Assembly (NCBI RefSeq): GCF_003416765.1 | Contig: NZ_QSNG01000001.1 | Span: forward strand, 522,742-586,741 | DNA: 64,000 bases | Source: Paratractidigestivibacter faecalis | GTDB taxonomy: Bacteria > Actinomycetota > Coriobacteriia > Coriobacteriales > Atopobiaceae | Direction of reading: 5' to 3' | Part shown: positions 1 to 64,000 of the stretch, one piece after another | Layout: each line of letters begins with the position of its first letter | How positions within the stretch are numbered: the stretch's first letter is position 1 | Position numbers and translations under genes: made by a program | Notes under the pieces: generated by a model | Told to the model about the DNA's origin: nothing | What the model saw: only the letters and a program-made list of their open reading frames with translations | Databases searched by the model: none

Positions 1-461
1 ATTGGGTCGAGCGCGCGGGCGAGATGCTCAAGAAGGCCGAGGCCAAGGGCGTCAAGATTCTGCTCCCCATCGACAACCGCGTCGCCGACCACTTTGGCGA
101 GGACGCCGTGCCGGAGGTCGTTCCCTCCAACGCCATTCCCGATGACCGCGAGGGCATGGATATTGGCCCCAAGACCGAGGAGCTCTACGCCGAGGCCATC
201 AAGGGCGCCAAGACCGTCTTCTGGAACGGCCCCATGGGCGTCTTCGAGTTCGACAACTTCGCTCACGGCACCGAGGCCGTCTGCCGCGCCGTGGCCGAGT
301 CTGACTGCACGTCCATCATCGGTGGTGGAGACTCCGTCGCCGCTGTCAACAAGTTCGGCCTGGCCGACAAGATGAGCTGGATCTCCACCGGCGGTGGCGC
401 TTCCATGGAGCTCGTCGAGGGCAAGGCCCTTCCCGGAGTGGAGGCGCTTCTCGATGCGTAA
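1..461 (+). CDS. pgk: Phosphoglycerate kinase, C-terminal part
   Basis: Glycolytic enzyme that transfers the phosphate of 1,3-bisphosphoglycerate to ADP in the cytoplasm. Only about the last 152 residues are in the window; the frame is open from base 3, so the gene begins upstream. The fragment shows the nucleotide-binding segment NGPMGVFE, the glycine-rich GGGDS motif and the C-terminal [14 protein letters not shown] signature with the LPGVEAL end typical of the family. Its stop codon lies inside the first codons of tpiA (8-bp overlap), so the two glycolytic genes are translationally coupled. Identification is secure; only the N-terminal half is missing. Confidence 0.97.
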
Positions 462-1218
462 CCGTATGATCGCTGGCAACTGGAAGATGAACAAGACCTA
501 CGTCGAGGGCGTCGAGCTCGCGCAGGGTCTGGCCGACCAGCTTGCCGATGGCACCGGCGACGTCGACGTCGTCGTCTGCCCGCCCACCGTTGACCTCAAG
601 GGCGTCTCCGAGGTCATCGAGCAGTCCGAGGCCCCCTTCGCCCTCGGTGCCCAGAACGTCTACTTCGAGGAGTCCGGCGCCTTCACCGGCGAGACCGCTC
701 CCAACATGCTCGAGGCCGTGAGTGCCACCTACTGCATCATCGGCCACTCCGAGCGTCGCGGCTACTTCGGCGAGACCGACGAGGACATCAACAAGAAGGC
801 CAAGGTCCTCATGGCCCACGGCATCGTCCCCATCTCCTGCTGCGGCGAGCCCCTCGAGGTCCGCGAGGCCGGCACGCACGTTGACTTTGTCGTGAACCAG
901 ATCAAGGCCGACACCGAGGGCCTGGAGATCTCCGACCCCTCCAAGTACGTCGTCGCCTACGAGCCCATCTGGGCCATCGGCACCGGCAAGACCGCCACTG
1001 CCGATGACGCCCAGGAGGTCTGCGGCGCCATCCGCAAGACCCTGGCCGAGGTCTTTGGCCAGGAGACTGCCGACGGCATCCGCGTCCTCTACGGCGGCTC
1101 CGCCAAGCCCGAGAACGTCGCCGGCTTCCTCGAGAAGGAGGACGTCGACGGTGCCCTCGTCGGCGGCGCCTCCCTCAAGGCCGACTCCTTCTCCGCCATG
1201 GTGAAGGCTGCCATGTAG
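454..1218 (+). CDS. tpiA: Triosephosphate isomerase
   Basis: Interconverts dihydroxyacetone phosphate and glyceraldehyde 3-phosphate. The 254-residue product has the usual TIM length. Visible active-site elements are NWKMNK (catalytic Lys near residue 13), GHSERR (electrophilic His) and the [13 protein letters not shown] segment with the catalytic Glu and the flexible loop, followed by the phosphate-binding YGGS and GGAS turns. An upstream in-frame extension to 394 exists, but the family N-terminus begins at the ATG at 454 ([13 protein letters not shown]), which overlaps the pgk stop as ATGCGTAA. It forms an operon with pgk and ends before a strong terminator. Confidence 0.97.
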
Positions 1219-1257
1219 CTTTAAGGAGCACGCGCTTCTCGCCAGATAATGGCAGAC

Positions 1258-1293
1258 AGACGCCGGGTCCTGGTGGCCCGGCGTCTTCTTTTT
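1258..1293 (+). terminator. Rho-independent terminator after tpiA
   Basis: GACGCCGGG (1259-1267) pairs with CCCGGCGTC (1277-1285) across a 9-nt loop, followed by TTCTTTTT. It separates the pgk-tpiA unit from secG. Confidence 0.85.
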
Positions 1294-1368
1294 ATGGGGT
1301 AGGGGACAGTCGCTGCGGGTTGTGATATTCTGAACCACTGACTGTGAAACCCCTATAAGGAGCTCTAC

Positions 1369-1620
1369 GTGAATCCTCTGAACATCATCCTCACCATCCT
1401 GCTGTTCCTCTCCGGTGTCCTCACCGTCATCCTCGTTCTCATGCACTCCGGCAAGGGCACGGGCGTCTCCGACATGATCGCCTCCTCCCTCTACAACGCC
1501 GGCACCGGCTCCGGCATCCTCGAGAAGAACCTGGACCGTCTGACGGTCATCACCGCCACGGTCTTCATCGTCTGCGTCATCGTCATGGCCCTCTCCTTCC
1601 CGCTGGGAGCCATCGGCTAG
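1369..1620 (+). CDS. secG: Preprotein translocase subunit SecG
   Basis: Small membrane subunit of the SecYEG channel. The 83 residues contain two hydrophobic helices (about residues 3-23 and 52-76) joined by a polar loop carrying SGKGTGVSDM, the conserved SecG loop pattern. The start is GTG at 1369, six bases after AAGGAG (1357-1362). It is a single gene between two terminators and follows pgk-tpiA, a common location for secG. Length and topology match the family. Confidence 0.92.
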   Translation: MNPLNIILTILLFLSGVLTVILVLMHSGKGTGVSDMIASSLYNAGTGSGILEKNLDRLTVITATVFIVCVIVMALSFPLGAIG

Positions 1621-1642
1621 GCTTGGCAACACTGAACCTGGT

Positions 1643-1676
1643 GGGGGCGTCCGACTTCGGGCGCCCCCTTTTTTTG
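1643..1676 (+). terminator. Terminator after secG
   Basis: GGGGGCG at 1643-1649 pairs with CGCCCCC before a run of seven T residues; a short inner stem extends the hairpin. Confidence 0.85.
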
Positions 1677-1901
1677 CCGGGCTTGGCCCTTTCTCCGCCC
1701 ATGGGCCCCGTAAATCCACAACTCGTGTTGTGAAAACGAATAGATAACGTTACGTAATGGTGTCGTAGCGCATGACATGGCGCTTTTTCGCCTAAAGTAA
1801 GAAAACTTGTATTAGTCAGGGGTCTGTCCTCTGGCTAGACAAGATCGGGGGATGGGACAAACAGGTTGTCCACCCCGAAGACTGCAAGAGGAGGATCGTC
1901 T

Positions 1902-3557
1902 ATGACTCTCGACAGGAACGGTGGCGGCGTCACTCGCCGCACCTTCGTCAAGGGTGGCCTGGCCGCCAGCGCCCTCGCGGCCCTCGCGGCCTGCGGCAAG
2001 AACGAGAACGCCGCGTCCGCCCAGGGCGATTCCGCCGTCAAGGCAACTGACGGCGGCACCTTCAAGTACTACATCTCCGACCCCGTCGCCATCGACCCCT
2101 ACAACCTTCAGGAGTCCGAGGGCACCCAGGTCGGCCACATCCTCTTCGACTCCCTGGTGGAGTGGGACTGGGACAAGTCCGACGTCAAGGCCAAGGCTGC
2201 CGCGTCCTGGGAGATCAGCGACGACAACACCGTCTTCACCTTCCACCTCAAGGACGCCAAGTTCCACAACGGCGACCCCGTGACCGCCGAGTCCTTCAAG
2301 CGCGGTTGGCAGCGCCTCGTCGACCCGTCCATGACCACCCCCGGCGAGATCGGCTACCACCTGTCTCCCGTCATGGGCTATGACGAGATGGCTAACGGCT
2401 CCGCCAAGGAGATTTCCGGCCTCACCTGCCCGGACGACAAGACCTTCGTCGTGACCCTTTCTGCCCCCATGGCCGACTTCCTGGCCGTCTGCTGCCACCC
2501 GGGCCTGGCCCCCGTGCCGCAGGCCGCCATCGACGACCCCGACAGCTTCCTGCTGGCCCCCATCGGCAACGGCCCCTTCATGATGGACGGCAAGTGGGAG
2601 TCCGGCCAGTACATCAACGTCAAGCGCTTCGAGGACTACTACGGCGACAAGCCCGCGCTGGACGCCATCAACTTCTCCATCCAGAAGGATCCCAAGACCG
2701 CCTACAGCGAGCTTGAGGCCGGCAACATGGACTTCTGCCAGATGCCGACCGGCCGAATCCAGGAGCTGACCGAGAAGTTCGGCAAGTCCGTCGACGGCTA
2801 CACCATCTCCCCGAGCCGCCAGGCCCTGCTGGGCGCCGAGGCCTCCGTCTACTACCTGGCGGTCAACCTCGAGGACGAGACCATGGCCAACAAGGACCTG
2901 CGTCACGCCATCTCCCTGGCCATCAACCGCCAGAACATCGTCGACACCCTCTTCGAGGGCGGTCGCGAGCCCGCTGACAACGTCTTCCCGCCGATCATCG
3001 ACAAGAAGGGCGGCAGCTGGGAGTTCGCCGAGTACGACCCCGAGAAGGCCAAGCAGATCATCGACGAGAAGGGCCTTGCCGGCACCTCCGTCACCTTGAG
3101 CTACAACTCCGGCGGCGGCCACGAGGACATCATGTCCTGCATCCAGGCCGACCTGCAGGCCGTGGGCCTTACCGTCGAGCAGGACACCAAGGAGTGGGCT
3201 GCCTACCTCCAGGGCCTGACCGACGGCACCTTCCAGATGGGTCGCCTCGGCTGGATCGCCGACTATCCGACGCTGGACAACTTCATCTTCCCCAACTTCT
3301 ATTCCACGGCTGACAACAACTACTCCCGCTACGCCAACCCGGAGGTCGACGCCGCCATCGACGCCGCCCGCGCCATCGCCGACGAGGACGAGCGCAAGGA
3401 TGCCTACCGCGCCATCAACAAGATGGTCGCCGACGACATGCCCATCATCCCCATCATGTTCTACTGCCACAACCACGTGGCCTCCGACCGCGTCAACGAG
3501 CTCTTCTACAACGCCCAGAGCATCGCTGACCTCGGTCACGCCTCCCTCAGGGCCTAA
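1902..3557 (+). CDS. oppA: Oligopeptide ABC transporter, substrate-binding lipoprotein
   Basis: Extracytoplasmic receptor of a peptide importer (SBP_bac_5 family, 551 residues). The start is ATG at 1902, six bases after AGAGGAGGA (1887-1895); the in-frame TTG at 1866 lies upstream of this site. The N-terminus carries a twin-arginine-like motif (TRRTFVK, residues 11-17), a short hydrophobic core and a lipobox LAAC with Cys31, which suggests Tat export followed by lipidation. The body has the family pattern FHLKDAKFHNGDPVTAESF near residues 120-138 and the C-terminal WIADYPTLDNF region. It is the first gene of oppABCDF. The peptide specificity cannot be read from sequence. Confidence 0.93.
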   Translation: MTLDRNGGGVTRRTFVKGGLAASALAALAACGKNENAASAQGDSAVKATDGGTFKYYISDPVAIDPYNLQESEGTQVGHILFDSLVEWDWDKSDVKAKAAASWEISDDNTVFTFHLKDAKFHNGDPVTAESFKRGWQRLVDPSMTTPGEIGYHLSPVMGYDEMANGSAKEISGLTCPDDKTFVVTLSAPMADFLAVCCHPGLAPVPQAAIDDPDSFLLAPIGNGPFMMDGKWESGQYINVKRFEDYYGDKPALDAINFSIQKDPKTAYSELEAGNMDFCQMPTGRIQELTEKFGKSVDGYTISPSRQALLGAEASVYYLAVNLEDETMANKDLRHAISLAINRQNIVDTLFEGGREPADNVFPPIIDKKGGSWEFAEYDPEKAKQIIDEKGLAGTSVTLSYNSGGGHEDIMSCIQADLQAVGLTVEQDTKEWAAYLQGLTDGTFQMGRLGWIADYPTLDNFIFPNFYSTADNNYSRYANPEVDAAIDAARAIADEDERKDAYRAINKMVADDMPIIPIMFYCHNHVASDRVNELFYNAQSIADLGHASLRA

Positions 3558-3591
3558 GTTCCTGAGCAGGCCGGCCTAGAGCCGCAACTGC

Positions 3592-3628
3592 GTGCGGGGC
3601 ATCGCGCCTGTGTGCCGATGCCCCGCAC
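3592..3628 (+). promoter_or_regulatory. Stem-loop between oppA and oppB
   Basis: A perfect 13-bp stem (GTGCGGGGCATCG at 3592-3604 with its complement at 3616-3628, 11-nt loop) has no T run after it. In many binding-protein transporters such a hairpin protects the abundant upstream message from 3' decay or causes partial termination, giving more OppA than membrane subunits. That role is inferred. The rest of the 196-bp gap contains no gene that I can support. Confidence 0.6.
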
Positions 3629-3753
3629 ATGCGGTTCAGCCCGGGCTCGCTGCGTCATCCTCTCCGCTTCGGCGGACGTGACCCCAGACCCTCTCGAAGA
3701 GGGGACGATGGCGCAGAAGGCCGACGCATCTATCCGACACTAGAGGGGAAAAA

Positions 3754-4794
3754 ATGGGAAAGTACATCCTCAAGCGTGTTCTCCAGTTCATACCGGTGTT
3801 TCTCGGCGTGACGCTCATCCTTTTTGCGATGGAGAACATCGTCCCGGGAGACCCCATCAAGCTCATGGCAGGAGAGAAGAAGCTTGATCCGGTCACCGAG
3901 ACCAACCTGCGTGCCACCTATCACCTCATCGAGACCGATGAGGATGGCAACATCCTGTACGACGAGGGCGGCAACACCATCGAGACGCCCCTGTGGAAGC
4001 GCTACGTTCTCTACGTGAACGGGCTTCTCCACGGCGACCTCGGTACGTCCTACCAGCGCAAGGGCCAGGCGGTGACCGACATCCTGGCCGCCAAGTACCC
4101 CTACACCATCAAGCTGGCCGTGGTGGCCATCCTCCTTGAGACGGTGGTGGGCATCGGCGCCGGAATGGTGTCTGCCATCAAGCGCTACTCGTTCTGGGAC
4201 GTCCTGGTCACCCTCGTGACCTCCGTCCTGGTGGCAATGCCCGCGTTCTGGCTGGGCATGCTGTTGCAGCTCTTCTTTGGCGTCGTCCTGAAGGACCTGA
4301 CTGGAGGTGCCTTCTACCTGCCGATCTCCGCGGACTTCTCGCCGTACTCCGAGTTCCAGAGCTGGGTGTACTACATCCTGCCGGCCATCACACTGGCGGC
4401 CGTCTCCACGGCCTACTCCGCCCGCATCATGCGCTCGCAGCTCCTCGAGGTCATGAACCAGGACTACATCCGCACCGCGCGCGCCAAGGGCCTCTCCCGC
4501 CGCGACGTCATCTGGCACCACGCTCTCAAGAACGCGCTCATCCCCGTCGTCACCTACATCGGCAACGACTTCGGCGCGATGATGGCCGGCGCCATCCTGA
4601 CCGAGACCGTCTTCAACTGGCCTGGTGTCGGTTATGAGACCTACCGCGCCATCTCCCAGCGAGACTGGCCCATCGTCTTGGGTTCCGTCACGGTCATCGT
4701 CGTGCTTGTCATGATCATCAACCTCATCGTGGACGTCTCCTATGCGTTCCTGGACCCCAGGATTCGCTTTGGCGCCCCGAAGAGCGAGCAGTAG
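3754..4794 (+). CDS. oppB: Oligopeptide ABC transporter permease 1
   Basis: Inner-membrane subunit (346 residues). It begins MGKYILKRVLQFIPVFLGVTLILF, the usual OppB/DppB first helix, and has about six transmembrane segments. The cytoplasmic EAA loop that contacts the ATPases is seen as DYIRTARAKGLSRRDVIWHHALKNALIP (about residues 240-268). A periplasmic insert (about residues 40-90) with acidic residues follows helix 1, as in the family. The start at 3754 follows GAGGGG. It lies 11 bp before oppC. Confidence 0.94.
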   Translation: MGKYILKRVLQFIPVFLGVTLILFAMENIVPGDPIKLMAGEKKLDPVTETNLRATYHLIETDEDGNILYDEGGNTIETPLWKRYVLYVNGLLHGDLGTSYQRKGQAVTDILAAKYPYTIKLAVVAILLETVVGIGAGMVSAIKRYSFWDVLVTLVTSVLVAMPAFWLGMLLQLFFGVVLKDLTGGAFYLPISADFSPYSEFQSWVYYILPAITLAAVSTAYSARIMRSQLLEVMNQDYIRTARAKGLSRRDVIWHHALKNALIPVVTYIGNDFGAMMAGAILTETVFNWPGVGYETYRAISQRDWPIVLGSVTVIVVLVMIINLIVDVSYAFLDPRIRFGAPKSEQ

Positions 4795-4805
4795 GGAGGT
4801 GCCTG

Positions 4806-5732
4806 ATGTCTGAGAATAACGCCGCCGACGTCCAGAAGGACGCCGCCGAGGAGGCAGCTGCCCCGTCCCGCACCCTTTGGAGCGACGCATGGAAGCGCCT
4901 CAAGCGCAACAAGCTTGCCATGCTGGGAGCCATCTGGATCATCTTCATGGTCATCGTGGCTGTGTCCGCGCCGCTATGGGCTCCGTCCGTCCTGGGCGAC
5001 CCGACGGCCGCCGATTCCGCCACCATGACGGCCAACTCCCGGCTGGTCCCGTCCCTGGAGCACCCCTTCGGCACCGACACCCTGGGCCGCGACGTCTTGT
5101 GCCGCGTGGTCTACGGCGCCCGCGTCTCCCTTGCCGTCGGCGTGCTGGCCACTGCCATCTCCACGGCCATCGGCCTGGTCATGGGCGCCCTCGCGGCCTA
5201 CTACGGCGGCATCTGGGACACCATCATCATGCGCCTGGCCGACGTCTTCATGGCCTTCCCGTACACGCTCTTCGTCATTGCCATGATCGCGGTCATGGGC
5301 AACGGCATCCAGAACGTCTTCATCGCCATCGGCATCCTGGGTTGGCCCTCCATCGCGCGCGTCTTCAGGAGCGCCATCCTCACGGTCAAGGAGAACGACT
5401 ACGTTGACGCCGCGCGCGCCATGGGCGCCTCTGACCTTCGCATCATCGCGCGCCACATCTTCCCCAACTCCGTGGCCTCCATCGTGGTCTACGCCACGAT
5501 GAACATCGGCGGCGCTATCCTGACTGAGAGCGCCCTGTCCTACCTGGGCATGGGCGTCGTGCCGCCCGACCCCTCGTGGGGCAACCTCATCTCCGACGGC
5601 CAGACCTACCTGGCCACCCAGCCCTGGCTCATGATCATGCCGGGCCTGGCCATCCTCACGACGGTCCTTGCCTTCACCCTGCTGGGCGACGGCCTGCGTG
5701 ATGCCCTCGACGTCAAGATGAAGGACGCATAG
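4806..5732 (+). CDS. oppC: Oligopeptide ABC transporter permease 2
   Basis: Second permease of the Opp importer (308 residues). A soluble acidic N-terminus (about 25 residues) is followed by the WKRLKRNKLAMLGAIWI start of helix 1 typical of OppC. The GTDTLGRDVLCRVVYGARVSL motif and the EAA loop (DYVDAARAMGASDLRIIARHIFPN) are present. The ATG at 4806 follows GGGAGGTG. It is separated from oppD by only 2 bp, so the two are co-translated. Confidence 0.94.
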   Translation: MSENNAADVQKDAAEEAAAPSRTLWSDAWKRLKRNKLAMLGAIWIIFMVIVAVSAPLWAPSVLGDPTAADSATMTANSRLVPSLEHPFGTDTLGRDVLCRVVYGARVSLAVGVLATAISTAIGLVMGALAAYYGGIWDTIIMRLADVFMAFPYTLFVIAMIAVMGNGIQNVFIAIGILGWPSIARVFRSAILTVKENDYVDAARAMGASDLRIIARHIFPNSVASIVVYATMNIGGAILTESALSYLGMGVVPPDPSWGNLISDGQTYLATQPWLMIMPGLAILTTVLAFTLLGDGLRDALDVKMKDA

Positions 5733-5734
5733 CC

Positions 5735-6832
5735 ATGTTTGGAAAGAAGAAGACCAAGGTCGACCCGAGCCAGGACCTCAAGAACCAGCCGGTTCCCGAG
5801 GGCTCCCACCTGCTTGAGGTGGACGACCTCAAGATGTACTTCCACACGCAGGACGGCGTGGTCAAGGCCGTCGACGGCGTGAGCTACACCCTCGACCGCG
5901 GAGAGACCCTCGGCGTGGTCGGCGAGTCCGGAAGCGGCAAGTCCGTGACCTCGCTCACCATCATGGGCCTCATCGACATGCCCCCGGGACGCATCGAGGG
6001 CGGCGACGTCCGCTACCGCGGCCAGTCCCTGCTCAAGATGTCCGAGGCCCAGATGCAGCAGATCCGCGGCAACGACATCGCCATGATCTTCCAGGACCCC
6101 ATGACCTCGCTGAACCCGGTCTACACCATCGGCCGCCAGCTGGGCGAGGGCCTGCGCCTTCACCGCGGCTACTCCAAGGAGCAGGCCACGGCCCGCGCCA
6201 TCGAGCTGCTTGACCTGGTGGGCATCCCCAACCCGGAGCAGCGCGTCAAGGACTACCCGCACCAGTTCTCCGGCGGCATGCGCCAGCGCGTCATGATCGC
6301 CATGGCCCTGGCCTGCGACCCCGACATCCTCATCGCCGACGAGCCCACCACCGCCCTGGACGTCACCATCCAGGCGCAGATCGTCGAGCTCATGAAGGAG
6401 ATGCAGCAGAAGAACGGCAACGCCATCATCATGATCACCCACGACCTTGGCGTGGTGGCAGACGTCGCCGACAAGATCATGGTCATGTACGCCGGCTCCC
6501 CCGTGGAGATGGGCACCGCCGACGAGATCTTCTACCAGCCGCACCACCCCTACACCTGGGGCCTCATGCGCTCCATCCCCAAGCCCGAGGGAGACGAGAA
6601 GCACCCGCTCACGCCCATCGAGGGCAACCCGCCCTCGCTCATGAGCCTGCCGACCGGCTGCTCCTTCGCGCCCAGGTGCCCCTACGCCACCGACAAGTGC
6701 CGCGCCAGCAAGCCCGAGCGCGTCGAGGTGGCCCCCGGCCACTTTGCCCGCTGCCACTACGCGGCCGACGAGGCCTTCGTCGCCGCCAACGCGCCCGAGA
6801 GCTCGCGCGCCAAGAAGGGAGGGGAGGCCTAA
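5735..6832 (+). CDS. oppD: Oligopeptide ABC transporter ATPase 1
   Basis: Cytoplasmic ATPase of the Opp importer (365 residues). It shows Walker A GESGSGKS near residue 68, a Q-loop ([12 protein letters not shown]), the ABC signature FSGGMRQR, Walker [13 protein letters not shown] and the H-loop ITHDLG. The C-terminal extension has the oligopeptide-specific motif with four cysteines ([14 protein letters not shown]...C). It ends with an A/K-rich tail. The stop TAA shares its last base with the ATG of oppF. Confidence 0.95.
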
Positions 6833-7857
6833 TGGCAGACAAGAGAACCCCGCTTCTCTCCGTGCAGCACCTCTGCAAGGAGTTCCCCGTCGAGTCCGGC
6901 GTCTTTGGCAAGCGCTTCTCCAAGAGGGCCGTCCACGCCGTCAACGACGTATCGTTTGACATCTACGCCGGCGAGACCTTCGGCCTGGTGGGAGAGTCCG
7001 GCTGCGGCAAGTCCACCACGGGCCGCTGCATCATGCACCTCACCCGTCCCACCAGCGGCACGGTGCTCTTCGAGGGCAAGGACGTCTCCAAGATGAGCAA
7101 GAAGGAGCTCAAGGAGATGCGCCGCAACATGCAGTTCATCTTCCAGGACCCCTATGCGTCCCTGAACCCCCGCATGACCATTGGAGAGATCGTCTCCGAG
7201 CCGCTCATCATCCACAACGTCATGCCCGACGCCAGGGAGCGCGAGGAGTACGTCCGCGGCCTGCTGGACGTGGTGGGACTCAACCCGGAGCACATCAACC
7301 GCTACCCGCACGAGTTCTCCGGTGGCCAGCGCCAGCGCGTGGGCATCGCCCGCGCCTTCGCGCTCAAGCCCAAGCTCATCATCTGCGACGAGCCCGTCTC
7401 CGCCCTTGACGTCTCCATCCAGGCCCAGGTGCTCAACCTCCTGAACGACCTGCAGAAGGAGTACGGAACGGCCTACCTGTTCATCGCGCACGACCTCTCC
7501 GTGGTCCAGCACATCTCCGACAACATCGGCGTCATGTACCTGGGCAACATGATGGAGTACGCGGACTGGAAGGCCCTCTACGACCGTCCGCACCACCCCT
7601 ACACGCAGTCGCTGCTCTCCGCCGTGCCGGTGCCCGATCCGGACATCCAGGCCACGCGCAAGCGCATCGTCCTTGCGGGAGACCCGCCGTCGCCCATCGA
7701 CGCTCCCTCCGGCTGCTGCTTCCACACGCGCTGCCCCATGGCGTGCGAGAAGTGCTCCCAGGAGCGCCCGGAGTTCCGCGAGGTGGAGCCTGGCCACTTC
7801 TGCGCCTGCCACTTTGCGGCACCCAACCCCATCAAGGAGAGCTCCATCGAGCTCTAG
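6832..7857 (+). CDS. oppF: Oligopeptide ABC transporter ATPase 2
   Basis: Partner ATPase of OppD (341 residues). Walker A GESGCGKST, Q-loop IFQDPYASLNP, signature FSGGQRQRVGIARAF, Walker B LIICDEPVSALD and H-loop IAHDLS are all intact. The C-terminus has the same cysteine-rich oligopeptide motif (CCFHTRCPMACEKC). The start at 6832 forms TAATG with the oppD stop and is preceded by GGGAGGGGAGG. This is the last gene of the five-gene operon and is followed at once by a terminator. Confidence 0.95.
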   Translation: MADKRTPLLSVQHLCKEFPVESGVFGKRFSKRAVHAVNDVSFDIYAGETFGLVGESGCGKSTTGRCIMHLTRPTSGTVLFEGKDVSKMSKKELKEMRRNMQFIFQDPYASLNPRMTIGEIVSEPLIIHNVMPDAREREEYVRGLLDVVGLNPEHINRYPHEFSGGQRQRVGIARAFALKPKLIICDEPVSALDVSIQAQVLNLLNDLQKEYGTAYLFIAHDLSVVQHISDNIGVMYLGNMMEYADWKALYDRPHHPYTQSLLSAVPVPDPDIQATRKRIVLAGDPPSPIDAPSGCCFHTRCPMACEKCSQERPEFREVEPGHFCACHFAAPNPIKESSIEL

Positions 7858-7862
7858 CGCCA

Positions 7863-7900
7863 CGGGCCGAGAAGACCTGCTCTTCTCGGCCCGCTTTTTT
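7863..7900 (+). terminator. Terminator of the opp operon
   Basis: CGGGCCGAGAAGA (7863-7875) pairs perfectly with its complement (7881-7893) across a 5-nt loop, followed by six T residues. The stem contains CGAGAAG, a word common in this window's terminators. Confidence 0.92.
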
Positions 7901-7960
7901 GTTCTGGTGGGGCTCTGACCAGGCACTTCTTGGCAATCCAAACTTTTTTGAAATTGGGGG

Positions 7961-7990
7961 TTGCGCCTCTCAAAAGGAGCGTGCTATATT
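7961..7990 (+). promoter_or_regulatory. Promoter of tRNA-Leu
   Basis: TTGCGC (7961-7966), an 18-bp spacer and TATATT (7985-7990). The TTGCGC...TATATT layout recurs before the first tRNA-Gly gene and in variant form before the other tRNA genes of the window. Confidence 0.65.
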
Positions 7991-8037
7991 ACTCCTCGCG
8001 CAAGGGGGCGGCGGCAACGCAGCAACCGAGCAAGCAA

Positions 8038-8128
8038 GTCGGAGTGGCGGAATTGGCAGACGCGCTAGCTTGAGGTGCTAGTGACTGACTAAAAGGTCGT
8101 GCGGGTTCAAGTCCCGCCTCCGACACCA
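8038..8128 (+). tRNA. tRNA-Leu (anticodon GAG)
   Basis: Class II tRNA with a long variable arm. Acceptor GTCGGAG pairs with CTCCGAC (8118-8124); the anticodon stem CTAGC/GCTAG encloses TTGAGGT with anticodon GAG; the T arm GCGGGTTCAAGTCCCGC is intact. The CCA end is encoded (8126-8128). Confidence 0.95.
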
Positions 8129-8136
8129 CGAAATCA

Positions 8137-8166
8137 AGCGGGTCACCTTCGGGTGGCCCGCTTTTT
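8137..8166 (+). terminator. Terminator after tRNA-Leu
   Basis: AGCGGG-TCACC and GGTGG-CCCGCT flank a TTCG loop and lead into TTTTT. Confidence 0.85.
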
Positions 8167-8276
8167 CGTTAACAATGCGGTTCCGTGGCGTCATCATTGT
8201 TACGGAAGGGGCCGCGCGCCGTGTCCGGCCGTAAGATTCGCTCAGGAGCAGGTTTCCCAAGAGAGGGGAGCGTCCC

Positions 8277-8714
8277 ATGATCGAGCAGCTCACCGTCTGC
8301 CTTCCCGATGGCCCCGGCAAGCTTGCCGCCATGTGCGGCCTTCTGGGCCACAACGGCGTTCAGATCCACGCCCTCATGGTTGCCGAGACCGTTGACTTTG
8401 GCATCATCCGCGTCATCTGCGACAGGCCCCGCCACACGGCAGAGCTTCTCTGCGGTGCTGGCTACAACGCCATGTGCACGCGCGTGGTGGCAGTCGAGGT
8501 GCAAAACGTCCCTGGCGCCCTGGGCACCCTACTTGACCGCCTCTCCTCCTGCGACCTCAACGTGGAGTACGCCTACACCTGCTGCGTCGACTCCCGCACG
8601 GCGGACATCATCAAGGTCACCGGCGAGCCCCTTGAGATCAAGCTGCGCGAGAGCGGTCTGGCGCTGCTGACGGCCGCCGACCTCTACGACCCCGACGAGG
8701 TGGCACGTGCCTAA
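8277..8714 (+). CDS. Tandem ACT-domain protein
   Basis: Small 145-residue protein made of two ACT folds. The first (about residues 1-68) starts with QLTVCLPDGPGKLAAMCGLLGHNGVQI, the ligand-binding loop pattern of ACT domains, and the second (about 70-140) has VEVQNVPGALGTLLDRLSSCDLNVEY. ACT pairs bind amino acids and act as sensors; no catalytic domain is attached. RBS GAGGGGAG precedes the ATG at 8277. The gene overlaps by 8 bp with the following PP2C phosphatase gene, which hints that it may feed an amino-acid signal into that module. That link is inferred from position only. Confidence 0.8.
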   Translation: MIEQLTVCLPDGPGKLAAMCGLLGHNGVQIHALMVAETVDFGIIRVICDRPRHTAELLCGAGYNAMCTRVVAVEVQNVPGALGTLLDRLSSCDLNVEYAYTCCVDSRTADIIKVTGEPLEIKLRESGLALLTAADLYDPDEVARA

Positions 8715-10950
8715 GGCTCTGGGAAAGCGTCACGTGGAGGGCATCGGCGAGGGGAGCCTCTCGGGAACCCTCGCGCGCCTGCTGCAGCTCACCGGCGACG
8801 CCGTCGTGGCGTTCGACGGCGCCGGCAGGGTGCTTTTGGCAAACGACGAGGCGGCGTCCCTGTTCTTCTCGGCTTCGGAGGGCCTTGTGGGCTCTGACGT
8901 CCGCGGGCTCTTCCAGCTTGAGGCAGATGTTGCCGACGTGCCGTTCTGCGCCCAGGACCTGCCGTTTCCCGTGGACGGCTCCGGGGCCCTGGTGCTTTGC
9001 CGCACCGCTGGGGGGCACCTCTCGGCCGTGCGCGTCCGCTGCGACGCCGTCCATGCCCCGGGCGAGACCTACCTTCTGGTGGCGAGGCTTGCCGGCGACG
9101 CCGAGGCGGCCGCGCATGAGACCGAGCGGACCGTGGCGGAGCTCCGGCGCGCCAACAAGCGCCTGGCGGGCGCCATGAACATCGTGCTGGACACGCTGGA
9201 CTACGAGGACGTGGGCAGCCTCTTTGGCCGTGCTCTGGAGGAGATCTGCGAGACCATGGAGGCTGACGGCGTCCTGGCCTACATCGCCGACGTAGGCGGG
9301 TTCCACCTCCGCGGCGCCACCGAGGGCGTGGACGCCTCCCGCGCCCCGCGCTTCATGGAGTACGGCCGCGGTCTGGAGACCCTTGCCGCGCGCTCGGGAA
9401 TGGCCCAGCGCATCCGCGTCCTGCCGCCCGCGGGCGAGGCCCTGCGCCAGGGTCGCCTCTCCAACCGCGAGGTGATCAACGAGGAGACCCACGAGGTCCT
9501 CAAGATCTCCGCCCGACGCCTGCCGCCCTTCACCAGCTTCATCGTGGTGCCCGTCTGGTTTGACGGTCGCGCCATCGCCATGATCGAGGTCGGCTGGGAG
9601 CGCATGCACCCCCTGCGCGAGGACGACGCCAAGCTTCTGGACGCCGTGGCCCACTACCTCTCGGTGCAGCTTGTGGGCGCCCTCTCGGCCATGCGGGCGG
9701 AGCGGGCGCAGAGCTTTGACGCGCTGGGAACGGACCTGCGCGAGGAGCTCATGGGAGCCTCGGGCGAGAAGGACGTCGAGCAGCGCGTTCGTGACGTCCT
9801 GGCGGATGCCGCCGACGCCCTCGAGGCGGCCCTCGTGCCGTTGGGCGTCAACGAGCACCAGAGCGTCGTCGTGGCCGACCTACCGCTGTGCGGCCACCGC
9901 GCCATCCCGGTGGCCGAGACCCTCGGCGAGGACGTGGCCGCCCATGAGGAGGGCGCCTGCGTGACCGACGTCGGCCCGGAGAGCCCGCTCGCCCAGACCC
10001 TGCGCGACCTGGGGGAGCCCTGCGTGGGCGCCCTCGTGGACATGGGCTACCTGGCCGGGGAGAGGCGTGCCTTCCTGGTGCTGCGGCCCGACGGCGAGGA
10101 GCCCCTGGACGAGGTCGAGCACGGGTTTCTTCTCCGCCTCGCCCAGGACGTCTGCGACATCTACCGCGGCGAGGCCGAGCGCGCCCAGGACAAGCGCATA
10201 TCCCAGGCATTGCAGCGCGGCATGAGAAACGAGCTCCAGAAGGTGGAAGGACTCACGGCCCAGGGGCTCTACTCGTCCGCCACCGCGGCGGCCTTCGTGG
10301 GCGGAGACTTCTACGACCTCATCCGCCTGCCGGACCGGCGCGCCTGCGTGATCATGGGAGACGTCTCGGGCAAGGGCGTTGAGGCCGCCTCGGTCTCCGC
10401 CGCCGTCAAGACCGCCCTGGGCGCCTACGCCTGGGAGGGGCTGACCCCCGCGCGCATGGTGCGCTCGCTCAACGACTTCCTTCTGGGCTTTTCTCGGCTG
10501 GAGACCTTTGCCACGCTCTTTGTGGGCATCATCGACCTGGGGGCGGCCACCATTACGTACTGCTCGGCGGGTCACCCGCCCGCGCTGCTGGTGCGTGCCG
10601 GCGCGCAGGAGATTTCCATGCTGGATGTTCAGTCCGGTGTGGTGGGGGCCTTCGCGGACATCTCGTACCAGGACGGCGTGGTGAGCGTGGGGGAGAGCGA
10701 CGTCCTCATGCTCTACACCGATGGCACCACCGAGGCAAGAGACCCCGGCGGGGCCTTCTTTGGCGAGCAGGGCCTGCGAGACATGCTCATGCGCGAGTCC
10801 GCGCCCGACAAGCCCTTCGAGGGCTTTCTTGACCGCCTGCTGGCCACCCTGGACGCCTTCACGGGCCAGCGCCTGGACGACGACGTGGCCATGGTCGCCG
10901 TTCGCTTTGACGAGCTGGGAGGCCTCCCGCCAAAGATGAGCTACAAGTGA
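8707..10950 (+). CDS. PAS/GAF-domain PP2C-type serine phosphatase (RsbU/SpoIIE-like)
   Basis: Cytoplasmic sensor phosphatase of 747 residues. A PAS-like segment (about residues 15-140, AVVAFDGAGRVLLANDEAASLFF) is followed by a GAF-like domain (about 155-325) and a less clear sensory or linker region to about 500. A complete PPM/SpoIIE phosphatase domain spans about 515-735, with GGDFYDLI and MGDVSGKG metal-binding motifs, SAGHPPALL, LYTDGTTEARD and a terminal DDDVAMVAV. Such enzymes dephosphorylate STAS anti-sigma antagonists. The substrate here is most likely the STAS domain of the next gene, 46 bp downstream. The start is GTG 8707, overlapping the ACT gene. No transmembrane helix is evident, so the input should be cytoplasmic. 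Confidence 0.88.
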   Translation: MPKALGKRHVEGIGEGSLSGTLARLLQLTGDAVVAFDGAGRVLLANDEAASLFFSASEGLVGSDVRGLFQLEADVADVPFCAQDLPFPVDGSGALVLCRTAGGHLSAVRVRCDAVHAPGETYLLVARLAGDAEAAAHETERTVAELRRANKRLAGAMNIVLDTLDYEDVGSLFGRALEEICETMEADGVLAYIADVGGFHLRGATEGVDASRAPRFMEYGRGLETLAARSGMAQRIRVLPPAGEALRQGRLSNREVINEETHEVLKISARRLPPFTSFIVVPVWFDGRAIAMIEVGWERMHPLREDDAKLLDAVAHYLSVQLVGALSAMRAERAQSFDALGTDLREELMGASGEKDVEQRVRDVLADAADALEAALVPLGVNEHQSVVVADLPLCGHRAIPVAETLGEDVAAHEEGACVTDVGPESPLAQTLRDLGEPCVGALVDMGYLAGERRAFLVLRPDGEEPLDEVEHGFLLRLAQDVCDIYRGEAERAQDKRISQALQRGMRNELQKVEGLTAQGLYSSATAAAFVGGDFYDLIRLPDRRACVIMGDVSGKGVEAASVSAAVKTALGAYAWEGLTPARMVRSLNDFLLGFSRLETFATLFVGIIDLGAATITYCSAGHPPALLVRAGAQEISMLDVQSGVVGAFADISYQDGVVSVGESDVLMLYTDGTTEARDPGGAFFGEQGLRDMLMRESAPDKPFEGFLDRLLATLDAFTGQRLDDDVAMVAVRFDELGGLPPKMSYK

Positions 10951-10996
10951 CGCCGACGAGGGCATAGGACGGCGCGCGCAGGGGAATAAACCCCCT

Positions 10997-11746
10997 ATGA
11001 AAACAGAAGCCAACATAGCGACCATTTCCGTCCCGGGAGACCTCGACGTCCTGGCGGCGCCCGCCCTCAAGCGCTCCCTGGAGGGGCTCATCGACGGGGG
11101 CTGTCACCGTGTGGTGGTCAACATGGCCAATGCCGGCTACGTGGACTCTGCGGGTATGGGCACCATCATCTGCGAGCTCAAGCACATGCGCCAGGAGGGC
11201 GGGCTCATCTCGCTGGTCAACGTGGCGCCGCGCGTGTACCGCGCCCTCGCGCTCATGCGCGTGATGGACTTCATGCCCGTCTCTCGCGCAGGCGTGCGCC
11301 GCAGCGTGCGCGAACTCGACCCCTCGGTGCTTCCGGAGTGGAGGCGCACCTTCCGCGTGGCGGCAGGTCAGATGGCCCAGGTCCGCGGGCGGGTCGAGTG
11401 CCTCTGCGAGGGACTGCCGCTTAAGGCTGACGAGGTCTTTGACCTCACGCTCGCGGTGGGAGAGGCCCTGGGAAACGCCGTGGACCACGCCGGCGAGCGT
11501 GGGGTGCTGGTGACGGTTGCCGCCTATGCGGACCGCGTCGTCGTCGACGTCGCCGACTGCGGCCAGGGCTTCTCGCTTGGTCCGGACGAGGAACTGCCGG
11601 AGGCGGCCGCCGACGCCGAGCGCGGGCGCGGCATCAAGCTCATGCGCATGCTCACGGACTCGGCGAGCATCTCTCCCAAGAGCACGGGCGAGGGCTCGGT
11701 TACGCACCTGGTCAAGCTCTTCTCTAACAGCGTTGTTGCCCGTTGA
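10997..11746 (+). CDS. Fused STAS anti-sigma-antagonist / RsbW-type kinase
   Basis: 249-residue fusion. Residues 1-95 form a STAS domain (ISVPGDLDVLAAPAL...) with the phospho-acceptor motif DSAG (Asp50-Ser51) expected in RsbV/SpoIIAA proteins. Residues about 115-249 form a GHKL ATPase of the RsbW type, with N box EALGNAVDHAG, G1 box DCGQGF and G2 box GRGIKLMRM. In classical partner switching these are separate proteins that bind each other, and the kinase phosphorylates the STAS serine. Here both sit in one chain, next to the phosphatase that would reverse the reaction. No sigma factor gene is adjacent. Confidence 0.87.
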   Translation: MKTEANIATISVPGDLDVLAAPALKRSLEGLIDGGCHRVVVNMANAGYVDSAGMGTIICELKHMRQEGGLISLVNVAPRVYRALALMRVMDFMPVSRAGVRRSVRELDPSVLPEWRRTFRVAAGQMAQVRGRVECLCEGLPLKADEVFDLTLAVGEALGNAVDHAGERGVLVTVAAYADRVVVDVADCGQGFSLGPDEELPEAAADAERGRGIKLMRMLTDSASISPKSTGEGSVTHLVKLFSNSVVAR

Positions 11747-11807
11747 TTATTTCTATGGCATCTACCTGCGCAAACGAACTTTTTTGCAAAGAAGTCCAAA
11801 TTTTTGC

Positions 11808-11836
11808 TTGCGCGGGCGGCTGAGTTTCCGTATATT
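11808..11836 (+). promoter_or_regulatory. Promoter of first tRNA-Gly / tRNA-Cys unit
   Basis: TTGCGC (11808-11813), a 17-bp spacer and TATATT (11831-11836), 13 bp before the tRNA. Confidence 0.65.
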
Positions 11837-11849
11837 ACTCCTTGCGCAC

Positions 11850-11925
11850 GCGGGCTTAGCGCAGTTGGTAGCGCGCCACCTTGCCAAGGTGGAGGTCGCG
11901 GGTTCGAACCCCGTAGCCCGCTCCA
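11850..11925 (+). tRNA. tRNA-Gly (anticodon GCC), copy 1
   Basis: Acceptor GCGGGCT/AGCCCGC, anticodon loop TTGCCAA between CCACC and GGTGG, T arm GCGGGTTCGAACCCCGT, encoded CCA. It is identical in sequence to the copy at 13773. Confidence 0.97.
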
Positions 11926-11935
11926 TGCGAGCACC

Positions 11936-11960
11936 AAGGCCGGTCTCGATCGGCCTTTTT
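11936..11960 (+). terminator. Hairpin between tRNA-Gly and tRNA-Cys
   Basis: AAGGCCG and CGGCCTT flank an 8-nt loop with T residues following. It lies only 7 bp before tRNA-Cys, so it may be a processing or leaky termination signal. Confidence 0.6.
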
Positions 11961-11966
11961 CATATC

Positions 11967-12040
11967 GGCGAAGTGGCCAAGTGGTAAGGCAGGGGCCTGC
12001 AAAGCCCTCACCCCCGGTTCGAATCCGGGCTTCGCCTCCA
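11967..12040 (+). tRNA. tRNA-Cys (anticodon GCA)
   Basis: Acceptor GGCGAAG/CTTCGCC, anticodon loop CTGCAAA with GCA, T arm CCCGGTTCGAATCCGGG, encoded CCA at 12038-12040. It has no separate promoter that I can see and is probably read from the tRNA-Gly promoter. Confidence 0.96.
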
Positions 12041-12050
12041 AGAGCGCACA

Positions 12051-12079
12051 GGGCGCCTGCATTCGCAGGCGCCCTTTTT
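12051..12079 (+). terminator. Terminator after tRNA-Cys
   Basis: GGGCGCCTGC (12051-12060) pairs perfectly with GCAGGCGCCC (12065-12074) across ATTC, then TTTTT. Confidence 0.93.
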
Positions 12080-12110
12080 GCGTTATAGGGGCTTGTTCCA
12101 CCTAATTAAT

Positions 12111-12236
12111 TGCTACGTTTGCGTTTTGTTGTGTACCCCATGAGTATCAAACACTCTCTTGCTCCGTTTGCCCAGTTGGCGGCGACGTATGGCGCGCTGA
12201 TACTTGGAAGGTCCGTTACAAAACGCAAACGTAGCA
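12111..12236 (+). repeat. Palindromic-ended element, copy A
   Basis: A 126-bp element whose ends are a perfect 19-bp inverted repeat (TGCTACGTTTGCGTTTTGT at 12111-12129 and its complement at 12218-12236). The centre holds the short hairpin word TTTGCCCAGTTGGC (12167-12180) and then GCTGATACTTGG. Related elements lie at 13545, 41786, 41953 and (partial) 62390. It contains no open frame and no transposase. It fills most of the 310-bp gap between tRNA-Cys and the next gene. Confidence 0.85.
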
Positions 12237-12350
12237 TCAGCGGAGCCCGCGGAAGCCCCAACTCGAGCGTTTCCGGTCGTTTTCCCACCGTTTGGCGGAC
12301 TTGCGGAGGCTCTGGGTTACCCGGATTCACGTACGTGCTAGCTTCTGAAA

Positions 12351-13520
12351 ATGGCTACCACAATTTGCGACATAACGGCATTTGACTATTGGCGCATCCC
12401 GCCGATAGTGCGTCTTCTTCTCGTAGGTGAGGAAGATGATGCTACCTTGCGCAAAATCGCAACGCCCGACCAGCTGAGGACGCTGAGGTCCGAGGTCGTC
12501 GAGACGCTTCCCCTGTGCAATTCTTTCCTGAGGCCCAGTCCTCGCACAAGGCACCTCGGCGCCTCTGCCAAGGAGCTGCTTCCCGTAGCTCCCATTCTTG
12601 CCGCGGGTCACGAGGGAGCGGTCGACGTCCTGACCGACCGCCATTCGGGCTGCCATTCCTCGACTCTCATTCGACCTCGCCTTTGGACTCGCAAGCTTCC
12701 GCTTGGCTCTACCGTGGAGATTTACGACGAAGTGTGCGTTACCTCCCCGGAGCTTGCGATGCTCCAGCTTGCCGCAAGGGCCAGCCTTCCCCTGACTATC
12801 ATGATGGCCTCCGAGCTCTGTGGCTCCTTCGCCGTCCATGAGCCTTCCCAACCCATCAAGGCGTTTCTTCAGAGAATCATCAAGGCAGACAAGAAGATTC
12901 CCACGGTCAATGGGTGGAAGCCCTTTGTGGACGCTAGCGGCAACCTCGGGAACCTATGGAGCCGCCCACCCCTGACGACTCCCCACAAACTTGCCGCCTT
13001 TGCCGCTGACTCAGGGGCAAAGAGGGGAGTCGTGCGCCTTGTCAAGGCGACCGAGCTCCTGGTTCCAAACGCTGCCTCACCCCTCGAGGTCCAGACGGCC
13101 ATGCTCCTTGGCCTTCCTAGTAGCATGGGCGGGTATGGCATTGGCGGCTTTGAGGCTAACAGGAAGGTCAGGCTCAACACCGGAGGAAGGTTGCTTTCTA
13201 AGAAGAGCGCCTGCTATTGCGATCTGTTCTGGGAAGAGGCGGGGATTGACGTTGAATGTCAGAGCACCATGGTTCATCAGAACGCCGACAGCTTCTTGTC
13301 TGACTCCGAGCGGACCACGGCGCTCAGGGGCATGGGCTTGGATGTGCTCCCCATTACGTTTGACCAGCTAAGCGACTCCGCCAGGTTCGACTCGTTTGTC
13401 AAAGTCCTTGTTGGCATGCTGGGACTGACCCTGGAGAGTCGGACGGAGGCCGTGAAGAAGGCGACCGTTGGGCTTCGGACTGAGGTTCTTGCGCCCTGGG
13501 AGACCATCCACCACGTTTGA
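12351..13520 (+). CDS. Hypothetical protein with Vsr/DUF559-like endonuclease-fold C-terminus
   Basis: 389-residue cytoplasmic protein without signal peptide or membrane segments. I do not recognise the N-terminal part (about residues 1-280), although its layout recalls AbiEi-type proteins. The C-terminus has the order CDLFWEEAGIDVECQ ... DSERTTALRGMGLDVLPITFDQL (about residues 287-345), which fits the D...ExQ...D..R...L..G pattern of Vsr/DUF559-type nuclease folds. The ATG at 12351 has no clear Shine-Dalgarno site and a TAGCTT box lies about 10 bp upstream, so a leaderless message is possible. The gene is bracketed by repeat elements A and B and then by identical tRNA-Gly genes, which suggests an inserted cassette. 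Confidence 0.6.
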   Translation: MATTICDITAFDYWRIPPIVRLLLVGEEDDATLRKIATPDQLRTLRSEVVETLPLCNSFLRPSPRTRHLGASAKELLPVAPILAAGHEGAVDVLTDRHSGCHSSTLIRPRLWTRKLPLGSTVEIYDEVCVTSPELAMLQLAARASLPLTIMMASELCGSFAVHEPSQPIKAFLQRIIKADKKIPTVNGWKPFVDASGNLGNLWSRPPLTTPHKLAAFAADSGAKRGVVRLVKATELLVPNAASPLEVQTAMLLGLPSSMGGYGIGGFEANRKVRLNTGGRLLSKKSACYCDLFWEEAGIDVECQSTMVHQNADSFLSDSERTTALRGMGLDVLPITFDQLSDSARFDSFVKVLVGMLGLTLESRTEAVKKATVGLRTEVLAPWETIHHV

Positions 13521-13544
13521 GTGGCCTTTGCGGCGTGCAAATTG

Positions 13545-13667
13545 CTACGTTTGCGTTTTTGCTCTGGGCTTGCCAAGAAGCAAGCAAAACTGCCGCGCAT
13601 TTGCCCAGTTGGCAGAAGGGGCCGAAGGGCTGATATTTAGGGCCCTTGTAACAAAACGCAAACGTAG
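13545..13667 (+). repeat. Palindromic-ended element, copy B
   Basis: A 123-bp element with 15-bp perfect terminal inverted repeats (CTACGTTTGCGTTTT and complement), the internal word TTGCCCAGTTGGC (13601-13613) and CTGATATTTAGG before the right arm. It starts 24 bp after the stop of the preceding gene, mirroring copy A on its other side. Confidence 0.83.
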
Positions 13668-13730
13668 TAGTCCGAGCCCTCAAATCTCTCGCGTAGACCC
13701 TCCGTTTTTCAAAAAAGTTGAGATTCCCAC

Positions 13731-13759
13731 TTGCGCGGGAGGCAAGATTCCCGTATTGT
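13731..13759 (+). promoter_or_regulatory. Promoter of second tRNA-Gly
   Basis: TTGCGC (13731-13736), a 17-bp spacer and TATTGT (13754-13759). Sequence similarity to the first tRNA-Gly copy extends into the promoter. Confidence 0.6.
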
Positions 13760-13772
13760 ATCTCCTTGCGTC

Positions 13773-13848
13773 GCGGGCTTAGCGCAGTTGGTAGCGCGCC
13801 ACCTTGCCAAGGTGGAGGTCGCGGGTTCGAACCCCGTAGCCCGCTCCA
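13773..13848 (+). tRNA. tRNA-Gly (anticodon GCC), copy 2
   Basis: Same 76-base sequence as the gene at 11850, including the encoded CCA. The two copies are direct repeats about 1.9 kb apart. Confidence 0.97.
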
Positions 13849-13859
13849 TGAGAGCACAA

Positions 13860-13890
13860 GGGCCGGTCATCTAGGTGACCGGCCCTTTTT
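13860..13890 (+). terminator. Terminator after second tRNA-Gly
   Basis: GGGCCGGTCA (13860-13869) pairs with TGACCGGCCC (13876-13885), followed by TTTTT. Confidence 0.93.
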
Positions 13891-13978
13891 GCATATGGTC
13901 GACACCCGAGCCCCATAGCGGGTAAGGTTAAGGTTGACGTCAGCTTCTGCCGCCCGCCAGGGGGTCTCGGAGGGTCCC

Positions 13979-14914
13979 ATGTTTCTTGCCATCGTCTCGC
14001 TCATGTTCTTCCTTGCCGTGGTGCAGGGCTTCGTTCGCGTGGTCATGTACTTCTGGGACTGGCTCTCTCAGGGCGAGAAGCTCGACCGCCACGAGGTAAG
14101 CCGTGCCGAGCAGGCGCTCGAGGGCTCCGAGGACGTGCTGGAGCGCGAGCTCGCCCGTGCCAAGGACGTCCGCGGCTTCGGCCGCGTCTTTGCCCGCTGG
14201 CGCGCCTCCAAGGAGGCCGTCAACGAGTATCTGGATCGCATGCACCTGGGCTGGTACCAGGTCATCATCATCTTCTTCGTCGGCTGCATGGCCGGCCTTC
14301 TGCTCGAGGAGATCTGGATGCTCCTCACGGCGGGCCTCACCGAGAACCGCGTCGGCCTGGTCTGGGGCCCCTTCAGCCCGCTCTACGGCACCGGTGCGGT
14401 CCTTCTCACCGCCCTGTGCTTCCAGCTGCGCCGCCACGGCGCGGGCAGCCTCCAGATCTTTCTGGCCTCCGCCTGCATTGGCGGCGGCCTGGAGCAGCTG
14501 ACCGGCTGGGCCATGGAGGAGCTCTTCAACGCCACCTCCTGGACCTACGAGTTCCTGCCCGACCACATCACCAAGTGGGTCGCTTGGCGCTTTCTCTTCT
14601 TCTGGGGCATCCTCGGCCTGGTCTGGGCCCGCAGCGTCATGCCGCGCCTGCTCTACCAGATCGGCATGCCCACCTCCAAGCGGCAGGTGCTCTTCGTCAC
14701 GCTCGTGGCCGTCTACCTGGTGGCCGACATCGGCATGACGCTGGTCTGCTTCAACCGCAAGACCGCTCGCGACGCAGGCGTCCCGGCGGCCAATGCCTTC
14801 GAGCGTTGGGTGGACACCAACTACACCGACGAGTTCATCTCCAGTCGCTTCCAGAACATGGTCATAGAGAGCGGCGCCCCCCAGCAGGACCAGTCTGGGG
14901 AGGCCGCCCAGTGA
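13979..14914 (+). CDS. Putative ABC transporter permease of the CmpB family (PF06541-like)
   Basis: Integral membrane protein, 311 residues from the ATG at 13979, which follows GGAGGG; a TTG at 13934 is a weaker alternative. A first hydrophobic segment (residues 1-28) is followed by a charged cytoplasmic stretch and then four or five helices from about residue 100. The conserved pattern GLVWGPFSPLYGTGAVLLT and the later GGGLEQLTGWAMEELF fit the CmpB family, whose transport role is unproven. It overlaps by 4 bp (GTGA) with the cysteine desulfurase gene, so it belongs to the same operon although a functional link is not obvious. Confidence 0.8.
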   Translation: MFLAIVSLMFFLAVVQGFVRVVMYFWDWLSQGEKLDRHEVSRAEQALEGSEDVLERELARAKDVRGFGRVFARWRASKEAVNEYLDRMHLGWYQVIIIFFVGCMAGLLLEEIWMLLTAGLTENRVGLVWGPFSPLYGTGAVLLTALCFQLRRHGAGSLQIFLASACIGGGLEQLTGWAMEELFNATSWTYEFLPDHITKWVAWRFLFFWGILGLVWARSVMPRLLYQIGMPTSKRQVLFVTLVAVYLVADIGMTLVCFNRKTARDAGVPAANAFERWVDTNYTDEFISSRFQNMVIESGAPQQDQSGEAAQ

Positions 14915-16152
14915 TTGTCGAGAAGCCCGCGTCCGCAGAGCCCGCAACCTCTGCCTATCTGGACTATGCCGCCGCAACTCCCCTTGACCCCGAGGTCCTG
15001 GAGGCCATGACGCCCTACCTCACGGGCCGCTTCTACAATCCTTCCGCCCCCTACGCGCTGGCCCGCAACGTCCGCGCGGACGTGGAGGCCGCCCGAGCCG
15101 CGGTGGCCCGGTGCATCGGCGCCCGTCCGGGCAACGTGACCTTCACCGCCGGTGCGACCGAGGCCAACAACCTGGCGTTTGCCGCCACCGAGGGCCACGT
15201 GGTCACAGACGCCATCGAGCACGAGAGCGTCCTCGCCTGCGCCGAGGCCCGCTCGCACGCCATCGTGGGAGTGGGCCCGGACGGCCGCGTCGACCCCGAG
15301 GACGTGCTCTCCGCGGTGACGCCCGCCACGCAGCTAGTCTCCGTCTCGCTCGCAAACGGGGAGATCGGCTGCGTGCAGCCCGTGCGCGAGCTTGCCCGCA
15401 TGATGGCAGGCCTTCGCGAGAAGCGCCTTGCCGCCGGCGACCTCACCCCGCCCTATCTGCATGTCGATGCCTCGCAGGCGGCAAGCTGCCTCACCGTGGA
15501 CGTGGGCTCGCTCGGCTGCGACCTGCTGACGCTCTCTGCCGCAAAGATCGGCGGCCCCAAGCAGGTGGGGCTCCTCTGGGCCTCTGACGACGTGGTCCTG
15601 CGCCCGCTCGTGCTGGGCGGCGGCCAGGAGGGCGGCCTGCGCTCCGGGACCGAGAACGTCGCCGGTATCGTTGGGTTCGCGCGTGCCCTGGAGCTTGCCT
15701 GCGGCCGCCGCCGGGAGGAGTCTCGCCGCCTGTCGGCGCTCAGGGGTCGTCTGCAGCGCGGGCTTCTCGGCGAGTTTCCCTGGGCGCTGGTCTCCGGCCC
15801 CAAGAAGGAGAAGTTCCGCCTGCCCGGGCTTCTGCACGTGAGCTTTCCCGGGCTGGAGGCACGCCGGCTGGTGATTGGCCTCGAGCGCGAGGGCGTGAGC
15901 GTGGGCACGGGCTCCGCGTGCGCGGCCAGCAAGATGCGCGTCTCGCACGTGCTACGTGCCATCGGCATGCCCGAGGAGGCCGCCGCCGGAAGCCTGCGCA
16001 TGACGCTCGGTCGCCCCACCACGCAGGCCGAGGTGGACTACGCGGTTGCGGCGGTGACCCGCGTCGTGCGGGCCGAGATGTCCCGCCTGGGGATTTCCGA
16101 CGGACAGGCGGCCGCCAACGCCGCCCGCATCATGGGAGGTAGGCGCCAGTGA
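14911..16152 (+). CDS. Cysteine desulfurase (IscS/NifS family)
   Basis: PLP enzyme of 413 residues that moves sulfur from cysteine to acceptor proteins. It has HVDASQA with PLP-ring Asp186, the PLP lysine K212 in SAAKIGGPKQVG, RSGTENV near 244 and the mobile-loop cysteine C337 in VGTGSACAA. The usual His just before the PLP lysine (SxHK) is Ala here. The GTG start at 14911 overlaps the upstream stop, and the 3' end overlaps mnmA by 4 bp. The tight pairing with mnmA indicates that its sulfur goes to tRNA 2-thiouridine; it may also serve Fe-S assembly. Confidence 0.92.
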   Translation: MIVEKPASAEPATSAYLDYAAATPLDPEVLEAMTPYLTGRFYNPSAPYALARNVRADVEAARAAVARCIGARPGNVTFTAGATEANNLAFAATEGHVVTDAIEHESVLACAEARSHAIVGVGPDGRVDPEDVLSAVTPATQLVSVSLANGEIGCVQPVRELARMMAGLREKRLAAGDLTPPYLHVDASQAASCLTVDVGSLGCDLLTLSAAKIGGPKQVGLLWASDDVVLRPLVLGGGQEGGLRSGTENVAGIVGFARALELACGRRREESRRLSALRGRLQRGLLGEFPWALVSGPKKEKFRLPGLLHVSFPGLEARRLVIGLEREGVSVGTGSACAASKMRVSHVLRAIGMPEEAAAGSLRMTLGRPTTQAEVDYAVAAVTRVVRAEMSRLGISDGQAAANAARIMGGRRQ

Positions 16153-17270
16153 GCACAAACGCAAGCAAGGGCAAGCGGGTCTTTGCCGGCCTTTCCGGCG
16201 GCGTGGATTCGGCGCTTGCCTGCGCGTTGCTGGTTGAGCGGGGCTACGACGTCACGGCCGTCTACATGCGCAACTGGTCCCGGGACCTGCCCGGCTTCAA
16301 GTGCGCCTGGGCAGATGACCTCGCGGACGCCGAGCGTGTGGCCGTGACCCTGGGCATCGACCTTAAGGTCTGGGACTGCGAGGCCGAGTACAAGGCCACC
16401 GTCGTGGACTACCTGGTGGACGCCTACGCTCGCGGCTACACGCCCAACCCGGACGTCATGTGCAACCAGACCGTCAAGTTCGGCACCTTCGCGGAGCGCG
16501 CCTTTGCCGCGGGCGCGGACTTTGTGGCCACGGGCCACTACGCTCGCGTGGCCCCTGCCGCCGAGAAGGGCACGGGCCAGAAGTCCGCAGCCGAGAGGCC
16601 CGTCTGCCTCCTGCGCGCCGCCGACGAGCACAAGGACCAGACCTACTTCCTGTGGCGCGTGGGCGCGGACGTCCTGGCCCGCACGCTCTTTCCGGTGGGG
16701 AACGTCCCCAGCAAGGCTGAGGTTCGCCGCATGTGCGCCGAGCGCGGCCTGGGCGTGGAGGCAAAGCCGGACTCCGACGGCATCTGCTTCGTGGGGCCGG
16801 TGGGCATCAGGACCTTCCTGCTTGACACGCTGGACCGTCGCGCGGGAGACATCGTGGAGTGGGAGACCGGGCGCGTCCTGGGCCACCACGACGGGGCCTT
16901 CCTCTTCACCGTGGGGCAGCGCAAGGGCCTTGACCTGGGCGGCGGCCCCGCCCGCTACGTGGTCTCCACGGACGTCCAGAAGAACGTGGTCTACGTCACC
17001 GCAGACCACCAGAGCCCTGCGCTCTTCTCGGCGGAGGTCGATCTGACTGATGCCATGTGGATTGGCGGCTCGGCGCCCGCGGCGGGGGAGTACCTCGTGC
17101 GCACCCGCCACACCGGTCCCCTCACGCCCGTACGGGTGGAGCCCGACCCGGACGGCCGCACCACACACCTGACCTTTGCGGAACCCCAGCGCCGCGTGGC
17201 CCCCGGCCAGTCCGCCGTCATCTACGACGGCCTCACCTGCCTGGGCGGCGGCATCGTCTCTAAGAGTTGA
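16149..17270 (+). CDS. mnmA: tRNA-specific 2-thiouridylase MnmA
   Basis: ATP-dependent enzyme (373 residues) that thiolates U34 of tRNA-Lys/Glu/Gln. The N-terminal PP-loop SGGVDS lies at residues 16-21. The two catalytic cysteines are C105 (NPDVMCNQTVKFG) and C213 (SDGICFVG), followed by the C-terminal RNA-binding and beta-barrel region. The GTG start at 16149 overlaps the desulfurase stop. Its TGA stop lies inside a perfect palindrome (17265-17295) that also serves as the terminator. Confidence 0.95.
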   Translation: MSTNASKGKRVFAGLSGGVDSALACALLVERGYDVTAVYMRNWSRDLPGFKCAWADDLADAERVAVTLGIDLKVWDCEAEYKATVVDYLVDAYARGYTPNPDVMCNQTVKFGTFAERAFAAGADFVATGHYARVAPAAEKGTGQKSAAERPVCLLRAADEHKDQTYFLWRVGADVLARTLFPVGNVPSKAEVRRMCAERGLGVEAKPDSDGICFVGPVGIRTFLLDTLDRRAGDIVEWETGRVLGHHDGAFLFTVGQRKGLDLGGGPARYVVSTDVQKNVVYVTADHQSPALFSAEVDLTDAMWIGGSAPAAGEYLVRTRHTGPLTPVRVEPDPDGRTTHLTFAEPQRRVAPGQSAVIYDGLTCLGGGIVSKS

Positions 17271-17299
17271 CAAAGGGACAGTCCCTTTGTCAACTTTTC
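17265..17299 (+). repeat. AGTTGACAAAGGGAC palindrome, copy 1 (stop codon plus terminator)
   Basis: AGTTGACAAAGGGAC (17265-17279), a single A, then its exact complement (17281-17295), followed by TTTT. The TGA stop of mnmA is within the left arm. The same sequence ends nadA at 54558-54587. Confidence 0.9.
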
Positions 17300-17393
17300 G
17301 CCGCGCCGCTCCCAGCCGACGGCCCAAGCCCAGCCGGGGGTATCATGGGAGAGTTAGGCGCCCTGCGCGCAAGGGACTACCAAAGGAGTCGGC

Positions 17394-18761
17394 GTGGCCG
17401 AGGAGCCCAAGAAGAAGGTCAAGCTCAAGGTCAGCGGTGCCCGCTCCACCAAGGCGGCCGCAGAGGACGCCGCGGCTGACCGCGAGTCCATGGGCCAGGT
17501 GCGCAAGAGCCTGGTGTTTCTCGCCTTCGTGGTGGTTGCCTACGTGGCGTACCTGGTCTTCTCGGGCCAGTTTGACGAGTTTGTGACCTCGCTTGCCGGC
17601 GTCGACTTGGGCTGGGTCACCGCGGGCGTCGTCTGCTTCCTCTTCTACTACGTCTTTGGCGTGCTGGCCTACGTGCTCTCCGTCATCGCAGACCCGGACT
17701 CCCCGGTGGGCATCCGCGACCTCATGAGCGTGGAGGCCTCCGGCGTCTTCTTCATGCGCCTCACGCCCAACGGCGCGGCGGCGCCCCCGGCACAGATCTA
17801 CCGCCTCACGCGCGCCGGGCTCTCCGTGGGCCAGGCCAGCGCCCTCAACTTCACGCGCTTCGTGCTCTACGAGGCCGGTGAGGGCGTCTTTGCGGCCATC
17901 ATGCTGCTCTTCTGCGGCAACTACTTCTACGAGCAGTTTGGCGACGTCACGCTCATCGGCCTCTTCCTCTTTGGCTTCAAGGTGGTCCAGGTGGGCGCCG
18001 TGCTCTTCCTGTGCCTCTTCCCCAAGCCCGTCATGGCCATTGGCAACTGGGCCCTGCGCTTTGCCAACCGCCACGGCTGGCTCAAGGAGGAGAAGTTCAA
18101 CAAGTACTACGAGATGGTCAACACCCAGGTCATGGAGTTTGCCAGCGCCTTCCGCTCTGCCTGCGGAAACGTTGGCGAGATGCTGGCCACCGAGGTGGTC
18201 ACCCTCCTGCAGCTCGGCTGCATGTACGCCCTGCCGTTCTTTGTGCTGAGGGCCTTTGGCGAGCCCGCCGACCTCATCGTCTGCCTGGCCAGCGGCTCCA
18301 TGTTGGAGCTGCTCATCAACGCCATCCCGCTGCCCGGTGGCACGGGCGGCGCGGAGGTGGGCTTTGCCTACCTCTTCCGCGACATGTTCGGCCAGCACCT
18401 GGCGGCGGGCTTTGTCATCTGGCGTGCCGTGGAGTACCTGCTGCCGGTCCTCATCGCCGCGCCCTGCATGGGCATGCGCTCCAACGGCGGCGTGAGCATC
18501 CGCAGACGCTGGGACGCCCTGTGGGGCGGCATCACTGGCCGCATCAACGGGTTTGTGGAGACGGGCAGCCTCAGGGGCGCGGGCGCTCGCAAGGCCTCCG
18601 GCGGCGTGACCATCAGGCCCAAGGCAAAGTCGGGCGGTGCCAGCGCCAGCGCGGCAGCCAAGCCAAAGGCGAGAAGGACCTCGGTCTCCGGCACGGGCTC
18701 CGCCAAGGTTGACGTTGCCGCAAAGATCGCCGCCGGCAAGGCGGCCGCCAAAAAGAAGTAG
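17394..18761 (+). CDS. LPG-synthase-type membrane protein (AglD/UPF0104 family)
   Basis: 455-residue membrane protein of the lysylphosphatidylglycerol-synthase transmembrane family, i.e. the flippase-like half of MprF without the aminoacyl-transferase domain. After a lysine-rich cytoplasmic N-terminus (1-40), 7 or 8 helices span about 42-375, including the family motif RLTPNGAAAPPAQIYRL and a second IPLPGGTGGAEVGFAYLF motif. The tail (about 395-455) is low-complexity Ala/Lys/Gly with the look of a nucleic-acid or membrane-surface binding tail. The GTG start follows AAAGGAG. It is monocistronic after the mnmA palindrome terminator. Confidence 0.83.
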   Translation: MAEEPKKKVKLKVSGARSTKAAAEDAAADRESMGQVRKSLVFLAFVVVAYVAYLVFSGQFDEFVTSLAGVDLGWVTAGVVCFLFYYVFGVLAYVLSVIADPDSPVGIRDLMSVEASGVFFMRLTPNGAAAPPAQIYRLTRAGLSVGQASALNFTRFVLYEAGEGVFAAIMLLFCGNYFYEQFGDVTLIGLFLFGFKVVQVGAVLFLCLFPKPVMAIGNWALRFANRHGWLKEEKFNKYYEMVNTQVMEFASAFRSACGNVGEMLATEVVTLLQLGCMYALPFFVLRAFGEPADLIVCLASGSMLELLINAIPLPGGTGGAEVGFAYLFRDMFGQHLAAGFVIWRAVEYLLPVLIAAPCMGMRSNGGVSIRRRWDALWGGITGRINGFVETGSLRGAGARKASGGVTIRPKAKSGGASASAAAKPKARRTSVSGTGSAKVDVAAKIAAGKAAAKKK

Positions 18762-18771
18762 AAAATACTTC

Positions 18772-18801
18772 TTGCCTTGGCGGACGCCGTTGGGTTATTC
18801 T
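18772..18801 (+). promoter_or_regulatory. Promoter of tRNA-Val
   Basis: TTGCCT (18772-18777), an 18-bp spacer and TATTCT (18796-18801). Confidence 0.6.
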
Positions 18802-18840
18802 ATCCCTTGCTGCAACCCCAGCAGCGAGTCACCAAAGTTC

Positions 18841-18915
18841 GGGCGTTTAGCTCAGGGGGAGAGCGCTTCCCTGACACGGAAGAGGTCACAAGTTCAAATC
18901 TTGTAACGCCCACCA
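18841..18915 (+). tRNA. tRNA-Val (anticodon GAC)
   Basis: Acceptor GGGCGTT/AACGCCC, anticodon loop CTGACAC between CTTCC and GGAAG, T arm ACAAGTTCAAATCTTGT, encoded CCA. Confidence 0.96.
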
Positions 18916-18923
18916 CAAAGTCT

Positions 18924-18960
18924 GCGCCCCGTCGGAGTCCTCCTCCGGCGGGGCGCTTTT
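18924..18960 (+). terminator. Terminator after tRNA-Val
   Basis: GCGCCCCGTCGGAG and CTCCGGCGGGGCGC form a nearly perfect stem with a short loop, then TTTT. Confidence 0.9.
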
Positions 18961-19226
18961 GTGTGTGCGGCCAGCCTTACGGCTCCTGCGATCCGCCCAC
19001 ACCGCAGACGCAAAAGTTGCGCAACAAAAGCCTGCCAAAGCGGCGTCGTGGCCATTGCGCGGACCCCCGCCTCCAGTTTGTCCAAACATGGTTGTACAAG
19101 CGGCTAATAATTGCGGGTGCGTCCTAACCTACCTGCTGTTTTGTGGCCCCGCATCAACAAAACCCAATCAAAATCAGAAGCAAAAGGCAGGTACAACGCT
19201 ACGCTGGCCAACCGGTTTCCAACCTG

Positions 19227-19238
19227 CCCCCCCCCCCC
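19227..19238 (+). repeat. Poly-C tract (C12)
   Basis: Twelve consecutive C residues in the 360-bp gene-free stretch 18961-19321, 25 bp upstream of the predicted polysaccharide-operon promoter. Homopolymers of this length change length by slippage. I see no gene in the remainder of this stretch. Confidence 0.9.
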
Positions 19239-19263
19239 TCGTCGAATTAGAAATAAGTTTATG

Positions 19264-19293
19264 TTGTGTGCCCCGGGGTACACGCGGTATCTT
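19264..19293 (+). promoter_or_regulatory. Probable original promoter and operator of the polysaccharide operon
   Basis: TTGTGT (19264-19269), an 18-bp spacer and TATCTT (19288-19293). The spacer overlaps an imperfect palindrome GTGTGCCCCGGGGTACAC, which could be an operator. The IS3 element inserts 28 bp downstream of the -10 box, cutting the leader off from wzz. Confidence 0.45.
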
Positions 19294-19359
19294 AAAGGGA
19301 GCAAAATACCCCCTCCCACGTTGAACTGCACCCCAAAACTTGGACGGCTTAAATAAGAA

Positions 19360-20273
19360 CTACGCCGCAAGGGACTGTCTCCGGAACTCCTCCGGGGTCA
19401 GTCCCTTCAGTTTAACCTGGCGCCTCCTCGTGTTCCAATGGACCACGAAGTCGTCGAGGTCCGCCTTGAAGGACTCGAAGTCCGGCCACGTCCTTCCACG
19501 GAAGAACTCGTCCTTGATGTGGCCGAACACCTGCTCCGTCGCGCCGTTGTCGATGCAGTTGCCCTTCCGGGACATGCTCTGCACCACGCCGGCCTCCTCC
19601 AACCGCCTGCACCAACCGGCCTGCTGGTACTGCCAGCCCATGTCCGAGTGCAGGATCGGCCTGGAGCCCTTGGGCTTCTTGGACACGAGCTGGTCGAGCA
19701 GCTCGTGCTGCTGAGCCATGTTGGGGTGCAGCGACGTGGACCAGGCGACGATCTCCTTGCTGCCGAAGTCGTAGACCGGCGCGAAGTAGGCCTTGCCCCA
19801 GGGCTGCTTGAACTCGGTGACGTCGGTGCCCATCTTTTCCCACGGCCCGTCGGCGGCGAAGTCCCTGCCGATGACGTTCTCGAAGGTCTTTCCGACCTTG
19901 CCCCTGTACGAGTTGTACCTGTGGTAGTCGGTCTCGCGGCGGATCCCGCAGCTGATGCCCATCTCGCGCATCATCTTCAGCGTCGTCTTGTAGGCTATGC
20001 GCACGCCCTGCTCGGCGCGCAGGCACATGGCGATCTGCCTGTGGCCGCACCCGTTGGCGGTGCGCGAGAATATCTCGGCGGCGGCCTCCCAGAGCTCGGG
20101 CCTGGTGGGAGCCTTCGGGTGCGACAGCGCGTAGTAGTAGCTGGACCGGGCCATGCCGGCGCACTCCAGCAGGCGCCCCAGCCCGTGCCCCTCTTCGCGC
20201 AGGACCCTCACGGCCTCGACCTTCGCCCTGGTCAGAGCCCGTCCCTCTCGACCAGGGCACGCAATTTTTTTAG
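19360..20273 (-). CDS. IS3-family transposase OrfB (DDE domain)
   Basis: Catalytic half of the transposase, expected to be made as an OrfAB fusion by -1 slippage at the A7 run (complement of 20265-20271). It has an HTH_21-like segment and a full rve domain with the three acidic residues in GTDVTEFK, ILHSDMGWQYQ and NGATEQVFGHIKDEFF. The frame stays open upstream behind orfA, but that part is a shadow. The stop is 38 bp from the left end. No disabling mutation is visible. Confidence 0.92.
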
Positions 20274-20723
20274 GTAGGCCACCTCGGTCTCGAGCCTTCG
20301 GCAGCGCTCCTCGAGCTCCTCCTCGCGGGTCCGCGGCCTCGCCTTGGAACCGCTCGGCCGGCCCTTGGGCCTCGGGCGCAGGGCCTCCGCGCCGCCCCGG
20401 CGGTATAGCGCGCACCACTTCTTGAGCGGCGACATCGACATTATGCCGAACGCCGCCATCGCCTCGGCCTTCGTCATGCCGCCGTCGACCACGGCGGAGG
20501 CTGCGGCGACCTTCTGCTCGTATGTGTACCTGGCCTGCTTGCCGTCCATGGATAGCAGCACCCCGCTTCCGAACGACCGGTATACGCAGAGCCATTGTCT
20601 CACGGTTCCGCGCGGGACCGACAGCGCCTTCGCCGCAGACTTGTAGCCGTTGCCTCGCTCGAAGAGCCCGATCGCCGCCTTCCTGGCCTCGATGTCGTGC
20701 TTCACCCTCAAGTCGACACGCAT
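20232..20723 (-). CDS. IS3-family transposase OrfA (HTH)
   Basis: 163-residue DNA-binding half. It has two helix-turn-helix segments (about residues 8-50, KSAAKALSVPRGTVRQWL, and 60-100, KAEAMAAFGIMSMSPLKKW) followed by a coiled-coil/leucine zipper region EEELEERCRRLETEVAYLKKL that continues into the frameshift site. The ATG at 20723 is six bases after GGGAGG in the IS end. Confidence 0.9.
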   Translation of the reverse strand: MRVDLRVKHDIEARKAAIGLFERGNGYKSAAKALSVPRGTVRQWLCVYRSFGSGVLLSMDGKQARYTYEQKVAAASAVVDGGMTKAEAMAAFGIMSMSPLKKWCALYRRGGAEALRPRPKGRPSGSKARPRTREEELEERCRRLETEVAYLKKLRALVERDGL

Positions 20724-20828
20724 AAAAAGCCTCCCATTTCTCGTGTCCAAGAAATGGGAGGCAGTTCACGTCAGGACGGGCCGTCCGGCCAGACGTGGGA
20801 AAGACGGCCTATGGGAGAATCGCGCGCC

Positions 20829-21488
20829 ATGACACTGTTGGAACTGTTGCACCTGCTGAAGAAGCATTTAAAACTGGTAATCATCATGCCTCTGGTATGT
20901 GCCCTCACGGTGGGCGGCTACTCCTTCGTGGCAATGAAGAACACCTACACCGCCTCGGTGAGCATGTACGTGCTCGTCCAGCATGACAACGCCAACAGCA
21001 ACTCGCTGAGCTCAGACCTCTCCGCCTCCCAGATGGTCACCAACGACGTGGCCACCCTCCTCAAGTCGGACCGCGTGGTGCTTGAGACCGCAAAGGCCCT
21101 GGGCCTTGAGGACCTCAAGGGCTACACCACCTCCATCACCAGCTCCACCACCTCCCGCGTCCTCACGCTCGAGGTCACCGGCACTGACCCCCAGCGCACC
21201 GCCGATGTCGCCAACAAGATGGCCGAGGAGGTCTCTGGCGTGGCCCGCGAGGTCATGAGCGTGGACTCCGTCAACGTCGTTGACTCCGCCAAGGTGCCCA
21301 CCAGCCCCAGCGGCCCCAAGCGCCCGCTCTACATTGCCGTCGGCCTTCTCGCCGGCCTCTTTGCCGCCGTGGCCATCGTGGTCGTTGCCGACATGCTCAA
21401 CACCAAGGTCCGCGGCGAGGAGGACCTCGAGGAGCTCCTTGGCGTCCCCGTCATCGGCCGCATTCCCGCCATGAAGGGAGGGCGATAA
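20829..21488 (+). CDS. Polysaccharide chain-length regulator / kinase activator (Wzz family)
   Basis: 219-residue membrane protein of the Wzz/YveK type. It has an N-terminal helix (about 18-38), a long extracytoplasmic part and a second helix (about 175-195, YIAVGLLAGLFAAVAIVVVA) with the preceding proline-rich SPSGPKRP motif. In Gram-positive bacteria it activates the separate BY-kinase encoded next. The ATG at 20829 follows GGGAGAA; an in-frame ATG at 20811 is possible. The gene begins just 60 bp from the IS3 right end, so its native promoter is displaced. Confidence 0.9.
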   Translation: MTLLELLHLLKKHLKLVIIMPLVCALTVGGYSFVAMKNTYTASVSMYVLVQHDNANSNSLSSDLSASQMVTNDVATLLKSDRVVLETAKALGLEDLKGYTTSITSSTTSRVLTLEVTGTDPQRTADVANKMAEEVSGVAREVMSVDSVNVVDSAKVPTSPSGPKRPLYIAVGLLAGLFAAVAIVVVADMLNTKVRGEEDLEELLGVPVIGRIPAMKGGR

Positions 21489-21491
21489 TCC

Positions 21492-22379
21492 ATGGCCAAG
21501 AAGGCACAGGACGATCGCGTCTTCATCCAGAACGCCGTCAAGACGCTCGCAACCAACATCCGCTTTGCCTCTGTGGATAACCCCGTCCGCTCCATCGTGG
21601 TGACGTCGTCCATCCCCAACGAGGGCAAGACCACCATCGCCACCAATCTCGCCCAGGCCCTCGCCTCCGGTGGCAAGACCGTGCTCATCGTGGAGTGCGA
21701 CATGCGCCGTCGCTCCCTTGCGGCTGCCCTGGGCACCCACGCCCGCAACGGCATCTACGCCGTGCTCTCCGGCCAGGTTGACCTTGACGACGCCGTGGTA
21801 CGCACGTCCACCCGCAACGTCTGGTTCCTTGACTCAGAGCCCCACATTCCCAACCCAGTGGACATCCTGGGCTCCAAGCGATTCTGCTCCTTCATCGAGC
21901 GCCTCAAGGACGAGTACGACTACGTGGTCCTTGACACCCCGCCCCTCTCCGCCTTCATCGACGCCGCCGTCATTGGCTCCATCGCAGACGGCACGCTTCT
22001 GGTGGTGCGCCGCAACTTTGTGCGCCGCGAGGAGGTCCTCTCTGCCTACGAGCAGCTCAAGAAGGCCGAGGCCAACGTCCTGGGCACCGTCCTCAACTAC
22101 TGCGAGGACAAGAAGTCCGAGTACTACTACGAGTACTACTCAAAGGACGGCAAGAAGCTGAGCAAGGGCGGCGCCGACGCTGACGCCCCGCAGCTCAGCA
22201 ACGCTCCGGCCCAGCAGACCCCGCGCCCCAGGACGACGCCTGCGGTCCCCAAGAGCCAGCCCACCACGGCTCCGGGCCTGAAGCCCATTCCCCAGGGCCA
22301 GCCGGTGGCGTCCCCCGACTCCACCTCCCAGTTCCTGGCTCAGACCGGCTACGCCCCGCGCACCTACACCGAGGAGTAG
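21492..22379 (+). CDS. Tyrosine-protein kinase of the BY-kinase family (CpsD/YwqD-like)
   Basis: Cytoplasmic autokinase (295 residues) controlling polysaccharide assembly. Walker A SSIPNEGKTT, Walker A' LIVECDMRRRS and Walker B YVVLDTPPLS are present. The phospho-acceptor tyrosine cluster EYYYEYYSKDG lies at about residues 216-226 rather than at the extreme end. A proline/threonine/glutamine-rich tail of about 65 residues follows the cluster, longer than in CpsD. It is 3 bp downstream of the wzz gene. The following gene encodes the opposing phosphatase. Confidence 0.92.
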   Translation: MAKKAQDDRVFIQNAVKTLATNIRFASVDNPVRSIVVTSSIPNEGKTTIATNLAQALASGGKTVLIVECDMRRRSLAAALGTHARNGIYAVLSGQVDLDDAVVRTSTRNVWFLDSEPHIPNPVDILGSKRFCSFIERLKDEYDYVVLDTPPLSAFIDAAVIGSIADGTLLVVRRNFVRREEVLSAYEQLKKAEANVLGTVLNYCEDKKSEYYYEYYSKDGKKLSKGGADADAPQLSNAPAQQTPRPRTTPAVPKSQPTTAPGLKPIPQGQPVASPDSTSQFLAQTGYAPRTYTEE

Positions 22380-22474
22380 CCAAAGGCGAGAAGCCCGGCC
22401 ACTCCGGCGCTCCGGAAGCCACGCGCCCCCGCCGCACCCACCCACCACACGCACCCAGAAGGGAGTGACGCACG

Positions 22475-23134
22475 ATGAGAGACATGCACTGCCACATCCT
22501 GCCCGGCGTTGACGACGGGTCCCCAGACATGGAGACCAGCCTCGTCATGCTGGACGCTGCCAAGCAGGCCGGCGTGACCAGCATCGTGTGCACTCCCCAC
22601 GTGCGCAGCCCCTACTTCAAGGACCTGGACGTCCTGTGGGATGCCTACCACCGCCTCAAGGAGGCGGCCGGTGGCTTCCCCATAACCATGGGCTTTGAGG
22701 TCAACCACACCAAGCTCATGGAGCTGGGCCTTGAGGAGTGGGCGCCTTATCTGGGCTTTGAGGGCACGGGCGAGTTCCTGCTGGAGCTTGACACCCGCTG
22801 CACAGAGGCGGACTTCCAAGACTACGAGCGCACCATCTTTGTCCTGCAGGGCATGGGCTATGACGTCATCATCGCCCACCCGGAGCGCTACCGCGCCATC
22901 CAGCAGAACACGGAGATTGCCCGCAACCTCCTCAAGATGGGCTGCAAGCTCCAGGCCTCCGCGGACTTCATCGCCGGCGGCCGCATGGGGAGAGCGAAGA
23001 AGCCCGCGCAGAAGATGTTTGACCAGCTCCTCTACCGCTACATTGCGAGCGACGCCCACAAGCCCGAGCACTACGCCCTGCTTGCCAAGGCGGTGGCGGA
23101 GTACCCCACGAGGGGAGCCCACATGCGCGTCTAG
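22475..23134 (+). CDS. PHP-type tyrosine phosphatase (CpsB/YwqE-like)
   Basis: 219-residue metal-dependent phosphatase that dephosphorylates the BY-kinase. The PHP signature is visible: MHCHILPGVDDGS at the start, CTPH near residue 46, and the later HPERY and DAHKPEHY metal ligands. RBS AAGGGAG precedes the ATG at 22475. It completes the kinase-adaptor-phosphatase set that regulates polymer length. Confidence 0.93.
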   Translation: MRDMHCHILPGVDDGSPDMETSLVMLDAAKQAGVTSIVCTPHVRSPYFKDLDVLWDAYHRLKEAAGGFPITMGFEVNHTKLMELGLEEWAPYLGFEGTGEFLLELDTRCTEADFQDYERTIFVLQGMGYDVIIAHPERYRAIQQNTEIARNLLKMGCKLQASADFIAGGRMGRAKKPAQKMFDQLLYRYIASDAHKPEHYALLAKAVAEYPTRGAHMRV

Positions 23135-23151
23135 CGCGTGCGCGGGCAGGT

Positions 23152-23197
23152 TCCCTTGGGCTCACTTGGTCCCAGCGGACGGAGCGAGCCCAAGGGA
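23152..23197 (+). promoter_or_regulatory. Long stem-loop in the loaP leader
   Basis: TCCCTTGGGCTC (23152-23163) pairs perfectly with GAGCCCAAGGGA (23186-23197) around a 22-nt inner part. No T run follows, so it is not a standard terminator. It sits in the 208-bp gap before the NusG paralogue; LoaP-type factors are known to act through leader RNA hairpins, but its role here is unproven. Confidence 0.5.
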
Positions 23198-23342
23198 GAA
23201 GGCCCACGCCTGATCCAACATATCTTGCTCCGAGGTGGACCGTGTCTGGTGCAGGACGCCTGAGGTGCCAGGAGGACGAATAGGTCTCTTACCTAGCGAT
23301 GGAGCCAAGGGCGGAGCCCTAGGCATTGAGGGAGTTCCAAGG

Positions 23343-23903
23343 ATGGCTACATCAAAGGTTACATGGTACGTGGTACAGGTCCAGACGGGCCGGGAGCGCG
23401 CCATGTGCGAGCTCATAGAGCGCGTGGCGCCCAAGGGCCTGGTGGGGGAGTGCTTCACTCCCAGGTACCAGACGCAGAAGAAGTTCCAGGGAGAGTGGCT
23501 AGAGGTTGAGCAGCTGCTCCTTCCCGGATACGTGATCGTAGACACCGCCAAGCCGGAGCTCCTCATGCAGACGCTCCGTAAAATCCCGGACTTCACGCGC
23601 CTGCTGACCATGGGAGAGACCTTCGCACCCCTGGAAGAGCGCGACGTAGAGTGGATAGGAACCTTCACCCAGAAGGGCAGAAGGATCATCCCCATGTCCA
23701 TGGGAGTCATGGAGGGTGACCGCGTCGTGGTCACCGAGGGACCCCTCGTCGGGCGAGACGCGCTCATCAAGCGCGTCAACCGCCACAAAAGCCTTGCCAT
23801 CTTGGAGCTCCAGATATGTGGCAGAACGGTCACGATAAAGGTTGGTCTTGGAATTGTTGGAAAGTCAGAGCAACAAGACGGTGAGCGCAAAGACGTTTCC
23901 TGA
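23343..23903 (+). CDS. loaP: LoaP-like specialised NusG antiterminator
   Basis: 186-residue NusG paralogue. The NGN domain starts WYVVQVQTGRERAMCELIERV and contains LLPGYVIV. A KOW domain (about residues 115-150, GDRVVVTEGPLVGRDALIKRVNRHKSLA) follows. Domain order, length and position at the head of a long polysaccharide gene run match LoaP, which lets RNA polymerase read through terminators in biosynthetic operons. The ATG at 23343 is chosen because the family N-terminus starts there. The next gene overlaps its 3' end. Confidence 0.87.
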   Translation: MATSKVTWYVVQVQTGRERAMCELIERVAPKGLVGECFTPRYQTQKKFQGEWLEVEQLLLPGYVIVDTAKPELLMQTLRKIPDFTRLLTMGETFAPLEERDVEWIGTFTQKGRRIIPMSMGVMEGDRVVVTEGPLVGRDALIKRVNRHKSLAILELQICGRTVTIKVGLGIVGKSEQQDGERKDVS

Positions 23904-24573
23904 GCCTGGGACGCCAGAGTTTGCTGAGGCTAGCAAGTCTCTTGATACAAGGTCCCTTGGATACAAGGTCGTCAAGCGCTCGTTTGACATCGTCTTCAGT
24001 GGCTTTGCCGTTGCCGGTTTGCTGATTCCTTGTGCCATCCTTTCGGTCGCCATTGCGATTGATACCAAGGGCGCTCCTATGTATTCCCAGGTACGTGTGG
24101 GCAAGAACGGAAAGCCCTTCCGCATCTACAAGTTCCGTAGCATGGTTGCCGATGCTGACGATGTGGAGAAGTACCTGACGCCCGAGCAGCTCGTTGTCTG
24201 GAACCGCGAGCGCAAGGTTGATGACGATCCCCGCATCACCAAGGTCGGCAAGTTCATTCGCAAGACGAGCCTTGACGAGCTCCCGCAGTTCCTGAACGTC
24301 TTTGTCGGACAGCTCAGCGTCATCGGGCCCAGGGCCATTACGTTTGACGAGCTCAACAACTACACGCCCGAGGACTGCGCAAAGCTCTTGAGCGTGCCTC
24401 AGGGCATTACGGGTGCATGGCAAGCCGGTCCTCGCAATCAGGCTACCTTCGAAAACGGCGAGCGTCAGCGCATTGAGGTTAATTACGCAAGCACTGCTTG
24501 TCTTAAGTCCGACGTAGACGTGTTCTTCGGCACCTTTGGTGTGATGTTCGGCAAAAAGAAGACGGGGAAGTAG
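23842..24573 (+). CDS. Undecaprenyl-phosphate sugar-1-phosphate transferase (priming enzyme)
   Basis: Membrane enzyme (up to 243 residues) that starts the repeat unit on the lipid carrier. One hydrophobic hairpin (about 48-75) is followed by the catalytic domain with PMYSQVRVGKNGKPFRIYKFRSM, KTSLDELPQFLNV and GPRA motifs of the bacterial sugar transferase family. The start is uncertain: TTG codons at 23842, 23848 and 23854 or GTG 23881 are possible, all overlapping the loaP end. It belongs to the short one-hairpin type, without the four extra helices of WcaJ. Confidence 0.9.
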   Translation: MVLELLESQSNKTVSAKTFPEPGTPEFAEASKSLDTRSLGYKVVKRSFDIVFSGFAVAGLLIPCAILSVAIAIDTKGAPMYSQVRVGKNGKPFRIYKFRSMVADADDVEKYLTPEQLVVWNRERKVDDDPRITKVGKFIRKTSLDELPQFLNVFVGQLSVIGPRAITFDELNNYTPEDCAKLLSVPQGITGAWQAGPRNQATFENGERQRIEVNYASTACLKSDVDVFFGTFGVMFGKKKTGK

Positions 24574-24575
24574 TC

Positions 24576-25682
24576 ATGCCTGAACCGATTAGAGTGGCGC
24601 AAGTCGTTGGTAAGATGAATGGCGGCGGGGTTGAGACTGTGGTGATGAATTACTATCGCCACATTGATCGTTCCCGTGTGCAGTTTGATTTCCTCGTTGA
24701 TGCGGACTCGACTCTCGTGCCACGAGAGGAGATTGAGTCACTGGGAGGTCGTGTCTTTGAGATATCGCCGTACCAGCACGTCCTCAAATACCAACGTGGT
24801 CTTCAGCGTCTCTTCAAGCAGGAGGGTTGGAAGATTGTCCACAGTCATATAAACGCCCTTTCAGTGTTCCCGCTTCGTGCTGCAAAGAAGGCTGGCGTTC
24901 CTGTGCGTATCGCCCACAGCCACAGCACCTCAGGCAAGGGCGAGTACGTAAAAAATACTCTAAAAGCTATGCTCAAGACCCAGGCCAACCGCTATCCCAC
25001 GCATTGCTTTGCCTGCGGCAAACGTGCCGGCGAGTGGCTATTCGGTAAGGACACGAATTTCGATATCATCTACAATGCCATAGACTTGGACCGCTTCTCT
25101 TTCGATGCCGAGGCCCGCGCGCAGGTACGGGCTGACCTGGGCCTAGTCGACGATCAGTTTGCCATCGGTCACGTTGGTCGCTTCACGGCCCAGAAGAACC
25201 ATAGATTCCTAATCGATGTGTTCGAGCAGGTGGCCAAGTGCTGCGATGACGCAATTCTCCTGCTGGTTGGCACCGGCGAAGACGAAGACTCCATAAGGAT
25301 CAAAGTGACCGAACGTGGCCTTGCGGATCGCGTGAAGTTCTTGGGGCAAAGGGATGACGTTGACCGGCTGTACTCGGCCTTCGACGTGTTCGTGCTGCCG
25401 AGCCTTTACGAGGGACTCTGCGTCGTCGGCGTCGAGGCGCAGGCTGCTGGGCTGCCTTGTCTTTTCAGCGATGCGATTACCCGTGAGGTTGACATGTCGG
25501 GGAAGAACGAGTTTCTCACGATCGATGATTTCGCGCCTTGGGTTGATGGACTGTGCAATTTGTCTACCAATGGCTTGGTGTCGCGGGAGTTGACTATTCC
25601 CAGTCGGTTCGCTAACTATGACATCAATGCCCAAGCTCATTTACTGACCGAGAAATACGAAAAGCTATATAAGGACTGTTAG
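24576..25682 (+). CDS. Glycosyltransferase, GT4-type
   Basis: 368-residue GT-B glycosyltransferase. The N-terminal domain starts VAQVVGKMNGGGVETVVMNYYRHID, and the C-terminal nucleotide-sugar domain has the HVGRFTAQKNHRFLIDVF, LVGTGEDE and PSLYEGLCVVGVEAQAAG (EX7E) patterns. It resembles EpsF-like enzymes. From this gene on, AT content rises sharply compared with the upstream operon genes, which suggests that the variable half of the cluster was exchanged by recombination. Confidence 0.9.
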   Translation: MPEPIRVAQVVGKMNGGGVETVVMNYYRHIDRSRVQFDFLVDADSTLVPREEIESLGGRVFEISPYQHVLKYQRGLQRLFKQEGWKIVHSHINALSVFPLRAAKKAGVPVRIAHSHSTSGKGEYVKNTLKAMLKTQANRYPTHCFACGKRAGEWLFGKDTNFDIIYNAIDLDRFSFDAEARAQVRADLGLVDDQFAIGHVGRFTAQKNHRFLIDVFEQVAKCCDDAILLLVGTGEDEDSIRIKVTERGLADRVKFLGQRDDVDRLYSAFDVFVLPSLYEGLCVVGVEAQAAGLPCLFSDAITREVDMSGKNEFLTIDDFAPWVDGLCNLSTNGLVSRELTIPSRFANYDINAQAHLLTEKYEKLYKDC

Positions 25683-26687
25683 ATGGGGCCTAACGATCTC
25701 GTTTCGGTCATCGTGCCGGTATACAACGTAAAGCAATACCTTGAGGAGTGCTTTACCAGCATTTGCAATCAGACCTATCAACACCTGGAGATTATTCTCG
25801 TTGATGATGGATCGACAGACGGCTCAGGAGATTTGTGCGATGAGCTTGTAAAGAGGGATCTGAGATCAAGGGTGCTCCACAAGCCAAACGGTGGACTGTC
25901 TGATGCTAGAAATTACGGTCTTCGCTTTGCAAACGGCGACTGGGTCTCTTTTGTCGATAGTGATGATTTTATATCGCCCGTTTTCGTTGAGGTTCTTCTT
26001 AAAGCATGTCTTAAGACGGGTTGCCAGATATCTGCAGTTCCTTTTGGAAAACCCTTTGATGATGGTGATCAGTGCGCTCTTGTTAACTCAGCTGACTCTG
26101 TGGTGGCTGCAACAGCTCTGCTCTCATCAAATGTTCAAAACTTGATGCTATATCAGGCATTGGACACTGCCGCCCAATGGCGCCTCTACGCAAATGATTT
26201 ATTAGGCACTGATCCGTTTCCAAGGGGACTGTATTACGAGGATCTTGCCAGCATCTACAAAATTATTCACGGGGTTGATTCCGTTGCGATTGTCGACTGT
26301 CGTGACTTGTACGCATATCGCATGAGAAGCGATAGCATTATCAGACAAGAGTACAAACACATTAAAGGCGAGTCAGCGCTGAAAATTGCAGATCAACTTT
26401 ATCGTGATATTTGCAATTGGTATCCGAACCTAAGCAAAGCTGCTGCATCTCGCTGCTTTTCAGTATGCAGAATGGTGTTTGCACAGATTCCTATACTTGC
26501 GAACGATTTTCTTGTTCGTGGGGATTCAGATGAACTTTGGCATGTATTAAAAGAATATCGTCGGGTGGTTTTGTTCGATGGCAGAGCCAGAAAGCGCGAA
26601 CGTTTTGCTGCTGGAATTGCCCACCTTGGAAAGACTCCTTTCCGTATCTTCTGTTTGTTGTGCCGAGCTTTCGGATTGATGCGATGA
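25683..26687 (+). CDS. Glycosyltransferase, GT2-type
   Basis: 334-residue GT-A enzyme: SVIVPVYNVKQYLEECFTSI, LVDDGSTDGS, KPNGGLSDARNYGL and FVDSDDF (DxD-type) motifs lie in the first 110 residues. It starts at the ATG directly after the previous stop and overlaps the next gene by 4 bp. Sugar specificity cannot be read. Confidence 0.9.
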   Translation: MGPNDLVSVIVPVYNVKQYLEECFTSICNQTYQHLEIILVDDGSTDGSGDLCDELVKRDLRSRVLHKPNGGLSDARNYGLRFANGDWVSFVDSDDFISPVFVEVLLKACLKTGCQISAVPFGKPFDDGDQCALVNSADSVVAATALLSSNVQNLMLYQALDTAAQWRLYANDLLGTDPFPRGLYYEDLASIYKIIHGVDSVAIVDCRDLYAYRMRSDSIIRQEYKHIKGESALKIADQLYRDICNWYPNLSKAAASRCFSVCRMVFAQIPILANDFLVRGDSDELWHVLKEYRRVVLFDGRARKRERFAAGIAHLGKTPFRIFCLLCRAFGLMR

Positions 26688-27796
26688 TTTATATAGTTAT
26701 AATAGGGTTGCCGACTTTTCTTGCCCTTCTCTCCGACTATACAAGGGGCTTCTTGTCAAAACTCTTATTCTGCTGCGCAATGCTTGTTCCATGCTTCTTT
26801 GCAGGTGTTAGAGATTTATCTATCGGTACTGATGTGATGACATATGGTTACTGGACTTTCAACTTTGCAAAGTCGGCAAGCTTACTGTCTTTTTTAAATG
26901 CATATTCAAGTATTTCAGCTTTTGGATTTAACTTATTCAGCTGGTTAATTGCAAGGACTGGCTCGTTTGAGTTGTATCTAGCTTTAATACAAGGTCTCAC
27001 CGTATTGCCAATCTGTCTCTATGCAAAGAGACGATATCCGAGATCATCCTGGGTTGCAGTTGCAGCGTATATGCTCCTGCTATTCCCTGTGTCATTAAAT
27101 GCCATGAAGCAAATGATAGCAGTAGCGCTGTGCGTCCCCGCTTTTAAGTATTTTGATGAGAAGCAGCCCGTTGCTTTTTGTCTTACTGTTGCTGCTTCCG
27201 CGTTCTTGTTTCATCAAACAGCAGTTGTTGCGCTGTTATATTGGCCTGCATCCAAAGCGATTGAATCCATTGGCGAATCTAGAGCGTTTTTCGGCAGAGT
27301 TCAAAGCTTAGCGCTTATCATGATTGCCATTTTGATAGCTCTGTTTGTTTTCGTATTTGGTGAGCGCTTGATATCCGTGTTCTCCTTCTTAAAAGATTCC
27401 TACTCCTATCAATTGAATGCTTCTGGGACAAGACTTAATTACTCAGCAGTTGTGCTGTTACTTGGCTCAATGATAATATATCAAACTAATAAGCTTTCGT
27501 TAATTAATGAAGGAAAAGACAGGAGGGATGTGTGCGTCTTTGCCCTCTTCTCGATAATCGGCGCAGCCTTGATTCAGCTAAATCTAATTGCCAACAGCCT
27601 TATGAGATTTTCTTACTACGCCTTGTCGTTTTATCCATTGTTTGCATCGGGCCTAGCCAATAAGACTTCTCGAAAGAAATCGTACAGCACGGTATTTCTT
27701 CTACTGCTATTAATTGCCTATTTCGTTCAGACGACTGTAATTAATGGTGGTAATCAGGTATATCCATACACTTCAACGCTATTGGGAATTCGATAA
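26684..27796 (+). CDS. EpsG/Wzy-type polysaccharide polymerase
   Basis: 370-residue membrane protein with about ten helices. The early FFAGVRDLSIGTDVMTYGYWTF segment matches the RxxxxGxD motif of the EpsG/Wzy family, and a large loop and later helices contain LNAMKQMIAVAL. The start at ATG 26684 overlaps the GT2 stop (ATGA); an upstream in-frame extension is not hydrophobic and is rejected. It polymerises lipid-linked repeat units outside the membrane. Confidence 0.85.
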   Translation: MIYIVIIGLPTFLALLSDYTRGFLSKLLFCCAMLVPCFFAGVRDLSIGTDVMTYGYWTFNFAKSASLLSFLNAYSSISAFGFNLFSWLIARTGSFELYLALIQGLTVLPICLYAKRRYPRSSWVAVAAYMLLLFPVSLNAMKQMIAVALCVPAFKYFDEKQPVAFCLTVAASAFLFHQTAVVALLYWPASKAIESIGESRAFFGRVQSLALIMIAILIALFVFVFGERLISVFSFLKDSYSYQLNASGTRLNYSAVVLLLGSMIIYQTNKLSLINEGKDRRDVCVFALFSIIGAALIQLNLIANSLMRFSYYALSFYPLFASGLANKTSRKKSYSTVFLLLLLIAYFVQTTVINGGNQVYPYTSTLLGIR

Positions 27797-28785
27797 TGTT
27801 ATTTTCTGTAATTATTCCAGCCTATAATGCCGAAAAATATTTCTCAGAGTGTCTGTCTTCAATCAAAGAACAAACATTTAAAGATTTCGAAGTAGTGATA
27901 ATTGACGATGGATCTAGTGACTCAACTTCTGCAATGGCAGATAAGTTTGCTGACAGTCTAAGGTCGGTCAAGGTTATTCACACCTCGAATCAAGGTCTTC
28001 TTCTTGCAAGAAGAAGAGGACTTCTCAATGCGCAGGGCGAATATGTTGTCTTTGTTGACGCTGATGACTGTCTACGCAGTGATGCTCTCATGCTGCTATC
28101 TAAGACTATTCAGGAGACTAATGCAGATATCGTTTCCTTTCAGTACTCCCGTGACTCCTCATTTAAGACTATGTCCGGCCTCGGGCTTCCGGCTGGTCTA
28201 TACGAGAATGAGAAATATGAGTCTGTAAAGTCTTACGTCTGTAGGGGACGATTTAACAATCTATGTGGCAAAGCCATACGGCTTTGCCACATAGATTTAA
28301 ATACAACCTATGGGGCATATAGAGGATTGATGCATGGGGAAGACCTGTTTCAATTGCTTCCAATTGTTGACTCTTCTTCGTCGCTCATGCAACTCAACGA
28401 TGTTCTTTATTACTACCGACCTAACGACTCGTCAAGTACAGCTCGATATAAACCTAGCCAGCTTGAAGATATTATTCGCGTAAACCGTCGACTTATCGAT
28501 TATGGAAACAAGTGGGGCGGGCCCTGCTCTATAGAAGCATCGGTCGGAGAGGTAAATCAATACCTATATCTCCTGAAGCTAAGTGAGTTATCTGATTCGG
28601 ATGATTCGGAAAAGAGCACGAACTTTTCATCCATTTCTTCAGCGATGAAACGTGAAGGTGCATTCGATCGCGTGTATTTACGAAACTTAAGATTTGACAA
28701 CTTGATTCTCTGTGTTGCTCTTAAGTGCCGATTTAGAAAGCTTGCTGTGTTTCTAATTCTGTTGGTAGAGGCTCTGAAGAAGTGA
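27796..28785 (+). CDS. Glycosyltransferase, GT2-type
   Basis: 329-residue GT-A enzyme with FSVIIPAYNAEKYFSECLSSI, IIDDGSSDSTS, NQGLLLARRRGL and FVDADDCL. It overlaps the wzy stop by one base (TAATG). An unusual perfect inverted repeat with 15-bp arms (28261-28294) lies within codons for LCGKAIRLCHI without breaking the frame. The C-terminal 100 residues are poorly conserved in this family and give no clue to the acceptor. Confidence 0.9.
   Translation: MLFSVIIPAYNAEKYFSECLSSIKEQTFKDFEVVIIDDGSSDSTSAMADKFADSLRSVKVIHTSNQGLLLARRRGLLNAQGEYVVFVDADDCLRSDALMLLSKTIQETNADIVSFQYSRDSSFKTMSGLGLPAGLYENEKYESVKSYVCRGRFNNLCGKAIRLCHIDLNTTYGAYRGLMHGEDLFQLLPIVDSSSSLMQLNDVLYYYRPNDSSSTARYKPSQLEDIIRVNRRLIDYGNKWGGPCSIEASVGEVNQYLYLLKLSELSDSDDSEKSTNFSSISSAMKREGAFDRVYLRNLRFDNLILCVALKCRFRKLAVFLILLVEALKK
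28261..28294. repeat. Perfect intragenic inverted repeat
   Basis: CTATGTGGCAAAGCC, ATAC, then the exact complement. It lies inside the GT2 gene at 27796. It is too long for an ordinary coding coincidence and has no terminator T run. Confidence 0.9.
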
Positions 28786-28845
28786 CCTGCAATTTAGCTT
28801 CAAGTCATTTATTGCACTAAGTTTTAGGGTTCTGGAAGTGTCAGT

Positions 28846-30090
28846 ATGAAACATATTTCTTTTTATAAAAATTTATTTTGGCAGTACGGACTTCAGGGAC
28901 TGAGGTATATATTCCCGCTTCTGCTGGTTCCGTATCTTACACGAGTGCTCGGGACTGACTCTTATGCAGTTTATGCCTATGTACTTTCTTTTATGGGGAT
29001 TATTCAGACGATAGCGGACTTTGGTTTTACATTGTCTGGCACAAAAGGCGTTGTAAAGAAGAGGGATGATACGATCTCCGTGTCCCAGCTTGTCGGGGCA
29101 ATCACCTTTGCTCGTTTGTTGCTACTTGCATTTCTCGTAGCGGTTGTTTTAGTTGCTAGTTATTTCATCCCAATTATGAGTGAAAACTTAACCTATGTAA
29201 TGTTGGCATTTGTGGGGGTATCTTTAAGGGCATTGCTGCCTGATTTTGTATTTCAGGGCTACGAGCAGATGGGTCCTTTGACGACTCGCTATTTTGTCTC
29301 AAAAGGCCTTACTGTCGCGCTTAGTTTTCTATTCGTAAAAACACCGGAAGATTTGCTTCTTGTTGCTATTGCAGATATAGCAGGAGGCATAGTGGGGCTT
29401 ATCTGGAGCTTCCTGGCGATGCGAAGGTTATTCCGAGTATGGATCTCATTTCCTTCAATCCAAGCAACGTTATGCGAATTGCGAACTTCCGCAATTTATT
29501 GCATTTCAAACGTCAGCTCATCGCTGTTCTCCGGGTTTACAACGATAATTATTGGACTCGCAATTACTGATAAATCAAGTATTGCTTTTTGGTCGTTAAC
29601 TCTGACTACTGTTAATGCTGTTCAGGCACTGTATACGCCTATTACTAATAGTCTCTACCCTCATATGTTGAATAGCAGCGACTATTCTTTTGCAAAAAAA
29701 CTAGCGCTAATGGCGCTACCAGTCCTTTTGATTGGAACCCTAGCCTATTGCTATTTATCTAAGCCCATAATGCTTCTGCTTGGAGGAACAGAATACGTGG
29801 CCGGAGCACGTATTATGTGCCTAGTTTCTCCCGTTCTCCTGTTCTCCTTCTACTCTATGTTAATTGGATGGCCAGTTCTCGGAGCCATGGGATATGTTAA
29901 AGAGCTGACCACATCAACCGTTTTTACTGGCCTTATAAACATTGCTACCTTGATGTGTCTGTATCTATCTGATCGAGCAGATATCGAGGCTATTTGTTTT
30001 GTTCGTTGGGCAACAGATGCCCTTCTGCTTGCGTCTAGGTCTTACTACATACGGAAGATTCGCGCTTCACAAAATGGAATATCTCATTGA
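28846..30090 (+). CDS. Wzx-type polysaccharide flippase
   Basis: 414-residue membrane protein of the MATE/PST flippase superfamily with 12 predicted helices. The opening FWQYGLQGLRYIFPLLLVPYLTRVLGTDSYAVYAYV is the characteristic Wzx N-terminus. It moves lipid-linked repeat units across the membrane and works with the polymerase encoded two genes upstream. A 60-bp gap precedes it. The RBS is weak (GGAAG). Confidence 0.92.
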   Translation: MKHISFYKNLFWQYGLQGLRYIFPLLLVPYLTRVLGTDSYAVYAYVLSFMGIIQTIADFGFTLSGTKGVVKKRDDTISVSQLVGAITFARLLLLAFLVAVVLVASYFIPIMSENLTYVMLAFVGVSLRALLPDFVFQGYEQMGPLTTRYFVSKGLTVALSFLFVKTPEDLLLVAIADIAGGIVGLIWSFLAMRRLFRVWISFPSIQATLCELRTSAIYCISNVSSSLFSGFTTIIIGLAITDKSSIAFWSLTLTTVNAVQALYTPITNSLYPHMLNSSDYSFAKKLALMALPVLLIGTLAYCYLSKPIMLLLGGTEYVAGARIMCLVSPVLLFSFYSMLIGWPVLGAMGYVKELTTSTVFTGLINIATLMCLYLSDRADIEAICFVRWATDALLLASRSYYIRKIRASQNGISH

Positions 30091-30100
30091 TCTAAGGAGT

Positions 30101-30930
30101 ATGGGTGTGCGAGAACTATCAACCAGAGAAATACAACTAGAGCTGTTTTCTATGCTTCTCTCACTTTCCGAGGTGTTTGATGAGCATGGAATTCGCTATT
30201 CTCTTGACGGAGGAACACTGCTTGGAGCGGTAAGGCACAAAGGATTCATTCCGTGGGATGATGATATAGATATCCTTGTCCCCAGGCCTGATTTTGACTT
30301 GCTTCTGAACAATCCTGATTGGTGTCCTGATGGGATGATGCTTGAGGGCATGGGCATTAATGGAAACCCACTTCCCTTTCTTAAGCTAGCTAATCCTAAA
30401 TTCCGAGCACAAGAGGCAGCATATGAAGGGGCCTTTGAAGAGCATTTGTGGGTAGACATTTTCCCGGCAGACTCGATGCCTCAAGATCTCAATGAGAGGG
30501 CTGGGCTTATGCGTAAACAGCAAAAGCAACAGAAGGCAGCCGCTCGTTCGGTGATTAATATTGATGCTGCGATCTCAGCCTCCAGAGGAGTTATAAAAAA
30601 GAGCCTAAAAAAATTCTATCTTCCTATATATAAAGCTACTCACTCATCTTTGTATGAGTATCAAAAAATGACCGATACAGCGCGCGCGCGACACAATTTG
30701 GATCTACAGAAGAAATCGGTAATGTGGTGTGGGGACCTTATAAGCAAGATAAGCCTGGTTTCCCCCTTGAAGATTTTAACAATCTTGTTGAGCTTGAATT
30801 CGAGGGGCATGTCTTTAAAGCCTGTCGACACTGGGATGACTACCTTACTCGTCTATATGGCGACTACATGCAGCTTCCTCCTGTAGATCAAAGAGTGACT
30901 CATGGAATGAAAGTCTGGGCTTTAGACTAG
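30101..30930 (+). pseudogene. licD: LicD-family phosphotransferase, frameshifted at a CG repeat
   Basis: LicD enzymes transfer phosphocholine or phospho-polyols from CDP donors onto glycans. The first frame encodes the catalytic start IRYSLDGGTLLGAVRHKGFIPWDDDIDI (about residues 27-54). After the tract G(CG)5 at 30680-30690 the family sequence continues in another frame as FGSTEEIGNVVWGPY ... LEFEGHVF ... YLTRLYGDYMQLPP to a stop at 30930. Removing one CG unit joins the two frames exactly. Without it, translation runs on to 30886 with unrelated residues. ATG 30101 lies 1 nt from AAGGAG; GTG 30107 (7-nt spacing) or ATG 30074 are alternative starts. This could be a mutation, a sequencing error or a reversible switch. 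Confidence 0.85.
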
Positions 30931-30944
30931 GCAAGGGAGTAAAA

Positions 30945-31649
30945 ATGTCAAATTATGTGGTTCTAACTGCTGGTGGTATAGGTTCTCGTATGGCAAACGA
31001 AATCCCTAAGCAGTTTATTAATGTTAACGATAAGCCAGTCATTGTCTACACAATGGAGGCATTTCAGAGTCATCCGAGCATCGACGGAATTGTTGTTTCT
31101 TGCCTCAGCGGATGGGATTTAATTCTTCGGGCTTATGCAAAAGAGTTCGGTATTACCAAGCTGAAAGCCATTGTCCCCGGTGGGGAGACAGGGCAACAGT
31201 CAATTTTCAATGCGCTCACTAAATTGAAAGAGTTTGCTTTGGATGACGACATGGTAATTATCCATGATGGTAATCGTGCATACGTCTCCCCTGACATCAT
31301 CTCTAATGCCATTAGCGTTGCCGAATCGAAGGGAAATGCAATTGCATGCATCCCATGCGTTGAGGTAATTGCCAAGCGCGATGCGCCCGATGCACAGACT
31401 GCTCATGTCACGATTCCCCGGGATAGCCTCGAGCGTACGCAGACTCCACACGTTTTTAAGTTCGGAGACATCATGGAGCTACACAGTTGGGCTCGCGAGA
31501 ATGGGGTAGAGGCCGCCGCCGCTCCTGAGTTGCTCACATTGAGTGGTCGCGCAATTAATTTTTCGTTGGGTGATGAGACTAATTTCAAAATTACAACTCC
31601 AGGCGACCTTGAAATGTTTAAAGCGTTAATTAGCATGAGGGAGCGATAA
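30945..31649 (+). CDS. IspD/TarI-like cytidylyltransferase
   Basis: 234-residue nucleotidyltransferase. The N-terminus VVLTAGGIGSRMANEIPKQFINVNDKPVIVYT matches the CTP-binding loop of the IspD/TarI superfamily, and VIIHDGNRAYVS and the terminal DETNFKITTPGDLEMFKAL are also characteristic. Because it sits between licD and a dehydrogenase gene in a polysaccharide operon, a CDP-polyol role (TarI-like) is more likely than isoprenoid synthesis. The exact polyol is unknown. Confidence 0.87.
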   Translation: MSNYVVLTAGGIGSRMANEIPKQFINVNDKPVIVYTMEAFQSHPSIDGIVVSCLSGWDLILRAYAKEFGITKLKAIVPGGETGQQSIFNALTKLKEFALDDDMVIIHDGNRAYVSPDIISNAISVAESKGNAIACIPCVEVIAKRDAPDAQTAHVTIPRDSLERTQTPHVFKFGDIMELHSWARENGVEAAAAPELLTLSGRAINFSLGDETNFKITTPGDLEMFKALISMRER

Positions 31650-31651
31650 AG

Positions 31652-32713
31652 TTGAATGCGTATTGGAAGTATATAGAAGAGCTTTCGGAGAGTTTTGATT
31701 CGATTCTCATCGGCTCCTTAGAGGGTCAAAGGATTTTTATTACTGGAGCCTGTGGTCTGATTGGCTCATGTCTCTCCGAAGCGTTTCTTGCGTTGAATAG
31801 GAACTTTCAAACTAAATGTCAAATTTATCTTGGTGCTCGAGATGCAAATCGACTCCGACAGCGTTTTTCTGAGTTCGTTGGCGAGTTTACCCCCGTGGAA
31901 TACGATGCTCTGAAAGCCGATCTTCCTAAAGTAGATTTCGACTTCATCTTTCACTGTGCCTCTAATGCTCATCCAAAAGCCTACGCATCTCAGCCGGTTG
32001 AGACGGCTTTGACAAATACCTTAGGCACAAATAACCTGCTTGGTATGCTTCGCGCCTCCAGTGGTGGGCGCCTTGTTTATATTTCCAGTAGCGAGGTGTA
32101 TGGACAAAGAAAGAGTGCCGAGCCGTACGTTGAAGAGGATTCCTACCCCGTCGATTCGCTGAATCCCCGTTCCTGTTACCCCGCTTCAAAGAGGATGGCC
32201 GAAAATTTATGTGCGGCATATCTTGCCGAATATGGAGTTGATTCTGTCATTGTTAGACCGGGACATATTTACGGACCAACAATGTCTACTTCTGATTCCC
32301 GTGCTCACGCTCAGTTTGCTCGTAATGCGGCTGCTGGCGATAATATTGTTATGAAGAGTGATGGACGACAGTTCAGATCTTACTGTTATGTTGTTGACTG
32401 CGTCACTGCCATTGTTTCCGTTGCTCTGAATGGGCGCTCTGGCGAAGCCTACAATATTTCAAATCCTGATTCCGACTGCACCATAGCCGAGCTTGCGGAG
32501 GCATTTGCCAAGGCTGGTGGAACAAAACTCGTCAGGTCTGAGTCGAGCTCAGATGAGAAGCGTGGATATAACATGATGGATAATTCCGCTCTTGATTCTT
32601 CTAAACTTCAAGCCCTTGGTTGGTCGGGACGCTATTCGCTTGAAGAAGGTACCAGAAGAACGGTTGAATTGTTAAGGGCTGGTTGTTTTAGCGGGGGCGT
32701 ACTGGCAAACTGA
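31652..32713 (+). CDS. NAD-dependent epimerase/dehydratase-family protein (extended SDR)
   Basis: 353-residue Rossmann-fold enzyme. The NAD motif GACGLIG lies near residues 32-38, the catalytic SSSEVYG plus YPASKRMAE (YxxxK) around 146-185, and a DxCVTAIVSVAL-type substrate region follows. TTG 31652 is the start, 2 bp after the previous stop and downstream of GAGGGAG. Together with the cytidylyltransferase and LicD it probably makes and adds an unusual CDP-linked residue, comparable to the transferase/reductase pairs assigned to CDP-polyols in pneumococcal capsule loci. It is the last gene of the polysaccharide operon. Confidence 0.88.
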   Translation: MNAYWKYIEELSESFDSILIGSLEGQRIFITGACGLIGSCLSEAFLALNRNFQTKCQIYLGARDANRLRQRFSEFVGEFTPVEYDALKADLPKVDFDFIFHCASNAHPKAYASQPVETALTNTLGTNNLLGMLRASSGGRLVYISSSEVYGQRKSAEPYVEEDSYPVDSLNPRSCYPASKRMAENLCAAYLAEYGVDSVIVRPGHIYGPTMSTSDSRAHAQFARNAAAGDNIVMKSDGRQFRSYCYVVDCVTAIVSVALNGRSGEAYNISNPDSDCTIAELAEAFAKAGGTKLVRSESSSDEKRGYNMMDNSALDSSKLQALGWSGRYSLEEGTRRTVELLRAGCFSGGVLAN

Positions 32714-32789
32714 GAGCGACTGCTATGCAGAGTGTGCCTCCAACAGTCCGCTTGATTTTATCTTTGCAGTGGCAACGATAACTCCCCGC

Positions 32790-32925
32790 TGGCTGCTAAG
32801 GTGCTCTCCGACATGGCCCGTGTCTCTTCCGCTTGTGGTTGATTGCTTGGTCGCTTGAAATCATATGCGGAGGCGCGGGCCATGCTCCGTTTTGTTGCGG
32901 CCAATTCGGGATAGATGCTTTTAGT
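32790..32925. repeat. Degenerate segment shared with 34170-34275
   Basis: About 95 bp around CGCGGGCCATGCTC and the following GCGGC-GCCAATT resemble 34180-34270 in the same orientation. On the minus strand both could encode a similar short peptide (core SMARASAYDF versus SMARVSSYSF). It is probably decayed remains of one mobile or accessory gene. Nothing else supportable lies in 32714-33077. Confidence 0.45.
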
Positions 32926-33077
32926 TGTCGCCTTGCTTTCTATGGGTGCTTGGAAGAGCGCTAGCGTTAGGGCGTCATGGCAGTGGCATAAAGCACACTC
33001 TTTAGCGTTTTGTAAGATACCGCTCACGCAAGTAGTCCCACAACGAAAATATGGTGGTAACCGATTGAAAGTGGACG

Positions 33078-33302
33078 ATGAATTACGAGAGCGAATCAAA
33101 TATCAAGAGACTTCAAAACATCGTAAAAATCGCCATTACGCAATTTGACGTAAGTGATTGGGCCCTAATTGCCACGACCTTACCATTTGGCCATCTCGTA
33201 ACGGACCATGATCGCTTGATTTGGAGCTACAACTCCGGCGACGGTACCGTCAAGGATCTTTCGCAAATTGACTCGCACGGCAGCGACCCCGCCACCTCTT
33301 AA
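33078..33302 (+). pseudogene. Truncated hypothetical gene interrupted by IS256-type remnant
   Basis: A 74-codon open frame from an ATG at 33078 reads ...VSDWALIATTLPFGHLVTDHDRLIWSYNSGD. This looks like the N-terminal end of a family with a 'dWxxlg...t' and 'H.rLlrS' pattern, but I cannot name it. The frame ends where the IS256-like transposase remnant begins on the other strand, so the gene is probably truncated by that insertion. It is low confidence as a gene and could be a chance frame. Confidence 0.35.
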
Positions 33303-34120
33303 CCTTCCGCCTCGTCTATCTGTCCCTCGCCCCTCACCAACTCGCCCATCCCCTCCAGCCTCATCATGTTCAGGTACCTCCTCTTCCCCCACTCGTTCTC
33401 GACTATGTATTTCAGCCTTACGGTGACGAGCATGAGGGCAGAGTTGCCGTCGGGAAACGCTCCGACGACCCGGGTTCGCCTCCTAATCTCGCGGTTTATT
33501 CGCTCGCTCCCATTGTTGGTCCGGATGCGGCGCCATTTCTCGGGCGGGAAGCCGGTGTAGGATAGCGTCTCGGCCCGCCGTCGCGCACGACCCCGACGGC
33601 GGCGCCCAGGCGCATCTCGTCGAGCGAGCCGGCTACCTCCGCGGCCTTCCTCTCGCAGGCTTCCCTGGACTCCTGGGCGTGGACCGCCTTGAGCATGCGG
33701 GCTGCCTCCTTCCGCTTGGTCGCGGGTGCTCTCCACAGCACGTTGCGGTAGAAGTGGACCGTGCAGTGCCGGTAGCTGGTCCCGGGGAACACCTCGGCTG
33801 GCGCTCCGAGCATCCCCGTGCACTTGTCACCGGCGACCAGGCACACACCTGACAGCCCGCGCTCCCTGAGCCAGGAAAGGAACTTGCGCCACGAGTCTGC
33901 GGATCCCGTGTAGCCCTCGGCGCGGCCGACGGGTTCCCTCTCGCCGGAGGAGCTGACACCGATGGTAACCAGCACGGCAACGTTCTCATAGGAGCCGCCC
34001 CAGCTGCGCTTGAGGCAGGTACTGTCGACGAAGAGGTGAGGGCGGTCGCCCCGGGCGGGCAGGTGCCCCAGGCCTCAATGGAGGCGAATGCCTTCTCGTT
34101 CGACGTGCCCTCGATGGTCC
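33299..34120 (-). pseudogene. IS256-family (mutator-type) transposase remnant
   Basis: Reading on the minus strand, one frame gives HLFVDSTCLKRSWGGSYENVAVLVTIGVSSSGE ... VAGDKCTGM ... YRHCTVHFYRNVLW, the first two DDE-region motifs of IS256-type enzymes. It then shifts frame at about 33575-33600 to NNGSERINREIRRRTRVVGAFPDG, carrying the catalytic Glu, and continues to a stop at 33299. The N-terminal DNA-binding third is missing or scrambled beyond about 34120. It is therefore a non-functional relic. High-GC composition contrasts with the AT-rich polysaccharide genes upstream. Confidence 0.85.
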
Positions 34121-34317
34121 TCCTGACCAGCCCCTCTTTGACCGCAAAGATGTCCCCTGATGCGGTCCACGCCCCTTTCGTCTGTGACTGATTGCCTGAA
34201 GCTATATGATGAGACGCGGGCCATGCTCTCTTGTGCGGCTGCCAATTTGCGAATGATATTATGCGTCACTCCCGTTCTGAAGCGAGGATTGACGTGACAA
34301 GCGGGGAGGTGCTCTAG

Positions 34318-34953
34318 GTGGCTGACATGTTCAAAGACTACGTCTTCCCGAAATACGAGAAGAGGCGCGTCATGAGGTCGCAGATGGAGGGCTTCGGGGA
34401 CCCGGCGCTCAAAAGCTTCTCGCTGCTAGATTCATCGGCCCTGATGAAGGCGGAGCTCAAGGACGGGATGTTCGAAGACGAGTTCATTAGTTCGTTCCTC
34501 AACGCCGCCAAGGTGCTGGCTGCTGCAGGCAGAGAGGCTGTCGACAGACCTGGCATGTACGTGATGTACTACCATTCCTATGCGATTCCCGTGTTGTTTC
34601 TAACGAGGCACTGCATGGAGCTCGCCATAAAACGGGCGATCAGGAAGTGTGGGCGTGAGCCAAAGAGGGACCACAGCCTTTCGGGGCTCTGGAGCTCGCT
34701 TCTCTCGGAGTTCTCAGGGCAGAGGGGGCGTGAGGACCGAAGGGTCATCAAGAACATGGGTGCATTCGTCAGGTCCATTGCCGACATCGACGACAACGGC
34801 ATCAGCCTCCGATACCCGAGGGACAAGACGGGCGAGTTGACGCAGGACAGGCCGCTGTTCGTGAACAACGAGGAGGTCGTCTCGCATCTTGAGAAGTTCG
34901 TCAATCAGCTCGAACTGATTGACTTCGATTTGATTGGCAAAGACGATGGCTAA
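34318..34953 (+). CDS. Hypothetical protein, HEPN-like
   Basis: 211-residue soluble protein starting at GTG 34318 after GGGGAGG. I do not recognise a named family. The middle part FLTRHCMELAIKRAIRKCGREPKRDHSLSGLWSSLL resembles the second half of HEPN-type helical domains (ELxxK ... HxLxxLW), which are common in RNA-targeting toxins and defence genes. It sits alone between the IS256 relic and the next hypothetical gene at the left edge of the defence-type region. Confidence 0.6.
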   Translation: MADMFKDYVFPKYEKRRVMRSQMEGFGDPALKSFSLLDSSALMKAELKDGMFEDEFISSFLNAAKVLAAAGREAVDRPGMYVMYYHSYAIPVLFLTRHCMELAIKRAIRKCGREPKRDHSLSGLWSSLLSEFSGQRGREDRRVIKNMGAFVRSIADIDDNGISLRYPRDKTGELTQDRPLFVNNEEVVSHLEKFVNQLELIDFDLIGKDDG

Positions 34954-35171
34954 AAGGTTTGAGCTTGGCGCCTTGAGTTGTTAAATGGATAGCTGAGCGT
35001 GCTGGTTAAATGGCTGCTGGACCCAACCGGAAATCTACCGCCTCCCAACCATTCGTTTTATATAACCCGCTTAAATTAGAGCTCTTGGATGCAATTGACG
35101 GTGAAGCGGCGCTCGCTATCGCAACGAGTGATGAGGGCCTTTATAAGGTCTAGCTTATCGAAAGGAGCGAG

Positions 35172-35902
35172 GTGTGTAATCAATCTGAGCAAGACCAGCT
35201 TGATACGTTTAAACGCGCGTATTGGTCATATTACATGGCGCTTGAAAATCGATTTCTGGAAACAGAGCGGTTCTGCGCGTTCTCCCCGTGCAATAAGAAT
35301 GCGTATTCCATTGAATATCTGAGCCTCATCCTATCGACCTGTGGAGAAATAGATGTTCTCGGCAAGGCGATTGCATCTCACTTCTTTCCTGATATTGATT
35401 TGGACAAGGCCTCGATGCCTAAATGGGGATATTACGTTGGAGAAAGCCTAACTAACATTAGCAACGAGATTGTTGAGTTCAAAAGCGGTTACCAGTTCAG
35501 GCCATTTGATTGTTGGCATTTGCAGAAGGCAATCAATAAAAATGGAAAAAAGAGTCATTCGCTCTTAAGCCGGAATCGAAGCGTTTAACTTGGTGGGCTG
35601 ATTACAACAAAATAAAACATCGGCGGACTTCACTCGATGCTCGACGAGGTCTTGCCAATTATGCAAAGGCAAATCAAGGCGCGCTCGTCAAGGCTATGGG
35701 CGCGCTGATCCCGCTTAACCGGCTCATGATGCGAGAGCTTGACAGAGACGGGTATCAGGAAAGCGAGCATTCAAGGCTGTTCAAAATTTGCGATGCGGTG
35801 AACGAAACGTTGACCACCATAGCCTATGACAGTGATGGCTATCCGTGCTATGTAATTAGCGAGGCGCCGAGTGCAAGGATACAGAAGCTGAGTAATGATT
35901 AA
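35172..35902 (+). pseudogene. Hypothetical HEPN-like gene, frameshifted at an A6 tract
   Basis: From GTG 35172 (AAAGGAG 4 bases upstream) the frame runs 138 codons and ends soon after GGAAAAAAGAG (A6 at 35546-35551). In another frame, open from the same tract, the sequence continues sensibly as KKESFALKPESKRLTWWADYNKIKHRR... to a stop at 35902. One additional A would restore a protein of about 243 residues. The WWADYNKIKHRR and NYAKANQGALVKAMGALIPL patterns recall helical HEPN-like proteins of defence islands. It is pseudogenised, or a slippage or sequencing variant. Confidence 0.7.
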
Positions 35903-36016
35903 TTGGCCGCGACTGAGGATGAGAGGATGCTGACAAGTAGTTGGATCAAATGTGGTCTGATTGAGAATCCGATTGCATTGGAAATACTGGGTAGACAACT
36001 GATTCCCGGTACGGGG

Positions 36017-36064
36017 GCGCGGGCGAAAAGTCGGACCGAATGAGGTCAATCTTCTCGCCCGCGC
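36017..36064. other. Inverted repeat between convergent genes
   Basis: GCGCGGGCGA...AAG and CTTCTCGCCCGCGC enclose about 20 bp between the convergent hypothetical gene and the reverse transcriptase gene. It can form a strong hairpin in both transcripts, without a T run. Nothing else is seen in 35903-36079. Confidence 0.5.
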
Positions 36065-36079
36065 TCTCTAATTGCTTTG

Positions 36080-37018
36080 CTATGCGGATGCTAGAATCTG
36101 CTCCACCTGACGCTTTGAGTCGGCAAACAGGTTCCGCTCAATCATTTGCGCGGCATTGATTCTTCCCAGGCAACTGACGATTTTGCTGAGGTCGCCACTG
36201 CTAATCTGAGTGAGATCGCTGACCGTGGCTTCCCTTAGGGCGTTTGGTGCCTTCGGCTCTCCGCTTGGCGTAAGCGCGACGCCTGTGATTATCTTTGAGG
36301 TGCTCGCATCTAGGTACACTGTCTTCTCGGCCTTGATGCAATGTCCGTACTGCCTTGCGATGTGGCTGATAGAGCGTTCGAGGTTGCTTGGATTTGAAAT
36401 GCCGCTTCTGGAGGAGAAAGTGAGGTCGTCGACGTATAAGGAGAATTTGCATTTGTAAAGGTCTGCGACGGCCTTGATTTCATCAAACATCTCCCTATAG
36501 GCAAGAAATGCGACGATTTGGGCCGAAGGGGAACCGGTCGGAATGATGGTCGAGCCATCCTGGAGCGTGTAGGTTGTCAGGTCGCATAGAGCTTCGGCGA
36601 TGTCCGGTGAGCACTTCATGGTGTTCTTGAAGAACCGATATACGTGCTCTCTGTCGCAGTGGTCATAAAAGGAGGAGAGGTCTGACTTCACCAGGTAACG
36701 AGCTCCTTCGTGATAACGTGCGTTATCAACATAGCAGACTCCCTTTCTGGCAAAGAAAGCCCATGGAGGCATTTCAATTCTTGACAGCAGATTACCAATC
36801 CTGTGCTGGACCCTCTTGAGCGATGGATTGGGGTTGTAAATAGTGCGGAATGTTCCGTCTGCCTTTGGAGTCTGCGAAATTCTGTAGCTAGCGTTTCGCA
36901 AAGTCCTCTTCAGCTCCTGGGGATTAGTGCAGAGCACCTCTGCAAGCTTTCTTTTGCTCCTGAGCTTGTAGAAGCGACTTTGGTCAATCGGATGAGTCAA
37001 CTTGGCTTCCAATTGCAT
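36080..37018 (-). CDS. Retron-type reverse transcriptase
   Basis: 312-residue RNA-directed DNA polymerase. The motifs run in order: TFRTIYNPNPSLKRVQHRI (RT1, about 57-74), NARYH (99-103, the NAxxH region X of retron enzymes), KSDLSSFYD with catalytic D113, IPTGSPSAQIVAF (RT4, 159-171), YVDDLTF with catalytic YVDD at 195-198, and KIITG (region Y, the VTG equivalent, 242-246). Length and motifs match retron RTs; there is no maturase, integrase or HNH domain, so it is not a group II intron. It overlaps the XRE gene by 35 bp and has no obvious ribosome site, so coupling is likely. Inferred role: phage defence. Confidence 0.88.
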   Translation of the reverse strand: MQLEAKLTHPIDQSRFYKLRSKRKLAEVLCTNPQELKRTLRNASYRISQTPKADGTFRTIYNPNPSLKRVQHRIGNLLSRIEMPPWAFFARKGVCYVDNARYHEGARYLVKSDLSSFYDHCDREHVYRFFKNTMKCSPDIAEALCDLTTYTLQDGSTIIPTGSPSAQIVAFLAYREMFDEIKAVADLYKCKFSLYVDDLTFSSRSGISNPSNLERSISHIARQYGHCIKAEKTVYLDASTSKIITGVALTPSGEPKAPNALREATVSDLTQISSGDLSKIVSCLGRINAAQMIERNLFADSKRQVEQILASA

Positions 37019-37289
37019 AGCTATTGATTAGCTTTGACATGAGGCCCGTGATGAAGGCCTGAGCAGCGTTGTTGTCGTAGGCCTCTTCATAGTCTTCAGA
37101 GAAACGGAGTAGGGTGGACAAGCGCAGGCCAAATAGATCGGCGCTTTTTTGAAGCAGGTCGATTGAGGCCTTCTTCTTCCCGTTCTCGATCTCAGAGAGA
37201 TAGCTCTTTGAGATTCCCAGGCACTCGCTTAGCTCCTGAGCGGAATACCCGTATATCCCTCGCAACCGCTTCAATGTCTCGCCGAGCAT
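36984..37289 (-). CDS. XRE-family HTH protein linked to the retron RT
   Basis: 101-residue DNA-binding protein starting at the ATG at 37289, five bases after AGAGGGAG; a start at 37310 is less likely. The Cro/CI-type HTH is clear: LKRLRGIYGYSAQELSECLGISKSYLSEIENGKKKASIDLLQKSADLFG (about residues 6-54). The C-terminal 40 residues are acidic then helical, with no known enzyme domain. It overlaps the RT gene, so it is either the regulator or the effector partner of the retron. A palindrome ACCCCTAGGGGT lies 20 bp upstream of its start. Confidence 0.85.
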   Translation of the reverse strand: MLGETLKRLRGIYGYSAQELSECLGISKSYLSEIENGKKKASIDLLQKSADLFGLRLSTLLRFSEDYEEAYDNNAAQAFITGLMSKLINSYAIGSQVDSSD

Positions 37290-37309
37290 GTCTACTCCCT
37301 CTATTTGCA

Positions 37310-37321
37310 ACCCCTAGGGGT
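37310..37321. promoter_or_regulatory. Palindrome ACCCCTAGGGGT upstream of the XRE gene
   Basis: A perfect 12-bp palindrome. The core CCCTAGGG recurs at 37932-37939 (as TTTCCCTAGGGAAA) and at 38492-38499. It is a candidate operator for the neighbouring XRE protein. Confidence 0.5.
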
Positions 37322-37334
37322 CAGATGTCAAAGA

Positions 37335-37617
37335 CTGAGCGGACTGTCTGGAGCTCTAGGAAGTCAGCAGCTGCTTGAACTTCAGAAGAACGTCAAGCAG
37401 GGGACCAAGGCATCCAATCAGGAGGCCGAGGCGTTCGAGCGCTTTCATGGACACCCTAAAGAACAGGGGCGCCTTCTTCTCGACTCGAACTCTGACTCCC
37501 GAGCGAACTCGGCGGTCTCCAGAACGAGATGAATTCTGCATGGAATGCACCTCCCTTCTCGCTGCGGCTGCAGCGTCCCAAAGAAAGGAGGAGGTACTTC
37601 CGGAGACGTCCGCTCAG
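37335..37617 (-). ncRNA. Candidate retron msr-msd RNA
   Basis: On the minus strand, upstream of XRE-RT, CTGAGCGGACGTCT (complement of 37604-37617) can pair with AGACAGTCCGCTCAG (complement of 37335-37349): 14 bp with one bulged A. Such a long-range pair bracketing a few hundred bases upstream of a retron RT is what the a1/a2 repeats of a retron RNA look like. The interior is shared with a small open frame (37356-37541), and the branching G was not identified, so the call is tentative. The very structured stretch 37620-37758 just upstream is an alternative site. Confidence 0.4.
37356..37541 (-). CDS. Possible 61-residue basic/hydrophobic small protein
   Basis: The ATG at 37541 lies eight bases after GGGAGG on the minus strand. 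The product begins with a basic half (MQNSSRSGDRRVRSGVRVRVEKK) and ends with a hydrophobic segment (LGLLIGCLGPLLDVLLKF) that could insert in a membrane, like small toxins. It precedes the XRE gene in the same direction. It overlaps the candidate retron RNA, so one of the two interpretations may be wrong. No homology is recognised. Confidence 0.35.
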   Translation of the reverse strand: MQNSSRSGDRRVRSGVRVRVEKKAPLFFRVSMKALERLGLLIGCLGPLLDVLLKFKQLLTS

Positions 37618-37619
37618 CT

Positions 37620-37758
37620 TCGTGCGCCCGCGGTCCCAACGCGGGCGCCGGGGTCGGGGGCGGAACAAAGGTAGGGCGCCGAAGCGCCCCGCGGCAGATT
37701 GTCGGTCTGCCCAGAGCTGGGAAAGGACCTTTCACGGGTGCCTTGCTCCACCCGTGAA
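37620..37758 (-). other. Dense hairpin region upstream of the retron genes
   Basis: Consecutive stems: TTCACGGGTG/CACCCGTGAA (37731-37758), GGCAGA/TCTGCC (37693-37711), GGGCGC-CGAA-GCGCCC (37675-37690; UUCG loop on the minus strand) and GCGCCCGCG/CGCGGGCGC (37624-37648). No protein frame fits. It is probably part of a structured RNA or a long leader for the retron unit. Confidence 0.55.
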
Positions 37759-37782
37759 TCACCTCAGTGGAGACTATAACAC

Positions 37783-37809
37783 AATTAATTCGTCTATGGC
37801 GAATTAATT
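37783..37809 (-). promoter_or_regulatory. AATTAATTCG inverted repeat, probable promoter/operator of the retron unit
   Basis: AATTAATTCG (37783-37792) and its exact complement (37800-37809) around 7 bp. Reading on the minus strand, a TATAGT -10-like box follows directly (GTGTTATAGTC, about 37768-37782), so the repeat would sit between the -35 and -10 regions. Confidence 0.45.
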
Positions 37810-37912
37810 TCGCTACTAGAGAAACGTCTGACAATTATCGCTAGCTTCGGTAATTTGCCTAATTCCGTTGTCGCAATGGGATAACTACGAAAAGGTTCCG
37901 CCTCGTTGACAC

Positions 37913-37933
37913 GAGCCCATGGGGCTCTTTTCC
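37913..37933 (+). terminator. Small hairpin GAGCCC-ATG-GGGCTC with T run
   Basis: A six-bp stem followed by TTTTCC on the plus strand. It may insulate the retron promoter region. Confidence 0.45.
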
Positions 37934-37961
37934 CTAGGGAAATAGATGGGGAGGTCAGTTG

Positions 37962-37990
37962 AGGCCAAGCTGCGCAGCTTGGCCTTAACT
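37962..37990. terminator. Perfect palindrome AGGCCAAGCTGC/GCAGCTTGGCCT
   Basis: A 24-bp perfect palindrome just after the DUF3800 remnant (minus strand) and followed by TTAACTTTT on the plus strand; probably a terminator in either direction. Confidence 0.55.
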
Positions 37991-37991
37991 T

Positions 37992-38470
37992 TTAATCAGG
38001 GAAGACGATTTCTCCTACCTCGCGAAAAGAGTTCACGCATTTGCTGAGCGGCCAGGTTTTGTTCTGCGTCAGATCTCGATGCGCAGTCCAGCAAAAGTAA
38101 TCAACTGCCTGAAGGTTTGGGTCACTGCATGACTTGTGGTGGAGCAGCTGATAGGGGATGTTTGAATCTTGGAACAGCTGCTTCATGTAACGTTTCAGAG
38201 GCCTTGTCACCTGACTCCGCTTGACGTCTTTGGGAAGGTCATCGGTTATGGCAATGACCTTTTCGACATTGCCGTTGCACTCCCGCTTATACACTTCATC
38301 CTACGGAAGCAATTCATACCCTCTGAGAATGTGTGCCATACCTTCGAGTCGGACGGTTGGAACAGAATTGGAAATTCGGGATGGTGGTTCTCCAACGTGG
38401 TTCTCGAGAACCATTTGTCGCAACACTCGCCCAAGTCTGGTTGATGGCACGGACTTCGCGAGCGGCCTTT
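37992..38470 (-). pseudogene. DUF3800-family remnant
   Basis: The last 100 codons (37992-38294) read VEKVIAITDDLPKDVKRSQVTRPLKRYMKQLF...HHKSCSDPNLQAVDYFCWTAHRD, the C-terminal signature of DUF3800 proteins (RNase H-like fold, common in defence islands). Upstream the matching sequence (ENHHPEFPILFQPSDSKVWHTFSEGMNCFRR) lies in another frame. The N-terminal part with the first Asp is absent. The gene is frameshifted and 5'-truncated. It was probably an accessory gene of the same island. Confidence 0.65.
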
Positions 38471-38513
38471 CGTTGGGACACGTCGTGGAAACAGCTTAGG
38501 CCCTAGGGGTGGG

Positions 38514-38640
38514 TGCAATCCAGTGCGGGTCGCGGGCCTGCACTGGATTGCGGCTGGAAGGGGTCAACTGGGGTTTCTCGCCGGGCGCGCGATCCAGTGC
38601 AGGGCGATTTTGGCCTTTGGACCTGCACTCATGAGTGCAG
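38514..38640. repeat. Cluster of CCAGTGC repeats and palindromes
   Basis: GCAATCCAGTGC and its complement form a hairpin (38517-38549 region), a further GATCCAGTGCAGGG follows at about 38590, and CTGCACTCATGAGTGCAG is a perfect palindrome at 38623-38640. The word GCAATCCAGTGCG returns at 41461-41475 on the other side of the Abi-alpha and ATPase genes. I see no gene in 38471-38710. Confidence 0.6.
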
Positions 38641-38710
38641 GGCAATCAAATGCAGGCATTGCATTGTGCCGGTACGGGACGTGGGCCACAAGACGACCCT
38701 CTACCGCCCA

Positions 38711-39511
38711 TCACGCAACGCAGCACTCAACGAACCGCTTGCCTAGGCGGGTGAGGCGGTAGACGTTGCGCGTGATGTCAAAGCACCAGCCCTCGTCCAG
38801 CGCGGTTGTCTCCTTCAGTCGCAGTATCTTCTCGCTCTGCTCCAGTCTGGGATATTCGCCGCCCTCGTCTATCGCAAACTCCTCCTCGCTTATAAGCCCC
38901 AGACGCTCCAGGTTGTCGAGGGAGAGGGGGACGTTTCCGGGCTCCTCGACGATTCCGTCGAACACGTTTGTATAGTTCTCCAGGAGCGGACGCCACGTGT
39001 GCTTGATGATCTGGTCGGTCCTGACCAGCCGCAGGTCAACGATGGGCATGTAGTCGCGGCCTTCGCCGGCGGCAAACCACGCCATGATCTTTGCCTCGTC
39101 GGGCGTCATCTGGCCGATCAGGTTCACAAAGCTCGGGTGGGCGCCGCCGCGCCTCTCCCGGTCCATCGAGGCCGCGAGCAGGTTGACGTAGAGCCTGCGC
39201 AGCTCCGCGCTGTCATAGGAGTAGGAGAGCTGCTGGATTGCCGGCACCACGACGTTTGGGGCGGGCTCGCAGAGGCGCTCCTCCGGCACTCCCTCCAGCC
39301 TCTCTGCGACCTGGCTGATGGCTAGGTCGATGCTCCTCTCGCCGTTGACGACCCACACCTTCCAGCGGCCGAGCAGCACCCCGACGGTCCTGGGAATCAG
39401 GCTGGCGGTATCTCCGATGGACACCGCGGAGGGGTGGAGCGCGTCGTCGTAGGCCTTTTCCAGGACCCCGGACGTCTGCCTTGCGAGCTCCTTTGTGGTT
39501 TCATCGTTCAT
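38711..39511 (-). CDS. Abi-alpha family protein (DUF4393-like)
   Basis: 266 residues from the ATG at 39511, which follows AGAAGGGAAG on the minus strand. The pattern LIPRTVGVLLGRWKVWVVNGERSIDLAISQVAERLEGVPEERLCEPAPNVVVPAIQQLSYSYDSAELRRLYVNLLAASMDRERRGGAHPSFVNLIGQMTPDEAKIM is the typical core of the Abi_alpha/DUF4393 family, named from abortive-infection loci, mechanism unknown. The N-terminal part may bind membrane (hydrophobic PRTVGVLLG). It is divergent from the ATPase gene, sharing a 105-bp intergenic promoter region. Confidence 0.75.
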   Translation of the reverse strand: MNDETTKELARQTSGVLEKAYDDALHPSAVSIGDTASLIPRTVGVLLGRWKVWVVNGERSIDLAISQVAERLEGVPEERLCEPAPNVVVPAIQQLSYSYDSAELRRLYVNLLAASMDRERRGGAHPSFVNLIGQMTPDEAKIMAWFAAGEGRDYMPIVDLRLVRTDQIIKHTWRPLLENYTNVFDGIVEEPGNVPLSLDNLERLGLISEEEFAIDEGGEYPRLEQSEKILRLKETTALDEGWCFDITRNVYRLTRLGKRFVECCVA

Positions 39512-39616
39512 TGGTATCTTCCCTTCTGCAGGTTCGAGCGGTTCGAGTGGCTTGGGTTGCTCATAGCGTATGAACAAGATTCTTGTTTATAATACTCAGT
39601 GTGGAAAGGGGAAGCC

Positions 39617-40846
39617 ATGCGGCTACTTAAGGTAAGGGTCGACGGCGTCGAGCTATTTAGAAATCAGAGGCTCGAGATTGACTTTGTCGCAACCGACCGG
39701 GTTCCAAAGGATGAGGAGGGCAACATTGCGGATGTGTCCAAGTTGCCCAAGGGCTCGTCTCTCTACACTCAGAATGTTATGGGCATCGTCGGAGTCAATG
39801 CTTCCGGCAAGACCACCGCTCTCAACGTGGTGAGGTTTGTGCTTGGCTACATGTCTGGCACGTATGCCATTCGTCGCTTTGCGACTTCTTCGGACCGTCT
39901 TGGAAAGCTGGGGGATACGTTTTCCGTTGCATGCGTTTTCTACGAGGAGGGCAAGTTCTATCTCATAGAGTCGAGGCTTAGGCGGGTTGATGACGACCTG
40001 GGCTCTTCTCGTCTGAGGGACGCTTCTATGGCAGAGGCCTACGTGTTTGACAACGAGTGGCTGTGGTCTTGTTCGCTTCCCCCAATCAGGATGACCAGGG
40101 GCCTGGTTACGGACATCGAGGCCTTCAAGCGGGCGTCCGAGTTGGTGCTTGTCCGCAACGGCTCGCCTGACGACGAGATGACCCTGGATCCGAGGCAGAG
40201 GACCTTTTTGGGCGACAGCATGTCGATCGTCTCGATTGTCACGGGCAGAAAATCGATTCCGCTTGAGTTTCCCGACAGGGCCTTGCCCCTCATCAGCATG
40301 CCAACTCCCGTCCTGCAGGCCTTTGATCCGAGCATCGAGTACCTCAACTGGAACGTGGAAAACCAGGTGTTCCATCTCAAGTTCAAGAATGAGGCGGGGG
40401 AGCGAGTCGTCAGCGATTCCGTAGCCACCTCCATCCTCTCCAACGGAACCATTTTGGGTGCCGAGTTGGTTGACCGTGCTATCAGCGCGCTCAAGTCCGG
40501 TGGGTATCTCATTGTCGATGAGATCGAGACCGGCCTTAACCGCTCGCTCGTCGGCACGGTGATCGGGCTGTTTGCGTCGCCCGTCACCAACCCCCGTGGC
40601 GCTACGCTGCTGTTCTCTACGCACTACTCTGAGCTGCTTGACGCGCTGCAAAGAAAGGACAACGTCTACGTTCTGGTGCGTGACGATGCGTTCAAGACCG
40701 AGGTGGTGAAGTACTCTGACCGCATTGAGCGGATTGAGAATAAGAAGAGCGATGTAATCATTAACAATGTGATTAAGGGGTCGATGCCGAAGTATCCCGA
40801 CGTCCAGGCGATGCGCAGCTACGTTTGCGAGCACGTCAATGGATAG
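39617..40846 (+). CDS. AAA-family ATPase of a predicted two-gene defence module
   Basis: 409-residue SMC/ABC-like ATPase of the AAA_15/AAA_21 type. Walker A GVNASGKT is at residues 59-66, with a signature-like SNGTILGAELVDRA, Walker B YLIVDEIETG and an H-loop STHYSELLD. Its start (MRLLKVRVDGVELFRNQ) follows GAAAGGGG. It overlaps the next gene by 8 bp. ATPases of this build pair with a nuclease-like partner in abortive-infection systems such as AbiL or PARIS. The pairing here supports such a role, although the trigger is unknown. Confidence 0.8.
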   Translation: MRLLKVRVDGVELFRNQRLEIDFVATDRVPKDEEGNIADVSKLPKGSSLYTQNVMGIVGVNASGKTTALNVVRFVLGYMSGTYAIRRFATSSDRLGKLGDTFSVACVFYEEGKFYLIESRLRRVDDDLGSSRLRDASMAEAYVFDNEWLWSCSLPPIRMTRGLVTDIEAFKRASELVLVRNGSPDDEMTLDPRQRTFLGDSMSIVSIVTGRKSIPLEFPDRALPLISMPTPVLQAFDPSIEYLNWNVENQVFHLKFKNEAGERVVSDSVATSILSNGTILGAELVDRAISALKSGGYLIVDEIETGLNRSLVGTVIGLFASPVTNPRGATLLFSTHYSELLDALQRKDNVYVLVRDDAFKTEVVKYSDRIERIENKKSDVIINNVIKGSMPKYPDVQAMRSYVCEHVNG

Positions 40847-41423
40847 CCAGGCGCTTGACGCCCTTATCAACCGATATGTGTTGTTCAGCTGCGAAGGCAC
40901 TGCCGAGGGCGTTGTTGTCCAGGCGCTGTATGACAACGACTTGATGGTTGTGCCTCAAAGCCGTGTGGTGATGGACTCTGTAATTACAAACCGCCCGTAT
41001 ACGCGCAAGCGCAAGGCGGGGGAGATTGCAAACGAGTACTTCTCAATGGACTATGAAACCGATGGGGCTCAGGGGCTCACGGTTGCGCGGATTGTGGACA
41101 GCCATGCCGCCAAGTTTGAATTTCCTCGGCGTCAGCAGAACGGGACCAAGGTTCTCAGCTTTCTCACGCGTCCAGAGATCGAGATGCTGCTAATTCATGC
41201 GGAGTCCGCCTATTCCGACTGGCTGAAGGCGTCGAGGAGGAACCGACAGCTCAAGCCTAGCGACTTCTGCAAACAGCAGCTTGGCTTTGCGGATGTCAAG
41301 AAGGGGGAGTTTCTTAGGGAGTATTGGGGCAACCCCGGGGACCTTGTTGATGCCATTCGTGCGTATGCCGAAAACTGCCAGCGCAAGCCCGGCGAGCTGG
41401 CGCTGGCCGATTTGCTTAGGTGA
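40839..41423 (+). CDS. Partner protein of the ATPase, possibly TOPRIM/RloB-like
   Basis: 194 residues. The start RYVLFSCEGTAEGVVVQALYDNDLMVVP resembles the beginning of a TOPRIM fold with its catalytic Glu (EGxxE), and FLTRPEIEMLLIHAE resembles the PEIEM/NPxFE segment of RloB/AbiLii-type proteins. A classical DxD is not obvious, so the family call is inferred. Its overlap with the ATPase gene implies a fixed ratio of the two proteins. Likely the effector of the pair. Confidence 0.6.
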   Translation: MDSQALDALINRYVLFSCEGTAEGVVVQALYDNDLMVVPQSRVVMDSVITNRPYTRKRKAGEIANEYFSMDYETDGAQGLTVARIVDSHAAKFEFPRRQQNGTKVLSFLTRPEIEMLLIHAESAYSDWLKASRRNRQLKPSDFCKQQLGFADVKKGEFLREYWGNPGDLVDAIRAYAENCQRKPGELALADLLR

Positions 41424-41785
41424 GGGCGCGCGGGCGAAGAGGTGGGCTCTTCCGGGCTCGCAATCCAGTGCGAGCTCCGCATGCCCCGCCCGCCCCATGC
41501 ACCGGATGCTCTTCTCATCACCGTGTCAAAGGAAGAGTGGATTCAGCATTTGGCAACAACGCTCTGCCTGCATCAGAAGCTTGTTCCAGAGACGATGAAG
41601 CGGTGCCGTGGCGAGGAGCTTGGCAGGCTGATTGTCCGGCTGCTCACAATTGCGACTGGTATTCCGCACTGCGCAAAACGGTTCGCCGTCTTAAGGGGGG
41701 CTTCCGAAGGGGGAGTGCCCCTATTTTTATGAGATGAATAGCCGAGTTAATGGGCTTCCTAACAGCGTCTCTGAGTGAGGCCTTG
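41424..41785. other. Gene-free stretch with decayed coding remains
   Basis: GCAATCCAGTGCGAGC (41461-41476) repeats a motif from 38514. A 96-codon plus-strand frame (41442-41732, ...VSKEEWIQHLATTLCLHQKLVPETMKR...) may be a remnant of a gene, but I recognise no family and it lacks a good start. Confidence 0.35.
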
Positions 41786-41906
41786 CTACGTTTGCGTTTT
41801 GTTGTGACTTGGCGAGTAGCGCGGCGTTTTGCCCGCTCGCCAACTGGGCAAACGCAGGGGATTTTGGCGCTGTACTTGGGGTGTCCGGATTAAAACGCAA
41901 ACGTAG
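41786..41906 (+). repeat. Palindromic-ended element, copy C
   Basis: 121 bp with 15-bp perfect terminal inverted repeats (CTACGTTTGCGTTTT). The internal hairpin word is in the opposite sense (GCCAACTGGGCAA, about 41838-41851) and CTGTACTTGGGG precedes the right arm. Confidence 0.83.
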
Positions 41907-41952
41907 GGATGTGAGGGCGCGAAGGCGGCGATTTCCGGCTCCGGACTTACAA

Positions 41953-43156
<1,204 letters not shown>

Positions 43157-43201
43157 GGGAACCTCCTAGTAGCTTGTCTTAATCCAGGTAAGGCTCATAT
43201 C

Positions 43202-43230
43202 TTGATAACAGAACATATGTACTATACTAT
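43202..43230 (+). promoter_or_regulatory. Promoter of the rhuM-fic gene
   Basis: TTGATA (43202-43207), a 17-bp spacer and TACTAT (43225-43230), 29 bp before the start codon. Confidence 0.6.
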
Positions 43231-43258
43231 TTGAGACGGAGCGTGATGGGAGGCAATG

Positions 43259-44233
43259 ATGGCAGACGAAATCGTTCTATTTGAGTCGGGGGATGAGCAG
43301 GTCTCTCTGTCGGTTGGTTTTGATGGCTATACGGTCTGGCTGAGCCAAGCTCAGATGGCCGAGCTGTTTAACACAACCAAGCAGAACGTAAGCCTCCACG
43401 TGAACAACTGCTTTAAGGAAGGCGAGCTTGAGCGAGACGCAGTTGTCAAGGAATCCTTGACAACTGCGACCGATGGCAAGAGGTACAGGACAAAACTGTA
43501 CAACCTGGATGTCGTTATCTCGGTAGGATATCGAGTCAAATCCAAGCGGGGCGTTGAGTTCCGACGCTGGGCAACCGATGTGCTGCGCAGGTACATCGTT
43601 GACGGGAACGCGGTCAATGAGCAACGGCTGCGCCAATTGGGGCAGGTCGCCAAGGTAATGGCTCGTATCCCAGAGCAGCTCGAGACGCAACAGGTGCTCG
43701 ATATCGTGCAGAGCTACACAATCGCGCTTGATCTGCTTGATGACTATGACCATCAGCGGATTGTCCTCCCGGAAGGCGGGAGAGCTACCTATAGGCTTAC
43801 ATACGATGAGTGTGCACGGGTCATTAAATCCATGAAGTTCGGGGACGAGAGCACCCTGTTCGGCGTTGAGAAGGATGATTCGTTCAAGGGAAGCATCGGT
43901 AACATTTATCAGACCTTCGCGGGCGAAGATATATACCCGTCGCTTGAAGAAAAGGCTGCGAACCTGCTCTACTTTGTCACCAAGAACCACAGCTTCCTAG
44001 ACGGCAACAAGCGAATTGCCGCGACCATGTTCCTGTACTTTCTGGACCGCAATAACGCCCTGTTTGTGGGCGGTCGTAAGGTAATGGATGACAGCACAAT
44101 AGTTGCCGTTACCGTGATGATTGCCGAAAGCGAGCCCGATGAGAAGGACGCCATGGTTGCGCTGGTCATGAACTTCCTGGCTATGGGTCTTGGGGGACAC
44201 GAGGAGAGGCGTACGCGGGAGGACCCGCTCTGA
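43259..44233 (+). CDS. RhuM-family protein with C-terminal Fic/Doc domain
   Basis: 324 residues. The N-terminal half is RhuM-like (VWLSQAQMAELFNTTKQNVSLHVNNCFKEGEL ... YNLDVVISVGYRVKSKRGVEFRRWATDVLRRYI). The C-terminal part holds a Fic/death-on-curing core with HSFLDGNKRIAATMFLYFLDRN, which contains the HxFxDGNKR active site for AMP or phosphate transfer. The ATG at 43259 is five bases after GGGAGG. Proteins of this build are found in toxin-antitoxin and defence contexts, target unknown. A 31-bp perfect palindrome lies in the coding sequence at 43438-43468. Confidence 0.85.
   Translation: MADEIVLFESGDEQVSLSVGFDGYTVWLSQAQMAELFNTTKQNVSLHVNNCFKEGELERDAVVKESLTTATDGKRYRTKLYNLDVVISVGYRVKSKRGVEFRRWATDVLRRYIVDGNAVNEQRLRQLGQVAKVMARIPEQLETQQVLDIVQSYTIALDLLDDYDHQRIVLPEGGRATYRLTYDECARVIKSMKFGDESTLFGVEKDDSFKGSIGNIYQTFAGEDIYPSLEEKAANLLYFVTKNHSFLDGNKRIAATMFLYFLDRNNALFVGGRKVMDDSTIVAVTVMIAESEPDEKDAMVALVMNFLAMGLGGHEERRTREDPL
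43438..43468. repeat. Perfect intragenic palindrome in rhuM-fic
   Basis: CGCAGTTGTCAAGG, AAT, then the exact complement. The frame stays open and encodes the conserved VVKESLTTATDG region. Confidence 0.9.
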
Positions 44234-44252
44234 GGCACCTCCTGGAGCGCCC

Positions 44253-45086
44253 CTACCGCCCCTTGGCGGCGAGGATGGCGTCGATGAGGGTGGCCACGCC
44301 GTGGTCGTCGTTGCTGGGCACCAGGTAGTCGGCGTGGGCATGCATGTGCTCCTCGGCGTTGGCCACCACAAAGCTGTGGCCCACGGCCGAGAGCATGGGG
44401 ATGTCGTTGTAGGTGTCGCCCACGGCGGCGGCATCCGCAAGGCCAATGCCCAGCTGGCGGCAGAGGTGCGCCACGCCGGAGCCCTTGCTCACGCCCAGGT
44501 TCATGAAGTCGATCCACTCGCGCCCGGCGTTGGTGACGTAGAGACGGCTGCCAAAGCGCGGCTCGTAGACGCTGGCAAAGCGCGGCTCGGCGTCGTAGTC
44601 GGGGAAGAAGATCGTGACCTTGTCCGCCTCGTCGTCCACCTCGTCGAAGCTCCCCACGTAGTGGATGTCCTTGTAGTACTTGTAGATGTCCTCGTGGAAC
44701 TGGCGGTCACGCTCCAGGACGTAGGCCTTGTCAAACGCGCAGAGCACCGGGGCGCAGTTGCCGTCGGCGGCGGCAAAGTCCAGCACCTCGTGCCAGAGCT
44801 CGGGCCTGATGAGGTCGCGGAAGGCAGTGCGCCCCTGGTAGATGACCCAGCCACCGTTGTCCGCGCAGAAGGCGATGCTGTCCTTGTGCGCGGGGAACAT
44901 CATCTGCAGCGTTGGTGCGGGCCTGCCGCTCGCCGGGCAGAAGAGCACGCCCGCCTCGGCAAGCGCGTCAATGCGCTCGTCCATATGCGGCGGCAGGCTC
45001 CCGTCGCTTGCCAGCAGCGTGAGGTCCATGTCAACGGCCAAAAGCTTGATGTCGGACAGGTCCCTGTCCTCGGTGTAGTCCTTCAC
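44253..45086 (-). CDS. HAD-superfamily (Cof-type) phosphatase
   Basis: 277-residue cytoplasmic hydrolase. Motif I is VDMDLTLL with the two catalytic Asp residues, motif II is CPASGRP, and motif IV is GDTYNDIPML; the C2-type cap of Cof proteins lies between about 85 and 190. The GTG at 45086 follows GGAGGAG. Substrate unknown, probably a sugar phosphate or nucleotide cofactor. It converges with the rhuM-fic gene with only 19 bp between them. Confidence 0.88.
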   Translation of the reverse strand: MKDYTEDRDLSDIKLLAVDMDLTLLASDGSLPPHMDERIDALAEAGVLFCPASGRPAPTLQMMFPAHKDSIAFCADNGGWVIYQGRTAFRDLIRPELWHEVLDFAAADGNCAPVLCAFDKAYVLERDRQFHEDIYKYYKDIHYVGSFDEVDDEADKVTIFFPDYDAEPRFASVYEPRFGSRLYVTNAGREWIDFMNLGVSKGSGVAHLCRQLGIGLADAAAVGDTYNDIPMLSAVGHSFVVANAEEHMHAHADYLVPSNDDHGVATLIDAILAAKGR

Positions 45087-45133
45087 GGTGTTCTCCTCCC
45101 CGGCGGGCACCCGCGGCCCGCCCCGGTCTGGGT

Positions 45134-45724
45134 CTAGTCGATAAACCCGGCGTCCTCGGTGCGTCCCTCGCGGTCGTCCGCGGCGGCCGTGGCCAGCGCG
45201 TCGCAGCGCTCGTTCTCGGGATGCCCCGCGTGACCCTTCACCCACTGCCAGTTCACGTCGTGGGGCTCCGCGGCCGCAAGCAGCCGCTTCCAGAGGTCGA
45301 CGTTCTTGACCGGCTGCTTGCTGGCCGTCTTCCAGCCGCGCTTGATCCAGCCGGAGATCCAGTGCTGCCTGAAGGCGTTGACAACGTACTGGGAGTCCGT
45401 GACCATGGTCACGGTGCAGGGGCGCCGCAGCGCCTCCAGGCCTACGATGGCGCCCATGAGCTCCATGCGGTTGTTGGTGGTGCGCCGGTAGCCGTGGCTG
45501 AACTCGCGCTCGTGCACGCCGCCGGCAGGGTCCACGTAGCGCAGCACCGTGCCGTAGCCTCCCGGCCCCGGGTTTCCGCGAGAAGACCCGTCCGACCAGC
45601 AGGTCACCTGCATGCGTGCCCCGCCGGCAGCCACGCCGCCGGCCGCGGCCGCGCCCCCGCGCGGAGCCGCGGCCTCCACGAGCTTCTCGCCGGCGTCCTG
45701 GGCAAAGTCGTTCCAGCTTGCCAC
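45134..45724 (-). CDS. rnhA: Ribonuclease HI
   Basis: Cuts RNA in RNA-DNA hybrids. The RNase H fold starts at about residue 38 ([21 protein letters not shown]) with the first catalytic Asp, followed by [15 protein letters not shown] (Glu), VTDSQYV (Asp), [18 protein letters not shown] (His/Asp). An extra Ala/Gly-rich N-terminus of about 37 residues results from the GTG start at 45724, which overlaps the polA stop (TAGTG) and has GGAGG seven bases upstream. Operon with polA, functionally sensible for primer removal. Confidence 0.93.
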
Positions 45725-48453
45725 TACTTTGCCTCCGCCCAGTTGCTGCCGTAGCTCACCTCGGCGATGAGGGGGACCTTGAGCTGGGCCACGCCCTCCA
45801 TGGTGGAGCGCACGAGCTCGCTTGCGGCCTCGAGCTCGCCTACGGGTACCTCGAGGTCAAGCTCGTCGTGGATCTGCAGCACCAGGCGGGAGGCAAGCCC
45901 CTCCTCGCGCAGGCGCCTCTCCACCTGAACCATTGCAATCTTGATGATGTCTGCGGCCGTGCCCTGCATGGGGTGGTTCATGGCCGTGCGCTCGCCGAAG
46001 GCAATGAGCTGCTTGTTCTTCTGCCTGAACTCCTTGATGTGGCGCTTGCGGCCGTACATGGTGGTGGCCCAGCCGCGCTCGTGCGCCAGGCGGACGGACT
46101 CGTCCAGGTAGGCGCGCACGCCCGGGTAGGCGTCAAAGTAGCGGTCGATCATCTCCTGTGCCTCCGCGCGGGGAATCTTGAGCGAGGTGGCCAGGCCGTA
46201 GGCCTGCTGTCCGTACACGATGCCAAAGTTCACGGCCTTGGCGCGGCTGCGTAGCTGCGGCGTGACCTCGTCCACCGGCACGCCAAAGACGCGCGCGGCG
46301 GTGGCGGCGTGGAAGTCCGCGCCGCTGTTGAAGGCCGCCACCAGGTGCTCGTCTCCGGAGAGGTGGGCGAGCAGCCGCAGCTCGATCTGGGAGTAGTCGC
46401 AGGCCAGGAACACGCTGCCCTCAGGCACCGTGAAGGCCTGGCGCACGCGGTGGCCCAGCTCGGAGCGGGTGGGGATGTTCTGCAGGTTGGGGTCGGAGCT
46501 GGAGAGGCGGCCCGTGGCGGCCACGGTCTGGTTGAGCGTGGTGTGGATGCGGCCGTCCCCACGCACCAGGGCCGGCAGCGCGTCCAGGTAGGTGGAGCGG
46601 ATCTTGGCACGCTCGCGGTACTCCAGGACCTCGGCCACAACCTCGTGGTCGCGCGCGAGGTCTCCCAGCACCTTGGCGTTGGTGGAGTAGAACCCGCGCG
46701 AAGTCTTCTTGAGGCCCTTGGTGGGAAGCCCCAGCACGTCAAAGAGCACGTGGGAGAGCTGCATGGGGGAGTCCAGGTTGAAGTCCTCTCCTGCGGCCGC
46801 GTGGATCTTGTCCACCATGGCAGAGATCTCCGCCCCGAGCTCGGCGGACTGGGTGGCCAGGATGGACGGGTCGACGGAGAGGCCCTCGCGCTCCATCTGC
46901 GCCAGCACGGGCAGAAGCGGCATCTCTATTGCGGAGAAGAGCTCGGCCGAGCCGTCCTTGGCAAGGGCGTCCCCAAGCACGGGCACCAGCAGACGGGCCA
47001 CCTCGGCGGCGTAGGCGGCGCGGGTGGGGGCGTCGTCGGCGCCGGACGCGGCCTGGCTGCCTGCGGCGGCCTCTGGCTCGGGCAGGGGGCAGCCCAGGTG
47101 GCGCTCGCACAGGGCCTCGGCGTCAAAGTCGGAGGCGTCGGACTCAAGCAGGTAGGCGGCCACGGAGACGTCCCAGATGCGCTTGGGGTCAACGTCTGCG
47201 CAGGCCAGGCGGGCAGACTCGGCGGAGTCCATGGGGCAGAGCGCGTGGAGAAGGTCCTTCACGCCGGCGGCGGCCAGGCGCCCCTGGCGGAAGAGCCGCT
47301 CCAGCGCGTCGTCCGCGGCGGCGCCGTCAAAGCGGCAGAGCGCGCCCTCGGTGGCGGCCCAGAGGGTGTGTCCCAGGCCAAAGAGGGCGCCGGCCGCGCG
47401 GTCGTCGTCAAGCGAGCAGCCCACCCAGGCGCCGGCCTCCATGGCGGCGGCAAGCGCGGCCTCGGCGTCCGCGCCGGTGACGACGCGCGGCAGGTCAAGG
47501 GCGGCGGGCGCCGGCACGTCCTTCTCGGCTGCGGACGCGGCGCCGGCTGCGGCGGCCACGTCGGCGGCGCTTGCGCCGGAGAGCTTGGCCAGGCGGCTCG
47601 TCATGCCGGTGAAGCCCAGGGCTGAGAACGCCGCCACCACGCGGGCCGGGTCGAAGGTGGGAAACCTGGCGTCGGCCAGGTCCAGCTCGATGGGCGCGTC
47701 CGTGCGGATGGTCGCCACCTTGCGGCTGAGCAGGGCGTCGTCCACGTGGGCGCGCAGGTTCTCGCCCATCTTGCCCTTGACCTCGTCCGCGTGGGCTATG
47801 ATCTCGTCGAGGTTGCCGTACTGCACGATGAGGGCGGCCGCCTTCTTGGGGCCAATGCCGGGCACGCCGGGGATGTTGTCGGAGGCGTCTCCCTTGAGGC
47901 CGTAGAAGTCCGGCACCAGCTCCGGCGTGATGCCGTGGTAGAGGTCGTCCACGCTCTCCGGGGTCATGATGACCACGTCCGAGACGCCCTTCTTGGTGGA
48001 GACGATCTTGACGCTCTCCGTGGCCAGCTGGTACATGTCGCGGTCGCCGGTGAAGAGCAGCATCTCGTAGCCGGCGGCCTCGCCGCGGCGGGCCAGGGTG
48101 CCCAGGATGTCGTCTCCCTCCCAGCCCTCGAGCTCGCAGACGGGCACGTCAAGGGCGCCCAGGAGCTCCTTCACCATGGGGAACTGCTCGTGAAGCGCGG
48201 GGTCCATGGGCGGGCGCTGGGCCTTGTACTGGGGCAGCATCTCCATGCGGACGCGCGGCTTGCCCTTGTCGAAGGCGCAGATGACGCCGTCGGGCCGGAA
48301 GGTGTCGACGAGCTTGATGAACATGTTGAAGAAGCCGAAGAGCGCGTTGGTGGAGCGCCCGTCCGGCGCGCTCATGGGCTGGCGAATGGCGTGGAACGCG
48401 CGGTGCATGAGCGAGTTGCCGTCTATGACGGCGATGGTCCTTCTGTCTGGCAT
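45724..48453 (-). CDS. polA: DNA polymerase I
   Basis: 909-residue repair and Okazaki-maturation polymerase. Residues 1-290 form the 5'-3' exonuclease ([49 protein letters not shown]). Residues about 310-520 correspond to the 3'-5' exonuclease fold but lack the usual DxE pair, so proofreading is probably absent. Residues 540-909 form the polymerase with [21 protein letters not shown], the O-helix [18 protein letters not shown] and [13 protein letters not shown]. The start ATG at 48453 follows GAGGAGC on the minus strand. Confidence 0.95.
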
Positions 48454-48503
48454 GTTGCTCCTCTCGGGGTGTCCTTCTCCATTGTAGGCGGCGAGGCGTG
48501 CCG

Positions 48504-48560
48504 TTGGGGACGGGGTGAATGGCGCGGGTGTCCCAGCGTGCCATTCACCCCCGTCCCCAA
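48504..48560. repeat. TTGGGGAC-type palindrome upstream of polA and the response regulator
   Basis: TTGGGGACGGGGTGAATGGC at 48504-48523 faces GCCATTCACCCCCGTCCCCAA ending at 48560, separated by 16 bp, in the gap between the divergent polA and response-regulator genes. One G is extra in one arm. It resembles other GGGGAC-containing inverted repeats at 50344 and 17265. Confidence 0.75.
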
Positions 48561-48611
48561 TGGTGCGCCTGTGCTACGCTGCCACGCAGAAAGCGCGAGG
48601 AGGGAGATCCC

Positions 48612-49286
48612 ATGAGAAGGCTGCTAGTGGTTGAGGACGACGCCGCCATCAGGGACGGCATTGTCTGCCTGCTGCGCCGCAACGGGTACGCTGCGGCCGC
48701 CGTGACGGACTTTGCCGACGTTGCCGGCCAGATTCTTGCCGCGGCCCCCGACCTGGTGCTTCTTGACCTCAACCTGCCGGGCGTGGACGGCGGTTTCATC
48801 TGCCGGGAGGTGCGCGCCTCAAGCCAGGTGCCCATCATCGCCGTCACCAGCCGCGACACCGACATGGACGAGCTGGTGACGCTGTCTGCCGGCGCGGACG
48901 ACTTCGTGACCAAGCCCTACAACGAGCAGGTGCTTCTCGCCCGCATATCCTCGGTGCTCAAGCGCAGCTACGGCGAGGGGGCGGCCGCCTCGGCGCGCAT
49001 CAGCGTGCGCGGGGTCACGCTGGACACCGCCCGCTGCGAGGTTTCCTTCGAGGGGCGCACGGCCGAGCTCACCAAGAACGAGCTGCGGATACTCGCGCTT
49101 CTCATGCGCTCGGCGGGCTCCGTGGTGAGCCGGCAGCGCATCCAGGAGGAGCTCTGGGAGTCCGACGACTTCGTGGACGACAACACCCTCACCGTCAACG
49201 TGAGCCACCTGCGGCAGACGCTCGGCCGCATCGGCGTGGAGGGCTTTGTCGGCACCAGGCGCGGCCTGGGCTACATCGTGGAGTAG
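48612..49286 (+). CDS. Response regulator, OmpR/BceR type
   Basis: 224 residues. The receiver domain (1-118) has acidic residues E8-D9-D10 and phospho-acceptor Asp52 (LLDLNLPG), with VTKPYN carrying the conserved Lys. The winged-helix DNA-binding domain (about 125-224) has LTKNELRILALLMRSAGSVVSR and DDNTLTVNVSHLRQTLG. The ATG at 48612 follows GAGGAGGGAG. It pairs with the short intramembrane histidine kinase next door and an ABC transporter, the Bce layout. Confidence 0.92.
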   Translation: MRRLLVVEDDAAIRDGIVCLLRRNGYAAAAVTDFADVAGQILAAAPDLVLLDLNLPGVDGGFICREVRASSQVPIIAVTSRDTDMDELVTLSAGADDFVTKPYNEQVLLARISSVLKRSYGEGAAASARISVRGVTLDTARCEVSFEGRTAELTKNELRILALLMRSAGSVVSRQRIQEELWESDDFVDDNTLTVNVSHLRQTLGRIGVEGFVGTRRGLGYIVE

Positions 49287-49302
49287 GGGAGGGGAGAAGC
49301 CC

Positions 49303-50340
49303 GTGTCGCTTGCGACCTACCTGCGGGACCGGCTGCCCTCGGCCTTCGTGCGTGCGGCGGCGCTGGGACTGGTCGTGCTGGCGCTTGCCGCCTATGGCGT
49401 GGAGTCCGGCGTGCTGGCGTTCGTGACCGTGGCCTTCCTGGCGGGAGAGGCCACGGCGCTGCTGCTGGACTTCTGGCGGCGGCGGGGCTTCTACCGGCGG
49501 CTTGACCGCACGATGGAGGGGCTTGGCGAGCACGGCGTGGGCTACCTGGCGCCCGAGCTCACCCAGGAGCCGTCCACGCTGGAGGAGGCCGCCTTCCTGG
49601 ACGCGCTGCGCCGCGCCTCCAAGTCCATGGCCGACCAGGTGGCCGCCATGCGCGCCGAGCAGCGCGACTACCGCGACTACGTGGAGACCTGGGTCCACGA
49701 GGTGAAGACCCCCATAGCCGCCGGCCGCCTGGTGGCCGCCAACAACCCAGGGCCCGCGACCGACGCCATGGACGCTGAGCTGGGGCGCATCGAGGGCTAC
49801 GTCGAGCAGGCGCTCTACTACGCCCGCTCCACCACCCTTGACCGCGACTTCCAGGTGCGCGAGGTGGAGCTTTCCGACGTGGTGCGCGCGGCGCTGCGGA
49901 GAAACGCGCGGACGCTCATCGACGCGCGCGTGACGCCCGAGCTGGGCGAGCTCGGCCTCACCGTGAGCGCCGACCCCAAGTGGGTGGAGTTCATGCTGGG
50001 GCAGCTCATGGGCAACGCCGCCAAGTACCGCCGCGAGGACGGGGAGGCCGGGCGCCTGCGGCTGTGGGCCGAGCGCCGGCAGACGGGCATGGACGCCTGG
50101 GAGACGCTGCTCTTCGTGGAGGACGACGGCGTGGGCATCCCGCCCGAGGACCTGGGGCGCGTGTTTGATCGCGGCTTCACCGGCTCCAACGGCCGCCGCT
50201 ACGCCCGTTCCACCGGCATGGGCCTCTACCTGGTGCGCGAGCTTGCCGGCAAGATGGGCCTGGCCGTGGGCATAGACTCCGAGCAGGGCCACTGGACCCG
50301 CGTGACCCTCGCCTTTCCCGCCAGCGCCCGCCGCTCCTAG
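49303..50340 (+). CDS. Intramembrane-sensing histidine kinase (BceS-like)
   Basis: 345 residues. Two closely spaced helices (about 14-32 and 36-56) leave almost no extracellular loop, the mark of BceS kinases that sense through their ABC transporter. The phospho-acceptor His132 is in WVHEVKTPIAA; the N box (QLMGNAAKYR), G1 (VEDDGVGIP) and G2 (STGMGLYLVREL) follow. The GTG start at 49303 follows GGGGAGGGGAG. Downstream of the gene is a 133-bp inverted-repeat element, then the transporter genes. Confidence 0.92.
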   Translation: MSLATYLRDRLPSAFVRAAALGLVVLALAAYGVESGVLAFVTVAFLAGEATALLLDFWRRRGFYRRLDRTMEGLGEHGVGYLAPELTQEPSTLEEAAFLDALRRASKSMADQVAAMRAEQRDYRDYVETWVHEVKTPIAAGRLVAANNPGPATDAMDAELGRIEGYVEQALYYARSTTLDRDFQVREVELSDVVRAALRRNARTLIDARVTPELGELGLTVSADPKWVEFMLGQLMGNAAKYRREDGEAGRLRLWAERRQTGMDAWETLLFVEDDGVGIPPEDLGRVFDRGFTGSNGRRYARSTGMGLYLVRELAGKMGLAVGIDSEQGHWTRVTLAFPASARRS

Positions 50341-50343
50341 CCG

Positions 50344-50476
50344 CGCAAATTGGGGACGTGTTCGTTTTTGCGCAAGTTTGGGACAGGTTGGGGCGCCGCT
50401 CGCCGCCGATGGCGTTCCGCTTGCGGCGCAGGTGTGTCCCCGGCTTGCGCAAAAACGAACACGTCCCCAATTTGCG
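50344..50476. repeat. 133-bp element with perfect 33-bp terminal inverted repeats
   Basis: Arm 50344-50376 starts CGCAAATTGGGGACGTG and is exactly complementary to 50444-50476. The 67-bp centre has no frame. It is the size and shape of a MITE and lies between the kinase and the ABC-ATPase gene of the Bce module. It could also form a large hairpin that ends or pauses transcription. Confidence 0.88.
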
Positions 50477-50599
50477 GCGACAACGTCCCCACTGGCAGGT
50501 GAGGAAACCGTAAGGTGAGGCTCACCTGGAGACATGGCGGGGGAGGAGCCGCTGCGGGAGTATCTTCTCGTCATACAAAGCGCAACGAGAGGAGCCGCC

Positions 50600-51400
50600 T
50601 TGGCACCTTCGACCTCATCCTCACCTTCGACCTCAAGCGTCCCCGCCCTGCGCGTGCAGGCGGTGGAGAAGTACTACGGAAGCCGCGAGAACGTCACCCG
50701 CGCCCTGGACGGGATCTCGCTCGACGTGGCGCGGGGGGAGTTCGTGGCCGTCATGGGCCCGTCCGGCTCGGGCAAGACCACGCTGCTCAACTGCATCTCC
50801 ACCATCGACCGCCCCTCGGCCGGCCACATCCTGGTTGACGGCCAGGACGTCTGCGACCTGCGTCGCGGCGAGCTGGCGCGCTTCCGCCGCGAGCGCCTGG
50901 GCTTTGTCTTCCAGGACGCCAACCTGCTGGACACCCTGACCGCGCGCGAGAACATCGCCCTGGCGCTCACGATCAACCACGTGGCCCCGCGCGAGGTCAG
51001 CGCCCGCGTGGAGGCCGTGGCCGCCCGCCTGCAGATCTCCGAGGTCCTGGACAAGATGCCGCACGAGATGAGCGGCGGCCAGCGCCAGCGCGTGGCCTGC
51101 GCCCGCGCCATCGTGTGCGACCCGGCGCTGGTCCTGGCCGACGAGCCCACCGGCGCCCTAGACTCTCGTAACTCCCGCAAGCTCCTGGAGTGCCTCACGC
51201 AGATGAACGAGGCCGGCGCCACCATCATCATGGTCACGCACGACTCCTTTGCGGCCAGCTATGCCCACCGCGCGCTCTTCATCAAAGACGGCCGCCTCTT
51301 CAACGAGCTCTCCCGCGGCGCCGCCCCGCGCGGCCGCTTCTTCGACCAGATCATGGACGTCGTGAGCTTCCTTGGAGGGGAGGACGGAGATGCTGCCTAA
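50600..51400 (+). CDS. ABC transporter ATPase, BceA-type
   Basis: 266 residues from TTG 50600, which has GAGAGGAG six bases upstream; an in-frame ATG at 50534 would add 22 residues. Walker A GPSGSGKTT, Q-loop FVFQDANLLDTLT, signature MSGGQRQRVACARAI, Walker B ALVLADEPTGALD and H-loop VTHDSFAA are intact and match the MacB/BceA class. The N-terminal 20 residues are Ser/Thr/Pro rich. The stop lies 11 bp inside the permease gene, so the two are coupled. Confidence 0.9.
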   Translation: MAPSTSSSPSTSSVPALRVQAVEKYYGSRENVTRALDGISLDVARGEFVAVMGPSGSGKTTLLNCISTIDRPSAGHILVDGQDVCDLRRGELARFRRERLGFVFQDANLLDTLTARENIALALTINHVAPREVSARVEAVAARLQISEVLDKMPHEMSGGQRQRVACARAIVCDPALVLADEPTGALDSRNSRKLLECLTQMNEAGATIIMVTHDSFAASYAHRALFIKDGRLFNELSRGAAPRGRFFDQIMDVVSFLGGEDGDAA

Positions 51401-53492
51401 GATCGCGCTCGGAAACGTCCGCAAGTCCCTGCGGGACTTCTCCGTCTTCTTCATCACCCTGGTCTTTGGCGTCTGCGTGTTCTACGCCTTTGCCTCCATC
51501 AACGACCAGACCGCCGTCATCGACCTCAACGAGCTGCAGTCCGCGGCGGTCGCCACCGTCACGCGCATGCTCTCGGGGGTCTCGCTCTTCGTCGCCGTCA
51601 TCCTCGGGTTTCTCGTCGTGTATGCCAACCGGTTCCTCGTGCGGAGGCGCAAGCGAGAGTTTGGCATCTACCTCACGCTGGGCATGGGTCGCGCCCAGGT
51701 GGCGGCCATCATGGTCATGGAGACGCTTGCCGTGGGCGTGGCGGCCCTGGTGGTGGGCCTCGCGCTGGGCGTGCTCCTCTCTCAGGTCATGATGTACGTC
51801 ACGGCCAACCTCTTTGAGGCCACCATCCCGGGCTTTGCCTTTGTCTTCTCGCCGAGGGCGGCGCTCTCTACGCTGGTGTGCTTTGCGGCGATCTTTGCCC
51901 TGTCGCTCCTGCTCAATGTGCGCGAGGTCTCCCGCTACAAGCTCATCGACCTCATCAACGCGGACAAGGTCAGCGAGAAGGTCAAGGTGAGGTGCCTGCC
52001 CGTCTCGGTGGTGCTCTTTGTGGTCTCGCTCGTCCTCATGGGCGTGGCCTACCGCACGCTGCTCGACAACGGCATCATGTCCGACAAGTTTGGCCTGGCC
52101 ACGGCCCTGGTCACGGTGGGCACGGCTCTGTTCTTCTTCAGCGTCTCCGGCTTCCTGCTGCGCTTCCTACAGGGCCGTCCCGGCGTCTACCTGCGCGGCC
52201 TCAACGCCTTCACGCTGCGCCAGCTCAACAGCCGCGTGAACACGGCCTGGGTCTCCATCACGCTGGTCTGCGCCATGCTCTTCGTGGCCATCTGCGGCGT
52301 GTGCACGGGCTTCTCGGTGAGCCGCGGCCTTTCCGACGCGCTGGAGAAGGGAAGCCCGTATGACGCGTCGATCAGCGCGTACCCCAGGGGCCTGATGATC
52401 GCGGGCATGGACGACGCCGACTACGACCTGCCCGAGGTCAACGAGGAGGCGGCGTCAGACGGCTTTGACATGGTGGCCGGCATGCGCCGCAAGGTCTCCG
52501 ACTGGGACGACATCGTCTCTGCGTCCGCGCAGGTCAACCAGTACATGCCGTTCGGGTTCCAGGGCGGGATCTCCCAGCGGTGGGCCTACGAGACCACGAG
52601 CTACGCGGCCGACGCCACGCTTGACGAGGTCCTGGGGCAGAACGACTCCCGCTTTGCCTTTGTCAGGGTCTCCCAGTACAACGCCCTGCGCGCCCTTCTC
52701 GGCGAGAAGCCCGTGGAGCTGGGACGGGACGAGTGCCTGGTCTGGAGTGACTTTGCGCCGCTCGACGGCTTCTGGGAGGCGTTCATCGAGCAGCATCCCG
52801 GCTTCGAGGCACTGGGGACCACGCTTCACCCGCGGGGCATGGCCCACGAGACGCTCTACAACACTTCCGCCGCCTCGGTGACGGGCGTCTTCGTAGTAGC
52901 CGACGAGGTCCTTCCCGCCGACCTGGTGCCTTCCGTGACCAGCCTGGACGTCACGTATTCCGGTTCCGTCGAGGAGTGCGAGCAGCGCTTCCAAGACGCC
53001 TGCGAGAAGGCCTGCGGACCCGCCAACTCGCGTGGCGTGGAGGCTTGGCCGGTGTGCTTCATGGAGACCCGCCAGGCCATTGCCGACAGCACCGTGGGCC
53101 TCACGGTGGTGACCACCTACCTGGCCATCTACATCGGCGTGATCCTGCTCATCAGCTGCGCCTCCGTGCTGTCCATCCAGCAGCTCTCCGCCGTGGCCGA
53201 CGACGTGAGCCGCTATCGCGTGCTGGCCGAGCTCGGAGCCGAGCCCGCCCAGATCCGCCGCGCGCTCATGGTGCAGGTGGGCGTGTACTTCGTCTTTCCG
53301 CTGGTGGTGGCCGTCTGCCACGCGGCCTGCGCGCTCACCAGCATCAACGGCCTGATCTCGCTCATGACGGGCTTCGACATCAGCAACGCCCTGGTGGCCA
53401 CGGTGCTCTTCGTGCTGGCGCTCTATGGCGGCTACTACCTGCTGACCTACCAGACTTCCAAGGCCATGGTCCTGCGTCCCGCCATGAGGTAG
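51390..53492 (+). CDS. ABC transporter permease, BceB-type (FtsX-like)
   Basis: 700-residue membrane protein with about ten helices: one near 15-38, three between 58 and 180, two near 200-260, one near 285-305, a large extracellular domain (about 310-575) and three C-terminal helices. This matches BceB permeases, whose big loop binds peptide antibiotics and whose partner kinase has no sensor of its own. FtsX-type regions are LVRRRKREFGIYLTLGMGRAQVAAIMVMET and RVLAELGAEPAQIRRALMVQV. Predicted role: resistance to lipid II-binding peptides. Confidence 0.9.
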   Translation: MLPKIALGNVRKSLRDFSVFFITLVFGVCVFYAFASINDQTAVIDLNELQSAAVATVTRMLSGVSLFVAVILGFLVVYANRFLVRRRKREFGIYLTLGMGRAQVAAIMVMETLAVGVAALVVGLALGVLLSQVMMYVTANLFEATIPGFAFVFSPRAALSTLVCFAAIFALSLLLNVREVSRYKLIDLINADKVSEKVKVRCLPVSVVLFVVSLVLMGVAYRTLLDNGIMSDKFGLATALVTVGTALFFFSVSGFLLRFLQGRPGVYLRGLNAFTLRQLNSRVNTAWVSITLVCAMLFVAICGVCTGFSVSRGLSDALEKGSPYDASISAYPRGLMIAGMDDADYDLPEVNEEAASDGFDMVAGMRRKVSDWDDIVSASAQVNQYMPFGFQGGISQRWAYETTSYAADATLDEVLGQNDSRFAFVRVSQYNALRALLGEKPVELGRDECLVWSDFAPLDGFWEAFIEQHPGFEALGTTLHPRGMAHETLYNTSAASVTGVFVVADEVLPADLVPSVTSLDVTYSGSVEECEQRFQDACEKACGPANSRGVEAWPVCFMETRQAIADSTVGLTVVTTYLAIYIGVILLISCASVLSIQQLSAVADDVSRYRVLAELGAEPAQIRRALMVQVGVYFVFPLVVAVCHAACALTSINGLISLMTGFDISNALVATVLFVLALYGGYYLLTYQTSKAMVLRPAMR

Positions 53493-53510
53493 GCGCGCCG
53501 GGCACGGGGA

Positions 53511-53548
53511 AGCGGGGCGGGGGAGAGTCTCCCTCGCCCCGCTATTTC
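53511..53548 (+). terminator. Terminator after the Bce module
   Basis: GCGGGGCGGGGGAGA faces TCTCCCTCGCCCCGC with a very short loop, followed by TATTTCTT. The T run is weak but the stem is strong. Confidence 0.65.
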
Positions 53549-53568
53549 TTGCTCTTCTCGTCACTGTC

Positions 53569-53597
53569 TTGTCACCTGTAAAGTCAAGTGTCATACT
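53569..53597 (+). promoter_or_regulatory. Promoter of the nad operon
   Basis: TTGTCA (53569-53574), a 17-bp spacer and CATACT (53592-53597). GTCA/TGTC-type words in and around the spacer (TGTCTTGTCAC, GTCAAGTGTCA) may be the site for the operon's own NiaR-type repressor; the exact operator is not proven. Confidence 0.6.
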
Positions 53598-53633
53598 GCT
53601 GTCCGTTTACGTTGAGACGAAGAAGGGGATGGC

Positions 53634-54563
53634 ATGGTATCTGACGAGATGCGCGCGGAGGTTGAGCGGCTCAAGCGCGAGAAGGACGCCGTGGTCCTGG
53701 CCCACTACTACGTGACGCCCGACGCCCAGGAGCTCGCCGACTACGTGGGAGACTCGTTCTTCCTCTCCAAGAAGGCCGCCACGCTTGACTGCAAGACGCT
53801 GGTCTTTGCCGGCGTCCGCTTCATGGCCGAGAGCGCAAAGCTCCTCTCGCCTGGCAAGACCGTGCTCATGCCGGAGCCCAGCGCGGACTGTCCCATGGCC
53901 CACATGGTGCAGAAGGCCACCGTGGACGCCGCCCGCGCCAAGTACGGCGACGACCTTGCCGTGGCCTGCTACGTCAACTCCACCACCGAGATGAAGGCCT
54001 GGTCAGACGTCTGCGTGACCAGCTCAAACGCCGTCAAGATCGTGCGCGCCCTTCCGCAGAAGAACGTGCTGTTCATCCCTGACATGAACCTCGGCCACTA
54101 CGTGGCGCTGCAGGCTCCCGAGAAGAACGTCATCCTGAACGACGGGTTCTGCCCCACGCACGAGGCCATCGAGCTCGCCGAGGTGGAGGCCGCCCGCCGC
54201 GAGCACCCCGGCGCCCTGGTGCTGGCCCACCCCGAGTGCGGCGACTGGGTGCTCAGGGAGGCCGACGTCGTGGGCTCCACCTCGCAAATCATCGAGGCGG
54301 CCGTGGCCTCCGACGCACGCGAGTTCATCGTCTGCACCGTCCACGGCGTCATCCACGAGCTGGAGGCCCGCACGGCCGGCACCGGCAAGCGCTTCTACTT
54401 CCCGGCCACCACGCCCGTCTGCCCCAACATGGCCCGCGTCACCGCCGAGAAGGTCCTTGCGTGCCTGCGCGACGGCACCGGCGAGGTGGGCCTGCCCGAC
54501 GAGTCCGTCATCGCCGGCTCTACCCGCGCCCTGGACCTCATGCTCGACTACGCCAAGAGTTGA
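53634..54563 (+). CDS. nadA: Quinolinate synthase
   Basis: 309-residue [4Fe-4S] enzyme condensing iminoaspartate with dihydroxyacetone phosphate. The three expected cluster ligands are Cys86 (PSADCPMAH), Cys173 (NDGFCPTHE) and Cys263 (PVCPNMARVT), with spacing as in the short bacterial NadA class. AHYY near residue 24 and HPEC near 199 are also conserved. The ATG at 53634 follows AAGGGG. Its TGA stop lies in the same palindrome that ends mnmA. First gene of nadA-nadB-nadC-niaR. Confidence 0.95.
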   Translation: MVSDEMRAEVERLKREKDAVVLAHYYVTPDAQELADYVGDSFFLSKKAATLDCKTLVFAGVRFMAESAKLLSPGKTVLMPEPSADCPMAHMVQKATVDAARAKYGDDLAVACYVNSTTEMKAWSDVCVTSSNAVKIVRALPQKNVLFIPDMNLGHYVALQAPEKNVILNDGFCPTHEAIELAEVEAARREHPGALVLAHPECGDWVLREADVVGSTSQIIEAAVASDAREFIVCTVHGVIHELEARTAGTGKRFYFPATTPVCPNMARVTAEKVLACLRDGTGEVGLPDESVIAGSTRALDLMLDYAKS

Positions 54564-54587
54564 CAAAGGGACAGTCCCTTTGTCAAC
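54558..54587 (+). repeat. AGTTGACAAAGGGAC palindrome, copy 2
   Basis: AGTTGACAAAGGGAC (54558-54572), a central A, GTCCCTTTGTCAAC (54574-54587). It is the same sequence as 17265-17295, again contributing the stop codon of the upstream gene. There is no T run here, and nadB follows 46 bp later, so it may be a partial terminator or a processing hairpin. Confidence 0.9.
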
Positions 54588-54633
54588 CCTCTCGCCCGGC
54601 ACGACTGCCAACACTAAGGAAGCGAGCATCAAC

Positions 54634-55935
54634 ATGGCAACCAAGACCATCGACTGCGACGTCGTCATCGCCGGGTGCGGCGTGGCGGGCCTGTACTGCG
54701 CTCTCAACCTGCCCAGGGCCCTCAATGTGGTCCTTCTCTCCAAGGAGGACGTGGCCAGCTGTGACTCCATGCTCGCCCAGGGCGGCATCTGCGTGCTGCA
54801 CGATCCGGACGACTACGAGTCGTTCTTCGAGGACACGCTGCGTGCGGGCCACTACGAGAACCGCCTGGAGAGCGTGGACATGATGATCCGCGCGAGCCGC
54901 CCCATCATCGACGACCTCATCAAGCGCGGCGTCCGCTTTGCGCGCACGGCCACGGGTGAGCTGGACTACACCCGCGAGGGCGCCCACTCTCGCCCGCGCA
55001 TCGTCTACCACGAGGACATCACCGGCGAGGAGATCACCACGCACCTCCTGGCCTGCGTGCGCGAGCTGCCTAACGCGCGCGTCATGGAGAACACCTGCAT
55101 GACCGACGTCATCGAGGGCTTTGACGGGGCGGGGCGGCGCGTCTGCCGCGGCATAGTCGCCGAGGACGCGGCCGGCGACCGCCTGGTCATCAACGCGGAC
55201 GCCACCGTCATGGCCACGGGCGGCGTGGGCGGCCTCTACAAGCACTCCACCAACTTCCCGTGCCTCACGGGCGACGGCTGCCGCGTTGCCGCCGAGCACG
55301 GCGTGCTGCTGGAGCACATGGACTACGTGCAGATTCACCCCACGACGCTGTGGACCAACAAGCCCGGCCGCAGCTTCCTCATCAGCGAGTCCGCCCGCGG
55401 CGAGGGTGCCATCCTGCTCAACGACGCCGGCGAGCGCTTCTGCGACGAGCTCCAGCCGCGCGACGTGGTCTCGGCTAACATCCTGGCAGAGATGCGCCGC
55501 CAGGGCTCCGAGCACGTGTGGCTCTCCTTCGAGCACGTGGACCGCAGCGAGGTGGTCAACCACTTCACGCACATCCGCGAGCAGTGCGCCGAGGAGGGCT
55601 ACGACATCCTCTCACAGCCCATTCCCGTCGTGCCCGCGCAGCACTACTTCATGGGCGGCATCCACGTGGACTCCGACTCCGAGACCACGCTGCCGCACCT
55701 CTTTGCCGCGGGCGAGACGTGCTGCAATGGCGTCCACGGGCGCAACCGCCTGGCCTCCAACAGCCTGCTGGAGAGCCTCGTCTTTGCCCAGCGGGCCGCC
55801 GACAAGATCATGCGGGACCGCTTTGCCGACGACTCCGCCGCCCAGCTTGCCGTGGCTGCCTCGGCCCGCAGCCGCTTCATCGCCGGCTCGCGCGACGTGA
55901 CCGATGTGAGCCTGCTCTGCGGCGCCGACTGCTAG
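54634..55935 (+). CDS. nadB: L-aspartate oxidase
   Basis: 433-residue FAD enzyme that makes iminoaspartate for NadA. It has the FAD motif DVVIAGCGVAGLYCALNL at the N-terminus, MLAQGGICV, the HSRPRIVYHED active-site segment, ATGGVGGLYKHSTN, VQIHPTTLW and the C-terminal HGRNRLASNSLLESLVFAQRAA. It lacks the long C-terminal helical extension of the E. coli enzyme, like other anaerobe NadB proteins that may use fumarate instead of oxygen. The ATG at 54634 is preceded by AAGGAAG. Confidence 0.94.
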   Translation: MATKTIDCDVVIAGCGVAGLYCALNLPRALNVVLLSKEDVASCDSMLAQGGICVLHDPDDYESFFEDTLRAGHYENRLESVDMMIRASRPIIDDLIKRGVRFARTATGELDYTREGAHSRPRIVYHEDITGEEITTHLLACVRELPNARVMENTCMTDVIEGFDGAGRRVCRGIVAEDAAGDRLVINADATVMATGGVGGLYKHSTNFPCLTGDGCRVAAEHGVLLEHMDYVQIHPTTLWTNKPGRSFLISESARGEGAILLNDAGERFCDELQPRDVVSANILAEMRRQGSEHVWLSFEHVDRSEVVNHFTHIREQCAEEGYDILSQPIPVVPAQHYFMGGIHVDSDSETTLPHLFAAGETCCNGVHGRNRLASNSLLESLVFAQRAADKIMRDRFADDSAAQLAVAASARSRFIAGSRDVTDVSLLCGADC

Positions 55936-56000
55936 CGGACGCGGGCGCCGCCCGCTCTTCTCGCCCCGATTGCCCCATTCCCGACCTTGGAGGACTCACC

Positions 56001-56858
56001 ATGACCACCGACCCCATGATCTTGGCAAAGATGGACGCCGCCATTCGCGCGGCGCTCGAGGAGGACATGCCCTTTGGCGACGTCAGCACCATGGCGGTCA
56101 TGCCAGAGCCCCGTCCCGGCCGCGTGCAGCTCATCTGCAAGCAGGACGGCGTGGTGGCGGGGCTGTCCGTCTTCGAGAGGACGTTCCAGCTCATTGACCC
56201 TGCCGCTCGCGTGGAGCGCCTGGTGGAGGACGGCGCCGCGGTGACGTGCGGCCAGCACCTGGCCACGGTCCATGCCGACGTGCGCGTCCTGCTTGAGGCA
56301 GAGCGCGTGGCCCTCAACTACCTGCAGCGCATGAGCGGCATCGCCACCTACACGGCACGGATCGCACGCGTGCTTGAGGGCACCGGGACGCGTCTGGTCT
56401 GCACCCGCAAGACCACGCCCGGCATGCGCCTCTTTGAGCGCGAGGCCGTGCGCCTGGGCGGCGGGCACCTCCACCGCTACGGCCTCTCGGACGCGGTCAT
56501 GCTCAAGGACAACCACATCGACGCCGCCGGTGGCGTGCGCCGGGCCATCGAGGCCGCCCGCGCGACGGCTCCCTTTGTGACAAAGGTCGAGGTGGAGTGC
56601 GAGAGCCTGGACATGGTGCGCGAGGCCGTGGACGCAGGGGCCGACATCATCATGCTCGACAACATGACCCACGACGCCATGGCCGAGGCCATCGCCCTCA
56701 TCGGCGGCCGAGCCATCACCGAGGCCTCCGGCAACGTCACGGCCCAGAATGCCGCTGGGTACGCCGACCTGGGCGTAGACATCGTTTCTTGCGGCGCGCT
56801 CACGCACTCGGCGGGCATCCTGGACCTCTCGCTCAAGCACCTGGAGGTGCTGGGGTGA
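56001..56858 (+). CDS. nadC: Nicotinate-nucleotide pyrophosphorylase (carboxylating)
   Basis: 285-residue quinolinate phosphoribosyltransferase. Residues EEDMPFGDVST, RMSGIATYTARI, RKTTPGMRLFEREAVRLGGGHLHRYGLSDAVMLKDNHI and the later VECESLDMVREAVDAGADIIMLDN, EASGNV and GVDIVSCGALTHS are diagnostic. The ATG at 56001 follows TTGGAGGA. It ends with GTGA overlap into the regulator gene, so the NAD pathway and its repressor are co-expressed. Confidence 0.95.
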   Translation: MTTDPMILAKMDAAIRAALEEDMPFGDVSTMAVMPEPRPGRVQLICKQDGVVAGLSVFERTFQLIDPAARVERLVEDGAAVTCGQHLATVHADVRVLLEAERVALNYLQRMSGIATYTARIARVLEGTGTRLVCTRKTTPGMRLFEREAVRLGGGHLHRYGLSDAVMLKDNHIDAAGGVRRAIEAARATAPFVTKVEVECESLDMVREAVDAGADIIMLDNMTHDAMAEAIALIGGRAITEASGNVTAQNAAGYADLGVDIVSCGALTHSAGILDLSLKHLEVLG

Positions 56859-57439
56859 GCGCCGTCATCTCCGGAGAGCTCCGCCGCGAGAAGATTCTCG
56901 CCACCCTGTCTGCCGCCGAGGCGCCACTCTCAGGCTCGGCGCTCGGGCGGGCGTGCGAGGTGAGCCGCCAGGTGGTGGTGCAGGACATCGCGCTGCTGCG
57001 CACGCAGGGATGGCCCATCCAATCCACCAACCGGGGCTACGTCCTTGAGCGCGAGGCCACACGCCCCTCGCGGCTCATCAAGTGCCACCACACGGTGGAG
57101 CAGACTCCCGAGGAGCTTAATACCATTGTTGACCTGGGTGGACACGTTCGAGACGTCCTGGTGAACCATCGCGTCTATGGCAGGCTCTCGTGTGAGCTGG
57201 GCATTGCCAGCCGCCGCGACGTTGCCAACTACATGACGCAGATCCGCTCCGGCAAGTCGAGCCCGCTCATGCTCATCACGAGCGGCTACCACTTCCACCA
57301 CGTCACCGCTGACTGCGAGGAGGCCCTGGACGAGGTCGTTCGGGCCCTGGGGGAGCGCGGCTTCCTGGCTCCAGTGAGCGACTACGAGCGCGGCGAGTTT
57401 GCCGGCGAGAACCCTACGGGGGCAAATCCGCAGGAATAG
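56855..57439 (+). CDS. niaR: NiaR-type transcriptional repressor of NAD synthesis
   Basis: 194 residues. An N-terminal HTH_11 domain (REKILATLSAAEAPLSGSALGRACEVSRQVVVQDIALLRTQGWPI, about 9-53) is followed by a 3H domain (about 75-170) with the metal/nicotinate-binding histidines in KCHHTVEQT, NHRVYG and SGYHFHHVTA. These proteins repress NAD genes when nicotinate is available. The GTG start overlaps nadC. Autoregulation of the whole operon is the likely logic. Confidence 0.92.
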   Translation: MSAVISGELRREKILATLSAAEAPLSGSALGRACEVSRQVVVQDIALLRTQGWPIQSTNRGYVLEREATRPSRLIKCHHTVEQTPEELNTIVDLGGHVRDVLVNHRVYGRLSCELGIASRRDVANYMTQIRSGKSSPLMLITSGYHFHHVTADCEEALDEVVRALGERGFLAPVSDYERGEFAGENPTGANPQE

Positions 57440-57479
57440 CCGGTATTACCGGGCCCTTTGGGCTGGTGATTTAAAACCT

Positions 57480-57522
57480 GATATGACGCCGGTCGGCCGT
57501 CGAGGCTGGTCGGCGTCATATC
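57480..57522. repeat. GATATGACGCCG inverted repeat
   Basis: GATATGACGCCG and its exact complement flank 19 bp, 40 bp after the niaR stop. No T run follows; it could act as a transcript-end hairpin. Confidence 0.65.
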
Positions 57523-57747
57523 TTGCGCAGAAGTCCCCTTCGTGCGAGCAATTCGCGCTCGGCCGTGCAGAACCGGCCTTCGTGCGAGTGCCTTTCGGCG
57601 GGTTTGCGCCGCATCTGGACCTTTCCCCTCGCAAAACCCCAGTTGATAACTTGCGGATACTTGGACCACCCCCGAAAGTGGCTCACACCAGGGGGACTTC
57701 TGTGCAACGGCGCGCCAATTGCTCACACGAAGGGGACTTCTGCGTAA
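57523..57747. repeat. 225-bp element with 31-bp terminal inverted repeats
   Basis: TTGCGCAGAAGTCCCCTTCG... (57523-57553) and its complement (57717-57747) match at 29 of 31 positions. Partial second copies of the CTTCGTGCGAG and GGGGGACTTCTG words lie inside, giving a nested structure. No transposase. It occupies most of the 386-bp gap between niaR and the GtrA gene. Confidence 0.75.
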
Positions 57748-57763
57748 GGGAGCGCCAAAAAGA

Positions 57764-57797
57764 AGGCCCCGCAGCCGGATGACTGCGGGGCCTTCCC
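57764..57797 (-). terminator. Terminator of the GH3-gtrA unit
   Basis: AAGGCCCCGCAG and its complement form a 12-bp stem with an 8-nt loop; on the minus strand it is followed by CTTTTT (complement of 57756-57763). Confidence 0.9.
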
Positions 57798-57825
57798 TGA
57801 AAGCGATCGCTCCGTGGCGTCGAGG

Positions 57826-58383
57826 CTACTTGGCGGTCTGCTGCTCTCCCTCGGGGAAGATGATCTTGTTCACGAAGAAGAAGATCACCATGGAGATGCC
57901 GCCGTTCAGCACCGTGGTGCCGATGTTGTAGACGAAGTCGGGCACAAACTGGCCGGCAACGGCAACCCAGATGCAGTTGATGGAGTTAACGATGCAGGTG
58001 ATCACGATGAAGGCCAGCACGTACCACATGATCTGCTTGGCGAGGTTGCCCTTGGAGCGGAAGACAAAGTTGCGCTGGATGGGGAAGTTGATGCACTCGC
58101 CGATGATCATGGCGACCATATAGGCGCAGAAGTACGAGAAGCCGCCGGCCTCCTCGCCGTAGCCGATGATGTACCACGGGAAGCTGATGCCCGCGATGGT
58201 GAGCGTGATGCCGGGGAAGCCAAAGGCCGCGTGGGACAGGCCGGAGAAGATCATCGGCAGGAACTGCAGGATGAGGTACTTGAAGACGGTCACGAGGTTG
58301 GACACGATGACAAAGAGGCCGCCCTCGCGAATCCACGTCGCGGCTGAGGGATGCTTCTCGGCAAACGAGTTCCAGAAGTTCAT
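57826..58383 (-). CDS. GtrA-like membrane protein
   Basis: 185-residue protein with four or five helices (about 22-45, 57-75, 83-105, 115-138, 148-170) and the basic loop NFPIQRNFVFRSKGNLAKQ between them, as in GtrA-family proteins that move or hold lipid-linked sugars. Downstream of the GH3 gene in the same direction, 47 bp apart. The pairing suggests a joint role in polymer or glycolipid turnover, which is inferred from position. Confidence 0.75.
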   Translation of the reverse strand: MNFWNSFAEKHPSAATWIREGGLFVIVSNLVTVFKYLILQFLPMIFSGLSHAAFGFPGITLTIAGISFPWYIIGYGEEAGGFSYFCAYMVAMIIGECINFPIQRNFVFRSKGNLAKQIMWYVLAFIVITCIVNSINCIWVAVAGQFVPDFVYNIGTTVLNGGISMVIFFFVNKIIFPEGEQQTAK

Positions 58384-58430
58384 TGCGTGCTCCTAATCGT
58401 TGGTCGGACGGTCGTTGCCCGCGCGGGGTG

Positions 58431-60932
58431 CTAGGCGAGCTTCTTGGCCACGCCAGAGTTCCTGACGAGGTTCATCACAAAGGCGTAGAGGATGGGCACC
58501 AAGATCCACAGGGCCCACAGGCCGATGCCCGCACCCACGCCCCAACCAAGGGCGATGGCGGCCGCCAGCAGGATGACGCCGCCCCAGCCAAAGCCGCGCA
58601 CCTCGCGGACCAGCGCGTCGACGAGGCCCATGTCAACCATGCCGCCGGTCATCTTGGCCAGCGCGCGCAGCGGCATGTTCCAGATGAAGAGCACGTTGAG
58701 GTTGGGCTTGCCGGACTTGTCGGCGCCGGTCTTGAGGGCCTTGAGGACGGCCCAGACAACCCAGAAGATGAGTGAGCGGCCGTGGTTGAGGTCGCGGAAG
58801 CACATGTTGCGGCCGATGACGGGGCCGTCGGCGGGCACGGGGTGGCCGAGAAGCGCCTCAAAGCTGGCGTCGCTGACGGCTGCTACGCTGGCGTCCTCGT
58901 AGCAGGAGACGTCGCGGCCCTCGTAGGGGTTGGGGGCGTCGGTCCCGGCGACCTCGACCTGGGCGGTCAGGCGCACGTCGTCAGAGGAGGAGGCCACGCG
59001 CAGCTCCCACGTGCCGCCCTCGACCTCCCAGTTGCCGGTCTTGTCGTTGAAGTAGCGGAAGGCCTTGTCGCCGAGCTCGATGGTGACGACCTTGCTCTCG
59101 CCAGGCTCGAGCGTCACGCGGGCAAAGCCCTTGAGCTCCTGCTCCGGGCGGAAGACCTGGTGGTCGGGCTTGGAGACGTAGAGCTGGACGATCTCGGTGC
59201 CGGCGACGGTGCCGGTGTTGGTGACCGTGAAGGTGGCGTCCCACTCGCTGGCCTCGAGGTTGCCGTAGGCAAACGTGGTGTAGGACAGGCCGTAGCCAAA
59301 CGGATAGGCCACGGGCTTCTTGGCCGTCTGGAAGTAGCGATAGCCCACGTAGAGGCCCTCGCGGTACTCGGCGCGCTTCTCGTCGGAGGGGAAGGAGGCA
59401 AAGGAGGGCACGTCCTCGAGGCGCAGCGGCCAGGTCTCCGTCAGCTTGCCGGAGGGGTTGACCTTGCCGCAGACGATGTCCAGCGCAGCGCCGGCGCCGG
59501 CCTGGCCGCCCAGGGCGCAGTAGAGGATGGAGCGGGCGTCGTCGGCCCAGTCGGTCTCCACGCAGGAGCCGGCGGAGAGAAGTACGACCACGTTGGGGTT
59601 GACCTGGGCCACCGCGTGCGCGAGCTCCACCTGGTTCTCGTTGAGCTTCATGTTGAGGCGGTCGGCGCCCTCGGACTCGGCGATCTCGTCAAGGGCCAGG
59701 GCGAGAAGGACCACGTCGGCGTGGCGCGCGAGCTCCAGGGCGGCGGCGCGCTTGCTGGCGTTCTGGCCGCCGTGGCGCTCGAAGCCCGGCTCGTAGCCCA
59801 CGAGGGTGAGGTCGGTCTCGCCGACCATGTCCAGCAGGGAGTCCACCTTGGTGGAGTTGACGGCCGAGGAGCCGGCGCCCTGGTAGCGCGGGGTCTGGGC
59901 AAAGTCGCCGATGAGGGCGACCTTGGTGCCCTCGGCAAGCGGCAGCAGCGGGGCGCCGCCGGCGATCGCCTCGTTCTTGAGCAGGACGGCGCCTTCCGCG
60001 GCGGCCTCGCGGGCTAGCTCGTGGTGGGCGTCCTGGTCAAAGGTCTTGGGTGCGGCAAGCGTGGCTGGGTGGACGGAGAGCACCAGGTCGATGACCTCGT
60101 CCACGCGCGCGTCAATGTCCTTCTCGCTGAGGGTGCCGGCGGCCACGGCGTCCAGGAGCTCGCGGACGGAGCCCAGGCCGGGGGCGGGCATCTCGAAGGT
60201 GGAGCCGGCCGCCACGCCGGCGGCGTGGTCGTTGGAGCCGCCCCAGTCGGTGACGACGGAGCCGTCAAAGCCCCACTCCTTGCGCAGAATGTCGTCCAGC
60301 AGGTGCGCGTTCTCGTTGGCGTAGGTGCCGTTGATGAGGTTGTAGGAGCTCATGATGGTCTTGGGCTGCGCCTCACGCACCACAATCTCAAAGGCCGTGA
60401 GGTAGATCTCGCGCAGCGTGCGCTCGTCCAGGATGGAGTCGGACGCCTGGCGGCGGGTCTCCTGGCTGTTGACGGCAAAGTGCTTGGGGCACGCGGCGAT
60501 GCCGTTGGACTGGATGCCGCGCACGTAGCCGGCCGCCATCTTGCCGGCAAGGTACGGGTCCTCCGAGAAGTACTCGAAGTTGCGGCCGCACAGCGGGTTG
60601 CGCTTGATGCACAGGCCCGGTCCCAGAAGGACGTCCACGCCCTGGCTGGCGGCCTCCTGGCCCATGGCGGCGCCGACGCGCTCGCCCAGCTCGGGGTCCC
60701 AGCTGTTGGCGACGGTGACGGCGGTGGGGAAGCAGGTTGCGGGCTCGGACCCGTTGAGGCCCAGGTGGTCGGCGGCGCCAGCCTGGTGGCGGACGCCGTT
60801 GGGGCCGTCGGAGAACTCGATGGCCGGGATGTCGGCGCGATCGATGCCCCAGCTGCCGAAGGTGGTGCCGCCCTGGAGCAGGGCGCACTTCTCCTCAAGG
60901 CTGAGCTTGCCGATGATGTCCTCGTGTTTCAT
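58431..60932 (-). CDS. GH3-family beta-glucosidase with C-terminal membrane segments
   Basis: 833 residues. The GH3 catalytic barrel (about 1-300) shows SDGPNGVRHQ, KH motif K150-H151 and the nucleophile Asp229 in GSVVTDWGGSNDH. The second domain (about 320-560) is followed by a fibronectin-III-like domain (about 575-680). There is no signal peptide. Unusually, about 110 extra residues follow with hydrophobic stretches (SLIFWVVWAVLKAL near 735 and ILLAAAIALGWGVGAGIGLWALWILVPILYAFVM near 785-820). These would fix a cytoplasmic glycosidase to the membrane. RBS AAGGAGC precedes the ATG. Confidence 0.9.
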   Translation of the reverse strand: MKHEDIIGKLSLEEKCALLQGGTTFGSWGIDRADIPAIEFSDGPNGVRHQAGAADHLGLNGSEPATCFPTAVTVANSWDPELGERVGAAMGQEAASQGVDVLLGPGLCIKRNPLCGRNFEYFSEDPYLAGKMAAGYVRGIQSNGIAACPKHFAVNSQETRRQASDSILDERTLREIYLTAFEIVVREAQPKTIMSSYNLINGTYANENAHLLDDILRKEWGFDGSVVTDWGGSNDHAAGVAAGSTFEMPAPGLGSVRELLDAVAAGTLSEKDIDARVDEVIDLVLSVHPATLAAPKTFDQDAHHELAREAAAEGAVLLKNEAIAGGAPLLPLAEGTKVALIGDFAQTPRYQGAGSSAVNSTKVDSLLDMVGETDLTLVGYEPGFERHGGQNASKRAAALELARHADVVLLALALDEIAESEGADRLNMKLNENQVELAHAVAQVNPNVVVLLSAGSCVETDWADDARSILYCALGGQAGAGAALDIVCGKVNPSGKLTETWPLRLEDVPSFASFPSDEKRAEYREGLYVGYRYFQTAKKPVAYPFGYGLSYTTFAYGNLEASEWDATFTVTNTGTVAGTEIVQLYVSKPDHQVFRPEQELKGFARVTLEPGESKVVTIELGDKAFRYFNDKTGNWEVEGGTWELRVASSSDDVRLTAQVEVAGTDAPNPYEGRDVSCYEDASVAAVSDASFEALLGHPVPADGPVIGRNMCFRDLNHGRSLIFWVVWAVLKALKTGADKSGKPNLNVLFIWNMPLRALAKMTGGMVDMGLVDALVREVRGFGWGGVILLAAAIALGWGVGAGIGLWALWILVPILYAFVMNLVRNSGVAKKLA

Positions 60933-61065
60933 GGGAGCTCCTTCTTGCGTTATACGACAGCCTTGATGATAGACGGGGGCCGCCCCCGCGCCGCCATCCT
61001 GTCACAATCGGCCCCGCAGCGGACACGATTGGCCGCGCGGCCGGCAGGCGGGCGGCGCGGCAAAC

Positions 61066-61107
61066 AAAAGGGCGCCCCGGCGAGAAGGGCTTCTCGCCGG
61101 GGCGCCC
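61066..61107 (-). terminator. Terminator of the barrel-protein gene
   Basis: GGGCGCCCCGGCGAGAAG and its exact complement (18-bp arms, 2-nt centre) with TTTTG following on the minus strand. It lies in the 193-bp gap before the GH3 gene. Contains GGCGAGAAG twice, as both arms. Confidence 0.9.
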
Positions 61108-61125
61108 TGTGGGTGCGAAGAGCTC

Positions 61126-62133
61126 CTAGCGGCCGTGGCGGCCGAGGAAGGGGAGGCGCGGCAGGCGGCTCTTGAAGGGGCTCACGAAGGGCTTGCTGGC
61201 CGGGACTGCGGCCTCGGCCTCGGGAGGCACCGTGTCCACCACGCCGGCGGGGACGTCCGCCACGGGCATGTCGGTGATGTCGGGCATCGGCGACACGGCC
61301 GGCTCGGCCTCGGCGGCGCCCACGCCGGCAGCGGCGCCGGCGTCCTCGGGGCCCACGGCCTCGACGGCCTCGCGCTCGCGGTAGCGCACCATCATGTCGC
61401 GCTGCAGCTCGGTGATGCTGGGCGGCGCCCAGATGAGCGCGTTGGCGCCGGCCTCGACCGTGGCGCCGGTGACCTCGGGCGTCTTTCCGCCGGTGGCAAG
61501 GATCGGCAGGTTGGGGTAGGCCTCGCGCAGCTCGCGGATGACGGCGGCGGTGTTGCGCCCGGCCGCCACGTTGATGATGCGGGCGCCCGCCTCCACCTTC
61601 TGGCGGGTCACCTCGTCAAAGCGTGTGATGGACGCCACCACGGGGATGTCCACCGTGGAGACCACCTGGGCCACCATGTCCGGCGTGGCGGGGGAGTTGA
61701 GCACCACGCCCGCGGCACCCTGCATCTCGGAGACCGCGGCCAGCTCGGCGGCGCGACGTCCGGTGGTGGTGCCGCCGCCCACGCCCACAAAGAGCGGGGC
61801 CTCGGCCACGGTGAGAAGCGCCTGCGTGATGGCGGGCTGCGCCGTGAAGGGGTAGACGGCAAAGATGGCGTCTGCGTTGGAGTTGCGGATGACGGCCACG
61901 TCCGTGGAGTAGAGCAGCGAGCGGATGCGGCGCCCGAAGAGCGTGAAGCCCGTGCACTCGCCGTAGCCCTCGGGCACGCGCAGCGGCGCCTTGCGGAGGC
62001 GCCCCTCGATGGGGGAGGGCCCGTCGGCGGCGGGCACGACCTCGCCGATGGCGTCTGTCCCGTCGGTGAAGATGATGGACCTGCGGGCAGACGGCTGGTC
62101 GGCCCCGGCGATGGCGCTGCTCTGATCTGACAT
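61126..62133 (-). CDS. Predicted TIM-barrel protein of unknown function
   Basis: 335 residues. Residues about 70-265 look like a phosphate-binding TIM barrel: ADAIFAVYPFTAQPAITQALL, LFVGVGGGTTTGRRAAELA, IPVVASITRFD, AGARIINVAAGRN, LPILATGGKTPEVTGATVEAGANALIW. The N-terminal segment begins IIFTDGTDAIGEVV. The C-terminal 70 residues are Ala/Pro/Glu-rich and end in a basic patch (KSRLPRLPFLGRHGR). I do not know a specific reaction. Confidence 0.7.
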   Translation of the reverse strand: MSDQSSAIAGADQPSARRSIIFTDGTDAIGEVVPAADGPSPIEGRLRKAPLRVPEGYGECTGFTLFGRRIRSLLYSTDVAVIRNSNADAIFAVYPFTAQPAITQALLTVAEAPLFVGVGGGTTTGRRAAELAAVSEMQGAAGVVLNSPATPDMVAQVVSTVDIPVVASITRFDEVTRQKVEAGARIINVAAGRNTAAVIRELREAYPNLPILATGGKTPEVTGATVEAGANALIWAPPSITELQRDMMVRYREREAVEAVGPEDAGAAAGVGAAEAEPAVSPMPDITDMPVADVPAGVVDTVPPEAEAAVPASKPFVSPFKSRLPRLPFLGRHGR

Positions 62134-62684
62134 GGGTGCCTCCAGGCTCGCGGCGGTTGCTTATGGCGTGATTGGTGCGGCGAGAAGTGCGGCCGGGACG
62201 CGGCCGGACTCGCGCGTACCCACACTTTATGCCCCAGGAGGGGCGCCGGTAATCAGACGCGTGTGCTTCTGGCCTGCCGGCAAGAACGTCGAGGTCACGG
62301 TCAAGACCCCCGTGCCCGGCACCGACGGACACCTGGAACACAGACTGCTGGTACAAGCTGAGCAGCTCTGCGGCCGCCACGGACGGTTGGTCGCAGTTTG
62401 CGCCAACTGGGAAAACGAGGCCAAAATTGCCCGGGCTACTCGGAAGTTCGCAACAAGACGCAAACGTAGCCGCAATGCTCGGATTTTTTCGCCCCAGGGA
62501 CCCATGTCTTGGGCGTGGCTGATGGGCTAAGCGTGGAGAAGGACCCTTCGGCCAACTCGGGCTTGTTTTGAACCGCTCGTGCCGCATACAATTGCTCCGC
62601 TTTGTCTAGCTGCGGAAACGCTGGCTATCAGATTTAAACTACAGTCAACAAAACCGACCTAACGTCAAAACTGGAGGTCATACA
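62134..62684. other. 550-bp intergenic stretch between divergent genes
   Basis: It contains GGCGAGAAG at 62179-62187 and a partial copy of the palindromic-ended element near its right half. No gene that I can support. The promoters of the barrel-protein gene and degV must lie here, but no box stands out. Confidence 0.6.
62390..62470 (+). repeat. Palindromic-ended element, partial copy E
   Basis: The right part of the family is present: GCGCCAACTGGG, then GGGCTACTCGG and the right arm AAGACGCAAACGTAGC ending at 62470. No complementary left arm was found upstream, so the copy is decayed or truncated. Confidence 0.6.
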
Positions 62685-63542
62685 GTGAGCGACATCGTCA
62701 TCGTTGCAGAGACCGGCTCCGACATTCCCGCTTCCGAGGCGGCCGAGCTGGGCATCGAGCTCGTCCCCATGCACGTCTCCATTGGCGACGCCACCATCGA
62801 CGACGGCACCCTTGACCCGGCCGAGATGCTGGAGCAGTGCCGCCAGCTGGGCGTCCTTCCGCGCACGAGCGGCTGCATGCCCATCGACTTCCAGCGCGTC
62901 TTCGACCGCATTCACGAGCGGTGCCCCGAGGCCAAGATCCTCTACATTGCCTACTCCGCGGTTACCACCTGCTCCTACGAGTCCGCCCGCACCGCCGCCG
63001 AGGGTCGCGAATACGTCTACAGCTTTGACACCACGCACGTGACCATCGGCCAGGGCTTCGTGGTGCGCGAGACCGCCCTCTACCTGCGCGAGCACCCCGA
63101 GGTCTCTATTGAGGAGCTCATGGCCTGGTCGGAGGACCTGGCCGGTCGCATGCGCATGGGCTTCATCCCCGGCGACCTTGGCTACCTGCGCGCGGGCGGC
63201 CGCCTCTCCAACGCCGCCTTCCTGGGCGCCACGCTGCTGCGCATCAAGCCCATCATCGAGCTCATCGACGGCAAGCTCACCGCCACCAAGAAGCTCCGCG
63301 GCAAGATGGAGACCTGCGCCCTGGGCCTCATGGACCACATGGCCCTGCAGGGTGACTACGACACGTCCGTGATCTACTTCGTGCGCTCCAGCGGCCTTCC
63401 GCTCTCCGTCCAGCAGGCCGCCGAGAAGCACGCCCGCGAGCTCGGCTTTGAGTCCTTCCGCTGGTACGACACGCAGGACGTCATCACGTCCCACTGCGGC
63501 CCCGGCTCCTTCGCCGTGGCCTTCCCCGGCATTAGGAAGTAG
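62685..63542 (+). CDS. DegV-family fatty-acid binding protein
   Basis: 285-residue protein of the DegV/FakB family, which holds a fatty acid for phosphorylation by FakA. It has VAETGSDIPASEAAELGIELVPMHVSIG at the start, PRTSGCMP (SxP loop, about residues 65-72), YIAYSAVTTCSYESARTAA, the central GDLGYLRAGGRLSNAAFLGATLLRIKPI motif, and a terminal HCGPGSFAVAFPG. The GTG start follows TGGAGG. No fakA is in view. Two or more FakB paralogues per genome are normal. Confidence 0.92.
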   Translation: MSDIVIVAETGSDIPASEAAELGIELVPMHVSIGDATIDDGTLDPAEMLEQCRQLGVLPRTSGCMPIDFQRVFDRIHERCPEAKILYIAYSAVTTCSYESARTAAEGREYVYSFDTTHVTIGQGFVVRETALYLREHPEVSIEELMAWSEDLAGRMRMGFIPGDLGYLRAGGRLSNAAFLGATLLRIKPIIELIDGKLTATKKLRGKMETCALGLMDHMALQGDYDTSVIYFVRSSGLPLSVQQAAEKHARELGFESFRWYDTQDVITSHCGPGSFAVAFPGIRK

Positions 63543-63559
63543 CCTTCCGCCCGCACGGG

Positions 63560-63635
63560 CTTCTCGCTGTTTGCATGTGTTTGTGGACGCTCGGCACGCG
63601 CTGGGCGTCCATTTTTACATGCAAACGGCGAGAAG
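63560..63635. terminator. Large nested hairpin between convergent genes
   Basis: CTTCTCGCTGTTTGCATGT (63560-63578) faces its near-complement (63617-63635, one mismatch). Inside, GGACGC/GGGCGTCC closes a second stem followed by ATTTTT. It should stop transcription of degV and, from the other side, of the dipeptidase gene. Confidence 0.85.
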
Positions 63636-63648
63636 CACTCCCGCGCAC

Positions 63649-64000
63649 CTAGGCGGGCAGCTCCATGCGCTCGAAGAAGGCGAGGGCGTTGCCGTAGCAG
63701 AGCTTGCGCGTGAGGGTCTCGCCAAAGTTGGCCAGGAGCGCCTGCTGGAAGGCGGGCATCGCGGCCGCGTCGGACAGGCAGTCCGGCACGCTCGCGCCGT
63801 CGAGGTCTCCGCCCAGGGCCACCACGTCCTCGCCGTCGAGGTCGAGCCAGTGCTCGATATGGGTCATGATCTGGGCAGGCGTCACCGCGCGCCCGGCCTC
63901 GCCCCGGGCGCCGTCAACCAGGAATCTCGTGCAGTAGTTGAGTCCCACCACGCCGCCAGCGTCGCGGATGCAGCGGAACTGGTCGTCTGTGAGGTTGCGA
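63649..64000 (-). CDS. Membrane-dipeptidase-type peptidase (M19), C-terminal part
   Basis: About 117 C-terminal residues of a zinc dipeptidase; the gene continues beyond the right edge. The order RNLTDDQFRCIRDAGGVVGLNYCTRFL ... HIEHWLDLDGEDVVALGGDLDGA ... NFGETLTRKLCYGNALAFFERM is the end of the renal-dipeptidase/M19 barrel, including the GxDxDG motif. It cleaves short peptides and would fit with the Opp importer of this organism, though the two are far apart. Confidence 0.87.
   Translation of the reverse strand, partial: RNLTDDQFRCIRDAGGVVGLNYCTRFLVDGARGEAGRAVTPAQIMTHIEHWLDLDGEDVVALGGDLDGASVPDCLSDAAAMPAFQQALLANFGETLTRKLCYGNALAFFERMELPA

Follow-up and report, generated by a model that had tools for sequence, protein, structure and literature searches.

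A fusion of an anti-sigma antagonist and its kinase, in which the STAS domain comes first, is encoded widely and in conserved form in the class Coriobacteriia, in genomes that also encode a kinase-less anti-sigma factor, and this combination is new. In our reading, which has about an even chance of being correct and is based on sequence, the fusion protein (hereafter FUS) would unite in one chain a sigma antagonist and its own dedicated inactivating serine kinase, with the sigma factor (SIG) held by a separate RsbW-like protein (RsbW-d). More tentatively, the antagonist may be permanently tied to its kinase throughout this ancient class, with the anti-sigma factor lacking kinase activity, so that the balance between tethered phosphorylation and a single sensor phosphatase would alone set the switch.

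The fusion protein and the adjacent phosphatase

FUS is encoded by an uninterrupted frame from ATG to TGA in the window (the whole 64-kb stretch of DNA analyzed), with AGGGGA at 10980-10985 ahead of the ATG. The features of the locus are as follows.

8707..10950, + strand: PP2C phosphatase, 747 aa, putative GTG start, with likely PAS (residues 22-69), GAF (168-320) and PP2C/SpoIIE (542-734) domains
10997..11746, + strand: FUS, STAS-HATPase fusion protein, 249 aa; open reading frame with Pfam STAS and HATPase_c_2 domains and full-length homologues in relatives
11003..11284, + strand: STAS (anti-sigma antagonist) domain, FUS residues 3-96 (PF01740, 5.8e-14; TIGR00377, 57 bits)
11147..11149, + strand: codon of Ser51, the predicted phospho-acceptor, in DSAG
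11285..11335, + strand: linker, residues 97-113; 17 residues long in 92 of the 104 distinct sequences and between 15 and 22 in the others
11360..11713, + strand: RsbW-type kinase (HATPase_c_2) domain, residues 122-239 (PF13581, 1e-18)
11462-11476, 11555-11569 and 11624-11632, + strand: kinase motifs, which we take to be the N-box, G1 and G2, respectively

Both domains score above their Pfam cut-offs, and the motif residues are all in place (E156 and N160 in the N-box, D187, G189 and G191 in G1, G210-R211-G212 in G2), in agreement with the initial annotation of a STAS domain with its serine and a complete RsbW-type ATPase in a single 249-residue chain. The STAS half exceeds the cut-off of the antagonist profile TIGR00377 (53.45 bits) and lies below that of the SpoIIAA equivalog TIGR02886 (45 bits vs 114.75). 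The scores of the ATPase half are also under the equivalog cut-offs (TIGR01924, 27.1 vs 155; NF003144, 29.6 vs 145; TIGR01925, 27.6 vs 135), and hence we consider it a relative of RsbW and SpoIIAB, rather than RsbW or SpoIIAB proper. The kinase domain has the SpoIIAB/RsbW fold, and the model of the whole FUS chain has pLDDT 88 and pTM 0.76.

Homologues spanning both domains are present in 27 of 40 relatives, and the FUS profile matches 200 of 296 sampled Coriobacteriia genomes at E<=1e-15; with such recurrence the fusion is neither a chance event nor a frameshift. Five of the 200 matches are weak, 1e-17 to 1e-19 (G053, G119, G137, G178, and G180), and these genomes may lack full fusions. The named carriers among the best 80 of 195 loci include Olsenella, Thermophilibacter, Tractidigestivibacter, Parafannyhessea, and Atopobium. 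Conservation was analyzed in 116 FUS loci, which yield 104 distinct proteins. Of these, 103 carry Ser at position 51 and one carries Thr, and E156, N160, D187, G189, G191, G210, R211, and G212 are invariant in all 104.

Outside the class, the situation differs. In a set of 396 genomes of the phylum, the FUS profile has matches at E<=1e-25 in 40, of which 26 belong to Coriobacteriia and 14 lie outside the class. The latter resembled fusions with stop codons, and were rejected as such, the STAS domain and the kinase being encoded by separate neighboring genes in 14 of 14 loci. Therefore the fusion looks like a trait of Coriobacteriia, in as far as phylum matches at this threshold reflect it, weaker or rarer fusions being possible elsewhere.

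The phosphatase gene ends 46 nt upstream of FUS. Its product matches the SpoIIE-type PP2C (1.3e-45) and GAF_2 (3e-9) domains, and the PAS match (E 0.0015) scores 18.9 bits vs the Pfam cut-off of 22.6; thus, of the PAS/GAF PP2C architecture assigned initially, the PP2C and GAF parts stand, and PAS is likely but not firm. A PP2C homologue is found beside FUS in 114 of the 116 loci (97 on the same strand within 250 nt, 12 further away on the same strand, and five on the opposite strand), and two loci have none. In its own genome, the window phosphatase (1.1e-46) is accompanied by a single weak PF07228 match, which by Pfam is PP2C and not SpoIIE. Beside FUS, no partner gene other than the phosphatase was found; the ACT-domain gene at 8277-8714, considered as a part of the system, has a homologue in just four fetched FUS loci, the one from the window included, and so does not belong to the core. 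Scanning of the 64-kb window with the profiles of SIG, RsbW-d, and the single STAS protein STAS1 matched no other gene, and the earlier statement that no sigma gene is nearby holds.

Sigma factor, kinase-less RsbW-like protein and STAS1 elsewhere in the genome

Three candidate partners of FUS are encoded at other loci of the same genome.

L047:4696-5565, - strand: SIG, SigB/F/G-type sigma factor (TIGR02980)
L047:5558-5932, - strand: RsbW-d, RsbW-like protein encoded just upstream of SIG, the two genes overlapping
L048:4811-5122, - strand: STAS1, single STAS protein (PF01740)

SIG is 0.63 Mb away from FUS. Two Sigma70_r2 matches are present in this genome, RpoD (typed by length and rank) and SIG, the latter being the only alternative sigma factor of the sigma-70 family matched; it scores 293 bits with the SigB/SigF/SigG model TIGR02980, vs the cut-off of 234. 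RsbW-d precedes SIG on the same strand in all 28 relatives, and the genes overlap in 23 of these. While its HATPase_c_2 score of 17.2 is below the Pfam cut-off of 27.4, sequence comparison points to RsbW and the anti-SigF factor UsfX, and the predicted fold (pLDDT 91) matches RsbW (6m36, E 4e-10) and mycobacterial UsfX (8ih8). None of the 39 RsbW-d copies has the catalytic Asn: 31 have Y in its place, three have F, two L, two C, and one W. DxGxG is present in only one copy (G016).

We considered a kinase-dead anti-sigma factor as a novelty of the class and rejected this, as the same motif loss is seen in the phylum: among 25 loci resembling RsbW-d, of which 23 have a SIG-like neighbor, none has DxGxG, and Asn is at the expected place in none of the 24 N-boxes that could be read (the segments were read by eye, that of G504 being unreadable). 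With the same state phylum-wide, the kinase-less anti-sigma factor is, judged by its motifs, old and not peculiar to Coriobacteriia.

Six PF13581 matches were identified in the genome, FUS among them. Four others reside in ORFs that also contain HisKA or HisKA_3 and HATPase_c and hence are histidine kinases, and FUS is the only RsbW-type kinase among the matches listed. PF01740 matches only FUS and STAS1. The STAS1 gene adjoins tatA-tatC in 25 of 26 loci (in this genome, both TatA and TatC are confirmed by Pfam). STAS1 is matched at E<=1e-33 in 11 of 11 tested genomes from families with FUS and at 1e-19 to 1e-23 in six of six from other orders; in 18 tested genomes of FUS-less families, the best match is no better than 2e-14.

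FUS and SIG are both present in 195 of the 296 class genomes, with FUS only in five (G159, G095, G151, G155, and G178), SIG only in one (G307), and neither in 95, the presence lists being compared by eye; when the five weak FUS matches are left out, the respective counts become 191, 4, 5, and 96. However, correction for descent leaves two to three independent contrasts (sign test p 1), and thus we do not accept the co-occurrence as statistical proof of a link: it amounts to nearly one shared loss and carries no independent statistical weight. A tree holding the FUS-less families as one clade is not rejected (p-AU 0.24), which does not amount to showing such a clade. Moreover, FUS can be retained without SIG, since G159 (locus L171) has FUS, the PP2C phosphatase, and STAS1, while its one sigma match is RpoD-like and searches for SIG and RsbW-d found neither. 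A SigB/SigF-like promoter consensus upstream of FUS (27 sequences), RsbW-d (28), STAS1 (26), and the PP2C gene (28) is no more common than in shuffled sequence.

A cluster of six genes on one strand is observed in a distant genome, G659 (L160:1240-3980), in the order kinase-dead RsbW, SigB/F/G-type sigma factor, STAS, second RsbW-like protein, STAS, full kinase. Both RsbW-like proteins lack DxGxG, so that the cluster contains one complete kinase. In the trees, the first RsbW-like protein falls with RsbW-d (100/97), and the full kinase, together with G433, falls with the FUS kinases (99/96). The STAS protein, on a very long branch, is placed apart from the STAS domains of FUS, and the cluster comes from this single, incomplete (71%) genome. 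We infer the sigma link of FUS from this cluster and from the parallel with M. smegmatis, in which kinase and anti-sigma factor are different proteins.

A possible switch and its alternatives

The sequences themselves establish the fusion with its conserved serine and kinase motifs, the loss of the catalytic Asn from RsbW-d, the pairing of the RsbW-d gene with SIG and of the PP2C gene with FUS, and the cluster in a distant genome. In the switch that we propose, the FUS kinase with ATP would phosphorylate Ser51, either in the same chain or in the partner chain of a dimer, turning the STAS domain off; once its sensor part is activated, the GAF-PP2C phosphatase would remove this phosphate; and the unphosphorylated STAS domain would bind RsbW-d, freeing SIG. 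The sigma factor would thus be held by RsbW-d and not by the fused kinase, with STAS1 possibly serving as a second substrate. As SIG has its own RsbW-like protein, encoded upstream and devoid of kinase motifs, a role of the ATPase in FUS as a dedicated kinase is more probable than one as anti-sigma factor, and, with RsbW-d holding the sigma factor, fusing the antagonist to the kinase would cost no competition for it. Hence the frame in which FUS was initially placed, standard partner switching in which the two must compete for a sigma factor, is not supported for this protein. The intramolecular phosphorylation envisaged then is plausible, but phosphorylation could equally occur between chains of a dimer, or on the separate STAS1.

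The main rival is that STAS1 is the true target. FUS would then act mainly in trans, its kinase phosphorylating STAS1 as the real antagonist of RsbW-d, and the fused STAS domain would be a regulatory or docking part set by the phosphatase. STAS1 does have DSTG in 26 of 26 copies, scores higher than FUS with TIGR00377 (83 vs 57 bits), and is strongly matched in the FUS-bearing families and not in the FUS-less ones; on the other hand, Ser51 of FUS is conserved to the same degree as its kinase motifs, and it is FUS that the phosphatase gene adjoins, whereas STAS1 is a neighbor of tatA-tatC. On balance we regard this reading as possible, though rather doubtful. An output other than a sigma factor, with FUS and the phosphatase steering another partner via the STAS domain as in SiaABCD-like sets, is unlikely. 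It would explain the retention of FUS, PP2C, and STAS1 in G159 without SIG and RsbW-d and the absence from the window of any sigma gene close to FUS, and has a precedent in SiaABCD, a set of STAS, kinase, and phosphatase with a non-sigma output (PMC9239204); but in the G659 cluster a FUS-like kinase is encoded together with relatives of SIG and RsbW-d, and the search for another partner gene beside FUS gave none.

Slightly less probable still is the supposition of the initial annotation that FUS is itself the anti-sigma factor, its kinase domain binding SIG and the tethered STAS domain competing in cis. Apart from the SpoIIAB/RsbW fold of the kinase domain, this would agree with the invariance of Arg130 in all 104 distinct sequences, a residue presumably close to the place of a sigma-touching residue of SpoIIAB. 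It must be weighed against the gene-coupled RsbW-d of SIG. The mycobacterial data in PMC7693655 point both ways, with Rv1364c cited there as binding SigF in vitro and the kinase paralogue of M. smegmatis described as having no direct anti-SigF role. Finally, it is highly improbable that the separate domains, produced by an internal start, proteolysis, or a frameshift, are the true products. The ATG at 11369-11371 (Met125) within the kinase domain might serve as an internal start, but the product would lose the first predicted strand of this domain (residues 115-121), and the open fusion frame and the linker length are conserved in the 104 distinct sequences, which favors the single fused product assumed at the outset.

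If the proposed switch with a dedicated fused kinase is true, it would be the general wiring of the apparently sole alternative sigma factor in Olsenella-, Atopobium-, and Collinsella-like bacteria of the gut, mouth, and vagina. It would also be a compact natural test of an antagonist and a kinase unable to separate. In the more tentative class-wide reading, the kinase would never be sequestered by sigma, and the antagonist-to-kinase ratio would always be 1:1, unlike in the classical switch.

Relation to known systems and other features of the window

Each half of FUS and each division of labor has a precedent in RsbV/RsbW, the split SigF switch, or Rv1364c (PMC7693655, PMC12143880, PMC9138534). 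The two halves match RsbV-RsbW and SpoIIAA-SpoIIAB in sequence and fold, but in Bacillus these are separate proteins, and RsbW and SpoIIAB are described as kinase and anti-sigma factor at once (PMC7693655). In M. smegmatis, the experiments reported in PMC7693655 and PMC10950880 assign the anti-sigma function without kinase activity to RsbW1, phosphorylation of RsfB at Ser63 to RsbW2, and the PP2C function to RsfR. This SigF switch resembles the one considered here in that a kinase-less anti-sigma factor is encoded beside a SigB/F/G-type sigma factor, a feature present here with the kinase loss deduced from sequence, and in that a separate kinase and the STAS protein that it phosphorylates are encoded together, close to PP2C, an arrangement seen here in fused form in the 114 loci mentioned above. 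The differences are that the mycobacterial STAS protein and kinase are not one chain, and that the phosphatase has a receiver domain, rather than GAF (and likely PAS).

Rv1364c of M. tuberculosis, with the order PAS-PP2C-kinase-STAS, is reported both to add phosphate to its own STAS domain and to remove it (cited in PMC7693655 and PMC9138534). As in FUS, the kinase and STAS share a chain, and the FUS profile matches the Rv1364c structure 3ke6 at 5.8e-4. However, STAS is last there and first in FUS, and PP2C belongs to the chain there and is a separate gene here, so that the single-chain PP2C-kinase-STAS order of Rv1364c is not that of FUS. Moreover, Rv1364c is described as limited to pathogenic mycobacteria (PMC9138534), whereas FUS spans a class. 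A STAS-first kinase fusion was not found in the literature search, and the open-access literature, which lacks most subscription papers, yielded nothing relevant on Rsb proteins of Coriobacteriia or on partner switching in this class.

Several other features of the window were noted. Downstream of FUS, at 11850-13848, tRNA-Gly(gcc) is duplicated within a 97-nt repeat (97% identity). Between the copies lie tRNA-Cys and an ORF of 389 aa without a Pfam match (12351-13520). This ORF is flanked by a short repeat whose inverted arms are CTACGTTTGCGTTTT and which is found at 12111-12236, 13543-13668, and 41786-41906, with one arm also at 62455-62469 (one mismatch). The three copies in the window are not expected by chance, and among 369 fetched loci the repeat is seen in L001 of the same genome alone; it resembles a small mobile element or a REP-like one. 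Genes for surface polysaccharide (sugar transferase, flippase, epimerase) occupy about 23800-32700, where the G+C content drops to 42-45% (26-32 kb) vs about 65% around. A reverse transcriptase of 312 aa (RVT_1, retron-like or group II-like) is encoded at 36080-37018 on the - strand, and a RhuM-family protein with a Fic domain, at 43256-44233 on the + strand.
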